Below, one piece after another: positions 1-64,000 of a stretch of 64,000 nt of DNA. The stretch is taken from assembly GCF_036127095.1 (NCBI RefSeq), contig NZ_CP108006.1, forward strand, positions 8,237,501 to 8,301,500. Reading direction: 5' to 3'. Each line of letters opens with the position of its first letter. Position 1 is the first letter of the stretch. The notes under the pieces are model-generated. The model did not search any database and was not told where the DNA came from. It was given only the letters and a program-made list of their open reading frames with translations. This DNA is from Streptomyces sp. NBC_00335 (lineage in GTDB: Bacteria > Actinomycetota > Actinomycetes > Streptomycetales > Streptomycetaceae). The translations under genes and the position numbers were made by a program.

Positions 1-769
1 AGGGGCAGAAGTCCTGCACGTACTGGTTCTTGACCCCCGGTTCGCGGACGAACGCGGTCTCGGTCGGGGTCACCAGCTCGTCGTAGCGCGAGGTGATGAT
101 GGTGTAGGCGATCCCGGGCTGGGCCACCGGACCGTTGTTCAGCGCCAGGATCGCGGGACCGCCGGGCACCTCGTCGGCGAGGACCGGGATGCCGATGGTG
201 GTCACGATCTTCTCCATGGTCGCCCGACCGATCAGCTTGTCGCCCAGGTCCAGCAGCCCGGCGGCGTTCGTGCCGTGGGTCGGGGGAGCGATGGCCACGA
301 CCGCCTTGATGTGGGGCTGGATGCCCTGCATCTTGGCGAGGTAGAGGGCCTGGAGCCCGCCCTCGGAGTGGCCGACGACCGAGACCTTGTCCGCGCCGGT
401 CGCGCCGCGCACCTTCTCCACGTACTCCTTGATCTCCAGGTTGGACACGGCCACCGGCTTGAGGCCTCCGACCAGCGGGAAGCCGTCGTAGGCGCCGTAG
501 GTCAGGGCGAAGGTGCAGTAGCCGCGGGCGGCGAGGTCGAGCTGGAGGAAGTTGAGGTCCTCGTACCAGGTGGCGAAGGTGCCGTGGAGCAGGACCACGG
601 GCTCGGGGTGCGCGGCGCTCGGCCGGCAGGAGAAGTCGTTGACCCCGCCTCCCGTGGCGCCCTCGGTGGCGGCGTGCGCCGGGAAGGCGGCGCCGAGCAT
701 GAGGGCCAGCGGGAGAGCGGCTCTGGCGAGCAGGGTGCGGGTGCGCGACGCACGGGTACGGGGGGCCAT
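1..769 (-). CDS. Secreted lipase/esterase, alpha/beta hydrolase (3' end outside window)
   Basis: The protein begins with an Arg-rich signal peptide ending near AFPAHA. It then shows LLHGT, a typical oxyanion-hole segment, at about residue 60 and the nucleophile elbow GHSEGG at about residue 115, the hallmark of class-2 bacterial triacylglycerol lipases. The segment SRYDELVTP near the cut end could carry the acidic triad residue. The final His would lie beyond the window. ATG at 769 is chosen because GGAGAT lies 5-10 nt upstream. It is divergent from the PucR-type regulator that starts at 897, which may control it. Substrate is unknown. Confidence 0.85.
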   Translation of the reverse strand, partial: MAPRTRASRTRTLLARAALPLALMLGAAFPAHAATEGATGGGVNDFSCRPSAAHPEPVVLLHGTFATWYEDLNFLQLDLAARGYCTFALTYGAYDGFPLVGGLKPVAVSNLEIKEYVEKVRGATGADKVSVVGHSEGGLQALYLAKMQGIQPHIKAVVAIAPPTHGTNAAGLLDLGDKLIGRATMEKIVTTIGIPVLADEVPGGPAILALNNGPVAQPGIAYTIITSRYDELVTPTETAFVREPGVKNQYVQDFCP

Positions 770-807
770 ACGACATCTCCTGACGGGGGGCGTGCACTGG
801 TCGGACT

Positions 808-865
808 GCACAGAATGCTCCGGCGCACGGCCGGTGTCCCCTGGCGGTACGCGCAGAATGCTTCC
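808..865. promoter_or_regulatory. Pair of direct repeats between lipase and PucR-type gene
   Basis: GCACAGAATGCTCC (808-821) and GCGCAGAATGCTTCC (851-865) repeat with a 43-bp offset, about four helical turns, inside the 127-bp divergent intergenic region. Same-face spacing fits a dimeric activator or repressor, plausibly the PucR-type protein next door. That role is inference. Confidence 0.4.
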
Positions 866-896
866 TCCCGCGTTTGTGCACGGTGACAATGCGGGG

Positions 897-2174
897 ATGG
901 ACGACGCGGGCGGGACGGCGGGCGCGGCATCGGACGCGGCATCGGGCATGGCACCGGACGGGGTGCCGGACCGGGCGCCGGACCGGGCGGCTGGTGGGGA
1001 GTCCGGAGCCGCTCCGGGGCTCGCCGCCGCGCTGCTGCCCCGGATACCGGAGATGGCGGCCGAGACCGTCGCCCGGCTGACCGCCGACATCCCCGCCTAC
1101 CGGCTGCTGCCCGACAGCGTCCTGGGCGGAGACCTCGTCGCGAACACCGAAGCCGTGCTGAAGCTGTTCTTCACCACCGTCGCCGAAGGGCGGGCGCCCA
1201 CCGAGGCCGAGCTGGCCGCCCCCGTCGCCTGGGGCGCCGAACGGGCCCGGGACGGGGTCCCCCTGGAGGCGGTGCTACGGGTCTACCCGCTCGGCGCCCG
1301 CCGGGCCTGGGAGCTCGCCGTGGCCGGCCCCGACCCCGTCGCCGACCCGTACGCCCTGGTCACGGGCCTACTGGCGTTCCTCGGCGAGGTCATGCCCAAG
1401 GTCGCCGAGGCCTACCTGCGCGAACAGGCCGACCTCGACTGGGAGCAGCGCGAACACGGCCGCAACCTCGCCGGAGTCCTGCTCGCCGGCCGCCCGGCAC
1501 GCCGCGCGGCCGAACGGTACGGACGCACCCTCGCCGAACGCTACGAGGTCGTGGTCCTGCGGCTCCCCGAGGCACCCGACGGTGCGACGCACCGCATCCT
1601 GCGCGCCCTGCGCTCCGAACTGGACGGCAACCCCGAGGTGCTGGCCACCTTCAAGGGCGAAGGCGGCGTCCTCCTGGTCCCCTTCGGCCCGGACGGGACG
1701 GACGGCGCGACCCGGCGGCTGCTCGCCCGCCTCGACACCGCCGCCGAACTGCGGTGCACGGCCGCGGCCGCCGTCGCCGAGGACCACGCGGCGATCCCGC
1801 GGGCCCAGGCGGAGGCCTCCGAAGTGCTTACCCTGGCCGAGGACTTGGGACGACCGCCGGGCCTCTACCGACTGGCCGACCTTGCCGTCGAGTACCAGCT
1901 CGTGCAGCCCGGCCCCGCCCGCGACGCCCTGGCCCGGGTCCTGGCGCCGCTCGACGACCAGCCCCATCTGATCGCCACACTGCGGGAGTTCATCGCGGCC
2001 GGCTACCGGCGCGCCGAGGCCGCCGAAGCCCTCACCGTCCACCGCAACACCCTGACCTACCGCCTGGGCCGCATCCGGCTGCTGACCGGCCACGACGCCA
2101 CCGACCCCACCGGCGCCCGCCACCTCGCGGCCGCCCTCACGGCGTACGGCGCGGCCCGCCGCAGCGGCCCCTAG
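897..2174 (+). CDS. PucR-family transcriptional regulator
   Basis: A 425-aa protein. The C-terminal ~60 residues contain the PucR helix-turn-helix (AAEALTVHRNTLTYRLGRI). This is preceded by a CdaR/GGDEF-like middle domain (about 190-320) and an N-terminal helical sensor-type region (about 40-170). An open frame extends to 552, but ATG 897 is preferred because upstream sequence overlaps the divergent lipase promoter and gene; ATG at 948 is also possible. The N-terminal ~35 residues are low-complexity Gly/Ala/Asp. Family members regulate purine or amino-acid catabolism and often bind their own divergent region. The effector is unknown. Confidence 0.85.
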   Translation: MDDAGGTAGAASDAASGMAPDGVPDRAPDRAAGGESGAAPGLAAALLPRIPEMAAETVARLTADIPAYRLLPDSVLGGDLVANTEAVLKLFFTTVAEGRAPTEAELAAPVAWGAERARDGVPLEAVLRVYPLGARRAWELAVAGPDPVADPYALVTGLLAFLGEVMPKVAEAYLREQADLDWEQREHGRNLAGVLLAGRPARRAAERYGRTLAERYEVVVLRLPEAPDGATHRILRALRSELDGNPEVLATFKGEGGVLLVPFGPDGTDGATRRLLARLDTAAELRCTAAAAVAEDHAAIPRAQAEASEVLTLAEDLGRPPGLYRLADLAVEYQLVQPGPARDALARVLAPLDDQPHLIATLREFIAAGYRRAEAAEALTVHRNTLTYRLGRIRLLTGHDATDPTGARHLAAALTAYGAARRSGP

Positions 2175-2195
2175 TCGGACGTCCCAGTCCTTCAC

Positions 2196-2215
2196 CCGGT
2201 CCTTCAGAGGACCGG
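2196..2215. terminator. Short hairpin between convergent genes
   Basis: CCGGTCCT-TCAG-AGGACCGG is a perfect 8-bp stem with a 4-nt loop, 21 bp after the PucR-type stop codon and overlapping the stop codon of the convergent glycosyltransferase. It can serve both directions. No U-tract follows. Confidence 0.55.
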
Positions 2216-3112
2216 CGGCCGCCCGGCGGCCGTCAGCCGCGCCACGGTGCGCCAGCGCATGGGCCGCCGCAGCTGGTCGTGCCGGGCCGCCCACCCTTCG
2301 CGCAGCCCCTGGAACGAGTCCCGCAGTCCGCCGCCCCGCAGTCCGCGCAGGGCGGTGACGGCCGTCCAGATGCCGAGGTACGCCGGGATGAGGGGCGCGG
2401 GGAGGTTGCGGTAGGCGAGCCAGACGCGGTTGCGGGCGGCCAGCCGGTGGAAGAGCGCGTGCCGGGTGGGGCTGGTGACCGGGTGGTGCATCCGGACCTC
2501 CGCCGCGTACCAGCCGGTGCCGCCCTGCTCCCAGAGCCGGTACGCGAGGTCGATGCCCTCGTGGTACAGGAAGAAGTCGGGCCAGCCCCCGACCGCGTCG
2601 AAGGCGTCCCGGCGGACCATGACCACGCCCTCGGTCATGGTGGCGATGGTGCCGGGCCGCCCCGGATCGCCGGCGCGCAGCCGGGGCACCCAACGGCGCG
2701 GCGTCGTGGTGTCGTCGGGCCCGGTCAGCCGCGGCTGGACGTACGCGGCCTCCGGGCGCCGGCGGGCTTCGGCCACCAGCCGGGACAGGACGTCGGGCCG
2801 GGGGAAGGAGGCGTCGTTGTCGAGGAAGAAGAGGAACTCGCTGCCCGTGTCCCGCAGGGCGAGCGCGCCGCGGTTGCGGCCCTCGGGGATGCCGAGGTTC
2901 TCCGGGAGGGCGACGACGGCGGCACCGTCCACCGCGAGCCCGGGGACGCACCCGTTGCCGACGACGACGATGCGCAGGTCGACGTCCTGCTGCGCGAGGA
3001 GCGTCCGGACGGCCGCGGCCTCCTCGTCGGGACGGTCGTTCATCGTCAGCAGGACGACGTCGATCCCGGTCGCGGCGGGGGAGGGGACGCTGGGAGAGGA
3101 GGAGGCGGGCAC
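2204..3112 (-). CDS. Family 2 glycosyltransferase (GT-A fold)
   Basis: A 302-aa protein. It opens with a nucleotide-binding beta strand (IDVVLLTMNDRP) and has the GT2 NLGIPEGRNRG segment and the metal-binding DND in FFLDNDASFPRPD at about residue 90. A later GWPDFFLYHEGIDLAYR segment carries the ED-type acceptor motif typical of rhamnosyl or galactofuranosyl-type GT2 enzymes. GTG 3112 gives the normal N-terminus; the frame is open further upstream, but that would run into the L,D-transpeptidase gene 58 bp away. No strong ribosome site is visible. Likely a cytoplasmic cell-envelope glycan enzyme, same strand as the transpeptidase. Confidence 0.82.
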   Translation of the reverse strand: MPASSSPSVPSPAATGIDVVLLTMNDRPDEEAAAVRTLLAQQDVDLRIVVVGNGCVPGLAVDGAAVVALPENLGIPEGRNRGALALRDTGSEFLFFLDNDASFPRPDVLSRLVAEARRRPEAAYVQPRLTGPDDTTTPRRWVPRLRAGDPGRPGTIATMTEGVVMVRRDAFDAVGGWPDFFLYHEGIDLAYRLWEQGGTGWYAAEVRMHHPVTSPTRHALFHRLAARNRVWLAYRNLPAPLIPAYLGIWTAVTALRGLRGGGLRDSFQGLREGWAARHDQLRRPMRWRTVARLTAAGRPPVL

Positions 3113-3170
3113 GGACCGGATGTTATCGGAGCCGCCGCGCCCGCCCCCTCGGGGAAGTCGCCGGGACGGC

Positions 3171-4655
3171 TCAGGTGAGGGGCAGGAGCCGGGACGGTCC
3201 GTGCGCCGACGCGGGCGCGGGCGCGGAGGCGGGCGACGCGAGCGGTGCGTCGGTGGCGCCGCCCAGCGCGCTGCCGGCCAGCCAGGCGTCCCAGCCGAGG
3301 TTCCAGTCCCCGAACCCGTTGGCGAACGGGGCCATCGGCTCACCGCCGCTGTTCACCACCGACACCACGTCGCCCTCGCGCACCGTGTCGAAGAACCAGG
3401 CCGCGTCGGCCGTGCTCATGCCCGTGCAGCCGTGACTGACGTTCTCCTCGCCCTGCGCGTCGACCGACCAGGGCGCGGCGTGCACGTACTCCCCGCTCCA
3501 CGTCACCCGGGTCGCGTAGAAGACGGGCAGGTCGTAGAACTCGCTCGTGCCGCGCTTGATGCCCACGCTGTCCCCGCGCATCCGTACCTTGCGCTCCTTG
3601 CCGAGCACGACCTTGATGCCGGTGCGGGTCAAGAAGCCCGCCTTGCCGGTGGTCACCGGGATGGTCCGGAGGGTCCTGCCGTTGCGCCGTACGGTCATCT
3701 CGTGCGCGGCGGCGTCGGTGAGCGCCTCGATCCGGTCCCCGATGGTGAACCGCAGGGATTCCGAGGGGCCGCCGTACTGCCGTTCCCCCACCGCGACCCC
3801 GTCGAGCCCGCTGACCACGTGCACCACGGCGTGGGCGGGCCAGTAGGTACGGGGCCGGTAGTGCAGGGTCGACTCGTCGACCCAGTGCCAGGCCCCCTCG
3901 ACCGCCGGTTCCGAGGTGACCTGCAAGGCTCGCTCCAGGCGGGCGCGCGCGGCCGGGTCGGTGGCGGGGACGGGGTGGCTCAGGGAGGCCGTCACGATCT
4001 GCCCCGCCCCGTACGTGCCGGGCCGGGGCCCGAACTCGGCCGTGAGCCGGTCCTCCTGCGCCGCGGGCGCGGTCCGGAACGCCATGGTCACGCCGACCGG
4101 GGTGCCGGCCACGTCCTGGGCGCCGACCCGAACGGTGTAGGTCTCACCGGCCCGCAACGGCTCGGTGTTGGCCCAGTGGTGCCCGCGGGCGCCCAGTGCG
4201 CCGGCCACGTGCCGGCCGTGCCCGTCGTGGACGGTGACATTGGTGAGGAGGCCGGGTCCGGCGAGGGTGATCTCCAGGGGGCCGGCCGCGTCGGTGGGCA
4301 GGAGGACCGTGTGCGCCGCCGCCCGGGACGCGCCGCGGGACGAGGGGTCGCGCACCACGGAACCGGCTCCGCTGGAGGTGGCCCGGACCACCTGCTGCTC
4401 CAGTCCGCTGCACAGTCCGGCCCGGAAGGAGTCCATCGCGCACCGCCGGCCCCCGTCGTCCAGCACCCGGCCGACCAGCAGCTCGACGGAGCCGGCGTGC
4501 TGGCCGCCGGGCGGCCGCCCGTCACCGGACCGTGACGCCGACTGCGGCGCGGCGGCGACGACGAAGACCACCCCGGCCACCGCCCCGGCCACGCTCCACG
4601 TCCTGCTCCGTCGCCGGAGTCCTCCACGGTGTGTCGATGACAGCATGCGCGTCAC
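3171..4655 (-). CDS. L,D-transpeptidase (YkuD catalytic domain with Ig-like domains)
   Basis: A 494-aa exported protein that should form 3-3 peptidoglycan cross-links. An Arg-rich start and a hydrophobic segment (AGAVAGVVFVVAAA) make a signal peptide or anchor. A middle region of Ig-like beta domains (about 130-330) precedes the YkuD domain. The catalytic motif is SHGCTGMS near residue 430, with the cysteine nucleophile and upstream His in EYVHAAPWS. GTG 4655 is chosen because GGGAGG sits 6 nt upstream; ATG 4646 is an alternative. The layout matches LdtMt2-like actinobacterial enzymes. Confidence 0.92.
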   Translation of the reverse strand: MTRMLSSTHRGGLRRRSRTWSVAGAVAGVVFVVAAAPQSASRSGDGRPPGGQHAGSVELLVGRVLDDGGRRCAMDSFRAGLCSGLEQQVVRATSSGAGSVVRDPSSRGASRAAAHTVLLPTDAAGPLEITLAGPGLLTNVTVHDGHGRHVAGALGARGHHWANTEPLRAGETYTVRVGAQDVAGTPVGVTMAFRTAPAAQEDRLTAEFGPRPGTYGAGQIVTASLSHPVPATDPAARARLERALQVTSEPAVEGAWHWVDESTLHYRPRTYWPAHAVVHVVSGLDGVAVGERQYGGPSESLRFTIGDRIEALTDAAAHEMTVRRNGRTLRTIPVTTGKAGFLTRTGIKVVLGKERKVRMRGDSVGIKRGTSEFYDLPVFYATRVTWSGEYVHAAPWSVDAQGEENVSHGCTGMSTADAAWFFDTVREGDVVSVVNSGGEPMAPFANGFGDWNLGWDAWLAGSALGGATDAPLASPASAPAPASAHGPSRLLPLT

Positions 4656-4797
4656 GCAGCCCTCCCAGATCGCCTTCGGCCGGATGGCAGCATCAAAACG
4701 ATTTCCGGGCAGCCTGATGATCATGAACTCGGCCCGTGGGGCCGAATGGGCACCGAAGAGGGCTCGTACGGAGTAGAGGAGGGGCGCTCTGGGTGCC

Positions 4798-5307
4798 TCA
4801 GGTCGTGACGTCGGCGAAGGCCGTGACATTGGCGACGAACGCGGCGAGGTTCGCGACCGTCCGCTGGATCTTCTCCTCCAGCGTCAGCGACTCGTGGAGC
4901 CGTGCGCCCGGGCCCGCGTCCTTCTTGCCCCGTACGTAGAGCGAGCAGGCGAGGTCGCCGCAGATGTAGGCACCCACGGAGTTCCCCTGCTGCCCGGCCT
5001 TGCCCGCCTTCGGCGCGACCATCAGCGAGACGCCCCCGGTGTGGGTGGTCAGGCACAGCGAGCACATGCTGCGCCGCGCCTGGGAGGGGGCGGCGGCGGA
5101 CGTGCGCAGCGCGAGCGCGACCGGGCGGCCGTCCAGCTCGGTGGCGAGGTAGGCGCGCTCGGGGGCCTTGGGGTCCCACCAGCCGAGGAAGTCCAGGTCG
5201 TCCCAGGGCCGTTCGGCCAGATCACGGGGTACGGACAGGCGCTTGGCTTCGCCCTTGGTGCAGTTCACGAAGGCACTGCGGATCTCTTGCTCGGTCAACG
5301 GCTTCAT
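4798..5307 (-). CDS. FBP-domain zinc protein (EF-G-binding/FusB-like family)
   Basis: A 169-aa cytoplasmic protein. An N-terminal helical part (LTEQEIRSAFVNCTKGEAK) is followed by a treble-clef zinc site: CSLC at about residue 80 and CGDLAC about 35 residues later, then YVRGKK. This is the FBP C-terminal signature of proteins related to FusB/FusC, which bind elongation factor G. Actinobacterial copies have no proven function. It is divergent from the TetR gene and its start lies 13 bp from a long palindrome, so it is the probable repression target. No Shine-Dalgarno is visible; a TTGCCT-17-TAGCCT promoter would start transcription at the ATG. Confidence 0.85.
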   Translation of the reverse strand: MKPLTEQEIRSAFVNCTKGEAKRLSVPRDLAERPWDDLDFLGWWDPKAPERAYLATELDGRPVALALRTSAAAPSQARRSMCSLCLTTHTGGVSLMVAPKAGKAGQQGNSVGAYICGDLACSLYVRGKKDAGPGARLHESLTLEEKIQRTVANLAAFVANVTAFADVTT

Positions 5308-5314
5308 GAGTGGC

Positions 5315-5343
5315 AGGCTAATTTCCCTAAAGCCTTTAGGCAA
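5315..5343 (-). promoter_or_regulatory. Predicted promoter of the FBP gene (leaderless)
   Basis: On the minus strand TTGCCT (5343-5338) and TAGCCT (5320-5315) are separated by 17 bp. The -10 element ends 7 nt before the ATG at 5307, predicting a leaderless mRNA, consistent with the missing ribosome site. The palindromic operator covers the -35 and the spacer. Confidence 0.5.
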
Positions 5344-5345
5344 AT
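5321..5345. promoter_or_regulatory. 25-bp palindromic operator for the TetR regulator
   Basis: CCTAAAG-C-CTTTAGG (5326-5340) is perfectly symmetric, and the symmetry continues into ATTT/AAAT on the outside with a single mismatched pair. It lies between two divergent genes, one encoding a TetR-family protein, and overlaps the predicted -35 of the FBP gene. It is just upstream of a CATAAT -10-like box (5347-5352) for the TetR gene. This is the classic placement for a TetR autorepressor site. Confidence 0.75.
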
Positions 5346-5378
5346 GCATAATGGCTGTCGCCAGCTAGGAGGCACATG

Positions 5379-5948
5379 ATGGTTCGAGTGGGACTCACCG
5401 CGGAGCGGCTGACCCGGGCGGGTGCGGAGCTCGCCGACGAGGTCGGCTTCGAGCAGGTGACTGTCTCGGCACTCGCCCGGCGGTTCGACGTCAAGGTCGC
5501 GAGCCTCTACTCGCACCTGAAGAACTCGCAGGACCTCAAGACCCGGATCGCCCTGTTCGCGCTGGAGGAACTGGCCGACCGGGTCGCGGCCGCCCTCGCC
5601 GGGCGGGCCGGCAAGGACGCCCTCGCCGCTTTCGCGGACGCCTACCGGGACTACGCCCGCCAGCACCCCGGCCGCTACGACGCCGCCCGGCTCCGGCTCG
5701 ACCCCGAGACGGCGGCCGCCAGTGCGGGCGTCCGGCACGCCCAGATGACGCGGGCGATCCTGCGCGGCTACGACCTGACGGAGCCGGACCAGACGCACGC
5801 GGTCCGGATGCTCGGCAGCGTCTTCCACGGCTACGTCAGCCTGGAGCTGGGCGGCGGCTTCAGCCACACCGCGGTGGACCCGCAGGAGTCCTGGGACTGG
5901 ATCGTGGACTCGCTCGACGCGATGCTGCGCGGGCCCGTGACCCCGTGA
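5379..5948 (+). CDS. TetR-family regulator with WHG-type C-terminal domain
   Basis: About 189 residues. The N-terminal helix-turn-helix (VSALARRFDVKVASLYSHLKN) is of TetR type, and the C-terminal half has the HGYVSLELGGGF segment seen in the TetR_C_33/WHG group. AGGAGG at 5367-5372 favours the second of two adjacent ATGs (5379, 6-nt spacing) over 5376. The palindrome at 5321-5345 should be its operator, giving control of itself and of the divergent FBP-domain gene. Its ligand is unknown. Confidence 0.88.
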   Translation: MVRVGLTAERLTRAGAELADEVGFEQVTVSALARRFDVKVASLYSHLKNSQDLKTRIALFALEELADRVAAALAGRAGKDALAAFADAYRDYARQHPGRYDAARLRLDPETAAASAGVRHAQMTRAILRGYDLTEPDQTHAVRMLGSVFHGYVSLELGGGFSHTAVDPQESWDWIVDSLDAMLRGPVTP

Positions 5949-5999
5949 CCCCGTGATCCCGCACCCCCGCACCCCCGCATCCCTGTAATTCCGTAACCC
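5936..5999. repeat. Degenerate short tandem repeats at the 3' end of the TetR gene
   Basis: Successive 7-9 bp units (CCCGTGA, CCCGTGA, then CCCGCAC, CCCGCAC, CCCGCAT and decaying forms) run from the last TetR codons through the gap to the SGNH hydrolase gene. Looks like replication slippage; no function seen. Confidence 0.5.
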
Positions 6000-6021
6000 C
6001 GATCATCACGAGGCTGAGGCG

Positions 6022-7197
6022 ATGACAACCGACCACGACTGGATCACCACGCCCGTCACCGAGGGCCTCCTGCGCGGCGCCCTCGACGTGGAACGCACCG
6101 CGTACGGCCTGCTGCCCCACCGGCTGCCCGCCCGGCTGCGCCCGCAGATCCCCGACGAGCAACTGGCCACGGCCGAGGTCCGCCCGTCCGGCGTGCGCCT
6201 GGTCTTCCGTACCCGGGCCACCGTGATCGAACTGGACGCCCTGCCCACCAAGAGGGCCTACCGCGGCTTCCCGGCCTCGCCGGACGGCGCGTACGACCTC
6301 GTGATCGACGGCGTGCTCACGGCCCGGGCCGCGGTCCCCGGGGGCAGGGTCCGCACCCTCGACCTGGCCACCCAGGCCGTGGAACTCGAAGAAGGTCCCC
6401 CCGGTACCGCCCGCTTCGCGGATCTGCCCGCACGGGACAAGGACGTGGAGATCTGGCTCCCGCACACCGAGATCACCGAGCTGATCGCCCTGCGCACCGA
6501 CGCCCCCGTCACGCCGGCGCCGGAGAGCGGGCGCAGGGTGTGGCTGCACCACGGCAGCTCCATCAGCCACGGCTCGAACGCGGAGCGTCCGACCGGCACC
6601 TGGCCGGCCCTGGCCGCGGCGCAGGGGGCGGTGGACCTGGTCAACATGGGATTCTCCGGCAGCGCCCTGCTGGACCCCTTCACCGCCCGCGCGATGCGCG
6701 ACACCCCCGCCGACCTGATCAGCGTCAAGATCGGCATCAACATCGTCAACCTGGACGTGATGCGGCTGCGCGCCTTCGCCCCCGCGGTCCACGGCTTCCT
6801 CGACACCCTCCGCGAGGGCCATCCGACCACGCCGCTCCTGGTCGTATCGCCCCTCCTGTGCCCGATCCAGGAGGACACCCCCGGCCCCCTCACCACCGAC
6901 TTCAGCACCGGAACCCTGAGGTTCAAGGCCCTGGGCGACCCCGCCGAACGGGCCGCCGGACGCTTGACCCTCAACGTCATCCGCGAAGCGCTGGCCGGGA
7001 TCGTCGCGCAGCGGGCGGCCGGTGACCCGCACCTGCACTACCTCGACGGCCGCGACCTCTACGGCGCCAAGGACCACGCGGAGCTGCCGTTGCCGGACGA
7101 CCTGCACCCCGACCCTGCGGGCCACGTGCGCATCGCCGGGAACTTCGCCCGCCACGCCTTCGCCGCCGGGGGCCCCTTCGCGGCCGCCACGGTCTGA
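6022..7197 (+). CDS. SGNH/GDSL-family hydrolase with N-terminal beta domain
   Basis: A 391-aa protein with no signal peptide. The N-terminal ~180 residues look like a beta-rich accessory domain, as in two-domain acetyl-esterases. The SGNH blocks follow: GSSISHG with the Ser nucleophile (about 178), NMGFSGSA with the oxyanion Gly (about 210), a degenerate block III (IGINI, where GxND is expected) and DDLHPDPAGH carrying the Asp-His pair near residue 363. GAGGCTGAGG lies just before ATG 6022. It follows the TetR gene with a 73-bp gap. Probably an esterase; substrate unknown. The block III Asn survives but Asp is Ile. Confidence 0.82.
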   Translation: MTTDHDWITTPVTEGLLRGALDVERTAYGLLPHRLPARLRPQIPDEQLATAEVRPSGVRLVFRTRATVIELDALPTKRAYRGFPASPDGAYDLVIDGVLTARAAVPGGRVRTLDLATQAVELEEGPPGTARFADLPARDKDVEIWLPHTEITELIALRTDAPVTPAPESGRRVWLHHGSSISHGSNAERPTGTWPALAAAQGAVDLVNMGFSGSALLDPFTARAMRDTPADLISVKIGINIVNLDVMRLRAFAPAVHGFLDTLREGHPTTPLLVVSPLLCPIQEDTPGPLTTDFSTGTLRFKALGDPAERAAGRLTLNVIREALAGIVAQRAAGDPHLHYLDGRDLYGAKDHAELPLPDDLHPDPAGHVRIAGNFARHAFAAGGPFAAATV

Positions 7198-7321
7198 AAG
7201 AGCTGTCTCGCCCGGCGGGGCGGCCCTCTCCGGGCGCCCCGCCGGACTCGCCGCCGAACCGCCCGCGCGCCACAATGACGGCACGCCCGTCCGGTGTCCA
7301 GGAGCTTCACCGGCCCGCCAT

Positions 7322-8806
<1,485 letters not shown>

Positions 8807-8831
8807 TCGCTGCCGGCGGCAGGATGCGGAG

Positions 8832-8876
8832 CGCCGCCCGTGGTCCCCGGAGGGACCGCGGGCGGCGTTCTCTTTT
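8832..8876 (+). terminator. Strong rho-independent terminator of argG
   Basis: A 16-bp stem with one G-U pair (arms 8832-8847 and 8852-8867), a 4-nt loop CGGA, and TTCTCTTTT immediately after. It lies 26 bp past the argG stop. Confidence 0.9.
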
Positions 8877-8925
8877 GACCGGGACGCAGGTCGGGCCGCC
8901 GATCGGAATGCCGTCGGGACGCCGG

Positions 8926-9204
8926 TCAGGAGGCCGTGGTCATCCACGGGGCGACCGCGCCACCGCGGACCCGGCGCACCTCACCCTCGGCGTCCAGGAG
9001 CCGGAGATCGCGGTGGACGGTCATCGCGCTCACGTCCAGTTCGCGGACGAGCCGTTCGAGGGAGACGTACCCCTCACGGCACGCGGCCTCGACGATGTGG
9101 CGCTGCCGGGAAGCGGCGGTCAGCTTGCCCGTCGCCAGACTGATCCGGCGCGCGTGACCCCTCGTGGTCGTCTCCCCGGAGTCGGCGTCCCGTCGGCTGC
9201 TCAT
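8926..9204 (-). CDS. Small DeoR-type HTH protein without sensor domain
   Basis: A 92-aa protein whose C-terminal half is a DeoR-type winged helix: HIVEAACREGYVSLERLVRE and then VSAMTVHRDLRLLDAEGEV followed by RRVRGGA. Normal DeoR regulators carry a ~180-aa sugar-phosphate-binding domain after this; here the protein stops right after the wing. The N-terminus is basic and flexible. ATG 9204 has GGAGAG about 12 nt upstream. It is divergent from the GntR gene. It could be a stand-alone DNA-binding protein or a truncated regulator. Confidence 0.8.
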   Translation of the reverse strand: MSSRRDADSGETTTRGHARRISLATGKLTAASRQRHIVEAACREGYVSLERLVRELDVSAMTVHRDLRLLDAEGEVRRVRGGAVAPWMTTAS

Positions 9205-9230
9205 CCCGTGCGCTTCTCTCCGTCTGCTGA

Positions 9231-9350
9231 TGGACCAGATGTAGACCAAAACTAGACCATCGCGCAGGCGTGGAACTCGGTCAAAGGTCCCGTGATGACG
9301 GGCCTGCGGAACGAATCGGCCCACACGGGACTCATCCTTCTGGTCCATTC
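9231..9350. promoter_or_regulatory. Cluster of AGACCA/TGGTCC half-sites between DeoR-type and GntR genes
   Basis: TGGACCA (9231-9237), GTAGACCA (9241-9248) and CTAGACCA (9252-9259, 11 bp later) are followed at 9341-9347 by the inverse TGGTCCA. HutC/DasR-type GntR proteins recognise TGGTCTAGACCA-like sites built from TGGTCT/AGACCA half-sites, so these could be bound by the adjacent GntR protein. No full dyad is present. Confidence 0.45.
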
Positions 9351-9390
9351 CTGGTACGGAAATGGACGGGCCGAGGTGAATACTGGAGGG

Positions 9391-10167
9391 GTGAATCAGC
9401 CCCTCGACCTGCGGCCCGTTCTCCGGGACGGGTCGCGGCCCGTCCACGTGCAGGCGCGCGACGCGATCGCCGATGCCCTCGCCGCCGCCGCTCTCGCGCC
9501 CGGCACGCGCCTCCCCTCCGAGCGTCACCTCTGCGAGCGCCTCGGCGTCAGCCGGGTCACGCTCCGCAAGGCGCTGCACGCGCTACAGGGGGAGGGCCGG
9601 GTCGGGTCGGCGGAACGGGCGGGCTGGCACGTCGCCGGCGGGGTCGGGCCCGCCCCGGCCTTCGAGCACACCGCGGGGATGACCGGCGGGCTCAAGGCGT
9701 ACGGCCGCGGGCTCGGGTTCGCCCCGACCGCGCGCGTGCTCGCGGCCACGCTGCGCCCGGCGGACTTCGAGGAGGCGGAGACCCTCCAGGTGCTGCCCGG
9801 GGCGCGGATCCTGGAGCTGGATCGGGTACGGCTCTTCGACGACGCGGTCATGTGCCACTCCGTCACCCTCGTACCGGCCGAGCGCGCCCCGGGCATCGGC
9901 GACGCCGACTACACCACCGCTTCGCTGTACACCGAGCTCACCGCGCGCGGCATCGTGCCCACCCGCGCGAGCTACGCCGTCCACTCCGCCCTCGTCCCGC
10001 CGGGCGAGGCCCCCCTGCTCGACCTGCCCGAGGGTTCTCCCGTACTGCACATCGAGCAGCTCACCTACGACCAGCACGGCCGCCCCTGCGAGTCCAACCG
10101 TGTCGTCTACCGCGCCGACCGCTACCGCTTCCACACCGTCCTGACGGTCGTTCCCGGACGGGACTGA
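9391..10167 (+). CDS. GntR-family regulator, HutC subfamily (UTRA domain)
   Basis: About 258 residues. The N-terminal winged helix (GTRLPSERHLCERLGVSR then VTLRKALHALQGEGRV) is followed by a UTRA ligand-binding domain (about 85-255) with the usual ILELDRVRLFDD and VLHIEQLTYDQHGRPCE segments. HutC-type regulators sense small sugars, amino acids or their phosphates. The start is uncertain: GTG 9391 touches GGAGGG, and an AATACT box 6 nt before it would suit a leaderless mRNA; GTG 9376 and ATG 9292/9295 are alternatives. It ends 5 bp from the convergent GNAT gene. Confidence 0.87.
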   Translation: MNQPLDLRPVLRDGSRPVHVQARDAIADALAAAALAPGTRLPSERHLCERLGVSRVTLRKALHALQGEGRVGSAERAGWHVAGGVGPAPAFEHTAGMTGGLKAYGRGLGFAPTARVLAATLRPADFEEAETLQVLPGARILELDRVRLFDDAVMCHSVTLVPAERAPGIGDADYTTASLYTELTARGIVPTRASYAVHSALVPPGEAPLLDLPEGSPVLHIEQLTYDQHGRPCESNRVVYRADRYRFHTVLTVVPGRD

Positions 10168-10172
10168 GCCGG

Positions 10173-10736
10173 TCAGGCCGCCGAGCGCCGTACGTGCAGG
10201 TGGCCGTCGAGCGGATAGGCGGGCGGCGCGGCCGGAAGGATCCCGTCGAACCCGTAGCCGGCCTTCTCCGCGACCCGGCAGGACGCCGCGTTGTCCACCT
10301 GGTGGAGGAGTTCCAGCCGCTCCAGACCCTGGGACCGGAAGGCGTCGAGGGACCAGGCCGTGACGACCTCCAGGGCGCGGGGAGCCACCCCCCGCCCTCG
10401 GGCCGAGGCCGAAGTCCAGTACCCGACCTCGGCGGAGGCCTTGCCGGGGGAGAGCTCCTTCACCGCCACGCTGCCCACCAACCGCTCCTGCGGCACTCCG
10501 GGCGCGGCCTCCAGCACGGCGAAGCCGAGCCGCGCACCCGCCGCCCACCCCCGCTCCTGGTCCCGCACCCACCGCAGCCCGTCCTCCTCGCTCTCCAGCC
10601 AAGGACCCCAACGCCGCAGCACGGGGTCCCGGTGGATCTCGACGAGCGCGGCAACGTCCGCCGCCCGCCAGGGACGCAGGGAGAGGGCGGGAGCGGTGGC
10701 CGTCGGGGCGGCCGTCAGTGTGAGGTGAGGTGGCAC
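10173..10736 (-). CDS. GNAT N-acetyltransferase, RimJ/RimL type
   Basis: A 187-aa protein starting at GTG 10736. The acetyl-CoA site is recognisable as SARGRGVAPRALEVV (motif A, Q/RxxGxG/A form). It is preceded by AEVGYWTS and followed by LELLHQVDNAASCRVAEKAGY, the Asn-x-x-Ser motif B of the RimJ/RimL group. These enzymes acetylate N-terminal amines of ribosomal proteins, antibiotics or small amines; the substrate cannot be told from sequence. It is convergent with the GntR gene and divergent from the short gene at 10871. Confidence 0.85.
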   Translation of the reverse strand: MPPHLTLTAAPTATAPALSLRPWRAADVAALVEIHRDPVLRRWGPWLESEEDGLRWVRDQERGWAAGARLGFAVLEAAPGVPQERLVGSVAVKELSPGKASAEVGYWTSASARGRGVAPRALEVVTAWSLDAFRSQGLERLELLHQVDNAASCRVAEKAGYGFDGILPAAPPAYPLDGHLHVRRSAA

Positions 10737-10870
10737 GGTCGGATCCTAAGGGGCGCCGGGCAAGGGCCGGTTGGCGGCCGGGGTGGGGACCTTCGCCCCT
10801 GGCAGGGGATCAAGCCGGCCGTAGCGTGGAAGAAAGGGAAATCTGGTCGGTTCAGGGAGAGGCGAGAGCG

Positions 10871-11077
10871 ATGACCGAGGTGCAGTGGGAGATCGGCTCG
10901 TACCGGATGACGGTGTCGCTGCCGGAGTCGGACGCTCCGTGGGCGACAGAGGGCACGAAGGGGCTGAGGAACATCCGCCCCGTGTTCCAGGGGCGGGGAC
11001 CCGAACCCCGTCCGCTCCCCGAAGTCGAGACCGGGATGAACCCCGCACTGCTGGGCGCGCTCGGCAAGGGATTCTGA
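10871..11077 (+). CDS. Conserved hypothetical protein, 68 aa
   Basis: A short, Pro-rich, acidic protein (pattern MTEVQWEIGSYRMTVSLPE, later PALLGALGKGF). ATG 10871 lies after AGGGAGAGGCGAGAG. Codon use is Streptomyces-like and it sits 23 bp ahead of the VOC gene, so both may be cotranscribed. I recognise no domain, membrane segment or signal. Confidence 0.6.
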   Translation: MTEVQWEIGSYRMTVSLPESDAPWATEGTKGLRNIRPVFQGRGPEPRPLPEVETGMNPALLGALGKGF

Positions 11078-11100
11078 CGGCGTCCTGGCAGGATCGCGGC

Positions 11101-11454
11101 ATGGAACGTGTGCTGGGAATCGGTGGATACTTCATGCGGGCCGCAGACCCGGCGGCCCTGGGCGCGTGGTACCGGGACTGCCTGGGGCTGGACTCGGACG
11201 AACACGGTCTGTGGCGCCAGGGAGCCGGACCGACGGTGTTCGCACCGTTCGAGTCCGGGACCGACTACTTCGGTTCCCCCGCACAGCAGACCATGCTCAA
11301 CTTCCGGGTCCGCGACCTGGACGCGATGCTCGCGCAGCTGCGCGCGAAAGGGGCGGATGTGGCGCCCGAGATCCAGGACATGGACGGTGTCGGCCGGTTC
11401 GGCTGGGTCACCGACCCCGAGGGCAACCGGATCGAGCTCTGGCAGCCCGCCTGA
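11101..11454 (+). CDS. VOC-superfamily (glyoxalase-like) protein
   Basis: A 117-aa single-module vicinal-oxygen-chelate protein. It starts with the beta1 strand GIGGYFMRAADPAALGAWY and ends with FGWVTDPEGNRIELWQP, the conserved DPEGNxxEL tail with a Glu metal ligand. Such proteins act as glyoxalases, dioxygenases or antibiotic-binding proteins. The DPxxLxxWYxDxLGL start is typical of uncharacterised glyoxalase/bleomycin-resistance members. Convergent with the MFS gene. A 16-bp GC palindrome (11505-11520) lies between them. Confidence 0.85.
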   Translation: MERVLGIGGYFMRAADPAALGAWYRDCLGLDSDEHGLWRQGAGPTVFAPFESGTDYFGSPAQQTMLNFRVRDLDAMLAQLRAKGADVAPEIQDMDGVGRFGWVTDPEGNRIELWQPA

Positions 11455-11522
11455 CCACGTCTTCTCGCGGAAGACCTTGCTCGGGCGGGCTGCGGGTGCC
11501 TCGCGGCGGGCGCGCCCGCCTC

Positions 11523-12884
11523 TCAGGAGGCGGCTGTCGTGGCCGGCTCGCGGGTGGCCGTTTCCGGCGCCGCGTCCGGTGCGGGCGCCGGGGCCGGTGC
11601 CGGCGCCGGCTGCGTGGCGTATACGGCCTCCGCCGGGAGGTGGCGTTCCAGCCGGGTCAGGGCGAGCGCGGCGCCGAGCGCGGCGACCGTCAGGAAGGCC
11701 CAGGGCAGCCGGCCGTCGAGGGCGAGCAGCCCCGTGAAGAGGGACGGGGCCAGCGCGGTGGCCAGGGAGTACGACAGCTGGTAGGTGGCCAGGTAGCGGC
11801 CGCGTACGGCCTCCGGTGCGGCCGAGACCGACAGGGCGCCGCCCGAAGGGCTGTGGACCAGCTCGCCGACCGTGTAGACCACCACGATGACCAGCAGGGC
11901 GACCAGCGTCGCGGTCTGCCCGGGGCGGACCGTGCCGAGCACGATCTGCCCCACGAAGGCGGCGGCGAAGAGCAGCGCCCCGAGGGCCGCGGAGCGGGTG
12001 CGGCGGGCTCCGGAACGGCGGACCCGGCTCGCGATCAGGACGCCGACGCCCGCGCAGAGGGCGGTGTTGACGGTGAAGGCCGCTCCGGTGAGGGAGTCCG
12101 GTCCGTGCAGCCAGGTGGTGATGTAGAGCGGGAAGAGGACGGACAGGGCCGCGTACCCGAGCGCGGTCAGGAAGTTGGCGGCGGTCAGGCCCAGGAAGGG
12201 CCGGTCGGCGAGCACCATGCGGTAGCCCGCGGGCGGACGCTTGGCCGAGCCGAGGGGGCCGCTTGCGCCGGGCTCGCCGTTCGCGCGGTCCCGTACCGGC
12301 TGGTCCCGTACCGGCTTCACGCCGCTGACGAGCAGTCCGGCGAGCGCGAAGGCGGCCGCGTTGCCCCACGCGGTGTAGGTGAACCCGTCGGTGCCCCACA
12401 GGGCCAGTACCCCGGAGACGACCAGGGCGCCGGCGCCCATGCCCGCGTTCTGCAGGGCCCGGATGGAGGCCTGGAGCCGGTCGCGGGCGCCGCCTTGGGC
12501 CACTTCACCGATGAGGGACTGCTGCACGATGGGGAAGGACCGGTCGGCGAGGGCCGTGACCAGCGCGACGGCGGCGAAGGCGGGCAGTGACCCGGCGAAC
12601 GGGTAGAGGGCGAAGCCGAGTGCCCGGATCGCGTAGAGCAGCAGGTTGACCTTCCTGGCCCCGAAGCGGTCGACGGCCGAGCCGGCGAGCGGCATGAAGG
12701 CGAGTCCTGCCAGGCCCGTCGCCGTCAGCACGATGCCGACGAGGGCGAAGGAGAGCCCCGTGACGTGGTGGAAGAAGACGAGCGAGAAGGGGATGTACAT
12801 CCCGATCCCGATCGCGCTGATTCCCACTCCGAGCAGCAGTGAGCGTTCGCCCGCCACCCGTTCCTCGCGCATGCCCTTGACCAC
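11523..12884 (-). CDS. MFS transporter, probable drug exporter
   Basis: A 453-aa protein with 12 predicted membrane segments. The N-half shows GLAFMPLAGSAVDRFGARKVN, which is the MFS loop 2-3 motif (GxxxDRxGxRK). The C-terminus is a long Pro/Ala-rich tail. GTG 12884 is preceded by GGGGGAG at 9-nt spacing. Immediately upstream lie tandem palindromic repeats that look like operator sites. It resembles actinobacterial efflux proteins of the YajR/MdtH-like kind. Substrate unknown. Confidence 0.87.
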   Translation of the reverse strand: MVKGMREERVAGERSLLLGVGISAIGIGMYIPFSLVFFHHVTGLSFALVGIVLTATGLAGLAFMPLAGSAVDRFGARKVNLLLYAIRALGFALYPFAGSLPAFAAVALVTALADRSFPIVQQSLIGEVAQGGARDRLQASIRALQNAGMGAGALVVSGVLALWGTDGFTYTAWGNAAAFALAGLLVSGVKPVRDQPVRDRANGEPGASGPLGSAKRPPAGYRMVLADRPFLGLTAANFLTALGYAALSVLFPLYITTWLHGPDSLTGAAFTVNTALCAGVGVLIASRVRRSGARRTRSAALGALLFAAAFVGQIVLGTVRPGQTATLVALLVIVVVYTVGELVHSPSGGALSVSAAPEAVRGRYLATYQLSYSLATALAPSLFTGLLALDGRLPWAFLTVAALGAALALTRLERHLPAEAVYATQPAPAPAPAPAPDAAPETATREPATTAAS

Positions 12885-12915
12885 GTCGAACTCTCCCCCG
12901 AATAGATTGACGAAA

Positions 12916-12946
12916 AGTAGCTTAGCGGTAAGTGGCTTAGCGTCAA
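12916..12946 (-). promoter_or_regulatory. Tandem operator-like repeats and -35 box upstream of the MFS gene
   Basis: AGTAGCTTAGCG (12916-12927) and AGTGGCTTAGCG (12931-12942) repeat with a 15-bp period. Each holds a small dyad (AAGTAGCTT; TAAGTGGCTTA). On the minus strand TTGACG (12946-12941) is a good -35, so the repeats lie across the spacer and -10 of the MFS promoter. No MarR or ArsR regulator is adjacent. Confidence 0.5.
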
Positions 12947-12974
12947 GAGGTATTCGCGGGTCGCGCAGGGAGGT

Positions 12975-13613
12975 CTACCGACCTTCCTGTGCGGGGTCCT
13001 GCCCGCCGAGGTTCCACGCCTCGATGTCGCGGTAGTGGATCGGTCCCGGGCCGCGGCCGATGTTGCTGCCGACCAGGTGCAAACGCTCCGTCCGCCAGCG
13101 GCGGCCCGTGAACCCGCCGAGTCCGGCGGCGGCCTCCACGGCCGAGGAGGCGTCGTTCCGGCGGGCGCGGGCCAGCGTCAGATGGGGGCGCAGCGGCCGG
13201 TCTTCGAAGGGGATGCCGCAGTCCTTGACCACGGCGCGCACCTCGGCGGCGAGCCGGTGCAGCCCGTCGAGGTCCCCGTCGATCCCGCTCCACAGCACCC
13301 GCTCGGCGAAGTGGCCGCCCCCGCGCAGGGTCAGGCGTACGGGACTGCGCGCCGCCGCGAGCTCCGCGAGCGGCGGCCGCAGGAGGGGGACGACCTCGAC
13401 CGGAAGTTCACCGAGGAACGCCAGGGTGATGTGCCAGTCCTCGATGCGGTTCCACCGCATGTGCGGGTACGCGGCGTAGGCCGGCCCCAGCTCGCGCGCG
13501 AGTTCCTCCTTCGCGTCGTCGGGCGGGGCGAGGGCGATGAACACGCGAACGGTCGCGGGCCGGGCCTGCTCGGTCACGGCGTCCAGGGCGTCCACGGCAT
13601 CCACATCGTTCAC
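12975..13613 (-). CDS. thpR: RNA 2',3'-cyclic phosphodiesterase (2H family)
   Basis: A 212-aa protein with the two HxTx motifs of the 2H phosphoesterase fold, HITLAF (about residue 62) and HLTLAR (about residue 145). It also has the conserved FIALAPPDDAKEEL start and LVGSNIGRGPGPIHY end of ThpR. These enzymes open 2',3'-cyclic phosphate RNA ends. GTG 13613 is the longest start, with no ribosome site; an internal GTG just before VRVFIALAPP would give the usual family length. Codons 3-11 are a small repeated Val-Asp-Ala stretch. Confidence 0.88.
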   Translation of the reverse strand: MNDVDAVDALDAVTEQARPATVRVFIALAPPDDAKEELARELGPAYAAYPHMRWNRIEDWHITLAFLGELPVEVVPLLRPPLAELAAARSPVRLTLRGGGHFAERVLWSGIDGDLDGLHRLAAEVRAVVKDCGIPFEDRPLRPHLTLARARRNDASSAVEAAAGLGGFTGRRWRTERLHLVGSNIGRGPGPIHYRDIEAWNLGGQDPAQEGR

Positions 13614-13634
13614 AGGAGACTTTGTACAGTGCTT

Positions 13635-13670
13635 CGGGCGGTCCGGGCGGTCCGGGCGGTCCGGGCGTTC
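13635..13670. repeat. 9-bp tandem repeat, four units
   Basis: CGGGCGGTC repeats at 13635, 13644 and 13653, with a fourth CGGGCGTTC at 13662, in the 64-bp gap between the isochorismatase and thpR genes. Slippage-prone; it could change in length between strains. Confidence 0.7.
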
Positions 13671-13677
13671 ATCGCGG

Positions 13678-14178
13678 TCAGGTGTAGTCCGCCGTGATGT
13701 GCACGTCGCCGAAGCGGGGGAAGATCCGCTCCACGGTGAACTCGTGCTCGTCGGCGGCGAAACCGGACATGGCGTCGGCGACGAACTCCAGCTCGTAGCC
13801 GTGGTCGCTCGCGGCCCGCGCCGTGGACTCGACCCCCATCGTGGTGACCAGTCCGCCGAGCACCAGCGTGTCCACGCCCAGGGCGCGCAACCGGTCGTCC
13901 AGGCCGGTGCCGTGGAAGGCCCCCACGGTCTGCTTGACGATCAGAACGTCGCCCGGCTGCACCAGCCCGTCGGCGAAGCCGCTGCCCGGCGGCTGCTCCG
14001 CGACCCCCGGCCGGTCCACTCGGACGAGCACCACCGGGCGCCCGTCCGCCCTGAAGGCCTCGGCCAGCCGGAGGCAGCGGGACAGCACCTCTTCACCGGA
14101 GTGAGGGGCGACCGGCAGGTCGATGATGCGGGGCATCAGGTCGATGAGGATCAGCGCGGAGGTCACGGGAACGATCAT
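13678..14178 (-). CDS. Isochorismatase-family hydrolase lacking the catalytic cysteine
   Basis: A 166-aa protein of the isochorismatase-like fold: ALILIDLM with the catalytic Asp, IVKQTVGAF with the catalytic Lys, and GLVTTMGVESTARAA where cysteine hydrolases read GVxTxxCVxST. The Cys is Gly, as in the EntB/PhzD ether-hydrolysing branch rather than nicotinamidases or other amidohydrolases. It lies 41 bp downstream of the DJ-1/AraC regulator on the same strand, a common pairing. ATG 14178 has only a weak ribosome site; a GTG four codons later is possible. Confidence 0.83.
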   Translation of the reverse strand: MIVPVTSALILIDLMPRIIDLPVAPHSGEEVLSRCLRLAEAFRADGRPVVLVRVDRPGVAEQPPGSGFADGLVQPGDVLIVKQTVGAFHGTGLDDRLRALGVDTLVLGGLVTTMGVESTARAASDHGYELEFVADAMSGFAADEHEFTVERIFPRFGDVHITADYT

Positions 14179-14219
14179 AGGACAGGGAGGTCTCGGCGCC
14201 GGGGGCCCGGCGCCAGGCC

Positions 14220-15176
14220 CTACGGCGTGCTCGTGAAGGAGCGGCGGTAGGCCCGGGGCGGAACTCCCCTGCGCCGCACGAACTGTTCCCGCAGGACCGC
14301 CGCACTGCCGTAGCCCACCCGGCGGGCGATCTCCTCGACGGGCAGGTCCGTGCTCTCCAGCAGCTCCTCGGCGCTGCTGAGCCGCAGGTTCCGCAGCCAG
14401 GCGTGCGGGGTGGTGCCGGTCGCGGCGGTGAAGCGGCGGGCGAAGGAACGCTTGCTCATCACGGCGCGGCGGGCCAGTTCCGTGACGGGAAGCGGCTCGT
14501 GGAGGTGGTCGCGGGCCCAGGCGAGCACCTCGGAGAGCCGCTCGTCCCGGCAGTCCTCGGGGACCGGCGCCGCGAGGTACTGGGCCTGCCCGCCGTCGCG
14601 GTGCGAGGGCAGCACGATGTCCCGGGCGACGGCGTTGGCCATCGCGGCCCCGTGCTCCCGCCTCAGCAGGTGCAGGCACAGGTCGAAGCCGGCGGCGGCG
14701 CCCGCGCCCGTGACGATCCGGCCTTCGTCGATGTACAGGGCGTCCGGTTCCACGGCCACGTGCGGATGCCGGTCGGCCAGCAGTTCGGCGAACCGCCAGT
14801 GCGTGGTGGCCCGCAGCCCGTCGAGCAGTCCGGCCTCGGCGAGCGCGAACGTGCCCACGCAGTGGGCCGCGAGCAGGGCGCCGCCCCCGTGCGCGGCCAC
14901 CAGCGCGTCCAGTACCGCCGGGCCGGGCGGCGTACGGAAACCGGCCCCCGGCAGGGCGATCACCAGATCGGCGGCCGCCAGCCGGTCGAGGCCGTGCTCG
15001 ATCGCGAGCGGCACGCCGAAGTCGGTGGGAACCGGCCCGGGCCGCTCGGCGCACAGGACGAAGTCGAAGCCGGGCACCCCCTGCCCGTGCGGGCCGAAGA
15101 CCTCGGTGACGATCCCGACGGCGAGCATGCCGACACCGGGCGGGACGTACGCGGCGACGGTCTTGAAAGGGGGCAC
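14220..15176 (-). CDS. GlxA-family regulator (DJ-1/PfpI domain plus AraC HTH)
   Basis: A 318-aa protein. The N-terminal ~180 residues are a DJ-1/PfpI-like domain with LLAAHCVGTFALAEAG, the conserved nucleophile-elbow Cys. The C-terminal ~100 residues hold two AraC helix-turn-helix units (LARRAVMSKRSFARRF and VEEIARRVGYGSAAVLREQF). The family often controls an adjacent hydrolase, here the isochorismatase-like gene downstream, and perhaps the divergent metallo-beta-lactamase gene 102 bp away. GTG 15176 is the start. Ligand unknown. Confidence 0.92.
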   Translation of the reverse strand: MPPFKTVAAYVPPGVGMLAVGIVTEVFGPHGQGVPGFDFVLCAERPGPVPTDFGVPLAIEHGLDRLAAADLVIALPGAGFRTPPGPAVLDALVAAHGGGALLAAHCVGTFALAEAGLLDGLRATTHWRFAELLADRHPHVAVEPDALYIDEGRIVTGAGAAAGFDLCLHLLRREHGAAMANAVARDIVLPSHRDGGQAQYLAAPVPEDCRDERLSEVLAWARDHLHEPLPVTELARRAVMSKRSFARRFTAATGTTPHAWLRNLRLSSAEELLESTDLPVEEIARRVGYGSAAVLREQFVRRRGVPPRAYRRSFTSTP

Positions 15177-15278
15177 GGGGGCAGTCTGCCACCGTGCTGA
15201 TCATCGTGGCACGAATCCTGCGATCACTGGCAGGTGTGCCACTCGTGCGTCCCCCGCCGCCGCGGAAGGATTGCAGCC

Positions 15279-15947
15279 ATGACGAACACGACGAAGAACT
15301 CCACGGCGAAGAACTCCACGGCGAAGAACGACACGGTCACCGCGCAGGACCTCCCCGCCGACGCACCGCTCGGCCGCAGCGCCGTCTACAAGGTCCTCAC
15401 CACCGGCTACGTCGGCTCCACCGGCCCCGGAGTCGCCGCCACCGTCTCCTACGTGTCCGACGCCGGCCGGCACTTCATCTTCGACCCGGGCATGGTGGCG
15501 AGCCACGCGGACATCCTCGGTCCGCTCGCGGAACTGGGCCTGGGCCCCGAGGACATCACCGACGTGGTGCTCAGCCACCACCACCCGGACAACACCATGA
15601 ACGTGGGCCTGTTCGGCCGGGCCCGGGTGCACGACCACAAGGTGGAGTACCAGGGCGACCAGTGGACGAACCGGGACGCCGAGGGCTACGAACTCACCCC
15701 CTCCCTGCGCCTGATCCGTACGCCGGGGCACAGCCACGAGGACATCACGCTGCTGGCCGGAACGGAATCGGGCGTGGTGGCCTTCGCCGGCGACCTGTGG
15801 TGGCACGAGCAGGGCCCCGCCGACGACCCGGTCGCCCCGGACCGCGAGGTACTGGGCGCCTCCCGGCTGCGGGTGCTCGCCGCGGCGGACCTGATAGTGC
15901 CCGGCCACGGAGGCCCGTTCGCCGCCGGCGCCGCCGTGCCGCTCTAA
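15279..15947 (+). CDS. Metallo-beta-lactamase-fold hydrolase (MBLAC1-like)
   Basis: A 222-aa protein. The metal motif reads SHHHPDN (about residue 108), so the final His of HxHxDH is Asn. Later ligands are intact: TPGHSHED (His), FAGDLWW (Asp) and VPGHGG (His). GGAAGGA lies 8 nt before ATG 15279. The N-terminus contains a 15-bp tandem repeat encoding KNSTA units. The fold covers hydrolases of many thioesters, lactones and nucleic acids; the size and PGHSHEDI segment resemble MBLAC1-type proteins. Divergent from the DJ-1/AraC regulator. Confidence 0.83.
   Translation: MTNTTKNSTAKNSTAKNDTVTAQDLPADAPLGRSAVYKVLTTGYVGSTGPGVAATVSYVSDAGRHFIFDPGMVASHADILGPLAELGLGPEDITDVVLSHHHPDNTMNVGLFGRARVHDHKVEYQGDQWTNRDAEGYELTPSLRLIRTPGHSHEDITLLAGTESGVVAFAGDLWWHEQGPADDPVAPDREVLGASRLRVLAAADLIVPGHGGPFAAGAAVPL
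15293..15337 (+). repeat. In-frame 15-bp tandem repeat, three units
   Basis: GAAGAACTCCACGGC occurs at 15293 and 15308, and a diverged unit follows at 15323, inside the N-terminus of the MBL-fold gene. Whole-codon units keep the frame. Confidence 0.75.
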
Positions 15948-16070
15948 GCAATCCCTCCCGGATCGCGCCGGTGGATGCGGTTTTGCGTCAACTCTCCGCT
16001 CATTTGGTCGAGTTACCGTCACCCTGACCTATCTTCCATGGGGCATACCGGTTCGCCCCAGGAGGTCAGA

Positions 16071-18596
16071 TTGCAGTCCAGGCGCTTCCTCGCCTTACCC
16101 CGTGCGCTCCGCAGATCCCGGCTGCTCATAGCCTTCGGTCTCGGCGCGCTGCTGATCGGCTTCACGCCGTGGCTCGGGGTCGCGAGCCCCACGCCCACCC
16201 CCGGGCCGGTCGGCGAGCAGGCGGCGCAGCAGTCGCCGCACCACGGCGTCGCCCCGGCGAACGCCATGGAGCCGACGGCCCCCGTCCTCGACCGGACGGG
16301 ATGGACGGCCGCGGCGAGCGACGAGGAGACGGCAGGGGAGAACGGCCGCGCCGCGGGGGTCCTCGACGGTGACACCGGCACCCTCTGGCACAGCAAGTGG
16401 TCGGGGACCGCGGCCCCCTTGCCGCACAGCATCACCATCGACATGCACCGTACGGCGGTCGTCTCGGCGCTCGTCTACACCCCCCGCACCAACGGGGCCA
16501 ACGGACGCGTCGGCGAGTACACCCTCAGCGTCAGCGCGGACGGAGCGAACTGGCCGGCCCCGGTCGCCAGTGGCACGCTCGCGGACGACGGCAGCGCCAA
16601 AACGCTCGGGTTCGCCCCGCAGGGGGCCCGGTTCGTACGGCTGACGGCGCTCACCGAGGCGGGCGGCCGCGGCCCCTGGACCTCCGCCGCCGAGATCAAC
16701 CTGCTGGGCGACCCGGGCACCCCGGAGTCCACCGTGGACCTGCCCCGGACGGGATGGACGGCCGCGGCGAGCGACGAGGAGACGGTCCGCGAGAACGGCC
16801 GCGCCGCGGGCGTCCTCGACGGCGACACCGGCACCCTCTGGCACAGCAGGTGGTCAGGCACCCCGGCGCCCCTGCCGCACAGCATCACCATCGACATGCA
16901 CCGCACGGCCGCGGTCTCCGCCCTCGTCTACCACCCCCGCACGAACGGACCCAACGGCCGGGCCGGCGCCTACACCGTCACCACCAGCACCGACGGAACC
17001 GCCTTCGGCACACCGGTGGCCGCGGGCACCTGGCGCGACGACGACACCGTCAAGACCGCCACCTTCACCCGCACCGCGAACGCCCGCTTCGTACGGCTCA
17101 CCGTGACCACCGAAGCCGGCGCCCGCGGCCCGTGGACCTCCGCCGCGGAGATCCGCCTGAGCGGGCCGGCCAGCCCCGCCGTCCACGGATCCTGGGGCCG
17201 GATCACCGGCTTCCCCCTGGTCCCCGTGGCCACCGCCGTCCTGCCCGGCGACAAGCTCCTGGCCTGGTCCGCGTACGCGGTGGACCGCTTCGGCGGCAGC
17301 AACGGCTACACCCAGACCGCGATCCTCGACCTGAAGACGGGCAAGGTCACCCAGCGCCGCATCGACAACACCGGGCACGACATGTTCTGCCCCGGCATAG
17401 CCATGCTGGCCGACGGCCGCGTGCTGGTCACCGGGGGCAGCAACGCGGAGAAGGCCAGCATCTACGACCCCGCCACCGACGACTGGTCCGCCGCGGGCAA
17501 CATGAACATCCCCCGCGGCTACCAGTCCATGACGCTGCTCTCCACCGGCGAGGCCTTCGTCCTGGGCGGATCCTGGAGCGGACCCGCGGGGGACAAGGCC
17601 GGTGAGGCCTGGTCGCCGGCGACCGGCACCTGGCGCGGACTCCCGGGCGTCCCCGCCCTCCAGGCGTCCACGGCCGACCCCGCCGGACCCTACCGCGCCG
17701 ACAACCACATGTGGCTGCACGCCACTTCGGGCGGCAAGGTCCTCCAACTCGGCCCGAGCAAGCAGATGAACTGGATCTCGACCACCGGTACGGGCAGCAT
17801 CACCCCCGCAGGCACCCGGGCCGACAGCGCCGACGCCATGACGGGCAACGCCGTCGCCTACGACATCGGCAAACTGCTCACCCTGGGCGGCTCGCCCGCC
17901 TACCAGAACACTCCCGCCACGCGCCGCGCCTACACCGTGAACATCACCGGCAGCCAGGTCGAAACCGCCCGTACCGGAGACATGGAGTACGCCAGGGCCT
18001 TCGCCAACAGCGTGGTCCTGCCCGACGGCAAGGTGCTCGTCTTCGGCGGACAGAGCCATCCGGTGCCGTTCAGCGACGCCACCTCGGTCCTGACCCCCGA
18101 ACTGTGGGACCCCTCGACGGGCGCCTTCACCCCGCTCGCCACCATGGCCGTCCCCCGCAACTACCACAGCGTGGCGAACCTGCTGCCGGACGGGCGGGTC
18201 TTCTCCGGCGGCGGCGGCCTGTGCGGCGACTGCGCCACCAACCACGCCGACGGGGCGGTCTTCACACCGCCGTACCTCCTCAACCCGGACGGATCGCCGA
18301 AACCGCGCCCCGAGATCACGGGAGGGGTCCCCACCAGGACGTCACCCGGTACCTCACTGACGGTCTCCACCTCCACCCCGGCGGCATCCTTCGTCCTGAT
18401 GCGAGCCGCAGCCGCGACCCACTCCACCGACAACGACCAACGCCGGGTCCCCCTCGCCTCCACGGCCACGGGAACAGGCACCTACACCGTGTCCGTACCC
18501 GCCGACCCGGGAGTGGTCCTGCCGGGGACCTACATGCTCTTCGCCCTCGACGCCCAGGGAGTACCGAGCACGGCCCGGTTCCTCACCATCTCCTGA
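16071..18596 (+). CDS. Secreted galactose-oxidase-like copper radical oxidase with two F5/8-type C (CBM32) domains
   Basis: An 841-aa exported protein. TTG 16071 follows AGGAGG by 5 nt and starts a signal peptide with RR and a hydrophobic core (LLIAFGLGALLIGF). Two near-identical F5/8-type C domains (about 75-225 and 226-365) bind carbohydrate. The seven-bladed Kelch domain and a C-terminal DUF1929 Ig-like domain form the oxidase. Copper/cofactor residues are readable: C440 and Y484 (Tyr-Cys crosslink pair), W502, Y698, H699 and H784. The C-Y, Y-W and H-H spacings (44, 18, 85) equal those of fungal galactose oxidase. Codon 9 is TTA, implying bldA control. Predicted reaction: primary alcohol to aldehyde with H2O2 release. 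Confidence 0.92.
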   Translation: MQSRRFLALPRALRRSRLLIAFGLGALLIGFTPWLGVASPTPTPGPVGEQAAQQSPHHGVAPANAMEPTAPVLDRTGWTAAASDEETAGENGRAAGVLDGDTGTLWHSKWSGTAAPLPHSITIDMHRTAVVSALVYTPRTNGANGRVGEYTLSVSADGANWPAPVASGTLADDGSAKTLGFAPQGARFVRLTALTEAGGRGPWTSAAEINLLGDPGTPESTVDLPRTGWTAAASDEETVRENGRAAGVLDGDTGTLWHSRWSGTPAPLPHSITIDMHRTAAVSALVYHPRTNGPNGRAGAYTVTTSTDGTAFGTPVAAGTWRDDDTVKTATFTRTANARFVRLTVTTEAGARGPWTSAAEIRLSGPASPAVHGSWGRITGFPLVPVATAVLPGDKLLAWSAYAVDRFGGSNGYTQTAILDLKTGKVTQRRIDNTGHDMFCPGIAMLADGRVLVTGGSNAEKASIYDPATDDWSAAGNMNIPRGYQSMTLLSTGEAFVLGGSWSGPAGDKAGEAWSPATGTWRGLPGVPALQASTADPAGPYRADNHMWLHATSGGKVLQLGPSKQMNWISTTGTGSITPAGTRADSADAMTGNAVAYDIGKLLTLGGSPAYQNTPATRRAYTVNITGSQVETARTGDMEYARAFANSVVLPDGKVLVFGGQSHPVPFSDATSVLTPELWDPSTGAFTPLATMAVPRNYHSVANLLPDGRVFSGGGGLCGDCATNHADGAVFTPPYLLNPDGSPKPRPEITGGVPTRTSPGTSLTVSTSTPAASFVLMRAAAATHSTDNDQRRVPLASTATGTGTYTVSVPADPGVVLPGTYMLFALDAQGVPSTARFLTIS

Positions 18597-18673
18597 CCCG
18601 CGTACGGTGCTCCGCCGGCCGGATCGCAGCGATCGCAGCGAGCGGCGTTCCGCCGGTGCGCACCGGCCCGGCA

Positions 18674-18719
18674 CCGCTCCGGCCCGGCACCCGCGAGGTG
18701 CGGGGCCGGGCCGGAGCGG
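18674..18719. terminator. GC-rich hairpin between convergent oxidase and subtilase genes
   Basis: A 14-bp perfect stem (CCGCTCCGGCCCGG at 18674-18687 and its complement at 18706-18719) with one more pair inside. It is placed between two convergent stop codons, so it can act in both directions. There is no U-tract, as is usual in Streptomyces. Confidence 0.7.
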
Positions 18720-18731
18720 CGTGCGGGCGGG

Positions 18732-21700
18732 TCAGGGAGCGAGGAGGTAGGCGTTCGTGATCGTCTCCTGCACCGTGTTGCCGGCCTTGTCCCTGAGGTA
18801 CACCTGGAACGACGCGGCCTTGGCCGAGGCCGGGTGCTGCACGGTCACCGACCGCGCGCCCTGCGCGTCCGTCGCCACCGCGAGGAAGCTCCAGGTCGTA
18901 CCCCCGTCGTAGGAGACCCGGACCGTCAGTACGGCGACCTGCCCCTGCGCGGCGGCCGCGCCCGCCAGCACCAGCGGAACCTTCAGCGCACCGCCCGCCG
19001 GCGCGGTACCGCGCAGGCTCAGCTTCGGCGCGAGCCGCACCGTGGACAGCGGCAGCTTCACCGACTGGTCCGTGGCCGGGCGGGCCGAGGTGAACGTCCA
19101 GCTCGCCCGTACCTTCGTGCTGGTGGCGGTGTCCTCGGCGGACCGGGTCGCCTCCTTGGTCAGGCGGTACACGGCGGATCCGGCCGGGACCTCGGCGCTG
19201 ATCCAGCCGTGGGGATCGGTCTCCGCGAGGACCTTGCCGCCGGACTCCAGCCGGGTGAAGCCCCCGGTGGAGATGGACGAGCCCTCGTGACCGGCGCCGT
19301 CGTGGAACAACCCGACGTTGGCGTCCAGGTAGTCCCCGGTCCGCCACGCTCCCTGCTCCTCCCCGGCCTTCAGGTCGGGGCCGATCACGCCGGTGTTGAA
19401 GTTCAGCGCGTAGCGCTTGCCGGGCTGGTAGGACACCTGGTTCTGCGAGTAGATCATGCGTGCCTCGCCCCGGGAGTCGACCTGCGAAGCGACCCAGCTC
19501 CAGCGCACCCCGGCGGTGCTGACGTACTGCGTGCTCGCCAGCGGCAGGCTCATCTCGGACGGGTCCGTGATGCCGGAGGTGTAGCCGTCGTCACCGGTCG
19601 GCGTCGCGTGGATCAGACCCTTCACGCCGGTGACCGAAGCGCCGAAGCCGAGCTTCACCTCGGCGACGTCCGCCGGGGTGAGCTTGCGGTCGAGCCCGTC
19701 GAACCAGGTGCCCTTGCGGTTGAAGGCCAGCCGGTAGTCGACGTTCTTGCCCGCCGCCCCCGGCGTCTTCCACAGGCCGTTGTATTGCGCCCGCAGGGTG
19801 GTCGCGGCCGGGCCCAGGTGCTGGGTGAGGATCCGGGTGGTGCCGTCGGTGGCCCACATGTCGGACACGCCCGCGGCCTCGTCGTAGAACCCCGCGTACC
19901 CGCTCACCAGCTTCGCCGACGGATCCGGCGGGGTGACGGCGAACGGCTTGGCCTTGCGGGAGTCGAAGGTGACCGTGGCCCTTCCGGTGACCTTCAGGAC
20001 CGGCTGGACGAAGAAGCCCAGGGTGGAGTCCGGGCCCCAGACGACGCCCTCCAGCAGGTAGTCGCCCTTGGGCAGCCGCTGGACGACGGTGCCGCTCGGG
20101 TCGTACGGGACCTCGAAGCGGCCCTCCATGCCCGTGCCGAGCTTGGTGACCGTGGTGTAGTACGTCGACGGGTTCGCGCCGTTGACGTCCAGGTGCTTCA
20201 GGGTGACGTCGTAGGACTCCACCTCACGCTCGACCACGAGGCCGGTGCGCACTTCCTGCCCGCCCCCCGAGGCCAGCACGGTGCCGCCGAAGGCCCCGTC
20301 CACGGAGCCCTTGCGGGTGTCGGCGGTGACGGTGGTCGTCGCGGTGCCCCCGGCGGGGACGGTCAGCTGGGCGTCCTTGACGGTGAACATCCCGGCCGGG
20401 GCCGGGCGGCCGGACTGGTCGGTGCCGGACGTGCTCAGCTTGAGCGTGACGGGCCGGGTGCCGTGGTTGCGGTAGATGAGGGACCTGGTCGCCGGCTTGT
20501 CGTCGGCGTGCGGCCAGGAGTGCGTGCCGAAGGCGAGGGAGCCGGGCGCGGCGGCGACGACCGCCTTGACGGCCCGTGCCAGGTCGGTGCGGCCCGCGCC
20601 CTGCTGGTAGGCGTTGAGCGCCGGGTTGGGCCGGGCCGAGCCCGTCAGCAGGGCCTTGATCATGGCCGGGCTCCAGTCCGGGTGCTGCTGACGGACCAGA
20701 GCCGCGGCGCCCGCGACGTGCGGGGTGGCCATGGAGGTGCCCGACATGCTGACGTAGCCGTCGGCGGGCCCGGGATCCGGGCTCTGCGTGGTGTGGGCGG
20801 CGGTGATCTCCACGCCCGGGGCGGTGATGTCCGGCTTGAGCGCTCCGTCGGCGCTCGGGCCCCGGCTGGAGAACTCCGCGAGCTGGTCCTGCTTGTCCAC
20901 CGCGCCGACCGTGAGCGCCGCGCGGGCGCTGCCGGGCGTGCGCAGCGTGCCGGACCCGGGACCCTCGTTGCCCGCGGCGACCACGAACAGGGCCTTGCCG
21001 GAAAGCTGGGCGACCGCCTCCTCCATGGGGTCGACGCCGGGCTCGTCGGGGGAGCCCAGACTCATGTTCACCACGGTCGCACCCTGGTCCACGGCCCACT
21101 GCATGCCGCTGATGATGCCGGAGGAGTCGCCGAAGCCGTCGTCGCCCAAGACCTTGGCGTCCAGGAGCTGCACGCCGGGCGCCACACCCTTGTACCGGCC
21201 GCCGGACCGCGCGCCCGTCCCGGCGATCGTGGAGGCCACGTGCGTGCCGTGCCCGTACCGGTCCGCGGAATCGGGCGAGCTGCTGAAGTTCCGCTGAGTC
21301 GTCTCCACCCCCTTGAGGTCGGGGTGGGTCTCGTCGACCCCCGTGTCCAGGACGGCCACCTTGACGCCCTTGCCGGTGTAGCCCGCCTGCCACATGGCGG
21401 GCGCGCCTATCTGCGGCACGCTCTTGTCCAGGGCCGCGCTCACCTTGGCGTCCAGCCACAGGTGGGCGACGGGCGGCACCGGGGCGGCGCCCGCCACGCG
21501 GGCGTTCGTCCGGCCGGTGACCGCCGCCCACAGGGCCGCGGCGTCGGACTTCGACGCGTTGAACGCCTCGCCCGCCACCGCGGGCAGCGGGCGGCGCTCG
21601 CGCGCGACCGCGGCGAGCGTGTCTCCCGAGGCACCGAAGGTCTGGGCCCCGGAGGCGTCCCGCCGGTAGCCGGCGATCAGCGGCAGCGTGCTGCGGCGCG

Positions 21701-22079
21701 CGTCGTCGTACCCGTCCTTGACCAGCAGCGCCACGTCGAACAGCCGCCGGTCCAGTACCCCGTCGGCGACCAGGCGCAGCGCGTCCTGCGGAACGACGTA
21801 CGTGTGCGCGCCCTCGCGCCGCACCGAGAAGGCCGTCCCCTCACGGCCCGCGCCCCGAACGAGCCGCTCGACGCTGCCGTCGCCCTTGACGACGACCCGG
21901 TCGCCGGTGATCAGGGTCACCGTCGCCGACGGCTTCGCGTCCGCCTTCGGCCTGCCCTTTGCCGAAACCCCCGTACCGTCCGGCGCCGGCTGAGCGCCGG
22001 CCGGTACGGTCCCCGCGATCAGTGCCCCGGTCACCGCCGCGGCGAATGCCGCCGTCCTGGCTCCCCTTGCGAATCCCAC
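18732..22079 (-). CDS. Secreted S8-family serine peptidase (subtilase), 1115 aa
   Basis: GTG 22079 follows GGGGGA and starts a signal peptide (AAAVTGALIAGTVPAGAQ). An inhibitor-type propeptide of roughly 170-190 residues precedes the S8 domain. The triad is VLDTGVD (Asp, about 244), GHGTHVAS (His, about 280) and GTSMATPHVAG (Ser, about 447). Some 650 residues of beta-rich domains follow, with no sorting signal, so the enzyme is probably released. This layout matches the large multidomain Streptomyces subtilases. The gene stands alone, convergent with the galactose-oxidase-like gene. Confidence 0.93.
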   Translation of the reverse strand: MGFARGARTAAFAAAVTGALIAGTVPAGAQPAPDGTGVSAKGRPKADAKPSATVTLITGDRVVVKGDGSVERLVRGAGREGTAFSVRREGAHTYVVPQDALRLVADGVLDRRLFDVALLVKDGYDDARRSTLPLIAGYRRDASGAQTFGASGDTLAAVARERRPLPAVAGEAFNASKSDAAALWAAVTGRTNARVAGAAPVPPVAHLWLDAKVSAALDKSVPQIGAPAMWQAGYTGKGVKVAVLDTGVDETHPDLKGVETTQRNFSSSPDSADRYGHGTHVASTIAGTGARSGGRYKGVAPGVQLLDAKVLGDDGFGDSSGIISGMQWAVDQGATVVNMSLGSPDEPGVDPMEEAVAQLSGKALFVVAAGNEGPGSGTLRTPGSARAALTVGAVDKQDQLAEFSSRGPSADGALKPDITAPGVEITAAHTTQSPDPGPADGYVSMSGTSMATPHVAGAAALVRQQHPDWSPAMIKALLTGSARPNPALNAYQQGAGRTDLARAVKAVVAAAPGSLAFGTHSWPHADDKPATRSLIYRNHGTRPVTLKLSTSGTDQSGRPAPAGMFTVKDAQLTVPAGGTATTTVTADTRKGSVDGAFGGTVLASGGGQEVRTGLVVEREVESYDVTLKHLDVNGANPSTYYTTVTKLGTGMEGRFEVPYDPSGTVVQRLPKGDYLLEGVVWGPDSTLGFFVQPVLKVTGRATVTFDSRKAKPFAVTPPDPSAKLVSGYAGFYDEAAGVSDMWATDGTTRILTQHLGPAATTLRAQYNGLWKTPGAAGKNVDYRLAFNRKGTWFDGLDRKLTPADVAEVKLGFGASVTGVKGLIHATPTGDDGYTSGITDPSEMSLPLASTQYVSTAGVRWSWVASQVDSRGEARMIYSQNQVSYQPGKRYALNFNTGVIGPDLKAGEEQGAWRTGDYLDANVGLFHDGAGHEGSSISTGGFTRLESGGKVLAETDPHGWISAEVPAGSAVYRLTKEATRSAEDTATSTKVRASWTFTSARPATDQSVKLPLSTVRLAPKLSLRGTAPAGGALKVPLVLAGAAAAQGQVAVLTVRVSYDGGTTWSFLAVATDAQGARSVTVQHPASAKAASFQVYLRDKAGNTVQETITNAYLLAP

Positions 22080-22202
22080 CCGTGTTCCCCCGTGTTCGTG
22101 TGCATGCCGATCGTGTCGGCTACCACGCGACCAGGGCCCGTCCGGTTCTCCGTGGGCTCCGATAAATCCGGACAACAGCCTGGTGGTTGGCCGGATCGGA
22201 TA

Positions 22203-23540
22203 TCACCAGGCGACGGGGAGCTCCCGCAACCCGTAGACGATGGTGTCCCGTTGGAACACGAGCTGCTCCTCGGGTACGGCCAGCCGCAGACCGGGCAGCT
22301 CGCGCAGCACGGTCTCCAGCATGATCTGGAGCTCGACGCGTGCCAGGGTGTGGCCCAGGCACTGGTGCGGACCGTGGCCGAAGGCCACGTGCCGGCGAGC
22401 GTCCCGGGTCACGTCCAGCTCGGCGGGACACGAGTGGTCGCCGTCCCGGGCGTCCGGGACGTCCGTGGCCTGGAGGGCGCCGAAGAGCTCCGGCTGCCGG
22501 TTGGCGGTGGACAGCATGCAGATCACCCCGTCCCCGGCCCGGACCGCCGCTCCGCCGACCGTGACGTCCTCGGTGGCGGCGCGGCCGAGGCCGAGGTGGA
22601 TGATCGTGAGGTAGCGCAGCAGTTCCTCCACCGCCCCCGGGATCAGGGCCGGTTCGGCCCGCAGCCGGGCGGCCTGCCCGGGGCGGCGCAACAGGGCCAG
22701 GACGCTGAGCGCCGCCATGTTGGTGGTGCTCTCGTGGCCGGTGATCAGGAGCATGAAGCCGAGCGAGGCCGTTTCCCGCGCGGTCAGGTCGGGCCGGACG
22801 GCGAGCCGGCTGAGGATGTCGTCCCCGGGATCCTGCCGCTTCCGCTCGGCCAGCCCGGCCAGGTAGCCCATCAGCTCGCGGTGGGCCTCGGCGGCCCGTC
22901 CGGGGTCGGTGGTGTTGTCGAGCAAGGTCCGGCTGAGCGACTGGAACAGCGCGTGGTCCTCGTACGGGACCCCCAGCATCAGGCAGATGACGAGGGACGG
23001 GACGGGCAGCGCGAAGTCCGCGACGAGGTCGGCGGTCCGGCGGCCGTCGGCGGTCATCGCCTCGACGGCGGCCTCGACCACGTCCGTGATGGCCGGGCGC
23101 AGTTCCTGGACCCGGCGGGTCAGGAAGTCCTTGGCGACCATCCTGCGCAGCCGGGAGTGCTCCGGGTCGTCCATCCGGATGAAGCTCGGCTGAGCGGTGG
23201 CCAGTTGGCGCTGGCCGGGGGACAGGAAGGGGAAGCCGGGGGCGCGCGCGTCGGCGCTGAAGCGGGCATCGGCGAGGACCGCCCGGACCTCCTGGTGGCC
23301 CGTCACGAGCCAGCAGGGGGTGCCGTCGGGCAGCTCGGCGCGGCTGACCGGAGCCTCGGCCGCGGCCTGCGTGTAACCGGGCGGCGGGTCGTAGGGGCAG
23401 GAGCCGTACGGGGCGGGCAGGGCGAGCGGGGCCGCGGCCGGACCTCCGGTGGCAGGGTCGGCGGAGGCGGAGGCGAAGGTGGAGGCGGTGGCGGAGGTGG
23501 CGGTAGGCGTAGCGGTGACGGTCATGGTGGCGGATCTCAT
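22203..23540 (-). CDS. Cytochrome P450 ending a fatty-acyl biosynthetic operon
   Basis: A 445-aa soluble bacterial class I P450. The I-helix motif is ITGHESTTN, the K-helix ExxR is in EELLRYL, and the heme-ligand loop is FGHGPHQCLGHTL with the axial Cys. An N-terminal Thr/Ala-rich extension precedes the usual start. ATG 23540 overlaps the stop codon of the upstream gene by 4 bp (ATGA), indicating translational coupling. As the last gene after ACP and ketosynthases, it may oxidise an acyl-ACP, free acid or a product derived from it. No ferredoxin or reductase is adjacent. Confidence 0.93.
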   Translation of the reverse strand: MRSATMTVTATPTATSATASTFASASADPATGGPAAAPLALPAPYGSCPYDPPPGYTQAAAEAPVSRAELPDGTPCWLVTGHQEVRAVLADARFSADARAPGFPFLSPGQRQLATAQPSFIRMDDPEHSRLRRMVAKDFLTRRVQELRPAITDVVEAAVEAMTADGRRTADLVADFALPVPSLVICLMLGVPYEDHALFQSLSRTLLDNTTDPGRAAEAHRELMGYLAGLAERKRQDPGDDILSRLAVRPDLTARETASLGFMLLITGHESTTNMAALSVLALLRRPGQAARLRAEPALIPGAVEELLRYLTIIHLGLGRAATEDVTVGGAAVRAGDGVICMLSTANRQPELFGALQATDVPDARDGDHSCPAELDVTRDARRHVAFGHGPHQCLGHTLARVELQIMLETVLRELPGLRLAVPEEQLVFQRDTIVYGLRELPVAW

Positions 23541-24103
23541 CCGGAGGGGGTTCGGCCGCCGTCGGGCGGGGTGTGGAGGGCGCCGAGCGTGGCGCACATG
23601 GTGGCGCACTGCCCGGCGAGGATCAGCAGTTCGATCAGTTGGTCGGGGCGGAGTCCGCCCGCCAGCCGGTCCCACAGCGGCTGCGGCAGCGGCTCACCGG
23701 CCGCGAGCGCGTCGGAAGCTTCCAGCAGGGCCAGATCGGCCCCGGACCAGGGGTGTTCGGCAAGGGGTGAGGCGGTCGCCGCCACCTCCCGGGAGTCCAG
23801 TCCGGCGTCGGCGGCGACCGCGCTGTGACGGTCGAAGACGAAGGACCCGCCGCGCCGGTGCGCGGTGCGCAGGACGACCAACTCCCGCTGACGGCTCGTC
23901 AAAGTCCCTTCGTGGGTCAGGACCCGGGCGAGGGAGAGCCAGGCGTGCGCGAGTCCGGGATGGTGGGCGAGGGTGCCGAAGAGGTTCACCCGGCCGGGGC
24001 CGTCCTTGGCGGATCCGGCCAGCAGCCCGCGCAGCGCGGGCGTCCACTGCTCGGGCGGCAGCGGAGTGATGCGTACGGGGCGCTCGGGTGGTTCGGTGGT
24101 CAT
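23537..24103 (-). CDS. Carboxymuconolactone decarboxylase/AhpD-fold protein
   Basis: A 188-aa protein with the CMD-fold core: LTHEGTLTSRQRELVVLR, then FVFDRHSAVAADAGL and a C-terminal DQLIELLILAGQCATM helix. The CxxC peroxidase pair of AhpD is absent, so thiol peroxidase activity is unlikely. Related CMD proteins in biosynthetic clusters have been linked to decarboxylation or dehydration, but no such activity can be read here. ATG 24103 lies 5 bp after the stop of the KASIII-like gene and its own stop overlaps the P450 start. Confidence 0.82.
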   Translation of the reverse strand: MTTEPPERPVRITPLPPEQWTPALRGLLAGSAKDGPGRVNLFGTLAHHPGLAHAWLSLARVLTHEGTLTSRQRELVVLRTAHRRGGSFVFDRHSAVAADAGLDSREVAATASPLAEHPWSGADLALLEASDALAAGEPLPQPLWDRLAGGLRPDQLIELLILAGQCATMCATLGALHTPPDGGRTPSG

Positions 24104-24108
24104 CGGGC

Positions 24109-25104
24109 TCACCACCTGCAGACGACGACGCCGGCGCTGGCCCCGCTCGCGAACCCGAACATGCCCACCAGATCGCCCGGGTGGAGCCGGTCCGACCGCA
24201 GGGCGGTGGCCAGTTGCAGCGGGATGGTGTTGGTGGCGACGTTGCCATGCGCGGGGAAGGTGGACAGGATCCGCGAAGGATCCACTCCCACCCAGCCGCA
24301 CGCCACCCGGGTGAAGGGCACGGACGGCTGGTGCACGCAGACGAGGTCGAAGTCCTCGACGTCCACGCCGAGTTCGCGCACCGCCCCGCGCACCTTGGCC
24401 GGCATTCCGTCGAAGGAGGCGACGAGTCGCGCCGAGTCGATCTCCAGGCGGCCCATCCTGCGGTGGTTCGCGTACGGATTGGGCAGTGTCGCCGCCTGCC
24501 AGCCCCAGGAGTTGGCGAAGAACCGGCTCCCGAGGATCCCGGGCCGCGTGCTCGCGGCGACCAGTACCGCCGAGCCCATGTCGCCGGTGCTCAGGCTCGG
24601 CAGGGCGCCGAGCAACTCGTCCGGGTCGGTGACGTTCCAGCGGCTCTCCCGGGTGCTGACCTCGGCGCTGGTGATCAGCACCCGCCGGTACTGTCCGGTC
24701 CGGACGAAGGCGTCGGCCACCTCCAGTGCGTTCAGCACGCCGTTGCAGGCGTTCTTCAGGTCGAACACTGGGCAGTCCAGGCCGAGTTTGGCGGCCACCA
24801 CATGGGCGGTGGCCGGTTCCTCCATATCGGCGAGGATGCCCGCGTACAGCAGCAGGTCCACCTTCCGGGCGGGGGTGCCGCTCTCCTCCAGCAGACTGCG
24901 GGCGGCGTGCACCGCCAGGTCGGAGGGCTGCTCCTCGGGCGGGGCCACCGTGCGCTGCTCCAGCCCGTACATGTGCCGGAGCACGCCCCGGGACATCGGG
25001 ATGCCGGGGCTGCCCGCCCGGAAGCGGTCCTCGACCGCGGCGACGCTCTGGCGCTCCTGCGGTACGTGGACGGTGGCGTGGACGACGGCACTGTGAACGG
25101 CCAA
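24109..25104 (-). CDS. Divergent KASIII-like ketosynthase/acyltransferase
   Basis: A 331-aa thiolase-fold protein. The KASIII triad is present as KNACNGVL (Cys, about 118), CVHQPS (His) and HGNVATNT (Asn), but the sequence around the Cys differs from housekeeping FabH (NAACSGF). Such divergent KASIII proteins in clusters can condense two acyl chains or transfer an acyl group to an amine or alcohol. TTG 25104 is the start, with AGAAGG 10 nt upstream. It follows the FabF-like gene by 37 bp. It is the second KASIII in this operon, so it is unlikely to be a simple initiator. Confidence 0.88.
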   Translation of the reverse strand: MAVHSAVVHATVHVPQERQSVAAVEDRFRAGSPGIPMSRGVLRHMYGLEQRTVAPPEEQPSDLAVHAARSLLEESGTPARKVDLLLYAGILADMEEPATAHVVAAKLGLDCPVFDLKNACNGVLNALEVADAFVRTGQYRRVLITSAEVSTRESRWNVTDPDELLGALPSLSTGDMGSAVLVAASTRPGILGSRFFANSWGWQAATLPNPYANHRRMGRLEIDSARLVASFDGMPAKVRGAVRELGVDVEDFDLVCVHQPSVPFTRVACGWVGVDPSRILSTFPAHGNVATNTIPLQLATALRSDRLHPGDLVGMFGFASGASAGVVVCRW

Positions 25105-25141
25105 GGGTACGAAGCCTTCTGCTGGTGGGGGACGGCGGCGG

Positions 25142-26392
25142 TCAGGGCGCGGTGAGGAGCAGCACCACGTTGTGCCCGCCGAAGCCGAAGGAATGGCTGA
25201 CGGCGGCGCCGACCCGCTGCTCCCGCGCGGTGCCGGTCACGCAGTCGATGTCGTAGGAAGAGCCCGAACCGGAGCCGGACGCGGCCAGGTTGGCGATCGG
25301 CGCCACCCGGGAGTCCCGGATGGTGAGCGCGGTCAGCGCGGCCTCCACGGCACCGGAGGCGCCGAGACTGTGGCCGAGCACCCCCTTGGGGGCGGTCACG
25401 GTGGGGCCGTGCGGCAGGACGCGGGCGATGAGTTCCGCCTCGGTGCGGTCGTTGAGCGGGGTGGAGGTCCCGTGGGCATTGACGTGGTCGACGTCGGCCG
25501 GGGACAGTCCGGCCTCGGCGAGCGCCGCCCGCAGGGCCGCCTCGGCGTACTCCCCGCCGGGGGAGGGAGCCGTCGGATGGTGTGCGTCCGAGGTGAGGCC
25601 GGCTCCGGCGAGGTGCGCGTAACCGCGCCGCCCGCGAGCCGCCGCGTCCGCCGGCCGCTCCAGTACGAGCACTGCGGCCCCCTCGGCGATGACGAACCCG
25701 TCCCGGTCCGCCGCGAACGGCCTGGAGGCCAGCGCCGGCTGGTCCACCCGCCCGGACAGGGCGCCCATCCGGGCGAACCCGGTGGTGACCACCGGGGTCA
25801 CGGCAGCCTCGGAGCCGCCGGCGATCGCGATGTCGCAGGCCCCGGAGAGCAGCAGGTCACGGGCGATGGCCAGGGCGGTGGCCCCGGAGGCACAGGCCGT
25901 CTCGGTGGCCAGGGAGGGGCCGTGGGCGCCGAGGTCGGCCGACACCTCGCCGGCGGCCATGTTGGGGATGAGCATCGGGATGAGGGAGGGGGAGACCAGG
26001 TCGGGTCCCCCCTGGTGGTGGCGCAGGGTCTGGGTCTCCAGATGGGGAGCCCCGGCCAGCCCCGAGCCGATCACCACGGCCACGCGGGCCCCGTCCCAGG
26101 TGGTGGGGTCGAGTCCCGCGTCGGCCACGGCCTCACGGGCCGCCAGGACCGCGAGCTGCGTGAAACGGCCCATCCGCCAGGCCTTGCCGCCGCCGATGCG
26201 GCCCTGTTCGGGGGTCATGGCGGGGATCCGGCAGGAGAAGTCGACCGGGCAGTCCTTGAGCTCGGGATCGGTGTCCGCCGTCGAGCGGCCCCGGAGCACC
26301 CCGGCCCAGGTGTCCTCACGGCCGATCCCGGCCGGAGTGATCAGCCCCAGGCCGGTGACGGCCACGGCGCGGGGGTGCGGGGAAGCCGTCAC
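25142..26392 (-). CDS. FabF-like beta-ketoacyl-ACP synthase (KASII)
   Basis: A 416-aa condensing enzyme with the Cys-His-His set: TACASGA (Cys, about 172), NAHGTST (His) and GHSLGASGA (His). AVTGLGLITPAGIG opens the protein. It elongates acyl-ACP by decarboxylative condensation with malonyl-ACP. No chain-length factor is next to it, unlike aromatic type II PKS. GTG 26392 overlaps the ACP stop codon by 4 bp, giving tight coupling with its carrier protein. The RedR of prodiginine pathways is a comparable dedicated KASII. Confidence 0.93.
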   Translation of the reverse strand: MTASPHPRAVAVTGLGLITPAGIGREDTWAGVLRGRSTADTDPELKDCPVDFSCRIPAMTPEQGRIGGGKAWRMGRFTQLAVLAAREAVADAGLDPTTWDGARVAVVIGSGLAGAPHLETQTLRHHQGGPDLVSPSLIPMLIPNMAAGEVSADLGAHGPSLATETACASGATALAIARDLLLSGACDIAIAGGSEAAVTPVVTTGFARMGALSGRVDQPALASRPFAADRDGFVIAEGAAVLVLERPADAAARGRRGYAHLAGAGLTSDAHHPTAPSPGGEYAEAALRAALAEAGLSPADVDHVNAHGTSTPLNDRTEAELIARVLPHGPTVTAPKGVLGHSLGASGAVEAALTALTIRDSRVAPIANLAASGSGSGSSYDIDCVTGTAREQRVGAAVSHSFGFGGHNVVLLLTAP

Positions 26393-26637
26393 AGGGCGTC
26401 CTGCTCGGTCCGCTTGGAGTGGAGCACGGCCACGAGCTCGCCGATGGTCGTGCGCTTGGCGGCCTCGTGCTCCTCGACCTTCACGCCGAGCTCTTCCTGG
26501 AGGGCGAGGGCCAGTTCGGCGAGGGCGAGCGAGTCGAGGTCGAGGCTCTCCAGGGTGGCGTCGGGCAGGACGCTCTCGGGGGAGACTTCGAACTTCTCGG
26601 TGAGCACGGTGGTGAGGATGGTCTGGAGCGGGGGCAT
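26389..26637 (-). CDS. Acyl carrier protein
   Basis: An 82-aa acidic helical protein with the phosphopantetheine motif LDLDSLALAEL (DSL Ser at about residue 36). It starts at ATG 26637 with AAGGA about 9 nt upstream. It is a second ACP, distinct from the housekeeping FAS ACP because it lies between dedicated ketosynthase genes and overlaps the FabF-like gene. It would carry the growing acyl chain for the cluster. Confidence 0.92.
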   Translation of the reverse strand: MPPLQTILTTVLTEKFEVSPESVLPDATLESLDLDSLALAELALALQEELGVKVEEHEAAKRTTIGELVAVLHSKRTEQDAL

Positions 26638-26834
26638 GGCGGGGTGTCCTTCCGGGACGGGTGATGAGGGGCGAGCAGGCATGGAGGGGCGGCCTGCAGG
26701 GGCGGCAAGGAGCCGGATCCGGGCCGGAGCCGAGGGCGAAGGGGGGCGGTGATCAGGGAGCGGCGGCCGCTTCTGCGCGGGTGTCGCGCACGCCGAAGGG
26801 GGCCCGGGAGCGCCCGGGAGTGAAGGAGCGGGCC

Positions 26835-27917
26835 TCAGGGCGCCGGGTCGATGCCGGGCACCGCGCGTTCGAGTCGTGGCCAGAGCACGGCAGCCGATCC
26901 CCAGGTGAGCCCGGCGCCGAAAGTGGTGAGCAACACGCGTTCCCCTGCGTGCAGTTCGCCGCGCGAGGCGGCATCGGCCAGGGCCAGCGGGATGGACGCG
27001 GCGCCGGTGTTGCCGACCCGCTCGATGTTGGTCACCCGACGCGGTCCGGGAACGGGCAGTCGCTCCCCGACGGCCTTCACGATGCGGGCGTTGGCCTGGT
27101 GGGCGCAGAACCGGTCCACGTCCTCGGGCGACCAGCCCGCGTGTTTCAGTACGGTCTGCGAGGACTGGGTCATCCGGGTCACCGCGTGCTGGAACACCTC
27201 GCGCCCCCGCATCCGGAAGTGCCGGTCGCCGGGACCGTAGGCGTCCGGGGCCGACCGCTCCCGTGCTCCGCCGCCGCGCACCTCGATCAGCTCGTCACCG
27301 GAGCCGTCGCTGCCGAGGTCGAAGGCGAGGATGCTGCCCGGTTCCCCGGAGCGGCCCCGGCGCAGGACGACGGCGCCCGCGCCGTCGCCGAAGACGATGC
27401 CGGCCGAGTGGTCCTCGGGGTCCAGCAGGGTCGAGTACAGGTCGGCCGCCACGAGCAGGACCCGGTCCGCGCAGCCGGACAGCAGGGCTCCGGCGGCGGT
27501 GGCGAGCCCGTACAGGAAGCCGCTGCAGGCGGCGTTCACGTCCCAGGCGGCCGCGCCGCCCAGGCCCAGACGGGTGGCGAGCTGCGGGGCCATGGCCGGC
27601 ATGGGCCGGTCCGGGGTGGAGGTGGCCACGAGCACGGTGTCCACCGGGGCGCCGCCCGCCACGGCCAGGGCGCGGCGCCCGGCTTCGAGGGCGAGCTCGC
27701 CGGTGGACACTCCGGGGTCGGCCCGGCGCCGCTCGCGGATTCCGGTGCGGCGGTGCACCCAGGCGTCGTCGATGCCCCATGCCGAGGGGAGTCCGGCGTT
27801 GGCGACCACCCGGGGCGGAACGTATCCGGCGATGCCTTCCAGCACCGCCGCGGGCGGGGCGGGCCGGGTGGCAGGGAGCGTCAACTGGTCTTCTGGGCAA
27901 GGCAGGAGGGAAGTCAC
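26835..27917 (-). CDS. FabH-like 3-oxoacyl-ACP synthase III
   Basis: A 360-aa protein with the complete KASIII triad: NAACSGF (Cys, about 140), CAHQANARI (His) and GNTGAASIPLAL (Asn). It matches the FabH consensus closely and should start chains by condensing acyl-CoA with malonyl-ACP. A ~25-residue N-terminal extension precedes the usual start; GTG 27917 has GAGAG upstream. It is the first gene of the operon. A 197-bp gap without an evident gene separates it from the ACP. RedP of prodiginine clusters is a functional analogue. Confidence 0.93.
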   Translation of the reverse strand: MTSLLPCPEDQLTLPATRPAPPAAVLEGIAGYVPPRVVANAGLPSAWGIDDAWVHRRTGIRERRRADPGVSTGELALEAGRRALAVAGGAPVDTVLVATSTPDRPMPAMAPQLATRLGLGGAAAWDVNAACSGFLYGLATAAGALLSGCADRVLLVAADLYSTLLDPEDHSAGIVFGDGAGAVVLRRGRSGEPGSILAFDLGSDGSGDELIEVRGGGARERSAPDAYGPGDRHFRMRGREVFQHAVTRMTQSSQTVLKHAGWSPEDVDRFCAHQANARIVKAVGERLPVPGPRRVTNIERVGNTGAASIPLALADAASRGELHAGERVLLTTFGAGLTWGSAAVLWPRLERAVPGIDPAP

Positions 27918-28375
27918 GCACGTCTCTCAGGAGGATCTCGGGGGAGCGGCACGACTGTAGGGCGGGTCAAGATCACGGCGGGCGCGGAGGCGCAGGGGAA
28001 CGGATGTGCTGAACGCCCGCTTCGGCGTCATCTCCGCAGCTCAGGGGCGTGAAGGAAGAAACGTTACGGCCGATGGGCCATCGGGGGATCGCCCCAAAGG
28101 TTGAATTAAGTGCGGCTGACCAGGCGTTCTGCTGACGCCGGGGGAGCAGCCGCCCTCGGGACCATCAACCGCCTTTACGGGCCGGGGGCAACGGTGCGGA
28201 ACGGGTGCCGCTGTTGAACGTGTTGCACACGCACCTCTCCCGGGCCGCTGCACGCTCCCTGGCACGAGACCGGGGAGGGCCGGGATGGCAGAGGAGGGCC
28301 TGGGCGGCCGGGGCGGGCCGGGGCGGGCCGGGAGAGGGAGCGGGCGTGATGGGCAGACCCGGGAGGGGGCGCCGG
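27918..28375. other. 458-bp intergenic region upstream of the KASIII-ACP operon
   Basis: No coding sequence is convincing here. It contains the perfect palindrome CCGATGG-G-CCATCGG (28070-28084), 153 bp upstream of the FabH-like start, and an AT-richer patch (28098-28112), both suited to the operon promoter/operator. A GC-only tandem repeat (GGGCGGGCCG units, 28302-28333) lies near the stop of the ABM gene. Confidence 0.5.
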
Positions 28376-28699
28376 TCAGTCGACCTGGAGCTCGCCCATC
28401 CGGCTCCATCCGGTCGCACCCTCGATGGTGGTGCTGACGATCTCCGGCGTCCGGGTGACCAGGGGACGCATGGTCTCCAGGGCCGCACGGAAGTGCGCGG
28501 AGGTCACGTGTGCCTCCGCGGCATCGTCCTGGAACGCCTCGACCAGTACGTAGGTGTCCGGCTCTTCGAGGCTGCGGGACCACTCGAACCACAGGTTGCC
28601 CGGCTCGGCGCGGGTGGCCCGAGTGAACTCCGCGACCAGCTCGGGCCACTGGTCGACGTACTCGGACTTGACGGGGAATTTCACCACAATGAAGATCAT
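28376..28699 (-). CDS. Antibiotic biosynthesis monooxygenase (ABM)-fold protein
   Basis: A 107-aa ferredoxin-like fold protein: IFIVVKFPVKSEYVDQWPEL at the start, then EWSRSLEEPDTYVLVEAFQD and SAHFRAAL, the typical ABM/YgiN order with a conserved His. Members are cofactor-free quinol oxidases or monooxygenases acting on aromatic polyketides. ATG 28699 has no ribosome site; TACAAT (28711-28706) ends 6 nt before it, so the mRNA is probably leaderless. It is on the same strand as the KASIII operon but 458 bp away, so membership is uncertain. Confidence 0.83.
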   Translation of the reverse strand: MIFIVVKFPVKSEYVDQWPELVAEFTRATRAEPGNLWFEWSRSLEEPDTYVLVEAFQDDAAEAHVTSAHFRAALETMRPLVTRTPEIVSTTIEGATGWSRMGELQVD

Positions 28700-28741
28700 T
28701 CGAGCATTGTAGGCGCGAGCCCGCCCGCGCCTATGGCGCCC

Positions 28742-29896
28742 TCAGCTCTGTCCTGGGGGCGCGGTCGTCCCCGTCCCCGTCCCTGCCTGAGGACCCGTCT
28801 GCGACCCCGGAGCCGGTGCGGGGAAAGCGGCGGCGGTGAGCGTCGCCGCGAGGTTCTCCTTGCGCATCCGCTGGTCGACGTAGAGCAGGGCGATGACCAG
28901 GTGCGGGAAGCTGAACTGGAACAGCGAGCTGATGACGCCGCCGAGCACCACGATGGCCCCGTAGACGAGGAAGCCGAAGGCCATCGTGCTGAGGTCCGGC
29001 GAGGGATCGCCCGCCTCCGGCAGGCTCGGGAAGACCGCGAACATCCCGACGAAGCCGAACGGCATCTGAATGACGTACCCGACGGCCATCGCCACGAGGT
29101 GCCCGAGTATCGAAACGCCGAACACCCTCCACCAACCGTCGCGGACCAGCTGCGAGGAGCGCCGCATGGCCGCGACGGGACCCAGTCCTTCGCACACCAC
29201 CGCGGCGGGCGCCAGGCTGAACCGGACCACGAGCCAGATCGAGAAGGGCACGCACAGGAGCGAGCCGAGGAGGAGCAGGCCGAAGGCGGCCGACGGGCCG
29301 GAGCCGCCCCGGTCCGAGGACATGATGATCAGCGGAGTGCAGATCGCGTACAGCAGGAGCGCCGGCCCGCCCGCGATCAGCGCGGTGAGCAGGACCACGC
29401 CGAGCACCGACGGCAGCCGTGACCGGCTGCGGCGCCACATCGCGCCGAAGGTCGTGGGGCGGCCGAGCACCGCCTCCTGGATCAACGCGGGGCACAGGGC
29501 CATGAACATCGCGGCGCCCACCGTCGTCACGACGAGCATGACCACGCCTGCGGGTACGAAGGACAGGAAGAGGGCCGCCACGTCCGAGTCCTCGGGGCTC
29601 TCTCCCGGCGGGAGGTCGAAGACGGCGGAGAACCGGTCGTACAGGGTCGCGAAGGAGATCGCGAGGGTGGCGGCCACGAGCAGGATGCCGATGCCCTGGA
29701 CCAGGGTCATGATGCCGATCAGGGGCTTCCAGTACCGCCGGAAGACACCGAAGGCCCCGTTGAGCACATCGCCCGTACCGAGCACGCGCAGGGGTATGAC
29801 CCCCGGCTGCGGGGCCGGTGGTGGGCCCCAGCCGCCTCCCCACTGCGGCGGCACGGGCTGACCCGGGTGGTGATTCCAGCCGGTGTGGTGCGACAT
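28742..29896 (-). CDS. Multipass membrane protein (glycerophosphodiester phosphodiesterase membrane-domain type)
   Basis: A 384-aa protein with a Pro/Gly/Trp-rich cytoplasmic N-terminus (about 35 residues) and about six hydrophobic segments, beginning with GIMTLVQGIGILLVAATLA. LGTGDVLNGAFGVFRRYWKPL is the conserved opening of actinobacterial GdpP-like membrane-domain proteins, but no catalytic phosphodiesterase domain is present. ATG 29896 follows GGGGGAA by 7 nt. Function unknown. Confidence 0.75.
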   Translation of the reverse strand: MSHHTGWNHHPGQPVPPQWGGGWGPPPAPQPGVIPLRVLGTGDVLNGAFGVFRRYWKPLIGIMTLVQGIGILLVAATLAISFATLYDRFSAVFDLPPGESPEDSDVAALFLSFVPAGVVMLVVTTVGAAMFMALCPALIQEAVLGRPTTFGAMWRRSRSRLPSVLGVVLLTALIAGGPALLLYAICTPLIIMSSDRGGSGPSAAFGLLLLGSLLCVPFSIWLVVRFSLAPAAVVCEGLGPVAAMRRSSQLVRDGWWRVFGVSILGHLVAMAVGYVIQMPFGFVGMFAVFPSLPEAGDPSPDLSTMAFGFLVYGAIVVLGGVISSLFQFSFPHLVIALLYVDQRMRKENLAATLTAAAFPAPAPGSQTGPQAGTGTGTTAPPGQS

Positions 29897-30001
29897 CGTT
29901 GTTCCCCCTCGAATGAAGGGCCACGGTAACCCGCCCGTGAGCGCGCCCTGTCAAGGCCCTCTGGTCCCCCGGTCCCCCGACCCGTCCCCGTCCCCCGGTC
30001 C

Positions 30002-30739
30002 TCAGCGGGCGTCCCCGCCGGCTCCGTCCAGGGGCACCACGAGTCCGATGGTCTCGGCCGCCACGGCGATGGCGTAGTCGAAGAACGCGGCCTCGTCCCG
30101 GACGCTGTCGTGGGTACGGCTGAAGACCTGGAACACCAGGAGTCCGATCAGGCTGCTCCACAGGACGATCCCGCGCTCGATGACGTCCGAGAACGGAGCC
30201 GGGGGCAGCCCGCCGAAGGCCTCCACGGCGGCCGGCAGCAGCAACGGCGGCCCGGGCACCGCGCGCCGGGGCGGGGTGAGTTCGCCGCCGGCCAGAGCCG
30301 CGCCCACGATGCCGGCGAGGACGCCGGGCGTGCGGGAGGCGGGCAGGACGGTGTCCTGCGGGGCGTGGTAGCCGGGTACGGGCGATCCGTAGATCAGCGT
30401 GAACTCGGCGGGGTGGTCGAAGGACCACTGGCGCAGTGCACGCGTGACGGCGAGCAGCCGCGCACCCGCCGACGCGCGGACCGCGGTGGCGGCCTCGTCG
30501 GCCCGCTCCATCGCGGCGCCGGACGCGTCGTAGGCATCGATCACCAGCGCGGTCAGCAGGTCGTCCCGGTGCGGGAAGAGGGCCCGCACCTCGGTGACGG
30601 CGCGATCGCAGTCGCGTGCGACGGAGTCGAGGGAGAGGCCTCCACCACCCAGCTCCGGCAGGTGCAGGCGCGCGGTCTTCTTGATCAGTTCTGACAGGAT
30701 CGTGTCGCCGGATGTCGAATTCTTTGCGTGATCGCCCAT
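30002..30739 (-). CDS. TetR-like regulator with WHG-type effector domain
   Basis: A 245-aa protein. The N-terminal ~60 residues fit a TetR-type HTH (LSLDSVARDCDRAVTEVRALFPHRDDLLTALV), though the recognition helix is less canonical. The C-terminal region has RQWSFDHPAEFTLIYGSPVPGY, the diagnostic stretch of the WHG/TetR_C_13 group. ATG 30739 lacks a ribosome site, and TACGGT sits 6 nt before it. It is divergent from the NCS1 permease (163-bp gap) and is its likely regulator. Confidence 0.8.
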   Translation of the reverse strand: MGDHAKNSTSGDTILSELIKKTARLHLPELGGGGLSLDSVARDCDRAVTEVRALFPHRDDLLTALVIDAYDASGAAMERADEAATAVRASAGARLLAVTRALRQWSFDHPAEFTLIYGSPVPGYHAPQDTVLPASRTPGVLAGIVGAALAGGELTPPRRAVPGPPLLLPAAVEAFGGLPPAPFSDVIERGIVLWSSLIGLLVFQVFSRTHDSVRDEAAFFDYAIAVAAETIGLVVPLDGAGGDAR

Positions 30740-30902
30740 GCCGAAACCGTACCGGTCGGCGGCAACTGCCTTGCGTGCGGCCTCCGTAGGGGATCCGCAG
30801 GGATCTGCCGGGATCCGGCCGAGGGGGCCCGACAGAACGCGACGCCCCACTGCGCTGATGTCGTCGTACGCGACTGCGCCCCGGGTGCGTGAAGATCCCT
30901 CC

Positions 30903-32330
30903 ATGGGATCCACGGACAGGGGCACGCACTCGGACACGGACACGGACACGGACACGGACCGGCCCGGCCGGGTCGAGGCCCACGGCATCGACCCCGTTCC
31001 CGACGGGGAGCGTCACGGCCGGGCCCGCGAGCTGTTCCCCGTCTGGGCGGCCGCGAACGTGAACTACCTGAGCATGGTGGTCGGCGGCGCCCTGATCCTC
31101 ATGGGCCTGAGCCTGGGTCAGGCCGTCGCGGTGATCGTGCTGGGCAGCCTGTTCTGGGCGCCGATCGGCCTGCTCGCCGTCTCCGGACCGGCCTCCGGCA
31201 CGCCGAGCGAGGTGATCGCGCGGGCCATGTACGGCATCCGCGGCAACCGGGTGAACATCGCCGTCAACGGCTGGCTGCTCTGCATCTGCTACATCGCCCT
31301 CAACCTGGCCGCCGCCTCGGTCGCCGCCTTCGTCCTCGTGGAGAAGGCGGGCATCGACACGAACAGCGGGGTCAAGACCGCCGTCGTGGTGGTCATCGCC
31401 GCCCTCACCCTGGCCATCGGCGTCTACGGACACGCCACCATGGTGAGGCTCTACCCCCCGATCGCGATCGCCCTCACGGTCACGTTCGCCGTCGTCGCCG
31501 GGTACGTGTGCGCCGGCGCCGACCTCGGCCGACAGCCCGCCGAACCACTGACCGGCACCGCCCTGTGGGCCACTCTCGCGGCGGGGCTCACACTCATTGC
31601 CTCGGGCCCGCTCTCGTACACCAACAGCGCCGACTTCTCCCGCTACCTGCCGCGCACGACCTCCCCGAAGGCGGTCGCGGGCTGGACCGCGCTCGGCGGA
31701 TTCCTGCCCGGAGTCCTCCTCACCTCGCTGGGCGCCCTCGCCGCCACCGTCGTGGACATGGCCGAACCGCAGGCCGGGCTGGAGAGCATCCTGCCCTCCT
31801 GGTTCTCGCCGGTCTTCCTGTTGGCGATCGTGCTCGGCACGATCGCCAACAACGCCATGACCGCCTACAGCTCCGGCCTCGCCCTCCAGGCCATGGGCGT
31901 CCGCGTCCGCCGCTCCGTCGGCGTCCTCGTCGACGGAGCACTCGGCGTCGTGGTGACCCTGTACGCGCTCCTGGTCTCCAACTTCCTCGACACGGTCGGC
32001 AACCTCCTCCAGCTGACCGTCGTCGTGCTGGGCCCCAGCACGGCCGTCTACGCGACCGACATCCTGCTGCGCCGCTGCCGCTACGACGGCCCCGCGCTCG
32101 CCGACGAGACCCCCGGCAGCCCCTTCTGGTACACCCGGGGCGTCAACTGGGCCGGAGCGCTGGCCCTGACGGCCGGCATCGCGGCGGCCGCCCTGTGCGT
32201 GGACACTCTGTACACGGGTCCCGTCGCCCGGGCCCTGGACGGCGTGGACCTCTCCCTGCCCGTCGGCATCGCCGTGGCGGCCTCCCTCTACGCGCTCCTG
32301 ATGCACCGCTCCCTGCGGGCCCCGGCCTAG
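30903..32330 (+). CDS. NCS1-family nucleobase/cytosine permease
   Basis: A 475-aa proton or sodium symporter with about 12 membrane segments. PVWAAANVNYLSMVVGGALI and the later SGPLSYTNSADFSRYLP segment match the cytosine-purine permease signature. The N-terminus contains a (GGACAC)4 repeat giving Asp-Thr alternation. The stop codon TAG is shared with the IS630 junction: TA is the target duplication and G is the first base of the element. The divergent TetR-like gene may control it. Substrate could be cytosine, purine, allantoin or related. Confidence 0.88.
   Translation: MGSTDRGTHSDTDTDTDTDRPGRVEAHGIDPVPDGERHGRARELFPVWAAANVNYLSMVVGGALILMGLSLGQAVAVIVLGSLFWAPIGLLAVSGPASGTPSEVIARAMYGIRGNRVNIAVNGWLLCICYIALNLAAASVAAFVLVEKAGIDTNSGVKTAVVVVIAALTLAIGVYGHATMVRLYPPIAIALTVTFAVVAGYVCAGADLGRQPAEPLTGTALWATLAAGLTLIASGPLSYTNSADFSRYLPRTTSPKAVAGWTALGGFLPGVLLTSLGALAATVVDMAEPQAGLESILPSWFSPVFLLAIVLGTIANNAMTAYSSGLALQAMGVRVRRSVGVLVDGALGVVVTLYALLVSNFLDTVGNLLQLTVVVLGPSTAVYATDILLRRCRYDGPALADETPGSPFWYTRGVNWAGALALTAGIAAAALCVDTLYTGPVARALDGVDLSLPVGIAVAASLYALLMHRSLRAPA
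30932..30955 (+). repeat. Hexanucleotide tandem repeat GGACAC x4 in the permease N-terminus
   Basis: Four GGACAC units, with a partial fifth, encode alternating Asp and Thr just before the first membrane segment. Six-base units preserve the frame, so length change would alter only the tail. Confidence 0.8.
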
Positions 32331-33514
32331 TGATCTGGTTGTGAGTTCGTTCGGCACCACGTGAGTCGTCTTCCGTACCACTTCGTGGATTCGGCTGACG
32401 GGTGCTGGTTGGCTTCGGTCTGCTGTGGTTTGTGGGTGACAGCAGGCTGGAGCCGCTGGTCCTGAGTGAGACCGAGCGGCAAGTGTTGAACAACTGGGTC
32501 AAGCGCCGCACGACCGCGCAGGGTCTGGCCCTGCGAGCACGGATCGTGCTGGCATGTGCGGACGGCGGAACGAACCTGGCGGTGGCCGCCCGACTGGGCG
32601 TGAACCGGGGCACCGTCACCAAGTGGCGGACCCGGTTCCTCCGGGACCGGCTGGACGGACTCGCGGACGAGCCCAGGCCCGGGGTGCCGCGGACCATCAC
32701 CGACGCCCAGGTCGAAGAAGTGGTGGTCCGCACCCTCGAAGAGACACCCGCCGGTGGAACGCACTGGTCCAAGCGGGAGCTGGCCAAGGTCGTGGGGATC
32801 TCTCCGGCGAGTGTGCTGAGGATCTGGCACGCCTTCGGCCTGCAGCCGTGGCGGACCGAGACCTTCAAGATTTCCCCCGATCCGTTCCTGATCGACAAGA
32901 TCCGTGACGTCGTCGGCCTCTACCTCGCCCCGCCGGCCAACGCGGTGGTGTTCGCGGTGGACGAGAAACCGCAGATCCAGGCCCTGGAACGGACCGCACC
33001 GGTGCTGCCGATGCTCCCCGGAGTCCCCGAGCGACGCACCTTCGACTACGTCCGCCACGGCACCGTCGATCTGTTTGCCGCCCTGAACACCGCGACCGGC
33101 AAGGTGATCACAAAACTGTCCGCGCAGCACCGGGCAGTCGATTTCCGGGACTTCCTCGACGAGATCGACCGCCAGACCGACAAGGGCCTGGCGGTCCACG
33201 TGATCTGCGACAACCTCTCCGCCCACAAGGCGCCGGTGGTGCACAAGTGGCTGCTCGCGCATCCCCGCTTCCAGCTCCACTTCACCCCCACCTACTCGTC
33301 GTGGATCAACCAGGTCGAGCGGTGGTTCGCCGAGCTGGAACGGCGCTGCCTGGAACGCGGCGTCTTCTGCTCCCTCGACGACCTCAAGACCGCACTCGAG
33401 AACTGGACCAAGGTCTGGAACGACGAAGCCCGGCCCTTCAAGTGGACCAAGACCGCTGACCAGATCCTCGACCGGATCTGCCGCTACTGCTCACGCATCT
33501 CCGAACCAGATCAC
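32330..33514 (+). mobile_element. Complete IS630-family insertion sequence (about 1.19 kb)
   Basis: Terminal inverted repeats GTGATCTGGTT at 32330-32340 and its complement at 33504-33514 are perfect over 11 bp and match 14 of 16 over a longer span. TA flanks both ends (32328-32329 and 33515-33516), as expected for IS630 target duplication; read as CTAG on both sides the element is 2 bp shorter. One intact transposase gene fills it. It sits between the convergent NCS1 permease and bglC genes, exactly at their stop codons. Confidence 0.92.
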
Positions 33515-33517
33515 TAG
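32402..33517 (+). CDS. IS630-family transposase, intact DDE
   Basis: Up to 371 aa. An N-terminal HTH pair ([18 protein letters not shown]; later [14 protein letters not shown]) binds the ends. The DDE catalytic residues are in [10 protein letters not shown] (Asp), [10 protein letters not shown] (Asp) and [11 protein letters not shown] (Glu). GTG 32402 and GTG 32432 are both possible starts; neither has a ribosome site. The reading frame runs through the right inverted repeat, and its stop TAG is made of the target TA plus the flanking G. No frameshift is seen, so the element may be active. Confidence 0.93.
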
Positions 33518-34950
33518 GAAGGGGCGTGCAGCTCGCCCGTCCGCGCCACGCGGGCGTACCAGCGCGCGCTCGACTTGGGTGTGCGCTTCAGGGTGTCGTA
33601 GTCGACGTGAATGGCGCCGAACCGTTTGGCGTATCCGTACGACCACTCGAAGTTGTCGAGCAGCGACCAGAGGAAGTAGCCGCGCACGTCCACCCCGTCG
33701 GTGATCGCCCGGTGCACGGCGTCGAGGTGGGCGTGAATGTAGGCGGCCCGCTGCGGGTCGTGGACCGTGCCGTCCGGACCGACCTCGTCCTCGTACGCCG
33801 CTCCGTTCTCGCTGACCACGAGCGGCAGCCCGGGATACCGGGCGGCGGTCCGGGTCAGCAGGTCGTACAGGGCGCTCGCGTCCACGGGCCAGCCCATGGC
33901 CGTACGTTCACCCGGGGCCCGGTGGAACCCCACGTCCGCCGCGCCGGGCCACGGCGAGTGCTCGCTGTTGCCGTGGCCGTCGTCCTGCGGCTTCTGGGCG
34001 TCTTCCGCGACGTGCGAGACGACCGTCGGGGTGTAGTAGTTGATGGCGAGCAGGTCCAGGGGCTGGTGGATGGCGGCGGCGTCGCCGTCGCGGACGAAGG
34101 ACCAGTCGGTCAGGTGGGCGGTGTCCGCGAGCAGGTCCTGGGGGTAGGCGCCTTCGAGCATGGGGCCGAGCCAGATCCGGTTGCCGACGGCGTCGATGCG
34201 GCGGGCCGCGTCGCGGTCCTCCGCCGAGGGGGTCAGGGGGCGGACCTCGTGGAGGTTGAGGGAGACCGCGAGCTGCGAGTCCCCGGGCAGCGCGGCCCGT
34301 AGGGCCTGCACGGCGAGGCCGTGGCCGAGGTTGAGGTGGTGGGCCGCGCGCAGGGCGGCGACCGGACTGGTCCGGCCCGGGGCGTGCACGCCGGAGGCGT
34401 AGCCGAGGAACGCGCTGCACCAGGGCTCGTTGAGGGTGATCCAGCGCTTGACCCGGTCTCCGAGGGCGTCCGCGACGAGGCCCGCGTACTCGGCGAAGCG
34501 CTCGGCGGTCGCGCGCTCGGGCCAGCCGCCCGCGTCCTCCAGGTCCTGGGGGAGGTCCCAGTGGTAGAGGGTGAGGGCGGGTGTGACGCCGGCGGCGAGC
34601 AGCTCGTCCACCAGCCTGCGGTAGAAGTCGAGGCCCTTCTGGACCGCGGGGCCCCGGCCGGTCGGCTGGACCCGGGACCAGGAGACGGAGAACCGGTAGG
34701 CCCCCAGCCCCAGTTCGGACATCAGCCGGACGTCTTCGGGGAAGCGGTGGTAGTGGTCGACGGCCACGTCGCCGGTGTGGCCTTCGAAGACCTTGCCGGG
34801 GGTGTGGGAGAAGGTGTCCCAGATGGACGGGGTCCGGCCGTCCTCACGGGCGGCGCCCTCGATCTGGTACGCGGCGGTGGCCGTGCCCCAGAGGAAGCCG
34901 GACGGGAAAGAGCGGACGGCGGTGAGCGGCCGGGTCTCGGACGCGGTCAT
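33514..34950 (-). CDS. bglC: GH1 beta-glucosidase (intracellular cellobiose hydrolase)
   Basis: A 478-aa family 1 glycosidase without signal peptide, hydrolysing imported cellobiose to glucose. [15 protein letters not shown] opens the barrel. The acid/base Glu is in TLNEPW (about 174), the nucleophile Glu in VSENGA (about 380), and [13 protein letters not shown] closes the active site. It is the last gene of the ceb order, 112 bp after cebG, with a CebR-like operator touching its start codon. ATG 34950 is used; the only ribosome-site candidate lies inside that operator. Its stop codon lies at the IS630 junction. Confidence 0.95.
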
Positions 34951-34951
34951 A

Positions 34952-34965
34952 GGAGAGCGCTCCCA
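34952..34965. promoter_or_regulatory. CebR operator overlapping the bglC translation start region
   Basis: On the minus strand TGGGAGCGCTCTCC matches the CebR palindrome TGGGAGCGCTCCCA at 12 of 14 positions. It ends 2 bp before the bglC ATG and contains the only Shine-Dalgarno candidate (GGGAG). Confidence 0.75.
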
Positions 34966-35062
34966 ACGCAAGTGTGGATGAAGTGGTGCCAGGAGAACTG
35001 GCGCCTGATGGCCTGGTGCCGGATGAGGAGACGTGTGCGGACGGGCGCCGGGCGGGAGCCGG

Positions 35063-36010
35063 TCAGCTCTTGACGGCGCCGGCGGTGATGCCGCCCACGA
35101 TGTGCTTGCCGAGCACGGCGAAGACCAGCAGCAGCGGCAGCGTGGATATGAGGGCGCCGGTCAGGACGACGGCCTGGTCGACGGTGTGGTTGCCCGCGCC
35201 GAGGCCGGCCAGGGCGACCTGGAGGGTCGGATTCCCGTCCGGGGTCAGCGCGATGAACGGCCAGAAGAAGTCGTTCCAGGCCTGGACGAAGACGAGCATC
35301 CCGAGGACCGCCATCGCGGGCCGGGCCACCGGGAACACCACGTGCCAGATGATGCGCAGGCTGTGCGCGCCGTCCATCCTGGCCGCCTCCACCAGCTCCA
35401 CCGGCAGCGCCTCGATGAGGTACTGGCGCATGAAGAACACGCCGAAGGCGGCGACCAGCGAGGGCAGGACGACGGACTGGAGCTGATCGACCCAGCCGAG
35501 ATCGGTGACGATCTGGTAGAGCGGGATCACACTGAGCTGCGGCGGGATCGTCATGGTCGCCACCACCAGCGCCAGCAGGGCGCCCCGGCCCTTGAAGGGC
35601 AGCTTGGCGAAGGCGAAGCCGGCCAGGGTGGAGAACAGGACGGTGGACAGGGCCACGAGCCCGGCCACGATGGTCGTGTTGACCAGGGCCTCGCCCATGT
35701 CGACCTGGTTCCAGGCGAAGGCGAGGTTGTCGAAGAGCCGGGGGCCCGGCAGGAGCGGGGCCGGCGCCTCGACCACGCGCTCGCCCGTGTGGGAGGCGGC
35801 CACGAGGTTCCAGTACAGCGGGAAGAGCGAGATCAGGGCGGCCAGGCCGAGGAGGACGTACGTCAGAGGTCCCGCGTGGTGCTGCCGGCCCGCCGACTGG
35901 CGCAGCAGCCTGCGGCGCGGCGCCGCCGTGGTGGGCGCGGCCGTGGATACGGGCCGGCGTGTGGGAGTGGATGCGGGCGTGGGCGTGGGCGTGTCGAGCA
36001 TGCGGGCCAT
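35063..36010 (-). CDS. cebG: Cello-oligosaccharide ABC transporter permease CebG
   Basis: A 315-aa inner-membrane permease with six segments and the EAA loop [15 protein letters not shown] that docks the ATPase. A Pro/Thr-rich cytoplasmic N-tail precedes the first segment. ATG 36010 lies 4 bp after the cebF stop. It pairs with CebF to pass cellobiose and cellotriose delivered by CebE. No ATPase gene is present; in Streptomyces the shared MsiK protein encoded elsewhere powers this importer. Confidence 0.93.
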
Positions 36011-36014
36011 GAGC

Positions 36015-36977
36015 TCAGCTCCCCGACTTCTTGCGCTTGTGGTTCGAACGGGTGATCAGCGTCTGGATGCCGCCGATGAGCAGGAGGAGCAGCAGCATGA
36101 CCCAGGCGATGGCTGAGGCCTGGCCCAGCGCGCCGGTCACCCACCCCTTCTCGTACATGAGCAGGCTCAGCGTCTGGAACTGGTTCCCGCTGCCCCCGCT
36201 GATGCCGACGCTGCCGCCGAAGAGCATCGGCTCGCCGAAGAGCTGGGTGGCGCCGATGGTGGAGACGATGACCGTGAAGAGGATCGTCGGCCGGATGGAG
36301 GGGATGGTCACGGACAGGAACTGGCGCCAGCGCGAGGCCCCGTCCAGCGCGGCGGCCTCGTAGAGGTCCTGCGGCACGGCCTGCATCGCCGCCAGGTAGA
36401 TGAGGGCGTTGTAGCCCGTCCAGCGCCAGGTCACGATCGTCGAAATCGCTATCTGCGCGGGCCACTTGGAGGAGTCCCAGGCAACCGGGTCGAAGCCGAC
36501 CCAGCCCAGGACGGTGTTGATCAGGCCGTAGTCGGTGTTGAAGAGCTGGGCGAAGACGAGCGTGGCCGCCGCGATCGACGTGGCGTACGGGGCGAGTACC
36601 GCGACGCGGAAGAAGCCGCGACCGCGCAGCTTGTAGTTCAGCAGGTGCGCGAGACCGAGGGCCATCAGCAGCTGGGGAACGGTGGAGATCACGCCGATGG
36701 TGAAGGTGTTGGCGAGCGCGTTCCAGAAGAACTCGCTGGTGGCCAGGGAACTGTAGTTCTCCAGCCCCTTCCACTGGGCGCTGCCGCCCAGTTCGACGCG
36801 GTGGAGCGAGAGCCACCCGGTGTAGATCAGGGGGAACAGCCCGAAGGCCGCGAAGGTGAGGAAGAAGGGGGCGACGAAGACGTAGGGAACCGCCTTCAGG
36901 TCCAGGCGGTAGAGCGTGCTGCGCAGGCCGGCGGGCGGCGGGGAGCCGCCACTCGTCGCCCGTACGGAGGTGGCCAC
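36015..36977 (-). CDS. cebF: Cello-oligosaccharide ABC transporter permease CebF
   Basis: A 320-aa inner-membrane permease with six hydrophobic segments; the EAA loop is YEAAALDGASRWRQF. GTG 36977 follows GGAAGGA at 8 nt. It is preceded by cebE (152-bp gap containing a 13-bp tandem repeat) and followed at 4 bp by cebG. The order cebE-cebF-cebG-bglC is the standard Streptomyces arrangement for cellobiose/cellotriose import. Confidence 0.93.
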   Translation of the reverse strand: MATSVRATSGGSPPPAGLRSTLYRLDLKAVPYVFVAPFFLTFAAFGLFPLIYTGWLSLHRVELGGSAQWKGLENYSSLATSEFFWNALANTFTIGVISTVPQLLMALGLAHLLNYKLRGRGFFRVAVLAPYATSIAAATLVFAQLFNTDYGLINTVLGWVGFDPVAWDSSKWPAQIAISTIVTWRWTGYNALIYLAAMQAVPQDLYEAAALDGASRWRQFLSVTIPSIRPTILFTVIVSTIGATQLFGEPMLFGGSVGISGGSGNQFQTLSLLMYEKGWVTGALGQASAIAWVMLLLLLLIGGIQTLITRSNHKRKKSGS

Positions 36978-36999
36978 GGGGGCGTCCTTCCGGGTCGGT

Positions 37000-37051
37000 G
37001 CGTACGGGAGATGCGTACGGGAGGTCCGTACGGGAGATGCGTACGGATGGG
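37000..37051. repeat. 13-bp tandem repeat between cebE and cebF
   Basis: GCGTACGGGAGAT occurs at 37000, followed by units at 37013, 37026 and 37039 with one to three changes each. It lies in the cebE-cebF leader region, where repeat number could alter RNA structure and relative expression of the binding protein and permeases. Confidence 0.75.
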
Positions 37052-37128
37052 GTGGGGACGGGAGGTGAGGTGCGGACGGGAGCGGCCCGCCGCCCGCAGG
37101 GGGCGTGACGGGCCGCGCGCGGCCTCCG

Positions 37129-38487
37129 CTACTGGTCGATCTTGTCGTCGACCAGCTTCTTGACGTTCTCCCAGGCCTTCGCCGGGTCGGTCCCGCGCTG
37201 CTCGATGTCGAGGATGCCGTTGTCCGTGAGGAAGGTCTTCACCTGACCGTCCCAGCGGCTGATCGGGGCGGGCGTGATGCCGGCCGCGGCCTCCGAGTAG
37301 ATCTTGCCGACCGGGGTGTCACCGAAGTACGGCAGCTTGGCGTCCTGGACGGCCGCCGAGGTGAGCGTGTCCTTGGTGGAGGGGATGTTCCCGTTCACGC
37401 CGAAGACCTTGGCGTGCTGCGCCGGTGCGGTGAGCCAGGCGGCGAGCTCGGCCGCCTCCTTGGCGTGCTTGCCCGACTTCGGCACGGCGAGGAACGAGCC
37501 GCCCCAGTTGCCGGCCACGGGCGGCGCGGCGATGTCCCACTTCCCCTGGTTCTCCGGGCCCGCCTGGTCCTTGATGATGCCCGTCATCCAGCTGGGGCAG
37601 GCGACGGTGGCGAACTTCGCGTTCTTGAAGGCGGCGTTCCAGGTGCCCTTCTCGTCGAACTGGCGCAGCTTGGCCGTCAGTTCGCCCTTCGCGGCCGCCA
37701 CGGCGGTGTCCCACGCCTTCTTCACGCCCGGACTGTTCTCGTAGTCCAGCTCGCCCTTGGCGTTGGCGTACTGCACGGGCTGGCTGGAGATCACCGCGTT
37801 GAACAGGCCGCTGGCGGAGTCGTGGAAGGCGGTCCCGGCCGGGGCGCTCTTCTTGTACGTCTCACCGGTCGCGATGAACTTCGCCCAGTCGCCCGCCCAG
37901 AGCTTGGCAACCTCCGTGCGATCCGTCGGGAGCTTGGCCTGGGCGAAGAGGTCCTTGTTGTAGCAGATGGCCATCGGGCCGATGTCCGTGCCGAGGCCGA
38001 TGACCTTGCCGTCGGCCGTGGTGGCCTGCTTGACCTTCCAGTCGAGGAACGCGCCGACGTCGCCGCCGCCCGTCTTGGCGAGGTCGGTCCACTTGTCCGC
38101 CATGGCGGGACCGGTCGCCTCCGCGATGTAGCCCACCTCCAGCGCCTGGATGTCCGCGAGACCGCTGTCGCGGGAGAGCCGCAGCTTGAGCGTGTCCCAG
38201 TACTTCTGGCCGTCGGCGACGTTCGACTCTTCGATCTTGATGTTGGGGTGGGCCTTCTCGTACTCGGCGTAGAGCTTGGCGCCGGTGGTGTTGTCGTAGC
38301 CGAAGGAGCCGAAGGTTCCGATCCGCAGTGTGATCTGCTCGCCGCCCGCCGCGTCGCCCTTGCCGTTGTCGCCGTCGCTGCCGCAGCCGGTGAGCAGGGC
38401 CGTACCGGTCGCCATCACGGCGACCGCGGCGACCGCGTTGATGGCGGTGCGGCGTCCGCGTCCGTGTCTGCTGCTGGAAGTGCGCAT
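37129..38487 (-). CDS. cebE: Cello-oligosaccharide-binding lipoprotein CebE
   Basis: A 452-aa family 1 solute-binding protein. The Arg-rich signal peptide ends in the lipobox LLTGCGSD, so the mature protein is membrane-anchored by its Cys. The body has the expected IGTFGSFGYDNTTGAKLY start and WDGQVKTFLTDNG end. ATG 38487 follows GAGGAGA at 7 nt. It captures cellobiose and cellotriose for CebF-CebG and is the first gene of the operon, under a perfect CebR operator at 38604-38619. Confidence 0.95.
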   Translation of the reverse strand: MRTSSSRHGRGRRTAINAVAAVAVMATGTALLTGCGSDGDNGKGDAAGGEQITLRIGTFGSFGYDNTTGAKLYAEYEKAHPNIKIEESNVADGQKYWDTLKLRLSRDSGLADIQALEVGYIAEATGPAMADKWTDLAKTGGGDVGAFLDWKVKQATTADGKVIGLGTDIGPMAICYNKDLFAQAKLPTDRTEVAKLWAGDWAKFIATGETYKKSAPAGTAFHDSASGLFNAVISSQPVQYANAKGELDYENSPGVKKAWDTAVAAAKGELTAKLRQFDEKGTWNAAFKNAKFATVACPSWMTGIIKDQAGPENQGKWDIAAPPVAGNWGGSFLAVPKSGKHAKEAAELAAWLTAPAQHAKVFGVNGNIPSTKDTLTSAAVQDAKLPYFGDTPVGKIYSEAAAGITPAPISRWDGQVKTFLTDNGILDIEQRGTDPAKAWENVKKLVDDKIDQ

Positions 38488-38603
38488 TCCACTCTCCTCG
38501 TCCAAGGTGGTGCTCGTTGTGCGCCATGGGGTCCGGCGGGCTGTTCGCGGCTCGGCGAGGGCCCTGCCAGGACCTGATGTGAAGGTCGTTCTCGCATCCC
38601 AAG

Positions 38604-38619
38604 GTGGGAGCGCTCCCAC
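38604..38619. promoter_or_regulatory. CebR operator upstream of cebE
   Basis: GTGGGAGCGCTCCCAC is a perfect 16-bp palindrome containing the CebR consensus, 117 bp before the cebE start codon. Confidence 0.93.
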
Positions 38620-38778
38620 GTCGTTGCCGGAAGGTTGCTGCTTGGTGGGTGCGGGTGTCAAGAGATGAACGCGAATTCGTGCCGCCAAGGCCTTCGGTGC
38701 GCGCCGCGCCCCGCATTCCGGTGTGGCCCCGTCGGGTTCTCGACGGGGTCGTAGCATCGGGGCGGGATCCTGAGTAGT

Positions 38779-38794
38779 GTGGGAGCGCTCCCAC
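38779..38794. promoter_or_regulatory. CebR operator upstream of cebR
   Basis: A second copy of GTGGGAGCGCTCCCAC, 140 bp before the cebR start codon, expected to give autoregulation. Confidence 0.9.
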
Positions 38795-38933
38795 TCGGCT
38801 TCTCGTGCGCCGGACCGGCGTAACGTGTGCCGCGTGAGATGGGGGCGGTACCCGCTTCTTACCTGATCAGCCGTGCCCGGACCGGCAGGCACCGGCCCGG
38901 AGCGCGAGAGCGCACGAGGGGAGTTCGACAATC

Positions 38934-39986
38934 GTGACCGGACGGCAGAACGGCAGACCCACCCTGGAAGAGGTCGCGGCCCTGGCCGGAGTCGGCCGGG
39001 GCACGGTCTCCCGGGTGATCAACGGCTCGCCACGGGTGAGCGAGCAGGCCAAGGACGCCGTCGCCCGCGCCGTCGCCGAGCTGGGGTACGTCCCCAACCA
39101 GGCGGCCAGGGCCCTGGCCGGAAGCCGGACCGACGCGGTCGCCCTCGTCATCCCGGAGACCGAGGCCAGGCTGTTCTCGGAGCCGTACTTCCTCGACCTG
39201 ATCCGCGGGGTCAGCGCCGAACTGGCCGAATCCGACAAGCAGCTGCTGCTTACCCTGGTCCGGACCGAGGCCGAGCGCCGGCGGTTCGAGGACTACCTCG
39301 CCGCCCAGCGGGTCGACGGCGTACTGCTGGCGTCCGTACACGGCGACGACCCGCTGCCGGACCGGATCGCCAAGCTGGGCCTGCCGGTCGTCATGAACGG
39401 GCGGCGCTCCGAGGCCGAACCCGTCGCCTACGTGGACTCCGACAACATCGGCGCGGGGCGGGCGGCCGTCGCCCACCTGGTGGGGCGGGGCCGGAGCAGG
39501 ATCGCGACCATCAGCGGGCCGCTCGACATGTACGTGGCCCGCGCACGTCTGGGCGGCTACCGCGCGGGGCTCGCGGAAGCCGGGTTCGGGCCCGACGAGT
39601 CGCTGGTGGCGACCGCGGACTTCACCGAGGAGGGCGGCCGGCTGGCGATGCGCGAGCTCCTGGAGCGCGCCCCCGGCCTGGACGCGGTCTTCGCGGCCTC
39701 CGACGTGATGGCGGCCGGCGCGCGCGGGGTACTTCGCGAGGCCGGGCGGCGGATCCCCGAGGACGTGGCCCTGGTCGGGGTCGACGACTCCGCGGTGGCC
39801 CGCCTGATGGATCCGCCCCTGACGAGCGTGCGCCAGCCGATCGAGGAGATGGGCCGCACGATGACCCGGCTCCTGCTCCAGAAGATCGCGGAGGCGTCCG
39901 GAACCGGATCCGCGCCGGCGCAGGACCAGGGCGAGGAGCCGCGCAGGGTCCTTCCGACGGAACTGATCGTGCGGGATTCCTCCTGA
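38934..39986 (+). CDS. cebR: LacI-family repressor of cellulose/cellobiose use, CebR
   Basis: A 350-aa regulator. The LacI helix-turn-helix is at residues 10-30 (LEEVAALAGVGRGTVSRVIN), with the hinge ARALAGSRTDAVALV, followed by a periplasmic-binding-protein-like sensor domain. CebR releases its TGGGAGCGCTCCCA sites when it binds cellobiose or cellotriose. GTG 38934 follows GAGGGGAG. The matching palindromes at cebE, cebR, bglC and the cellulase pair define the local regulon. Confidence 0.95.
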   Translation: MTGRQNGRPTLEEVAALAGVGRGTVSRVINGSPRVSEQAKDAVARAVAELGYVPNQAARALAGSRTDAVALVIPETEARLFSEPYFLDLIRGVSAELAESDKQLLLTLVRTEAERRRFEDYLAAQRVDGVLLASVHGDDPLPDRIAKLGLPVVMNGRRSEAEPVAYVDSDNIGAGRAAVAHLVGRGRSRIATISGPLDMYVARARLGGYRAGLAEAGFGPDESLVATADFTEEGGRLAMRELLERAPGLDAVFAASDVMAAGARGVLREAGRRIPEDVALVGVDDSAVARLMDPPLTSVRQPIEEMGRTMTRLLLQKIAEASGTGSAPAQDQGEEPRRVLPTELIVRDSS

Positions 39987-40039
39987 GCTCGTCCTGCCTT
40001 CCGAGCTCCACTTCTTCCGGCCTCCAGCGGGAACACCCC

Positions 40040-40249
40040 TTACGGCGCGGGGCAGTCCTCGGTCGTCTTGACCACACCGAGGCTGACCTTGCCGGTCATG
40101 GCCTCGCCCGGATGCGGAGACTGGGTGCACACCTTCCACTGCGCGGGCCACTGCACGGGACGCTGGGATCCGCTCAGGTCCGTCATCTCGACGGTCGTCC
40201 CGGCGTCGACGGCCTGTAGGGCTGCCGCGGCCCGGGCTCGCGTGAGCAC
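40040..40249 (-). pseudogene. Small PASTA-like C-terminal fragment
   Basis: At most 69 residues, with WKVCTQSPHPGEAMTGKVSLG then VVKTTEDCP. This is the end of the PASTA-like module seen in longer secreted Streptomyces proteins (two Cys, WKVC and EDCP). The expected N-terminal signal peptide and first half are missing, and the only start (GTG 40249) touches a perfect 18-bp hairpin. It reads like a 5'-truncated remnant, though a very small protein cannot be ruled out. Confidence 0.5.
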
Positions 40250-40254
40250 GCCGC

Positions 40255-40299
40255 GGCCGGAGCCGTACGGAATCCAGAGGTTTCCGTACGGCTCCGGCC
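40255..40299. terminator. Perfect 18-bp stem-loop downstream of the cellulase pair
   Basis: Arms 40255-40272 and 40282-40299 are fully complementary (core GCCGTACGGAA) around a 9-nt loop, 39 bp past the GH6 stop codon. It should end the GH5-GH6 transcript. TTT follows on the plus strand only. Confidence 0.8.
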
Positions 40300-40337
40300 T
40301 TTGAGCGGGGTGGGGCGGTCAGCTCACCGGCGCTGCG

Positions 40338-42122
40338 TCACAGCGCCGGGTGGGCGTTCTTCATGAGCTCCTGGAACTGCGCCGAGAACCACTGGCCCGA
40401 CAGCGGCGCGTCGGGGAGGGACCCCGACATGCTGTTGCCGTTGCGCGCGTTGCCCGTGTACGTCGGGTCGCACATCCGGTCGAAGCCCTTGCCCTCGTTG
40501 TTCGGGATCTCCTTGCTCGCGCCGTCCGACTCGCCCGGCGGCTTGATCCACACGTAGGCGTCGATGCCCGCGGCCGGGGCGGCCTGCGGACGCTCGCCGA
40601 GGCCGGCGCCCGACTGGTTGCACCAGTTGCCGAGGTGGATGCGCCGGTCGTAGCGGCCGCCGTTGACGTAGGTGTCCACGCTCGTCAGCGCGCCGGGTCC
40701 GGTCGGCCGAGCGGTGCCGCCCCAGCCGTTGCGGGAGGTGTCGATCAGCATGCCGAGGTTCGTGTCGAAGCCCAGCGACACCAGCTTGGTCCGCATGGCC
40801 TGGGCGTACGAGAGCTCGTCCGTGTACCGGTTCCAGTCGACCCACTTCGACTGGCGTACGGAGGTGCCGTTGACGGAGTCCTCGATCTTGAAGTGGTCCT
40901 CCTTCAGGGCGCTGTAGTTGGCCGTGTTCACGATGAAGCCGTGCACCTTGGCGAGCGTGGAGCCCTCGGCGGTGGCCGCCTGCTTGAACATCTCGGCGGA
41001 GGAGCCGAAGTTGTCGTCCCAGCCGAGCCAGCCGTGGTGGCCCGCGTCCACGTAGTTGTAGACGTTGGCGATCGAGCCCAGCTTGTTGAGCGCGTAGCCG
41101 ACACCCTTGATGTAGTTGCCGTTGGCCTTCATCACGTCGCAGTTGGCGGTGGCCGTCGGCCGCCCGGTGACGTTGGTGACCAGGTTCGGGAGCGAGTCGA
41201 TCTCGACCGTGGTGACGATCCGCAGCCCCGCGTACTTGGCGTCGGAGAGGATGGCGGCGATCGGGTCGATGTACTGCGTCTTGTACTTGTCGATCTCGGT
41301 CGGGCCCAGCTCGCCGTTGGAAGCGAGGGCGGCGCAGTCCCGGCCGGGGAGGTTGTAGATCACCAGCTGGACGACGAGTTCACCGCTGCCCTTCTGCGCC
41401 AGCGCCGCGTCCAGGTGGGCGCGCAGCCCCATCGAGCTGCTCGAACCCGCGATGGCGGCGGTGCGGTCCAGCCAGACACCGGTGGGCTGGTTCGACACCT
41501 TGGTGCCGCCCGGCTCGGCGGCGGCCTTGGCGGACCATTCGGGGTTCACGTACACCTTGGCGCCGGCGTACGGGTTGTCCGCCTTGGCGCCGGACGGCGG
41601 CGGGGTGGTCGGCGGGGTCGTGGGCGGCGTGGTCGGGGGAGTGGTCGGCGGCTGGGTCGGGTCCGTCGCGCCGTTGCAGGTGACGCCGTTGAGCTTGAAG
41701 GTCGCGGGCACGGCGTTCGTGCCGGTGTGCGAACCGTTGAAGCCGAAGGAGGTCGAGCCACCCGTGGCCAGGTTCCCGTTGTACGAGAGGCTCTTGGCGG
41801 TCACGGCCGCCCCGGACTGGCTGATCGCGGCGTTCCAGCCCTGGGTGACTTGCTGACCGTTCGCGTAGGACCACTCCAGGGTCCAGGAGGCCACGGGGTC
41901 ACCGGTGTTGGTGACGGTCACGTTCGCGCCGAAGCCGGTGTTCCACTGGTTGGTGATCTGGTACTCGACCTTGCAGCCCGCGGTGGCGGCGCCGGCCGAG
42001 GTGCCGAACACGGTGGCGGTGGCGCCCGCGGCGGTGACGAGGCTGAGGGCCGCCAACAGGGCGGTGCGCCTGGTCGTGCGGGACGTGGTGCGGGGAGTCG
42101 TGCCGAGTGCTGTGCGGCTCAT
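40338..42122 (-). CDS. Secreted GH6 cellulase/cellobiohydrolase with N-terminal CBM2
   Basis: A 594-aa exported enzyme. The signal peptide ends near TSAGAATAG. A CBM2 cellulose-binding domain (about 48-150, flanked by CKVEY and GVTCNG cysteines) is joined by a PTTPPTTPP linker to the GH6 barrel. GH6 landmarks are YNLPGRDCAALASNGE, TTVEIDSLPNLV, NTANYSALK and GWGG; the WIKPPGESDG segment near the C-terminus is standard. ATG 42122 lies 16 bp after the GH5 stop, so the two cellulases form an operon behind the CebR operator at 43851-43870. It releases cellobiose for CebEFG. Confidence 0.94.
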   Translation of the reverse strand: MSRTALGTTPRTTSRTTRRTALLAALSLVTAAGATATVFGTSAGAATAGCKVEYQITNQWNTGFGANVTVTNTGDPVASWTLEWSYANGQQVTQGWNAAISQSGAAVTAKSLSYNGNLATGGSTSFGFNGSHTGTNAVPATFKLNGVTCNGATDPTQPPTTPPTTPPTTPPTTPPPSGAKADNPYAGAKVYVNPEWSAKAAAEPGGTKVSNQPTGVWLDRTAAIAGSSSSMGLRAHLDAALAQKGSGELVVQLVIYNLPGRDCAALASNGELGPTEIDKYKTQYIDPIAAILSDAKYAGLRIVTTVEIDSLPNLVTNVTGRPTATANCDVMKANGNYIKGVGYALNKLGSIANVYNYVDAGHHGWLGWDDNFGSSAEMFKQAATAEGSTLAKVHGFIVNTANYSALKEDHFKIEDSVNGTSVRQSKWVDWNRYTDELSYAQAMRTKLVSLGFDTNLGMLIDTSRNGWGGTARPTGPGALTSVDTYVNGGRYDRRIHLGNWCNQSGAGLGERPQAAPAAGIDAYVWIKPPGESDGASKEIPNNEGKGFDRMCDPTYTGNARNGNSMSGSLPDAPLSGQWFSAQFQELMKNAHPAL

Positions 42123-42138
42123 TTTCGTGGAATGCCTT

Positions 42139-43671
42139 TCAGTTCAGGGTGCGCAGGTGGTCGCGCAGTCCGGTGCCGAATGCGGTGGGGGTGCCGTCGT
42201 ACGAGGTGATCAGCGCCGGACCGGAGCTGCAGTTCCAGGTGTTCCAGGTCCAGCCGAGGTACGAGAGGGAGCGGTCGTCGAACCACTTCATGACGCGGTC
42301 GATGAAGGCGTGCGCGCAGGTGTTCTCGCCGATCTCGCCCGCCACGAGGGGGACCTTGGCGGCGACCGGGGCGAGGGTGGAGTCCCAACAGGATTCGCTG
42401 GAACAGGTGTTGAAGTTGTAGACGTGCCAGGCCGCGGCCAGATTGCCCGTCGGGTCGGTGGGGGAGTGGGTGAGCCACTGGCTCAGGTCGTTGGAATAGG
42501 CGATGCCGGGGACGAGCAGGAGATTGCGGGCGCCGGTCGCGCGGACGGCGTCCACCAGGTCCTGCATGCCGGCGACCTCGTAGCCGATGCCCGGACACGT
42601 ACCGCCGTCGCGCCAGCAGGTCCACGCCTGGGCGGTGGTGGGGGTGGCCCGGTCCGGATAGGGCTCGTTGAACAGGTCGAAGACGACCCGCCGGTCGTTC
42701 TTGAAGGTGTTCGCCACCGAGGTCCAGAACGCCGGGGTGTACTGGGCGTCCGGCATCGGCTTCTGACAGGAGGCGTGCACGTCGGCGCACCCCGAGGAGT
42801 TGCCGGTGTACTGGCCGTACGTCCAGTGCAGCTCGACGACCGGGGTCATGCCGTGCGCGAGGACCCGGTCGACCAGTCCCTTGACGGCGGCGACGTAATG
42901 CGCGCCCCGGTACTCGGGCTTGATGTTGTCGAGGCCGAGCCAGCACTCCTCGTTGAGGGGAATGCGGACGGTATTGGCCTCCCAGTCGGCGATGGCGCGC
43001 ACCGAGGCGTCGTCGACGGGCCCGTCGAAGATGCCGTGGCCCTGGACGCACATGAACTCGGCCCCTGAGCGGTTGACGCCGAGGAGGCGGCGAGTGGCAC
43101 CGTTCTGGTCGGTGAGGCGGTTGCCGGTGACGCTCAGTTCGGGCGCCCCGGAGACGGGGTCGGTGGGTGTGGGGGTCGGGCCCGTGGGGGTGGGCGTGGG
43201 AGTGGTGGGTGTGGGTGTGGGTGTGGGCGTCGGAGTGGGGCCGGGCCCGGAGCCGGTGGTGCAGGTGGCTCCGTTGAGCGTGAACGCGCTGGGCGCCGTA
43301 TTGGCGCCCGACCACGAGGCGATGAAGCCGGTGGTCACGCTCGCGCCGGCGCCGAGCGCGGCGTTCCAGCTCTCGTTCACGGCGGTGACGGCCGATGCGG
43401 TCTGGGACCACTTGGCGCCCCAGCCCTGACTGATGGTCTGGCCGGCCGGAAAGCCGAAGCCGAGGCTCCAACCGTTCAGCGCGGAGCCGTTGTTGGTGAC
43501 AGTGACCGCACCCTGGAAGCCGCCGGCCCATTGGCCGACGACCGAGTACGTCACCGTGCACGAGGGTGAGGCCGCGGCTCCTGTGGCCGTACCCACGACG
43601 GCGAGCGCACAGCTCGCCATCGCGAGCGCTGCCGTTGTGAGCAGCGCGGACGTGCGTGGGGGGTGTCGCAT
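42139..43671 (-). CDS. Secreted GH5 endoglucanase with N-terminal CBM2
   Basis: A 510-aa exported enzyme. After the signal peptide (ending near GAAASPS) comes a CBM2 domain (about 37-140, closed by a Cys pair), a PTPTPT-type linker and the GH5 barrel. The acid/base Glu is in LFNEPYPD and the nucleophile Glu in AGEIGENTC. ATG 43671 has AAGGA 8 nt upstream. It precedes the GH6 gene by 16 bp and is controlled by the palindromic CebR site about 180 bp upstream, plus a half-site at 43720. It cuts cellulose internally, creating ends for the GH6 enzyme. Confidence 0.94.
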   Translation of the reverse strand: MRHPPRTSALLTTAALAMASCALAVVGTATGAAASPSCTVTYSVVGQWAGGFQGAVTVTNNGSALNGWSLGFGFPAGQTISQGWGAKWSQTASAVTAVNESWNAALGAGASVTTGFIASWSGANTAPSAFTLNGATCTTGSGPGPTPTPTPTPTPTTPTPTPTGPTPTPTDPVSGAPELSVTGNRLTDQNGATRRLLGVNRSGAEFMCVQGHGIFDGPVDDASVRAIADWEANTVRIPLNEECWLGLDNIKPEYRGAHYVAAVKGLVDRVLAHGMTPVVELHWTYGQYTGNSSGCADVHASCQKPMPDAQYTPAFWTSVANTFKNDRRVVFDLFNEPYPDRATPTTAQAWTCWRDGGTCPGIGYEVAGMQDLVDAVRATGARNLLLVPGIAYSNDLSQWLTHSPTDPTGNLAAAWHVYNFNTCSSESCWDSTLAPVAAKVPLVAGEIGENTCAHAFIDRVMKWFDDRSLSYLGWTWNTWNCSSGPALITSYDGTPTAFGTGLRDHLRTLN

Positions 43672-43719
43672 GAGCGAGTCCTTGCAGCGAGGGCGCGCTG
43701 GTGACGGCGCGCCGACTGA

Positions 43720-43733
43720 CGGATTCGCTCCCA
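43720..43733. promoter_or_regulatory. Degenerate CebR half-site near the GH5 start
   Basis: CGGATTCGCTCCCA matches one arm of the CebR palindrome perfectly and 10 of 14 positions overall, 49 bp upstream of the GH5 ATG. It may be a decayed or auxiliary site. Confidence 0.45.
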
Positions 43734-43850
43734 CTGGTTGGGGCCAGACCGTAGCGGCAACTCACGCCAAGCAACAGAGGGGTTGACGAAATTCGCCCGG
43801 GAACGGCTTCGACTCTTCACGGACCTTGACGGCGTTGAGTCCCGTCTGCA

Positions 43851-43870
43851 CAGTGGGAGCGCTCCCACTG
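43851..43870. promoter_or_regulatory. CebR operator of the GH5-GH6 cellulase operon
   Basis: CAGTGGGAGCGCTCCCACTG is a perfect 20-bp palindrome containing the 14-bp CebR consensus, 180 bp upstream of the GH5 start codon and beyond the end of the LysR gene. Confidence 0.92.
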
Positions 43871-43963
43871 GTTCGGAGCTTGTTCACACGCTCCCCGTAC
43901 ACCGTCATTCCCGAGCCGAGAGGAGAACCATTCCCATGCCGAACCGGCGCCCGGGCCGCCCCC

Positions 43964-44881
43964 TCAGACCACTCGATCCACGCGTGGAGCTGCGAGGCGG
44001 CCGACGAGTTCCTCGACGAACGCCTCCAGGTGGGGCGGGCGGGCGCCGGTTCGGGTGGCGACGAACCACGTGCGGGTCAGCGGCTTCGCGCCCATGCGGA
44101 CCAAGGCCAGATCGTGCGAGGCCGCGTAGGGGGAAGCCACCCAGTTGGGCAGGACGGTCAGGCCCTGGCCGCCCGCCACCATCTCGATCACCAGGTCGGT
44201 CACCACCGGCATCGTGGTGATGCGGGCCGGCCGCGCGCCGGCGGGGATCGGCAGTGGCATCGACGGGATGCGCTTCTGGTCGTAGAAGTCGTAGAGGACC
44301 AGGTCCTTGCCGTCGAAATCGCGGGCGGTCACGTGTGCGCGGGAGGCCCACGGGTGCGCGGCGGGCACCACCGCCACCATCTCGTCGTCGAACAGCCTGG
44401 TCAGGGACACCCGGTCCATCTGCAGGTCCGGCTTGGTCACCAGGGCCACGTCGACCAGGTCGGCGAGCAGGGCGGGGATCGGCGCGTCGTCGGCGACGGT
44501 CTCGATGCGGACCTCGATGTCCGGCTCGCGCGCCCGGAAGGCGCGCAGGACCGGCGGCAGCCAAGGGAAGGTGGTGCTGCACTGGGCGGCGAAGCGCACG
44601 CGCCGGTCCCGGCCGTCGCGGAGCTCCCGCAGATCGCGCGAGGCCGATTCGAGTTCCCCGAGGACGTGGCGGGCGGCGACCAGGAGCCGGCGGCCGGCGG
44701 CGTTGGGGATCAGCCGGCGGCCCTTGCGGTCGAAGAGCGGCATCCCGAGACGGGCCTCCAGTCGGGTCAGCCGCTGGCTCAGCGCCGGCTGGCTGACGTA
44801 GAGCCGCTCGGCGGCGGCGGTCAGGGAGCCGGCCTCGGCCGTGGCCTCGAGGAGTTCCAGGTCGCGCAGGTCCACATCCAT
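43964..44881 (-). CDS. LysR-family transcriptional regulator
   Basis: A 305-aa protein. The HTH is at residues 5-45 (LELLEATAEAGSLTAAAERL then YVSQPALSQRLTRLE). The effector domain is the two-lobed periplasmic-binding-protein type. It is divergent from the SDR gene with a 117-bp gap, the classic LysR target arrangement. The gap holds ATTATCACATGCTTCATATT, which contains a T-N11-A type element. It probably regulates the SDR and tautomerase genes. Confidence 0.92.
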   Translation of the reverse strand: MDVDLRDLELLEATAEAGSLTAAAERLYVSQPALSQRLTRLEARLGMPLFDRKGRRLIPNAAGRRLLVAARHVLGELESASRDLRELRDGRDRRVRFAAQCSTTFPWLPPVLRAFRAREPDIEVRIETVADDAPIPALLADLVDVALVTKPDLQMDRVSLTRLFDDEMVAVVPAAHPWASRAHVTARDFDGKDLVLYDFYDQKRIPSMPLPIPAGARPARITTMPVVTDLVIEMVAGGQGLTVLPNWVASPYAASHDLALVRMGAKPLTRTWFVATRTGARPPHLEAFVEELVGRLAAPRVDRVV

Positions 44882-44998
44882 AACGCTGGATTATCACATG
44901 CTTCATATTCCGTCGTGGTGTTATGGGTTGAGGGCTCCTAGGTTTCTGGTGTCGGCCACCGGGGCTCCCCGGCCGCCGCCCACGAAAGGGACACCTTC

Positions 44999-45763
44999 AT
45001 GAGCGTCACCAGCACCAGCACCACCGCCCGTACCGCCACGGTCCTCGTCACCGGCTCCTCCAGCGGCATGGGCCTCGACATCGCCCGCGCCTTCCTGGCC
45101 GCCGGCGCGAACGTCGTGCTCAACGGCCGCGACCCCGACCGTCTCGCCAAGGCCGCCGCCGGTCTCGGGCATCCGGAGCGCACCGCCTGCGTCGCGGGCA
45201 GCACCGCCGCCCGGGAGACCGGCGAAGCGCTCGTCCGCACGGCGCTGGAGCGCTTCGGGCGGATCGACGTCCTGGTCAACAACGCCGGCACCTTCGAGCC
45301 GAAGCCCTTCACCGAGGTGACGGAGGACGAGCTCGACGGCTACCTGACGGGGAACCTCAAGGGCACCTACCTCACCACGCAGGCGGTCGTACGCGCCCTG
45401 CGCGCCCAGGGTGAGGGCGGCAGCATCGTCAACATCGGCACCGTACTGGTGGACCACGCGCTGGCCGGTTTCCCGGCCTCCGCGCCCGTGGTCAGCAAGG
45501 GCGGCGTGCACGCACTGACGACGAGCCTCGCGGCCGAGCTCGCCTCCGACGGGATCAGCGTCAACCTGGTCGCACCGGGCATCATCCGCACCCCCCTGCA
45601 CGCGGGCGCCGACGTGGACGCCTACGGCGGTCTCGCCCTGCAGGACCGTGTCGGCGAGGTCGCCGAGATCTCCGACGCCGTGCTGTACCTCGCGGGCGCC
45701 GGGTTCGTGACCGGCCACTCCCTGCGGGTGGACGGCGGCCACGTGACCGGCCGTCGCATCTGA
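44999..45763 (+). CDS. SDR-family oxidoreductase with altered catalytic residues
   Basis: A 254-aa Rossmann protein. The cofactor motif TGSSSGMGL (about 19-27), NNAG and PGIIRTPL are typical. In the catalytic region NIGTVLVD stands where NISS is usual, and PVVSK where YxxxK is expected: the Lys is kept, but Tyr is Pro. Activity, if any, must use another acid. ATG 44999 follows AAAGGGACACC. It is divergent from the LysR gene and precedes the tautomerase by 90 bp. Confidence 0.88.
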   Translation: MSVTSTSTTARTATVLVTGSSSGMGLDIARAFLAAGANVVLNGRDPDRLAKAAAGLGHPERTACVAGSTAARETGEALVRTALERFGRIDVLVNNAGTFEPKPFTEVTEDELDGYLTGNLKGTYLTTQAVVRALRAQGEGGSIVNIGTVLVDHALAGFPASAPVVSKGGVHALTTSLAAELASDGISVNLVAPGIIRTPLHAGADVDAYGGLALQDRVGEVAEISDAVLYLAGAGFVTGHSLRVDGGHVTGRRI

Positions 45764-45781
45764 CGCTCCTCGTCGCTGCGA

Positions 45782-45830
45782 CCGCCACTGCCACTGCCAC
45801 CCCCTCCCCCTCCCCCTCCCCCTCCACCTC
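45782..45830. repeat. CCACTG and CCCCCT short tandem repeats
   Basis: Three GCCACT units pass into about five (T/A)CCCCC units in the gap between the SDR and tautomerase genes. Simple-sequence DNA, no function seen. Confidence 0.65.
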
Positions 45831-45853
45831 CGCCACGAGAAGAAGGAGTCCCC

Positions 45854-46066
45854 GTGCCGTACGTCAACGTCAAGATCACCCGTGAAGGCGCCACCGCGTC
45901 GCAGAAGGCCGAGCTCATCGCAGGCATCACCGACCTGCTGGTCAAGGTCCTCGACAAGGACCCGGCGACCACGTTCGTCCTCATCGACGAGGTCGCCCTG
46001 GAGGACTGGGGTGTGGGCGGCGTCCCGACGGACGAGTACCGCCGCCGCAACCGTCCCCGCGGCTGA
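45854..46066 (+). CDS. 4-oxalocrotonate tautomerase-family protein
   Basis: A 70-aa protein. After removal of the initiator, Pro is the N-terminal catalytic base (MPYVNVKITREG). The fold is a beta-alpha-beta unit with TFVLIDEVALEDWG. GTG 45854 has AGAAGGAG 9-16 nt upstream. It is cotranscribed with the SDR gene and convergent with the ArsR-like regulator. The reaction is likely keto-enol isomerisation of a small carbonyl compound. Confidence 0.88.
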   Translation: MPYVNVKITREGATASQKAELIAGITDLLVKVLDKDPATTFVLIDEVALEDWGVGGVPTDEYRRRNRPRG

Positions 46067-46075
46067 CCTTCGGAG

Positions 46076-46726
46076 TCAGGCCGGGCGCAGGTCCGCCGCG
46101 CACAGGTCCGGGCCGATGAAGGGCAGCAGCCGCACCGTGGCCCCGCCGCCCTCCAGCAGTCCGTCCAGGACGCCTTGATGGACGGCGCACACGACCTCGG
46201 GCCGGGCTCGGGCCAGTTCCCGGTACGGGCACTCGTGCAGCAGGACCCGCCGGGTGTCGGGGTCGGGCCCCGGCGCGTCCCTGGGCGCGAAGCCCATCCG
46301 GGCGGCCGCGGCGAACACCCGCTCCGCCGCCGGACCGCTCCCGGCCAGCCGGCGCCCCCAGCCGAGGCCGGCCTCGCGGGACGCGCCCGGACCGCCCCCG
46401 ACGGCCTCGGCCAGGGCCTGGGCGAGCTCCCGGAAGGGGCTGTCCGCCGGTTCCTCCTGGGGGTCGGGCCGGGCGGCCGCGTACCGCAGTCGGGGCCTGC
46501 CGCGGCCCGCCCTGGCCGAGGCGGTGGCCGTGACCAGGCCCGCCGCGGCCAGGGCGGCCAGGTGGTGGCGGACGGTGGCGACCGACAGCCCCGTGGCGGC
46601 GGCCATGTCGTCCACGCCCAGCAGGCCGTCCGCCTCCCGCAGCAGGGTCATCAGTCGCCGGCGTGACGGTGCGGCCAAGGCGTGGTGGACGCGCTGGGCA
46701 TCCGCCTCGCGGGACATTTCGGTCAT
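46076..46726 (-). CDS. ArsR-like HTH regulator with SufR-like cysteines
   Basis: A 216-aa protein. The winged helix is at about 15-80 (LGVDDMAAATGLSVATVRHHLAALAAAGLV). The C-terminal domain has HECPYRELARARPEVVCAVHQG and then IGPDLCAADL, three cysteines spaced as in the [Fe-S]-binding repressor SufR. It may sense iron-sulfur or redox status. ATG 46726 has no ribosome site; TATATT (46738-46733) is 6 nt before it. It follows the M6 gene by 83 bp and is convergent with the tautomerase. Confidence 0.85.
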   Translation of the reverse strand: MTEMSREADAQRVHHALAAPSRRRLMTLLREADGLLGVDDMAAATGLSVATVRHHLAALAAAGLVTATASARAGRGRPRLRYAAARPDPQEEPADSPFRELAQALAEAVGGGPGASREAGLGWGRRLAGSGPAAERVFAAAARMGFAPRDAPGPDPDTRRVLLHECPYRELARARPEVVCAVHQGVLDGLLEGGGATVRLLPFIGPDLCAADLRPA

Positions 46727-46809
46727 GGCCCAAATATAATCGACGCCCATGGGTTAAAAGGGGAGGGGGAGGAGGGGGCGCAAGAGAGAGGAGGTCTCCT
46801 CCTCCGCCC

Positions 46810-48708
46810 TCAGGTGCCCGTCCGGACGGCGAGGGACCATTCGTTCAGCACCCCGGCGTTCGAGACGACCGCGTCGGTGATCCTGAGCTTCCAGCTCCCC
46901 GGCACGGAGTCGCCGATCAGCGGGGCGAGCAGCGAGGGCGGCTGCGAATCCAGCGTCACCCGCAGGTTCTTGGCGTTGCCGCCCGAGCGGTTGTGGATCA
47001 CGGCCCGGCGGCCGCTCGGGGCCATCAGGACCACGCGCAGATCGCCGATGCGGGGGTGCTCGATGTCGATCGTCACCGTCAGGTCCCGGACCGTGCCCTG
47101 GCCCTGGAGGGTGATCGCGTCGGTCAGACCGCCGAAGTCGTCCTCGGGAATCGAGGCGCCGGGCGCCGACGCGCCCGTGACCAGGGTGCCCGCCACGCCC
47201 TGCTCGCCCGTCCGGAAAGTGAGCACCGGGCCCGGCGCGGAGACGGCCGAGATGGTCAGACCGGATTCGGTGCCGTCCCACCACAGAGACGCGGGGCGGC
47301 TGCTGTGCGAGACGGCGGTGCCCAGGGTGGGTCCGAACAGGTCGGCGCCGTCGCCCTGGTTCCGGTTGGTCTCCAGGTCCAGGTGGCCGTCGGCCTGGAG
47401 GAGCGCGCACTGGTAGTGACCCACCGCGGTGCCGTTCTGGAACTCGTTCGACCCCTTGATGTCGCAGTGGTAGACGGCGAGCCCGCTGGAGGTGAGCCGG
47501 GAGTCGAAGCCCGCGCGGGTGCGGTTCTCCACGAGGTAGTACTCGACGTCGCGCCGCTGCGGGTTCTGGTAGATCAGGGCCTCGTCGTACTCGCCCTGCC
47601 GGGCCTCGTAGAAGCCGGGCTGGGAGATGTCGACGTCGTGCGTCCAGTGCACGAGCCGCCGCAGGTAGACGCAGACCGCGGACGGGAGGAACCCGTCGCC
47701 CAGGTTGTTGCCCGCGGCCATCGCGCAGTACGTGCCCAGGCCCGCGCTGGAGAAGTCGTCGCCCTCGCGCTCCGCCGTTCCGTAGTCGTACAGGTCCGGC
47801 CAGCGGCACAGCAGGTGGCCGCTCTCGTGGCAGAAGGTGCCGATGCTCAGGTCGGCGGCCGTCTCGCCGATGCTCGTGACGGTGTACAAGTCCGTCCGCA
47901 CGCTGCCGATCTGGGCGGGGAAGCGGGAGTTGTGCGGCCAGAGGTCCTCCCTGAATTCCGTCCGGCCCGCGTACATGATGCAGAGGGAGTCGACGACGCC
48001 CCGCCCGAGCGAGTCGAACCGGGTGAAGTCCACGCCGGCGTCGACGGCCGCCTGCAGGGCCTCCGGTACGAGCCGTCCGCGGTTCTGCGGGAGCCCGTAG
48101 GCGAGGCGGGGACGGCTCAAACGCAGCGGGCCGACCACGGTGTTGGTGAAGCGGAGCCGGCCGGTCGACATCGTGCGGAAGAACTCCTTGACCGAGGAGC
48201 TGTTTCCGTTCGCCGTGAAATGGGGGCTGTTCAGCAGTGCGGAGACCTCGTCGACCGTGACCTGCGTGGGCTTGTCCGGGAAGTCGACGAGGATCGTCAG
48301 CCCCTGGACGTCGCCCTCGCTGAGGACGAAGCCGGGGAGCAGGCCCTTGTTGGGGCCGAAGGTCAGGAGGGTGTCCGGATCGGTGGTGGCCCGGTCCTCC
48401 TCCGGGACCGTCTCCATCAGCCGTTCCTTCACCACGTCCCGCCGGTAGACCTGTCCTTCGCGCAAGTGCCGGGGCAGCCCCTCGGGCGCCGGCCGGGAAA
48501 CCGGCGTGCCGCTGGAGACGAACCGGCGTCCGGCACCGCCGCCGTCGGTCTCGGCGAAGCAGTACAGGCCCCGGGTGTCGTCGTAGACGACCGAATAGCC
48601 GTCGAGCGTCTCGTACCGTGCGTACTTGTCGTCACCGAAGGCGACGAGCCGCACGTCACCGCCTTCCTCCTGGGCGAAGGTGAGGGTGTCGCCGAAGATG
48701 CCACTCAT
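46810..48708 (-). CDS. M6-family metalloprotease with C-terminal P domain
   Basis: A 632-aa zinc protease. HESGHLLCRWPDLYD (His at about 291) carries HExxH and the downstream Asp of the M6/immune-inhibitor-A family. The last ~130 residues resemble a proprotein-convertase P domain (TVTIDIEHPRIGDLRV, IHNRSGG, GSWKLRITD). ATG 48708 follows GGGAGG by 9 nt. The N-terminus (MSGIFGDTLTFAQEEGGD) has no signal peptide, which is odd for this class. Confidence 0.88.
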   Translation of the reverse strand: MSGIFGDTLTFAQEEGGDVRLVAFGDDKYARYETLDGYSVVYDDTRGLYCFAETDGGGAGRRFVSSGTPVSRPAPEGLPRHLREGQVYRRDVVKERLMETVPEEDRATTDPDTLLTFGPNKGLLPGFVLSEGDVQGLTILVDFPDKPTQVTVDEVSALLNSPHFTANGNSSSVKEFFRTMSTGRLRFTNTVVGPLRLSRPRLAYGLPQNRGRLVPEALQAAVDAGVDFTRFDSLGRGVVDSLCIMYAGRTEFREDLWPHNSRFPAQIGSVRTDLYTVTSIGETAADLSIGTFCHESGHLLCRWPDLYDYGTAEREGDDFSSAGLGTYCAMAAGNNLGDGFLPSAVCVYLRRLVHWTHDVDISQPGFYEARQGEYDEALIYQNPQRRDVEYYLVENRTRAGFDSRLTSSGLAVYHCDIKGSNEFQNGTAVGHYQCALLQADGHLDLETNRNQGDGADLFGPTLGTAVSHSSRPASLWWDGTESGLTISAVSAPGPVLTFRTGEQGVAGTLVTGASAPGASIPEDDFGGLTDAITLQGQGTVRDLTVTIDIEHPRIGDLRVVLMAPSGRRAVIHNRSGGNAKNLRVTLDSQPPSLLAPLIGDSVPGSWKLRITDAVVSNAGVLNEWSLAVRTGT

Positions 48709-48855
48709 CGCAAAGCGCCTCCCGGATCCGGACACACGAAGGCTGTCGCCTTCAGTGTCCGGTGGATCCCGGGACGGGCACAGGGCAGAAGGACCCACGC
48801 CGGGCGGGGCAGGGATACCCCGGCCAGGAGGGTCGCCCCGGTCGGGGGCCCCCGG

Positions 48856-49491
48856 TCAGGAGGAGGCCGGGATGAGGTCGTGGGTCAGGGCGAAACGCGT
48901 CAGGTCGGCCCGCCGCCGCGAGCCGATCTTGTCGCGGAGCCGGTCCAGGTGGGAGTGCACGGTGTGCTCGCTGATGCCCAGCCGGACGGCGATGCCGTGG
49001 TCGGTCTCCCCGCGGGCGACCAGCTCCAGGACCTGCCGTTCGCGGTCCGTGACGTGGCAGGGGGGCGCCGCGTCCGGGACCGGCCCCACGGCGAGATCGG
49101 CGGAGACGTACGAGCAGCCGCCGGCGACCAGCCGGATCGCGGCGAGCAGTTCGCGCTCCCCGGCCCGCCGGCTCAGGCAGCCGCGGGCTCCGGCGCGCAG
49201 CGCGCCCCGGGCGTCGTCGGGCGGGCCGGAGGAGAGCACCAGGACGGCGAACCCGAGTCCGGCCAGCCGCGCCACCACCTCCGCCAGGCATCCGGGCGAC
49301 AGCCGGAGGTCGACGAGCAGGACGTCCCCGGCCAGGGCCTCCCCGCGCTCCAGCGCGGCGGTCACCTCATCGACCGATCCGGCGCCCAGTACGAAGGCCG
49401 GGCCGTCGGCCGCTTCGAGCACGCGGGCCACGCCGTGGCGCAGCAGCGGGCAGTCACCGAGGACGGCGACCCGTCCCGCGTCCGCACTCAT
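48856..49491 (-). CDS. LuxR-type response regulator (orphan)
   Basis: A 211-aa protein. The receiver domain has LLVDLRLS with the phosphorylatable Asp near residue 56. The acidic pair at the start of NarL-type receivers is altered (LGDCPLLRHG), so phosphorylation may be weak. The C-terminal LuxR HTH is TDRERQVLELVARGETDHGIAVRLGISEHTV read in two parts. No sensor kinase lies beside it. ATG 49491 follows GAGAGGGG. Confidence 0.88.
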   Translation of the reverse strand: MSADAGRVAVLGDCPLLRHGVARVLEAADGPAFVLGAGSVDEVTAALERGEALAGDVLLVDLRLSPGCLAEVVARLAGLGFAVLVLSSGPPDDARGALRAGARGCLSRRAGERELLAAIRLVAGGCSYVSADLAVGPVPDAAPPCHVTDRERQVLELVARGETDHGIAVRLGISEHTVHSHLDRLRDKIGSRRRADLTRFALTHDLIPASS

Positions 49492-49638
49492 GCGCGCCCC
49501 TCTCGGCCTGGGCCCGCGCCGGTGGGAGCGCGGCCCCGCCCCTCCAGTCTTGGCCCTCCGGAGCCGTCCGGCATGCCGGACGCCCGGACGTCCGGCCGCC
49601 CGCCCGGGACGGTTTCCGCGGACTGTTATCGTCCGGTC

Positions 49639-50163
49639 ATGCCCGAGCTGATCACACCCACCCCCCGTCTCTACGCCTCCTGGCTCGCCGCGCAGGAGGA
49701 ATGGGGTCCCGACGCGCACATGGACGGCGCCGGGCTCGGCTCCGACGACGACGTGGACACCCCCGAGGGCTTCGCCGCCTGGACGGAGCGGCTGCGCCGG
49801 TACGGGGACCGCGCGGTGCCCCTCGAACACGGACGCGTCCACGCCACGTACTGGTGGATCGCCGAAGGCGACGAGTACCTGGGCGCCATCGACCTGCGGC
49901 ACTACCTGAACGGCTTCCTGCTCGACGCGGGGGGCCACATCGGCTACAGCGTGCGCCCCTCGGCCCGCCGCCGCGGCCTGGCCACCTGGGCCCTGGGCGA
50001 GGTCAAGCACGAGGCCCGGCTGCTGGGGATCGACCGGGTGCTGCTCACCTGCGACCCCGGCAACGAGGGTTCGATCCGCACGATCGAGAGCAGCGGCGGC
50101 GTGCTGGAAGACGTCCGCGAGACCCTGATCGGCCCCAAGCGGCGCTACTGGATCGACCTCTAG
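49639..50163 (+). CDS. GNAT-family N-acetyltransferase
   Basis: A 174-aa protein with the acetyl-CoA-binding motif GYSVRPSARRRGLATWALG (about 108-126) and a typical beta-bulge region; LLTCDPGNEGSIRTIESSGG carries the late Asn/Ser motif. Small-molecule or protein acetylation is expected; the substrate is unknown. ATG 49639 has no ribosome site; TTATCG lies 7 nt before it. It is divergent from the LuxR-type gene. Confidence 0.88.
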   Translation: MPELITPTPRLYASWLAAQEEWGPDAHMDGAGLGSDDDVDTPEGFAAWTERLRRYGDRAVPLEHGRVHATYWWIAEGDEYLGAIDLRHYLNGFLLDAGGHIGYSVRPSARRRGLATWALGEVKHEARLLGIDRVLLTCDPGNEGSIRTIESSGGVLEDVRETLIGPKRRYWIDL

Positions 50164-50186
50164 ACCTAGAGTAGACCTAGACCTAA
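50161..50186. repeat. TAGACC short repeats after the GNAT stop codon
   Basis: TAGACC occurs at the GNAT stop codon and twice more within 20 bp, giving CTAG-rich sequence in a GC-rich background. It lies between two convergent genes. Function unknown. Confidence 0.5.
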
Positions 50187-50209
50187 CCCCGGCCCCGGCC
50201 GCCGGCCCG

Positions 50210-51562
50210 CTACCGCGCCGCCGGACGGTGCGGGAACGCGGGCGCCGCGGGAGCAGGGCCCAGTGTGGTCGTGCCGGGAGCCGCGCGGTGGCCCAGGCCC
50301 GTGCGGTAGGCGTCCAGTGCCGCCTCGGTGCGGCCGGCCCGGCGCAGCAGATCACCCAGGAGCCGGCACAGGTCCGCGAGGTCGCCCGTCGCCCCGCTGC
50401 GCTCCAGCAGCGCCAGGGCCTGCACGTAGTGCTCCTCGGCGGCCTCGGGCTCGCCCCGCTCCTCGGCCATGAGGCCGAGCAGTCGGTGCGCGCCGCCCGC
50501 GTGGACGGCGCCGTGACTGTCGCCGAGGGCCAGCAGGGCCGAGAGCAGCCCGGCGGCCTCCTCGTACCGGCCGAGCCGGCGCAGTACGTCGGCCAGCTCG
50601 ACCTCCACCTGGGCGGTGTACAGGGCCGCCCGCCCGGCCGAGAGCATGTCCCGCGCCGTACGCAGTTCCCGCTCGGCGGAGACGAGGTCCCCGTCCTGGG
50701 CCTGTACGTAGCCGCGCATCCAGTGGCAGTGCGCCAGGTCGGTCCGCAGCTGTAGCTGCCCGTAGATCGCCTGGGCCTTGGCCAGGGAGGCGTCGGCGTC
50801 GGCCACCCGCCCCTCGGTCAGGAAGGTCCGCGCGACCTGCCGGTGCATGCCCGCCACCAGGGCCGGGTCGGTGACCCGGGGGGCCAGTGCCAGGGCCAGC
50901 TCGGCGGCGTGGGCGGCCCGGGCGTGGGCGCCCATGTCGATGTACGGCCCGATGACCGCGGCGTAGAGCAGGAGCAGCGCCTCGGGGTCGGCCAGTCCGC
51001 TCGCCCCCAGTTCGTCGATGGTGGATTCCAGCAGGTAGCAGGCGTAGCGCAGCTCCCCGGCGAGCAGGTGCGCCACGGCGCGGCCGCGGATCGGGCGGGC
51101 CCGGCGGGGGAGCGGCTCCTCGGCCAGCAGGCGCTCGGCGGACTCGAAGTGGCCGATGGCGTCGGTGAGTTCACCCGTCTCCAGGGCGCAGTCGCCGAGT
51201 CCGAGCAGGGCCCCGACCCGCTCGTCGGTGAGGCCGAGCTCCTCCGCTTCGGCGAGCAGGCGCCGGTAGTGGACGGCGGCCTCGCCCGCCGCGCCGGAGG
51301 CCAGGAGCTGCTGGGCGTCGGTGAGGGCGAGGCGCAGCTCGGTGGCGAGCCCGGCGGGGCGTCCGGTGGTCAGTTCCTCGTAGGAGGTGCCGAGTCGTCC
51401 GGCCAGGAAGCGCAGGGCGGCCTCCGAGGGGCGCACCTTGCCCGACTCCAGGGTGGAGACATAGGCCGGGGTGTACGAGGGCTCAGCCAACTTGCGCTGT
51501 GTCAGGCCGAGTTCGGTGCGCATGCGCTGAACCCTGCGGCCGATTGCGGCCGGTTCGTCCAT
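50210..51562 (-). CDS. XRE-type HTH regulator with TPR repeats
   Basis: A 450-aa protein. The Cro/C1-type HTH is at residues 8-60 (LGLTQRKLAEPSYTPAYVST then LESGKVRPSEAAL). It is followed by about nine TPR-like helical pairs, for example HYRRLLAEAEELGLTDERV and HYVQALALLERSG. This layout is common in Streptomyces peptide- or antibiotic-responsive regulators. ATG 51562 follows GGGGGA by 6 nt. It is divergent from the M64 peptidase gene (139-bp gap) and may control it. Confidence 0.88.
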   Translation of the reverse strand: MDEPAAIGRRVQRMRTELGLTQRKLAEPSYTPAYVSTLESGKVRPSEAALRFLAGRLGTSYEELTTGRPAGLATELRLALTDAQQLLASGAAGEAAVHYRRLLAEAEELGLTDERVGALLGLGDCALETGELTDAIGHFESAERLLAEEPLPRRARPIRGRAVAHLLAGELRYACYLLESTIDELGASGLADPEALLLLYAAVIGPYIDMGAHARAAHAAELALALAPRVTDPALVAGMHRQVARTFLTEGRVADADASLAKAQAIYGQLQLRTDLAHCHWMRGYVQAQDGDLVSAERELRTARDMLSAGRAALYTAQVEVELADVLRRLGRYEEAAGLLSALLALGDSHGAVHAGGAHRLLGLMAEERGEPEAAEEHYVQALALLERSGATGDLADLCRLLGDLLRRAGRTEAALDAYRTGLGHRAAPGTTTLGPAPAAPAFPHRPAAR

Positions 51563-51701
51563 GGGATCCCCCTGGTTGCTCGAACTGCCCAGTATTCAGG
51601 GGGAGCAGGGCATTGCGCACCCGTCGTGCGCCGCCTAATTTAAGCAGCCGATTCAATCTGTTTACATTCATGCTTAACTCCCTTCACCGCAGGAGGACTT
51701 C

Positions 51702-53060
51702 ATGCACCACGTCAGACGCCCGGCCGCCCGGGCGGTCCTGCGGGCAGCCGTCGCGGCGGCCTGCGCGACCGCCGCTTTGCTGGCCGCCGGGCCCGTCCGC
51801 GCGGCCGACGCCCCGGTCGTGCCGCGGCTGGTGGTGGAGATTCCGGGGCCGGAGCAGGGTGGTGACGCCGGATCGGGCCATGCCCGCGTCCCCGCACGGG
51901 CCGGTCAGGCGGCCGGTTCGGGCGCCCGGCTCTCCGAAGCGGAGCGGGCGGCCGACGGGGAGGTCGCCAAGCTCGTCGACAACGGACCCACCGGCGACCG
52001 GCTGGACGTGGTCGTCATCGGCGACGGCTACACGGCGGCCGAGCTGGGCAAGTTCCACACCGACGCCCGGGCCAAGTGGGCCGAGGTGACGGCCGTGGAG
52101 CCGTACGCCACCTACCGGAACCTCTTCAACGTCTGGACGGTCGACGCCGTCTCCCACGAGTCCGGAGTCTCCGGCGACCCTGACCGGGGGGCCGTCCGCG
52201 ACACGGCCCTCGGCTCGTACTTCTGGTGCGAGGAGATCGAGCGGCTCCTGTGCATAGACCAGCCCAAGGTGGACGCCTACGTGGCCAAGGCGCCGGAGGC
52301 CGATCTGGTCATCGTCCTGGCCAACAGCGCCAAGTACGGCGGCGCCGGCTACAACGAACCCAGCGCCACCCTCGGCTACGAAGGCATCTCCACCGCCTCG
52401 GCGGACAACGCCAAGTCCGGCCAGGTAGCCATCCACGAGACGGGCCACTCGCTCGGCAAACTCGCCGACGAGTACTTCTACCCCGGGGTCCCGGACTACG
52501 AGAAGTACACGGGGCCGGAGCCCGCCGAGTCCAACACCTCCAAGCTGTCCGCCGACCGGATGGCCCGGCAGCGGGCCAAGTGGTACCGCTGGCTCGGCGA
52601 GACCTCTCCGGACGGCGGCGCCGTCGGCGCGTACGAGGGCGGCGGCTACTTCGCCACCGGGATCCGGCGGCCCACCGACAACTCGCTGATGCGGGTCCTG
52701 GGCAAACCCTTCAACCTCCCCGGCGTCGAGGCGATGATCGCCGGCTTCTACAAGCACGCGAAGGCCGTCACCCCGCTCACCCCGACGGACCGCACCCTGC
52801 GGACGGCGCACCTCGCGAAGGTGGCCGTGCCCCGGCTCACCGGCGGCGACGGCCGCCAGCTCCTGGTCCGCTGGTACCTCGACGGCCGCGAGGTCAAGCG
52901 GCTGGCGGGCCGGACCGACGTCACCGTCGCGGAGCTGAGGCTCCCCGACCGGCGCACCCACACCCTGTCGGTCACCGCCGAAGACCGGACCCCTTCGGTC
53001 CGCGACCCGGAGATCGCCCGCACGCTGCGCTCCACCGTCTACTGGAACGTCCGCAGGTAG
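51702..53060 (+). CDS. Secreted M64-family metallopeptidase
   Basis: A 452-aa exported zinc peptidase. The signal peptide (VAAACATAALLAAGPVRAAD) precedes an M64 catalytic domain with LDVVVIGDGYTAAE and HETGHSLGKLADEY, HExxH at residue 245 with the third ligand following. A C-terminal beta domain of about 95 residues has RTHTLSVTAEDRT. AGGAGG precedes ATG 51702. The family includes the IgA peptidase of Clostridium ramosum, but actinobacterial members have unknown substrates. Confidence 0.92.
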   Translation: MHHVRRPAARAVLRAAVAAACATAALLAAGPVRAADAPVVPRLVVEIPGPEQGGDAGSGHARVPARAGQAAGSGARLSEAERAADGEVAKLVDNGPTGDRLDVVVIGDGYTAAELGKFHTDARAKWAEVTAVEPYATYRNLFNVWTVDAVSHESGVSGDPDRGAVRDTALGSYFWCEEIERLLCIDQPKVDAYVAKAPEADLVIVLANSAKYGGAGYNEPSATLGYEGISTASADNAKSGQVAIHETGHSLGKLADEYFYPGVPDYEKYTGPEPAESNTSKLSADRMARQRAKWYRWLGETSPDGGAVGAYEGGGYFATGIRRPTDNSLMRVLGKPFNLPGVEAMIAGFYKHAKAVTPLTPTDRTLRTAHLAKVAVPRLTGGDGRQLLVRWYLDGREVKRLAGRTDVTVAELRLPDRRTHTLSVTAEDRTPSVRDPEIARTLRSTVYWNVRR

Positions 53061-53105
53061 CCCGACCCCCGGGGCGATGGCCGGGCGGGCGCGGCACGCA
53101 CGGCG

Positions 53106-53141
53106 ACGGCGGCGCGGGAGCCATCGCTCCCGCGCCGCCGT
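53106..53141. terminator. Strong hairpin between convergent M64 and permease genes
   Basis: ACGGCGGCGCGGGAGC at 53106-53121 pairs perfectly with 53126-53141 around a CATC loop (16 bp). It serves both convergent genes. There is no U-tract. Confidence 0.85.
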
Positions 53142-53164
53142 AGGTCGTCCCCGGTCCACAGCCC

Positions 53165-54718
53165 CTAGGCAGGCTCGCCCACGCGGTGGGCGGCCGGGGC
53201 GCCGGCCCGCTCGCCGCTCCGCGGCAGGCGGCGCCGCGCCAGGGCCATGGCGGCCACCGTGTACGCGCACAGCACCGCGACCCCCGCCCACCAGGGCAGC
53301 GGGAAGTATCCCGCAGAAGGCGCGTAGTGGGCGGTGACCTGCGGATATTCCACGAGGGTCTGCTGGACGGCGAAACCGGCGGCCGGAGTCACCCGCAGCA
53401 GCCACTGCGCGAGCCCGTCGCTCAGCAGGGGGACGGTGCACACGGCGTACGGGACCACGACCGCCGAGACGGCGACGAGGCCGGCGAGCCGGCGGCGCCG
53501 CAGCAGCGCGCCGAGCGCCAGGGCGAGTACGGCCGTGAGGGCGAGCGCAGCGGAGACGCCCAGGACCACCCGGGCTCCGGTGAGCACGGACAGCCCCACG
53601 ACGGGCACCCCGTTCGACGCCAGGACCGCCGCGCCGACCGGCACCACGATGCCCACGGCGAGCAGCCCGGTCACGAAGGTCACGGCTCCCACGACAATGG
53701 CCCTCGCCCCGAACACCGCACGGGTGAGGGGCGCGGCGTCCCCCGGCCCGCGTCGGCCGGACCCGCCGTCGGCGAACCGTACGGCCACCACCAGCACGAT
53801 GAGCAGGGCGAGGCTCAGACCGGTCAGCATTCCCTCCACGGGGCGCCCGCCCCAGGTGGCCGTGGGCGCGATGTCACCGGTGCCGACGACGGTGATGCTG
53901 CCGTCCTTCTCCACGGCCCCGGAGGGGTGATGCTTCTCCCAGTCGGTCACGTTCATCTCGCCGACCAGCCCGGCCCGCCAGCTCACGTCCGTGCCGGCGC
54001 CCTCCAGACGGACGTGGTCGAAGGAACCGGCGGCCTGGGTGAAGCGCACCTGCTCCGTGGCCCCGCCCAGGCCCACCGGCCGTAGCGTCAGGTCACCGGG
54101 AGAGGTGGCGAACAGGCCGACCTGCGCGGCCTCCGGCAGTCCGGGAACCTTCACCGCGGCCACCTTCGCCCACCGCTCGCCGTCGGAGGACTCGTAGCCC
54201 GTGACGGTGTCGCCCGACCGGGTCAGCCGCAGCCACAGCGGCGACCCGTCCGAGACCGCGGAGCTCTTGACGGCGCTCCCGGCGATGTCGTGCTCGTAGT
54301 CGTACTGCATCCGCACGCCGTGCTCGCCGGTGAGCATCAAGGCCGCGTACGAGGACCCCTGGCGGACGCCGTCCTTGATGATGATCCCGGCCTTCGCCCA
54401 GGGCACCAGACCCGGGACGATCCGGTCGTGGTGGGGCGGCGGATAGGTGATGGTGCCCGTCATGGACTTCATCCGGACCGTGATGCTGCCCTCGCGCCCC
54501 AGATCCCGGTGCATGAAGGCGAACTGGTCGCTGACCGCGGTGCCGTCCGGACCGGTGGGGTCCGTCGGGCACGGGCCGGAGCAGGACGCGTGGTTGCCGA
54601 ACGCGTAGAGCAGCCCGAGGGCCAGGACCATCAGGGCCGCCGTGACCAGGGCGATCAGCCGGGCCGGACGCAGGAAGCGGGTCCACTCCTGCCGGAGGAG
54701 TTCGTTGTGTGTGAGCAT
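53165..54718 (-). CDS. ABC-2-type permease with a large extracytoplasmic lectin-like domain, no ATPase adjacent
   Basis: A 517-aa membrane protein. One segment near the N-terminus (LIALVTAALMVLALGLLYAF) is followed by about 250 residues outside the membrane. That part resembles DUF1349/concanavalin-like lectin (MTGTITYPPPHHDRIVPGL, WLRLTRSGDTVTGYESSDGE). Then come five or six more segments. The first residues (LTHNELLRQEWTRFLRP) look like ABC-2 permeases. No ATP-binding gene lies next to it. It is divergent from the histidine kinase gene (111-bp gap), which suggests functional linkage to this two-component system. Confidence 0.78.
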   Translation of the reverse strand: MLTHNELLRQEWTRFLRPARLIALVTAALMVLALGLLYAFGNHASCSGPCPTDPTGPDGTAVSDQFAFMHRDLGREGSITVRMKSMTGTITYPPPHHDRIVPGLVPWAKAGIIIKDGVRQGSSYAALMLTGEHGVRMQYDYEHDIAGSAVKSSAVSDGSPLWLRLTRSGDTVTGYESSDGERWAKVAAVKVPGLPEAAQVGLFATSPGDLTLRPVGLGGATEQVRFTQAAGSFDHVRLEGAGTDVSWRAGLVGEMNVTDWEKHHPSGAVEKDGSITVVGTGDIAPTATWGGRPVEGMLTGLSLALLIVLVVAVRFADGGSGRRGPGDAAPLTRAVFGARAIVVGAVTFVTGLLAVGIVVPVGAAVLASNGVPVVGLSVLTGARVVLGVSAALALTAVLALALGALLRRRRLAGLVAVSAVVVPYAVCTVPLLSDGLAQWLLRVTPAAGFAVQQTLVEYPQVTAHYAPSAGYFPLPWWAGVAVLCAYTVAAMALARRRLPRSGERAGAPAAHRVGEPA

Positions 54719-54829
54719 GCTTCGGTTCTACGCAGCCGGTCGTAACGGGGTCCGAACCGTCGCTGTCATGACGCTGTTAGGTGCCGCCGGGCATGCTGGA
54801 CGCCATCGGACGGGACGGGGAGAGAAGCC

Positions 54830-56071
54830 ATGGCCACACTACGGAGCAGGACCGTCGGACGGCGGTTCACGATTCTCTACGCCGCGGTGTTCCTGCTCTC
54901 CGGGATCGGGCTGATCGCCCTGATCTACCTGTTCTCCCGCTCGGACATGACCGTGTCCGCTGCCCGGCAGCAGCCGCCGCCGGGCGGGCCGGCCACGGGC
55001 GTCGCACAGCACGTCCTCGACCTGGAACGACAACTCGCGGACGTACACGCCCAGCAGTCCAGGCAGCTCCTGTTCGGCTCGCTGATCGCGATCGTCGTGA
55101 TGGCCGCCGTCTCGCTCCTGCTCGGCCGGATCCTCGCCGGGCACGTCCTGCGCCCGCTGCGCCTGATCACCGCGGCCACGCGGCGGATCTCCGCGGACAC
55201 CCTGGACCAGCGGCTCGCCGTGGCCGGGCCCGACGACGAGGTCAAGGAGCTCGCGGACACGGTGGACGGCCTCTTGGCGCGCCTGGAGGCCTCGTTCGCC
55301 GCGCAACGGCGCTTCGTGGCCAACGCCTCGCACGAACTGCGCACTCCGCTGACGACGATCCGCGCTTCGCTCGACGTGGCCGTGGCCAAACCACTGCCCG
55401 CGCCGCAGACCCTCGCGCTCGCCGGCCGGGTGCGTACCGAACTCGACCGGGTGGACCGCCTGTTGGAAGGCTTCCTCGTGCTCGCCCGGGCCCAGCACGG
55501 CGTCCTGCCCGACCGGGTTCCCGTCTCGCTCGCCGGGCTGGCGGGAGAGGCGCTGGCCGCCAGGGCCGCCGCCGTCGCGGAGAAGAACCTGACCGTCGAG
55601 GACGGGCTGACGCCGCGGGCGTGGACACGGGGCAGCCCGGCTCTGCTGTCCCGGCTCGTGCAGAACCTGATCGACAACGCGATCGTGCACAACCAGGGGG
55701 GCGGCTGGATCCGGATCGCCACCGAGGACGGCGCCACCGGGGACGACGCCACCGAAGACGGCACCAGCGCGAACGGCACCGGCGCGGCCGACGGCCCCTG
55801 GGCCCGCCTCGTCGTCGAAACCGGCGGGGGTGTCCTCGACCAGGAGCAGGTGGACCGGCTGACGCAGCCGTTCGAGCGGCTCGGCACCGACCGGACCGGA
55901 TCGCAGGAGAGTTCCGGACTGGGGCTGTCGATCGTCGCCGCCATCGTCTGCGCGCACGGCGGCCGCCTCGACCTCCGCGTCCGGCCGGAAGGCGGACTGA
56001 AGGTGACGGCCGCGATGCCGTCGGCGGCCGCCCCGAACGGCTCGGACGGCCTGATCGGGGGGACACCGTGA
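54830..56071 (+). CDS. Sensor histidine kinase
   Basis: A 413-aa membrane kinase. Two membrane segments (FTILYAAVFLLSGIGLIALI; LLFGSLIAIVVMAAVSLLLG) enclose a short ~50-residue extracytoplasmic loop, followed by HAMP and the H box FVANASHELRTPL (phospho-His). The N box is LVQNLIDNAIVHN. The GxGxx box near SGLGLSIV is clear, but the G1 region is unusually short and holds a Thr/Gly/Asp-rich insertion. ATG 54830 follows GGGGAGAGAAG. Its stop overlaps the response-regulator start by 4 bp. Confidence 0.93.
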   Translation: MATLRSRTVGRRFTILYAAVFLLSGIGLIALIYLFSRSDMTVSAARQQPPPGGPATGVAQHVLDLERQLADVHAQQSRQLLFGSLIAIVVMAAVSLLLGRILAGHVLRPLRLITAATRRISADTLDQRLAVAGPDDEVKELADTVDGLLARLEASFAAQRRFVANASHELRTPLTTIRASLDVAVAKPLPAPQTLALAGRVRTELDRVDRLLEGFLVLARAQHGVLPDRVPVSLAGLAGEALAARAAAVAEKNLTVEDGLTPRAWTRGSPALLSRLVQNLIDNAIVHNQGGGWIRIATEDGATGDDATEDGTSANGTGAADGPWARLVVETGGGVLDQEQVDRLTQPFERLGTDRTGSQESSGLGLSIVAAIVCAHGGRLDLRVRPEGGLKVTAAMPSAAAPNGSDGLIGGTP

Positions 56072-56739
56072 GGATCCTGGTCGTCGAGGACGCGCGCTCG
56101 CTCGCCGAGGTCGTCGCCGAAGGACTGCGGGACCAGGGAATGGCCGTGGACCTCGCGTACGACGGGCTGGCCGCCGCCGCCAAGCTCGACGTGAACGCGT
56201 ACGACGTGGTGGTCCTCGACCGGGACCTGCCCGGCATACACGGCGACACGCTCTGCCGGATGATCACGGAGCGGGACGACCGCGCGATGGTGCTGATGCT
56301 GACCGCGGCCGGATCGCCCGGCGACCGGGTCAGCGGCCTCACGCTGGGCGCCGACGACTACCTCGCCAAACCGTTCCACTTCCCCGAACTGATCCTGCGC
56401 ATCCGCTCCCTGGCCCGCCGCAGGCCCGCGGCCCGGCCCCGTACGCTGCGCGCCGCCGGAATCGAACTCGACCCGGTCCACCGCACCGCCCTGCGGGACG
56501 GCGCCCGCCTGGAGCTCTCCGTCAAGGAGTTCGCCGTCCTGGAGGCCCTGCTCAGGGTCAGTCCCGGCTTCCTGAGCGCCGAGGCCCTCCTGGAACAGGT
56601 GTGGGACGAGAACGCGGACCCGTTCACCAACACGGTCGCGGTCACCATGGGCCGCCTGCGCCGCAAACTGGGCGCCCCGCAGATCATCACGACGACCCCG
56701 GGCGTGGGCTACCGCATCGCCGGCCCCGCCCCGGCCTGA
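56068..56739 (+). CDS. OmpR-family response regulator
   Basis: A 223-aa protein with receiver motifs ILVVEDARS (acidic pair), VVLDRDLPG (phospho-Asp, about 51), TAAG and YLAKPF (Lys), followed by a winged helix with AVTMGRLRRKLGAPQIITTT. GTG 56068 overlaps the kinase TGA (GTGA) and has GGGGGGAC upstream, so the pair is translationally coupled. It may regulate the divergent permease gene. Confidence 0.94.
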   Translation: MRILVVEDARSLAEVVAEGLRDQGMAVDLAYDGLAAAAKLDVNAYDVVVLDRDLPGIHGDTLCRMITERDDRAMVLMLTAAGSPGDRVSGLTLGADDYLAKPFHFPELILRIRSLARRRPAARPRTLRAAGIELDPVHRTALRDGARLELSVKEFAVLEALLRVSPGFLSAEALLEQVWDENADPFTNTVAVTMGRLRRKLGAPQIITTTPGVGYRIAGPAPA

Positions 56740-56754
56740 TCGACAGGGCACCCC

Positions 56755-57363
56755 TCAGAGGGGGTTCAGCTCCCCGAGCCCCAGGGTGCGCAGGGTGTGG
56801 TTCGCCATCCGCAGGTGACCGACCGCGTTGGGGTGGGCGGCGTCGTCGAGCCAGGAGATCGGGTCCAGCGTGCCGTGGTGCTCCAGCCAGTGGGCCTCGT
56901 GGTCGACGAGCAGCGCTCCGGTCTCCTTCGCGATCTCCCGTACGGCCCGGCAGTACGCGGGGAGTGCCGCACGCCGCTCCCGGCCCGCGAGGCCGACCAG
57001 CGCCGGGGTGTGCAGGACCACCTGCGTGCGCGGGTCCACTCCGGCGATGATCCGGCGCATCGCCTCGTGGAACCGGGGCAGTCCCTCCTCGCCGGCGAGG
57101 CAGTCGTTCGTGCCGAGGGACACGGACAGCACGTCGGGCTCGAACCGGCCGATGAGGTGGTCGTGGAGCGAGAGCACGTCGGCCGCGCCCCATCCGGAGA
57201 CTCCGGTGTTGACCACGACATCGGTGAGCCGGCGCAACTGCCACCGGACCCGCTCGTGCACGTGCTCGACCCAGCCGCGGGCCCCGTGCGTGTGCAGCAC
57301 GGCCTGGGTGATGCTGTCCCCGGTCGTCACCCAGGTCATGGGGCTCTCCGTCAGCCGGATCAT
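56755..57363 (-). CDS. SGNH/GDSL-family esterase
   Basis: A 202-aa cytoplasmic hydrolase. The blocks are TTGDSITQ (Ser nucleophile, about 17), VSGWGAAD (Gly), LGTNDC (Asn) and DDAAHPNAVGH (Asp-His). ATG 57363 follows GAAGGGA by 8 nt. It is convergent with the response regulator. It is about the size of thioesterase I/lysophospholipase-like SGNH proteins and differs from the larger SGNH gene at 6022. Substrate unknown. Confidence 0.9.
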   Translation of the reverse strand: MIRLTESPMTWVTTGDSITQAVLHTHGARGWVEHVHERVRWQLRRLTDVVVNTGVSGWGAADVLSLHDHLIGRFEPDVLSVSLGTNDCLAGEEGLPRFHEAMRRIIAGVDPRTQVVLHTPALVGLAGRERRAALPAYCRAVREIAKETGALLVDHEAHWLEHHGTLDPISWLDDAAHPNAVGHLRMANHTLRTLGLGELNPL

Positions 57364-57536
57364 CGGTGTGTCCCTTCCACGTCCGGTCGCCCGCGCGCCT
57401 CCGACGGCGGCGGTGCTCCGTAGAGGGGTCATGCTGCCCGACCAAGATCATGCGTACAACGCCCGGCCGCTCCGAGGGCGCCCTGACCGGGGCGGATAAT
57501 GTCACGGCACGTACCGAGCGGAGAGTTGAAGAAACG

Positions 57537-57929
57537 ATGGCGCTGAACGAAGGCCGGCGGGTGAGGCTGGCGCAGGACGTCCGGCTGAGCGACTGGGTCG
57601 CGATGACGGAGGGCCCCTCGGCCACGGCGGGGGCCGTCGCCGGTTCGCTGTCTCTGGCGGCGGGCATCGAGGGCACCGTGGTGCGGTTGGTCGAGCACGA
57701 CCTGCAGACTCCGGAGTCCCGCGAGTACGAGAGGCTCAAGTCGCTCCTGGACGCCTTCGGCGCGGGGATGCCGGCGGAGAGCAAGAAGCAGCTGGAAGAG
57801 AAGGTCGCCGGCCTGGAGCCCGCGTGGACCGCCTACCGGGCGGAGCCGATCCGGGTGACCGTCGAAGTGCGCTTCGACAACGGATTCATCCTCGACGACG
57901 CACGGGAAGACCTCTTCGCCCCCGCCTGA
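57537..57929 (+). CDS. Conserved hypothetical protein, 130 aa
   Basis: A soluble acidic protein with no recognised domain. Residues 8-55 look like a beta-barrel start (VRLAQDVRLSDWVAMTEGPS, then GIEGTVVRLVEH). A Lys/Glu-rich helical stretch is at about 70-92 and a beta segment IRVTVEVRFDNGFILDDARED at the end. ATG 57537 follows GGAGAG. It is divergent from the SGNH gene and convergent with the racemase. Confidence 0.6.
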   Translation: MALNEGRRVRLAQDVRLSDWVAMTEGPSATAGAVAGSLSLAAGIEGTVVRLVEHDLQTPESREYERLKSLLDAFGAGMPAESKKQLEEKVAGLEPAWTAYRAEPIRVTVEVRFDNGFILDDAREDLFAPA

Positions 57930-57935
57930 CAGGGC

Positions 57936-58679
57936 TCATGGGGCCAGGGGGTGTCCGACCAGGCCGGGCTCCGGCCCGATCGGCAAGACACCCCCCAGGG
58001 CCGCGTCCACCGCCGCCTCGGCGTGCAGGCGGGCGGTGGGGAAGAGCGGTACGGGACTGTCCGCCGGGCCGATGAGCAGTTCGATCTCCGTGCACCCCAG
58101 GACGATTCCCTCCGCGCCCCCGGCGACGAGGTCCTCCATGACCCGGCGGTACGCGGCGCGCGATTCCTCGCGGACGACGCCGAGGCAGAGCTCCTCGTAG
58201 ATCACCCGGTGTACGAGCGCGCGCCCCTCGGGATCCGGGACGCGGACGTCGAGTCCGCCCGCGGCCAGGCGGCCGCGGTAGAAGTCCTCTTCCATCGTGA
58301 ACGCGGTGCCCAGGAGCCCGACCCGGCGCAGTCCGGCGCCGCGGACGGCGGCCGCCGTGGTGTCCGCCAGGTGCAGCAGCGGGACGGAGACGGCGGCCTC
58401 GACCGCGCCGGCGACCTTGTGCATGGTGTTGGTGCAGATCAGCAGGAGCTCCGCGCCCGCCGCTTCCAGCGAGCGCGCGGCATCGGCCAGTGCCTCGCCG
58501 GCTTCCTCCCAGCGGCCCTGGACCTGCAGCCGCTCCATCTCCGCGAAGTCCACGGAATAGAGCACGCAGCGGGCGGAGTGGAGTCCGCCGAGCCGCTCGC
58601 GGGTCCGCTCGTTGAGGATCCGGTAGTACTCCGCCGTCGACTCCCAGCTCATACCGCCGATCAACCCGATCGTCTTCAT
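57936..58679 (-). CDS. Aspartate/glutamate racemase-family protein
   Basis: A 247-aa protein. GLIGGMSWESTAEYYRILN opens the fold, and the two catalytic cysteines are LICTNTMH (about 80) and LGCTEIEL (about 190), as in PLP-independent aspartate racemases. Extra family residues include the Thr and Asn next to the first Cys. ATG 58679 has only GGTGGGCGC upstream. It follows the FUSC gene by 34 bp. It interconverts L- and D-Asp or related amino acids. Confidence 0.9.
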   Translation of the reverse strand: MKTIGLIGGMSWESTAEYYRILNERTRERLGGLHSARCVLYSVDFAEMERLQVQGRWEEAGEALADAARSLEAAGAELLLICTNTMHKVAGAVEAAVSVPLLHLADTTAAAVRGAGLRRVGLLGTAFTMEEDFYRGRLAAGGLDVRVPDPEGRALVHRVIYEELCLGVVREESRAAYRRVMEDLVAGGAEGIVLGCTEIELLIGPADSPVPLFPTARLHAEAAVDAALGGVLPIGPEPGLVGHPLAP

Positions 58680-58713
58680 GCGCCCACCATAAGGGGAAAT
58701 CCGTAATGCCCAG

Positions 58714-59778
58714 TCATCCATAAGTCGGCCTTTGGTCCTCTGTCGGTGGAACCTCCAGCTCGTCCAAGACCCGGTGCAAGGGCCGGCGCAGGGCAACGGC
58801 GACGGGCCGGGAGTCCGCGCGGGCGTAGGCTGCGAGCCCCTCGCGGGCGGCGGTCACGGCGGCCCGGGGATCGTCTCCCGACAAGGCCAGCTCGACGGCC
58901 CGCGCGGTGAGCGAGGCCAGCTCCGGAACCCGTAGCCGCGCCCGGGCCAGGTCGGGAGCGAGGTCCTCCCGGCCGGTGAAGGCGGCCACCTCCCCGGCCA
59001 GGGTCGCCACGTGCGCGGCCAGCCCGTCGGCGCCGGCGATGCGCCCGGCCCGCAGGCGTACGGAGCCGCGCTGACGGCGGCGCAGGGGGTTGAAGCGCAG
59101 GGCGCGTTCGGCTTCACGGGCGCGTGCGGCGCCCGCGTGCACCGCCTCCACATGGGCGTGCACCCGGGCCAGGTTGTCTTGGGCGGCGGCCTGCCCGCCG
59201 CCCAAGACCGCGGCGGTGCCGGTGAGGGAACGGCTCAGGCGGGCCCCGCAGTCGGCGGAGACTGCCGTCAGGACGCGCTGGGGGTCGGGCGGCCACAGCA
59301 GCGGGGCGAGGAGGATGGTGACGGCCGCGCCCGCCGCGGTCTCCCACACGCGGTCCAGTGCGTAGGAATCGGGGGAGGCGTTGGCGAAGACCAGCAGCGA
59401 TGACAGCGCGACCTGGATGTTGAGGGCGCCGCCGGCCCGCAGGACCATGCCGACCCCCAGGCCCAGGGCCACCACCAGGGTCAGGGTGAGGGTGGAGGGC
59501 TGCCACAGGTTCAGGACGGCGATCGCGATCAGCACGCCCGCCACGACCCCCAGGATCCGCTGCAGCGAGGTGCCCAGGGCCGTCATCGGATCACCGCGCA
59601 GGGCCACCAGGGGGACGATCGCCGCGAACACCGGCGGCTGATCGGCGCCCAGCCACAGCGCGGCCTGCCAGGCGGCGGCCACGGTGACCAGGATGCGGGC
59701 GGCAGCCGGACCCTCGGTGCGCAGGAGCGCCCGGGCCCGCCCGCCTGGTCGTGCCGGGGAGTCGACGAGATCGGTCAT
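58714..59778 (-). CDS. FUSC-family membrane protein
   Basis: A 354-aa inner-membrane protein with about six hydrophobic segments in the first 180 residues (ARILVTVAAAWQAALWLG; VVAGVLIAIAVLNLW; LTLTLVVALGLGVGMVLRAG). A soluble, Arg/Ala-rich helical region follows. The pattern matches FUSC/aromatic-acid exporter proteins related to AaeB and fusaric acid resistance. ATG 59778 follows GAAGGGA by 5 nt. Confidence 0.85.
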   Translation of the reverse strand: MTDLVDSPARPGGRARALLRTEGPAAARILVTVAAAWQAALWLGADQPPVFAAIVPLVALRGDPMTALGTSLQRILGVVAGVLIAIAVLNLWQPSTLTLTLVVALGLGVGMVLRAGGALNIQVALSSLLVFANASPDSYALDRVWETAAGAAVTILLAPLLWPPDPQRVLTAVSADCGARLSRSLTGTAAVLGGGQAAAQDNLARVHAHVEAVHAGAARAREAERALRFNPLRRRQRGSVRLRAGRIAGADGLAAHVATLAGEVAAFTGREDLAPDLARARLRVPELASLTARAVELALSGDDPRAAVTAAREGLAAYARADSRPVAVALRRPLHRVLDELEVPPTEDQRPTYG

Positions 59779-59814
59779 CCGTTCCCTTCGGTGTGACCCC
59801 CCGGCACGGACGGT

Positions 59815-61362
59815 TCAGCGGCGGTGGATCCGGTCGATGCCGTACCACTTCGACACGCAGGCGGCGGCCCAGTCACGCTCGTAGGTCTTCGTGAAGAAGG
59901 GCTCGGCGAGACTGCCGATGTACAGGGGCTTGTAGGCCACGTCCGTCGCACCGCGCTCGACCTCGGCCTCGATGCGCGCGTTCTGCGCGTCCCAGGTGAT
60001 CGAGCGGGCGACCGTCATGGTCGTGAGCCGCTGGACCTCCGGGACCAGGACGGCCACGGAGGCCAGCGCGAGGCCGCACGCCGCCAGCGCCCCGACCAGG
60101 AGGGCCGGGCCGGCGTTCCGGTGTGCCCGGAGCCGCCGTCCGCCCCACGCGCCCAGCAGGGCGCCGTAGCCGCAGAGCGCCAGCTCCATCGGCACCAGGT
60201 AGCTGGTCCAGGTACGGGCGTACGTCCACCCGGTCGGCCCGTAGCCGCTGCGCAGGCCCACCACCACGGCGAACGAGCCCAGGATCACCACGGGCACCGG
60301 CAGCAGCAGGAGGGCGATCAGCGTGCCGCGCGGAACGGTCCTGCGCGGCTCCCGCTTCTCGGGCTCGCCGCCGCCCCGGCGGGACCTGCCCAGGACCATC
60401 GCCAGACCCAGCAGCACGCCGACGGCCGCGGCTCCGAGGTAGGCCGGCCGGCCGGTGACGGAGTCCCACATGCGCAGCCAGTCGTCGAAGGTGGCCCGGA
60501 GCTCGCCCGCGGACAGCAGGGACTCCTTGGCCGGCTGCTGCGCCCGGCGCCACCGGGCGCCGGGGGAGGTGTAGAGCACGATCAGGCCGGTGACCAGGCC
60601 CGCGCACCAGACGAGGCACCAGGTGAAGGGCCGCCAGTTCCGGGCCAGTCCGAGCCGGGGCAGGCAGAGCAGCCCGACCAGGGTCGCGAGGAGACCGCTG
60701 ACGAGCGCGAACGGCTCGCTCAGGGTGCCGATGGCGAAGGCGATGAGGAACGCGGCGACCAGACCGGTCACCCGGACGGCGGTACGGTGATGGTTGGCGG
60801 TCCGCAGGGCCAGCAGGAGCGCCCACACGCCGATGACGCTCGGCACGGTGTGCGAGATCGTGGCGGGGGCCCACAGCAGGGCCTGATAGCTGCGCGGGCC
60901 CGCGAAGTAGACCAGTGCCTGGATGACCAGGGCGCACGAGATCAGGACCAGCAGCCGGGGCCTGCCGCCGATGAACCGGACGAACTCGCGGCCCAGCAGC
61001 ACCAGTCCCACGGTGAACGTCACGGCTATGACCGTGGGCAGGATCTTGGTCCCGACCAGTCCGTCGCCGTAGATGATCCCGCTCAGGAGGGCGTTGGTGA
61101 TCCTGCCGTTCTGCGTCATGTAGAAGTCGGACGTGATGCCGAAGACGCCCATGTCGCGCGACTTCCACGCGGCGCACCAGTCGTCGGACGTGGGCCGCAC
61201 GTAGAGACCGAGGAAGCATCCGACGGCGACCAGCGCACCGGCCGCCGCGACGAGCACCGCCCCGGTGGCGGCGAAGACCCCGCGCAGGGGCGGACGACGC
61301 CGGCCGGCGGTGTCCTCCACCCTCTCCCTCTCGGTCTCGCCCTGGTCCTCAACTGTGCTCAT
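59815..61362 (-). CDS. Polytopic membrane protein, DUF6056-like
   Basis: A 515-aa protein with about 11 hydrophobic segments. LYVRPTSDDWCAAW near the first segment and YMTQNGRITNALL on the outside resemble DUF6056 and GT-C glycosyltransferase proteins, where an acidic DD sits in the first external loop. No other catalytic motif is clear. ATG 61362 follows GAAGGAC by 7 nt. It is divergent from the GH15-like gene (268-bp gap). It may transfer a sugar to a lipid or surface polymer. Confidence 0.75.
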   Translation of the reverse strand: MSTVEDQGETERERVEDTAGRRRPPLRGVFAATGAVLVAAAGALVAVGCFLGLYVRPTSDDWCAAWKSRDMGVFGITSDFYMTQNGRITNALLSGIIYGDGLVGTKILPTVIAVTFTVGLVLLGREFVRFIGGRPRLLVLISCALVIQALVYFAGPRSYQALLWAPATISHTVPSVIGVWALLLALRTANHHRTAVRVTGLVAAFLIAFAIGTLSEPFALVSGLLATLVGLLCLPRLGLARNWRPFTWCLVWCAGLVTGLIVLYTSPGARWRRAQQPAKESLLSAGELRATFDDWLRMWDSVTGRPAYLGAAAVGVLLGLAMVLGRSRRGGGEPEKREPRRTVPRGTLIALLLLPVPVVILGSFAVVVGLRSGYGPTGWTYARTWTSYLVPMELALCGYGALLGAWGGRRLRAHRNAGPALLVGALAACGLALASVAVLVPEVQRLTTMTVARSITWDAQNARIEAEVERGATDVAYKPLYIGSLAEPFFTKTYERDWAAACVSKWYGIDRIHRR

Positions 61363-61630
61363 GTACCTGTCCTTCGCAGCGGAAGCCGGCCGTGAGAAGC
61401 GGCCGACGCGCCCACCGCCCGCGGTGACCCCGGGGCCCGCGGAAATCCATGATGTGCACGGCTCGCGGCCTCCGGCATCCTGGGTGCGCCAGGACGGGTA
61501 CGGAGCCACGGGGCCCCTCCGCGCTCCCGGGTCACCCGCGCGGCGGGCCTTCCGTGGCAGCCTACGCGGGGCGCTCCCAGGATGGGGAATCAGGGTCCGT
61601 ACGCACACGGGCCCGGCGGAGGGAGCGGCG

Positions 61631-63175
61631 ATGCGAGGTGTCCGGCCCGGCCGTTGGGTGGTCGTCACGGCGGCCCTGGCGAGCGTCGCCGTCCCCGTGT
61701 GCACCTCGGGCCACCCACCCACCGGGCACCCTGGACACGCCGCCCGGTACGACACCGGGCACCCCAGCCGGTACGCCGGGCAGCGAGGCGGCGGGCAGCG
61801 AGGCGGCGGCCCGGCGCCGTTCGCCCTGCCCGTGGGCCACGGGGGCCGCCTGGCCCCGGAGCCCGGACACGCCCGCCCGGCGGCCCTGGAGGCTCCCACC
61901 GCCGGACTCCTGTCCAACACGACCGGCGCCGAGGGCGTTGCGCCGGCCCTCGCCGCGGACGCCCGCTACGTCCAGGGAAGTCACGTCCTGCGGCTCGCCT
62001 CCGGCCGGTGGATGTACCTTCCCGACGGCAAGACGGCCTCGGCCGTCGTCGTCGCTGGCCATCCGCCCGCCCGGCGGCAGATCGAACGCAGCCGCGCCTG
62101 GCTGGCCTCCGGCCGGGTCCCCGGCACCTCGACCGAGCGGCGCGCGGCGGCCGAACGGGCCCTGCTGGCCATGCGCGCCCTGCTGCGCCCCAACGGCGCC
62201 GTGGCGGCGGGCTGGAGCGACGGCTGGAAGTACTCCTGGCCGCGCGACTCCAGCTTCGTCTCGGCGGCCTTCGCGCACACCGGCCACGACGCCGAGGCCT
62301 ACCGGATCCTCGGCTACAGCGCCGCGACCCAGCGCGCGGACGGCACCTGGGAAGCGCGTACGAAACTCGACGGATCCGGGCCGCCCGACGCCAGGAGCGC
62401 GCAGCTCGATGCCAACGGCTGGGTCCCCTGGGCCACCTGGCAGTGGTACCAGGAGGCGCCCCCGGCCACCCGCCGGGCCCGGCTGGCCACCCTCTACCCG
62501 ATGATCCGCAAGGCGGCCGACCACGCGGCGGCCTCCCTGCGGGCGGACGGACTGCCGCCGGCGTCCCCCGACTACTGGGAGCTGACGACGGCCACCGCGA
62601 ACATCGGCACGGCCGCCCCGCTGCTCGCCGGGCTCAACGCCGCCGCCGACCTCGCCCGCGAGGCGAACCGGCCCCAGGACGCCGACCGCTGGACCCGCGC
62701 CGCCCGGCGGCTGTCGGCAGGCATCTCCACGCGCTTCCTGCCCCTGGGGTACCAGCGCACCGTGGACGGACGCCACGGGCGGGACAGCGCGGTGGCCTTC
62801 ATGGCGCCCCCCTTCAACGAAGCCCCCTCCGGCCTGGCCGGCGCGCTGGACACCACCTACCGGGAACTGCTCCTGCCCAACGGCGGGCTGACCCCCGGGA
62901 ACGATCCCGGGGCCCGCTGGGGCGCGTACGCCTGGACACCCAGTACGGCCTTCTTCGCGCTCGCCTGGGCCGGTACGGGGCGGCCCGAGAAGGCCGGACG
63001 GGTCCTGGACTGGGTCCTTTCCAAGCGCAACGCGCTCGGTGAACTGTCGGAGAAGGTGGACGGGAAGGGCCGGCCCTCCTCGGTCGCCCCCCTCGCCTGG
63101 ACGGGCTCCATCGCCGTCCTGGCCCTCGTGGCGCTGGAAGGCACAGGGCTCCCGACCCCGCCCCTGGGCCCCTAG
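61631..63175 (+). CDS. Secreted GH15-like (six-hairpin) glycosidase
   Basis: A 514-aa exported protein. The signal peptide is WVVVTAALASVAVPVCTS, followed by a His/Gly/Pro-rich disordered stretch (about 30-75). The (alpha/alpha)6 barrel carries YSWPRDSSF (about 203, the GH15 substrate-loop signature), DYWELTT (Glu, candidate acid) and LGELSEKV (Glu, candidate base). SVAPLAWTGS closes the family pattern. ATG 61631 has GGAGGGAG upstream. It likely cuts an alpha-linked glucan or oligosaccharide. Convergent with the lipoprotein gene. Confidence 0.86.
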   Translation: MRGVRPGRWVVVTAALASVAVPVCTSGHPPTGHPGHAARYDTGHPSRYAGQRGGGQRGGGPAPFALPVGHGGRLAPEPGHARPAALEAPTAGLLSNTTGAEGVAPALAADARYVQGSHVLRLASGRWMYLPDGKTASAVVVAGHPPARRQIERSRAWLASGRVPGTSTERRAAAERALLAMRALLRPNGAVAAGWSDGWKYSWPRDSSFVSAAFAHTGHDAEAYRILGYSAATQRADGTWEARTKLDGSGPPDARSAQLDANGWVPWATWQWYQEAPPATRRARLATLYPMIRKAADHAAASLRADGLPPASPDYWELTTATANIGTAAPLLAGLNAAADLAREANRPQDADRWTRAARRLSAGISTRFLPLGYQRTVDGRHGRDSAVAFMAPPFNEAPSGLAGALDTTYRELLLPNGGLTPGNDPGARWGAYAWTPSTAFFALAWAGTGRPEKAGRVLDWVLSKRNALGELSEKVDGKGRPSSVAPLAWTGSIAVLALVALEGTGLPTPPLGP

Positions 63176-63190
63176 TGCTGTGACCGGGGG

Positions 63191-63712
63191 TCAGACGGTC
63201 TGCGTGCCCTCGCCCGCCGGCGGTGCGGCGCGGAGCCGCTCCAGCGTGGCCAGGAGATCTCGGTAGGCGAGCCGTTCCGCCGCCAGCGCCCGTACGAGGG
63301 GGAGGTGCTGCGGTTCACGCCGCGAGCGGGCCGAGACCGCGGCGGCGCGGCGGACCTCCCTCGTACGGGCCACCTCGTTCCTGGCGTCCACGTACGCGGC
63401 GTCGAGCAGGCGGTGGTCGAGGACCTGGGCGAAGGCCCGGTCGGCCAGGACGTCGATCCGGTCGAGGTCCTCGGCGCAGCGCTCGGGGGCAGCTGCGGCA
63501 CAGCCTTCGTCCAGGGCCCGGGACATCGATCCCAGAGTCGCCCCGAGCTCCGGGTACCCCCAGGCCGGCGCCGTGTCGTTCCCGCATCCGGTGGCGAGGA
63601 ACAGCAGCACGGCGACGGAGGCCACGGCGCGGACCGGGCCCGGCCCCCTACGCCCGGGCGCGCGGGGAGGAGGGGCCGGGGGATCCATCCGTACGGGGGA
63701 GCACGCGGTCAT
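63191..63712 (-). CDS. Putative lipoprotein, helical
   Basis: A 173-aa protein. A Pro/Arg-rich N-terminus is followed by AVASVAVLLFLATGCGND, a lipobox with the acylated Cys, then about 110 residues of helix with Arg/Ala-rich repeats (LDRIDVLADRAFAQVLDHRL; RREPQHLPLVRALAAERLAY). No enzyme motif is recognised. ATG 63712 is preferred, but a GTG five codons upstream (63727) and an internal ATG exist. Confidence 0.72.
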   Translation of the reverse strand: MTACSPVRMDPPAPPPRAPGRRGPGPVRAVASVAVLLFLATGCGNDTAPAWGYPELGATLGSMSRALDEGCAAAAPERCAEDLDRIDVLADRAFAQVLDHRLLDAAYVDARNEVARTREVRRAAAVSARSRREPQHLPLVRALAAERLAYRDLLATLERLRAAPPAGEGTQTV

Positions 63713-63809
63713 GGGAGCCCCGATCACCGGTCGAGTGGGGTGGGACGGTGCCGGGTCCCGGCCTCGGCCGGGACCCGGCGCGGTCCGCCGCCATCGTCGC
63801 CCGCACCGC

Positions 63810-64000
63810 TCAGTGCTGCCACCGGGGACCCTCGGGGCGGTCGGCCGCCTCCTCCGGCGGCGGGACGGCCAGGTACCAGGGGGCGTAGGGCGGCCGGTTG
63901 CCGCGCGGCTTGGGGGCGCTCGGGGGAGGGGTCGTCAGGTGCAGACGGGCGTCCAGGCCGAGAACGGCGCCGATGGCCGAGCCGTCCAGCGGGGCCAGGG
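63810..64000 (-). CDS. Unidentified protein, C-terminal part only
   Basis: An open frame of at least 62 codons ends at 63812-63810 (TGA). It reads LAPLDGSAIGAVLGLDARLH near the window edge and NRPPYAPWYLAVPPPEE near the end, with high Pro content and Streptomyces codon usage. The start lies outside the window. No family is recognised. Confidence 0.6.
   Translation of the reverse strand, partial: LAPLDGSAIGAVLGLDARLHLTTPPPSAPKPRGNRPPYAPWYLAVPPPEEAADRPEGPRWQH

Follow-up and report, generated by a model that had tools for sequence, protein, structure and literature searches.

A conserved six-gene array in Streptomyces sp. NBC_00335 predicted to centre on an OleA-type condensing enzyme

Streptomyces sp. 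NBC_00335 carries six genes that we interpret, with a probability of roughly 0.55 for the whole model, as one specialised-metabolism operon centred on a predicted OleA-type enzyme, that is, an enzyme of non-decarboxylative head-to-head acyl coupling. KASIII, ACP and KASII would make an acyl-ACP, the OleA-type enzyme would join a second acyl thioester to this chain, and the resulting beta-keto product would go to a CMD-fold protein and a cytochrome P450 for tailoring. The array (Table 1) lies in a window of 64,000 nucleotides, the whole stretch of DNA analysed, which is part of an 8.7 Mb contig; this contig size, and a best plasmid-collection match to the OleA-type enzyme of 52%, led us to reject a plasmid location. 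The original prediction of a compact cryptic pathway with dedicated KASIII, ACP and KASII and with P450 oxidation is supported, and the pathway as a whole is predicted from sequence.

Table 1. Positions of the six array genes and of one adjacent gene in the window.
Feature	Position	Strand	Evidence
KASIII (FabH-type), likely priming enzyme	26835-27917; alternative start 27845	-	Pfam ACP_syn_III N and C
Acyl carrier protein (ACP), LDSL site	26389-26637	-	Pfam PP-binding, 45.5 bits
KASII (FabF-type), putative chain elongation	25142-26392	-	NCBIfam TIGR03150, PRK07314
Second KASIII-like enzyme, predicted OleA-type condensing enzyme	24109-25104, TTG start	-	Glu96-Pro97, Cys120, His258, Asn288
CMD-fold protein without CxxC	23537-24103	-	Pfam CMD, 36 bits
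Cytochrome P450	22203-23540	-	Pfam p450; closest relatives of known structure are CYP105-type
ABM-domain protein, neighbour outside the cluster	28376-28699	-	Pfam ABM

The six genes form one same-strand KASIII/ACP/KASII/KASIII-like/CMD/P450 array as originally described, and the 4-bp overlaps reported for ACP/KASII and CMD/P450 are both present in the coordinates. Pfam scores exceed the respective cut-offs for all six genes and for the ABM gene. The first KASIII contains the strings ACSGF, HQANA and GNTG, KASII contains TACASG, HGTST and GHSLG, the ACP has LDSL, and the P450 has FGHGPHQCLG and ITGHEST; we take these to be the active-site motifs of the four proteins, the first P450 string being that of the haem site. 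The first KASIII matched NCBIfam PRK09352 with 342 bits, over the cut-off, and its closest paralog in the same genome is 42% identical. KASII scored 403 bits with the FabF family TIGR03150 (below its cut-off of 494) and 388 bits with PRK07314 (above 387), its closest paralog being 44% identical. With paralogs only 38–44% identical, a simple duplicate of the housekeeping FAS was rejected. In the PDB the P450 matched 2z36 (342 bits), 8swl (305 bits) and 4oqs (279 bits), the latter two of which are named CYP105.

The second KASIII-like enzyme had been proposed to couple or transfer the acyl chain; coupling is supported as a possible role, and the predicted OleA-type identity of the enzyme, which names its likely reaction, had been missed. 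The Cys-His-Asn triad described for this protein is intact, and Glu96 occupies the alignment position of the OleA Glu located 26 residues ahead of the catalytic Cys, i.e., Glu117. In PMC7064751, this Glu is described as essential in X. campestris and Glu117-Pro as present in all but two of its OleA proteins; the same paper reports activity in its assay for only 25 proteins (~35% of those screened). Among 113 aligned rows (the window protein and those 112 of 120 listed homologues that are 300–400 aa long, eight having been dropped by length), Glu is found in 113, Pro in 112, Cys in 113, His in 111 and Asn in 110. All five residues occur throughout a second set of 73 rows (72 distinct), which includes the X. 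campestris OleA. Four KASIII controls, namely the first KASIII of the window and three paralogs of its own genome, all have the Pro, and none has the Glu. By overall similarity, a FabH-type chain (4ryb, 108 bits) scores slightly above OleA (97 bits) in the PDB search, and the NCBIfam model PRK09258 reaches 137 bits, below its cut-off of 285.

In the KASIII tree, the 18 rows of the six-gene cluster form a clade with SH-aLRT support of 100, nested in a clade of 30 rows also supported at 100. This tree was calculated without L043 (broken), L066 and L138 (contigs equal in length to those of L040 and L042) and those loci in which no gene had been called (L046, L047, L136, L137). The second KASIII falls on the OleA side of the four controls, but the X. 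campestris OleA stands between these controls and the present family on a very long branch (2.76), so that the tree, with no more than four control rows, allows a grouping with OleA rather than deciding it. Among the 11 distinct other rows of the larger clade, OleC- and OleD-like genes accompany seven, two of which represent one stretch of one genome, and a KASII lies within 9 kb in eight. In one such locus, L051, the OleC-like protein matched olefin beta-lactone synthetase with 472 bits and the OleD-like protein 2-alkyl-3-oxoalkanoate reductase with 306 bits, both below the curated cut-offs.

Gene order, which was to be checked in relatives, is kept. When six lineages, Umezawaea among them, were compared with flanks of about 10 kb, all of them shared these six genes and no further family was common to them, the two KASIII coming out as one merged family in this comparison. 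Because the six genes alone are shared in this way and dN/dS values range from 0.08 to 0.48 (18 comparisons, three per gene), the array appears to be more than a chance assembly. The unit is rare, being present in 8 of 392 genomes of the genus (its own included), and decays by deletion. CMD homologues of >50% identity occur in the same eight genomes as the OleA-type gene; for the P450, co-occurrence is taken from the retrieved loci only.

Three neighbours were rejected as members. The ABM-type monooxygenase gene noted upstream is present, and its membership fails, as near-identical copies exist in genomes without the cluster: in a sample of 199 genomes, orthologues of at least 90% identity occur in five whose best OleA-type match is at most 34%, and in genome G012 the ABM gene lies 4 Mb from the cluster. 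Among the loci checked, L043 and the remnant L152 are the only ones in which the S8 protease gene adjoins the cluster; the DUF7847 gene does so in these two and in L063 only. Consistent with the original account, no KR, DH, ER, AT, TE, CLF or pyrrole gene was found among the five neighbours scanned beyond the six, i.e., the ABM, DUF7847 and protease genes, a permease (30738-32330) and an ORF without NCBIfam match (30002-30988).

The CMD protein lacks the CxxC of AhpD peroxidases, as had been stated for CxxC, and has conserved E74, R79 and H93. It matched the general Pfam CMD model, no NCBIfam family (PcaC included) at E up to 0.001, and PDB entries only weakly (best E 0.026). In 41 of 67 close relatives, the CMD protein carries a fused ferredoxin domain directly ahead of the P450, and the fusion is present, for example, in S. 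xylophagus NRRL B-12029; P0154, P0165 and P0170 are fused according to Pfam annotation, though a sequence pattern missed them. The fused domain mostly has the motif CxxAxxC...CP, and CxxSxxC in a few (L065, P0171, P0177, P0182). According to PMC6237146, the former is a common [3Fe-4S] form in bacterial ferredoxins serving P450s. No paper linking CMD, ferredoxin and P450 was found among the matches listed in open PMC full text.

In the model that we favour, KASIII would prime malonyl-ACP and KASII would elongate the chain on the dedicated ACP, the reductive steps being contributed by housekeeping FAS enzymes. Such borrowing, already put forward in the original prediction, is graded as supported alongside an adjacent KASII-KASIII pair at C1:5889832-5892461, which is taken as housekeeping (40% and 38% identical). 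One chain would then acylate Cys120 of the OleA-type enzyme, and Glu96 would take the alpha proton from the second acyl thioester; judging from family knowledge, a non-decarboxylative Claisen condensation should yield a 2-alkyl-3-keto product. The ACP as acyl donor is our guess, and the best-known OleA case, which uses acyl-CoAs rather than ACPs, counts against the model on this point. No OleB, OleC or OleD homologue was found within 9 kb of any of the 18 cluster rows; for 12 of these the sequence extends 7.5 kb or more in both directions, and for six the contig or stretch ends early on one side. The product is therefore probably not routed to a beta-lactone or an olefin. We can only guess that it remains a beta-keto acid, loses CO2 to give a ketone, or cyclises, and that CMD, going by its fold, acts on it by decarboxylation or ring closure. 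The P450 would oxidise the product, fed by a ferredoxin that is fused to CMD in many relatives and would act in trans here, where the domain is absent.

Alternatively, the second KASIII could resemble PpyS or MxnB and join two beta-keto chains to a pyrone, which the P450 would hydroxylate. The ACP could supply both chains, and in PpyS/MxnB-like enzymes the place of the OleA Glu is likewise taken by a catalytic Glu. This reading is nonetheless unlikely: 4v2p (named 'ketosynthase'), which we take to be MxnB, reached 38 bits in the PDB search against 97 for OleA, CorB (4yuc) is absent from the best 60 of 71 matches, and many relatives have OleC/OleD-like neighbours.

The RedP, RedQ and RedR proteins of prodiginine clusters are a dedicated KASIII, ACP and KASII, and the enzyme types of the array match them. 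The likeness drawn in the original prediction holds for this set; prodiginine or PKS acceptor genes are not among what the six lineages share within about 10 kb. The three enzymes might still build an acyl starter unit, to be passed by the second KASIII to a PKS elsewhere in the genome, where a KS/CLF-like pair lies about 47 kb away (G000:C1:8213487-8215987); in the same genus, KASIII relatives of about 60% identity are also found at other loci, together with KASII or NRPS-type genes. We regard this as unlikely too, given that the flanks of the six lineages have no PKS family in common, only the six genes, and that the second KASIII bears the OleA Glu-Pro. KASIII acyltransferases exist as well, and a CerJ- or PqsC-like enzyme forming C–O or C–N bonds, with CMD and P450 preparing the acceptor, would be in keeping with weak PDB matches to CerJ (3s3l) and PqsC. 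Their scores (35 and 55–58 bits, against 97 for OleA), the conservation of Glu-Pro and a clade linked in part to ole genes make it an equally doubtful reading. Least probable is a conventional beta-lactone pathway whose genes are split, with OleC and OleD acting in trans. The genome does have OleC- and OleD-like genes (L146), which counts for this reading and against our model, but they belong to a separate locus with an OleA of its own and share only 26% and 33% identity with their L051 counterparts, and no OleB, OleC or OleD homologue was found within 9 kb of the cluster rows.

A bolder and more tentative proposal is that the array represents a new class of OleA pathway, in which dedicated type II enzymes would supply acyl-ACP for head-to-head coupling and a CMD-ferredoxin fusion protein would divert the beta-keto product from the beta-lactone, process the beta-keto acid and feed electrons to the P450, possibly giving an undescribed family of oxygen heterocycles or oxidised ketones. 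The condensing enzyme itself belongs to a known type, but its set of partner genes matched none of the described pathways that could be searched. Surveys selecting by flanking ole genes would tend to miss such loci, and the cassette is small enough for whole transfer into a laboratory host. The CMD-ferredoxin fusion beside a P450 also offers a handle on the role of CMD-fold proteins without CxxC.

In agreement with the original statement that no described pathway has exactly this set, no characterised match was found, and the matches listed in open PMC full text (titles and abstract starts) included no paper on it. Unlike prodiginine clusters, the array has no pyrrole or prodiginine gene among the scanned neighbours, and an OleA-type enzyme follows. 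The bacterial [3Fe-4S] ferredoxins that serve P450s (PMC6237146) share with the relatives' ferredoxin domain the mostly CxxAxxC...CP motif and the position next to a P450, but in many relatives the domain is fused to CMD, and in NBC_00335 it is absent. The same-genus loci L048, L049, L051, L052, L054 and L106 combine, like the window, an OleA-type gene with ACP and KASII (48–52% and 64–70% identity for the OleA-type enzyme and KASII, respectively). Neither a CMD nor a P450 homologue is labelled within 9 kb of them, a KASIII is present in L049 only, and L049, L051, L052 and L054 contain OleC/D-like genes, unlike the cluster. To our knowledge, no product of such loci has been characterised. Eight KASII from oleA-linked loci form the sister group of the window KASII (support 94, not starred), but the KASII of the oleA-linked L055, L057, L058, L061, L107 and L140 are farther from it than those of the OleA-less L154-L160; the KASII tree thus mirrors OleA linkage only in part, a point against the model. 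The OleA of oleABCD and oleACD pathways (X. campestris olefins; lipstatin-type beta-lactones) shares the Cys-His-Asn triad and Glu-Pro, and several relatives of the window enzyme (~50% identity) adjoin OleB/C/D-like genes. The contexts of purified OleA given in PMC7064751 are oleABCD, an oleBC fusion and oleACD, all with C and D; beside the cluster, in contrast, no oleB, oleC or oleD was found, and it adds KASIII, ACP, KASII, a P450 and a CMD protein that may or may not carry a ferredoxin.

The window (G000:C1:8237501-8301500) belongs to a two-contig genome of 9.0 Mb. Coordinates and Pfam matches agree with the original prediction of a six-gene array on one strand, in which the spacings from the KASIII to the P450 gene are 197, -4, 37, 5, and -4 bp in this order, the two overlaps falling, as described, at ACP/KASII and CMD/P450. 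The expected catalytic residues can be read from the sequences of both KASIII, the KASII, the ACP, and the P450; those of the second KASIII-like enzyme had been predicted, as had the lack of a CxxC motif in the CMD protein, which its sequence bears out.

Genes of the cluster in the window, assigned by Pfam
Gene	Position	Strand	Reading order
KASIII	26835-27917	minus	1st
ACP	26389-26637	minus	2nd
KASII	25142-26392	minus	3rd
Second KASIII-like gene (OleA-type)	24109-25104	minus	4th
CMD-fold gene	23537-24103	minus	5th
P450	22203-23540	minus	last

On sequence evidence, the second KASIII is a predicted OleA-type enzyme. When the protein is aligned with OleA of the PDB, Glu96 falls on the OleA glutamate located 26 residues ahead of the catalytic cysteine, a gap equal to that between Glu117 and Cys143. 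Among 113 homologue rows (121 sequences minus 8 removed for length), all have Glu and Cys at the OleA positions, 112 have Pro, 111 have His, and 110 have Asn; all five residues are present in each of the 73 rows (72 distinct, reference OleA included) of a second set. Four KASIII controls, the first KASIII of the window and three other KASIII paralogs of the same genome, possess the Pro and lack the Glu. According to PMC7064751, all but two of the OleA proteins studied carry Glu117 with Pro next to it, this Glu is essential for condensation by X. campestris OleA, and the mechanism is unique to OleA homologues among characterized members of the thiolase superfamily.

In the KASIII tree (77 rows, 76 distinct), the six-gene loci form a clade of 18 rows (support 100) nested in a 30-row clade (support 100). 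Ole labels of neighboring genes derive from locus L051, whose OleC-like gene (NCBIfam olefin beta-lactone synthetase, 472 bits) and OleD-like gene (2-alkyl-3-oxoalkanoate reductase, 306 bits) both score under the curated cut-offs; on these labels, seven of the 11 further distinct rows that the larger clade holds have OleC- and OleD-like genes within 9 kb, two of the seven sitting in one stretch of genome G081. Within the same distance a KASII lies near eight of the 11, and two have neither. No OleB, OleC, or OleD homologue was found within 9 kb of any of the 18 six-gene rows, and in 12 of them the flanking sequence extends 7.5 kb or more to either side. A group of eight KASII, all from ole-linked loci, is sister to the cluster KASII at support 94 (not starred), but six further KASII of such loci are placed farther out than those of OleA-free loci. 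This partial discordance of the KASII tree speaks against an OleA-type enzyme, as do the long branch of the reference OleA in the KASIII tree and a PDB search in which the FabH-type 4ryb (108 bits) outscored OleA (97 bits).

Few genomes carry the cluster, remnants of it exist, and dN/dS ranges from 0.08 to 0.48 over 18 comparisons of its six genes; these therefore form a unit that is rare, dispensable, and subject to purifying selection. The OleA-type gene was found at an identity of at least 70% in eight of 392 same-genus genomes, the own genome included, and as a fragment in G166. Among 384 same-genus genomes, CMD matches above 50% identity came from the same eight, and first KASIII matches (at least 70%, E <=1e-75) from these eight and G320. 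In the class-wide sample of 394 genomes, OleA-type matches above 51% were confined to the window's own genome. Gene families within ~10 kb of the OleA-type gene were compared across six lineages represented by 15 loci: the window plus three close relatives, a second Streptomyces group with seven loci, and single loci from S. antnestii, Streptomyces sp. HmicA12, Umezawaea tangerina, and the same-genus genome G283. P450, CMD, KASII, ACP, and KASIII enzymes were common to all six lineages, the two KASIII falling into one merged family at the threshold used, and no family besides those of the six genes occurred there in more than two lineages. A scan of genome contigs recovered the complete order in 10 of 16 loci (L043 and L046 with apparent frameshifts); five end at contig ends and agree over the part present, and L047 is a deletion remnant. 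Thus, contrary to the outcome originally named as a refutation, the order is conserved, and genus-wide scans for the OleA-type, CMD, and first KASIII genes found no scattered close copies apart from remnants in G320 and G166.

Three states of cluster decay were observed: an internal deletion in L152 (G320), a run-together KASIII and OleA-type remnant in L149/L047 (G166, Streptomyces sp. H27-H5), and several apparent frameshifts in L043 (Streptomyces sp. AP-93). L152 retains a truncated ACP and the ABM and S8 flanks seen in the window, between which KASIII-like, CMD, and P450 matches are all missing. The long mycosin-like S8 protease directly downstream of the cluster (18732-21920, ~1062 aa by gene call) also adjoins it in L043 and L152. 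The ABM gene was rejected as a cluster member: at 90% identity or more it occurs in eight genomes of a 199-genome sample, of which G000, G082, and G012 have the cluster and G172, G054, G038, G042, and G039 have OleA-type matches of at most 34%, and in G012 4 Mb separate the two.

Residues E74, R79, H93, D131, and L147 of the CMD protein are invariant in 42 aligned sequences. Precomputed domains place a C-terminal ferredoxin in 41 of the 67 closest CMD matches (P0121-P0187), which a domain scan confirmed in five of the 41; its motif is CCSAGQC...CP, with CCSSGQC in a few. PMC6237146 names CxxAxxC...CP as common among [3Fe-4S] ferredoxins and connects the family to which these belong with P450s. 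Through the fusion the CMD protein is tied to the P450, and no other observation says as much about the tailoring steps. CMD proteins of the window's lineage, S. antnestii, and Umezawaea carry no fused ferredoxin, and P0160 (S. fagopyri) and P0145 retain a degenerate stretch from which the CCSAGQC part is gone. Because the CMD tree has fused forms on its deeper branches as well, loss in the window's lineage appears likelier than gain elsewhere, at weak support and with a long Umezawaea branch. Three other ferredoxins of the own genome, all above the Fer4_13 cut-off, could be candidate partners of the P450.

Judging from the enzyme families, KASIII, ACP, and KASII would supply an acyl-ACP together with housekeeping reductive enzymes, and the OleA-type enzyme, as its residues suggest, would couple chains head-to-head. 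Taking carboxymuconolactone decarboxylase, whose substrate is beta-keto-like, as a model, one may guess that the CMD protein then acts on the beta-keto product. Finally, the P450, whose nearest solved relatives are of the CYP105 type, would perform an oxidation using a ferredoxin.

Several other loci contain related genes. In G081:C1, one stretch (L049/L124), which may be an unusual beta-lactone cluster, combines two genes of OleA type, genes resembling OleC and OleD, and an ABC1-kinase gene with a KASIII, two ACPs, a KASII, and an AurF-type N-oxygenase. Long ketosynthase-containing, putative PKS-like genes adjoin OleA-OleB-OleC-OleD-like genes in L127 and L128 (also L060, L062, and L067), and in L127/L128 these are followed by a KASII ~65% identical to that of the window. 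A recurring same-genus locus (L154, L156, L158, L159, and L160) has a KASIII and two KASII genes, accompanied in four of the five by an ACP-like gene and a gene of 673-684 aa, which is acyl-CoA oxidase-like in L159, the sole copy scanned. Outside the window, ~47 kb from the cluster, lies a type II PKS KS/CLF-like pair (L147; G000:C1:8213487-8215987). The own genome also encodes a separate OleA-type gene (L146, G000:C1:1776000-1795900, genes at 8367-15419); next in order are a family 2 glycosyltransferase, an OleC-like, a BrkB-like, and an unscanned gene, a weak P450 match (22.1 bits, just below the cut-off of 22.8), and an OleD-like gene.

Open PMC text yielded no paper on the six-gene set among the matches listed, in keeping with the original statement that no described pathway is known to have exactly these genes. 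L146 resembles the A. atraurantiacus-type cluster described in PMC7064751, a study whose purified OleA proteins come from three genomic contexts, all with oleC and oleD. The six-gene set matches none of these three contexts, and we file it as a new variation on known OleA-type pathways.
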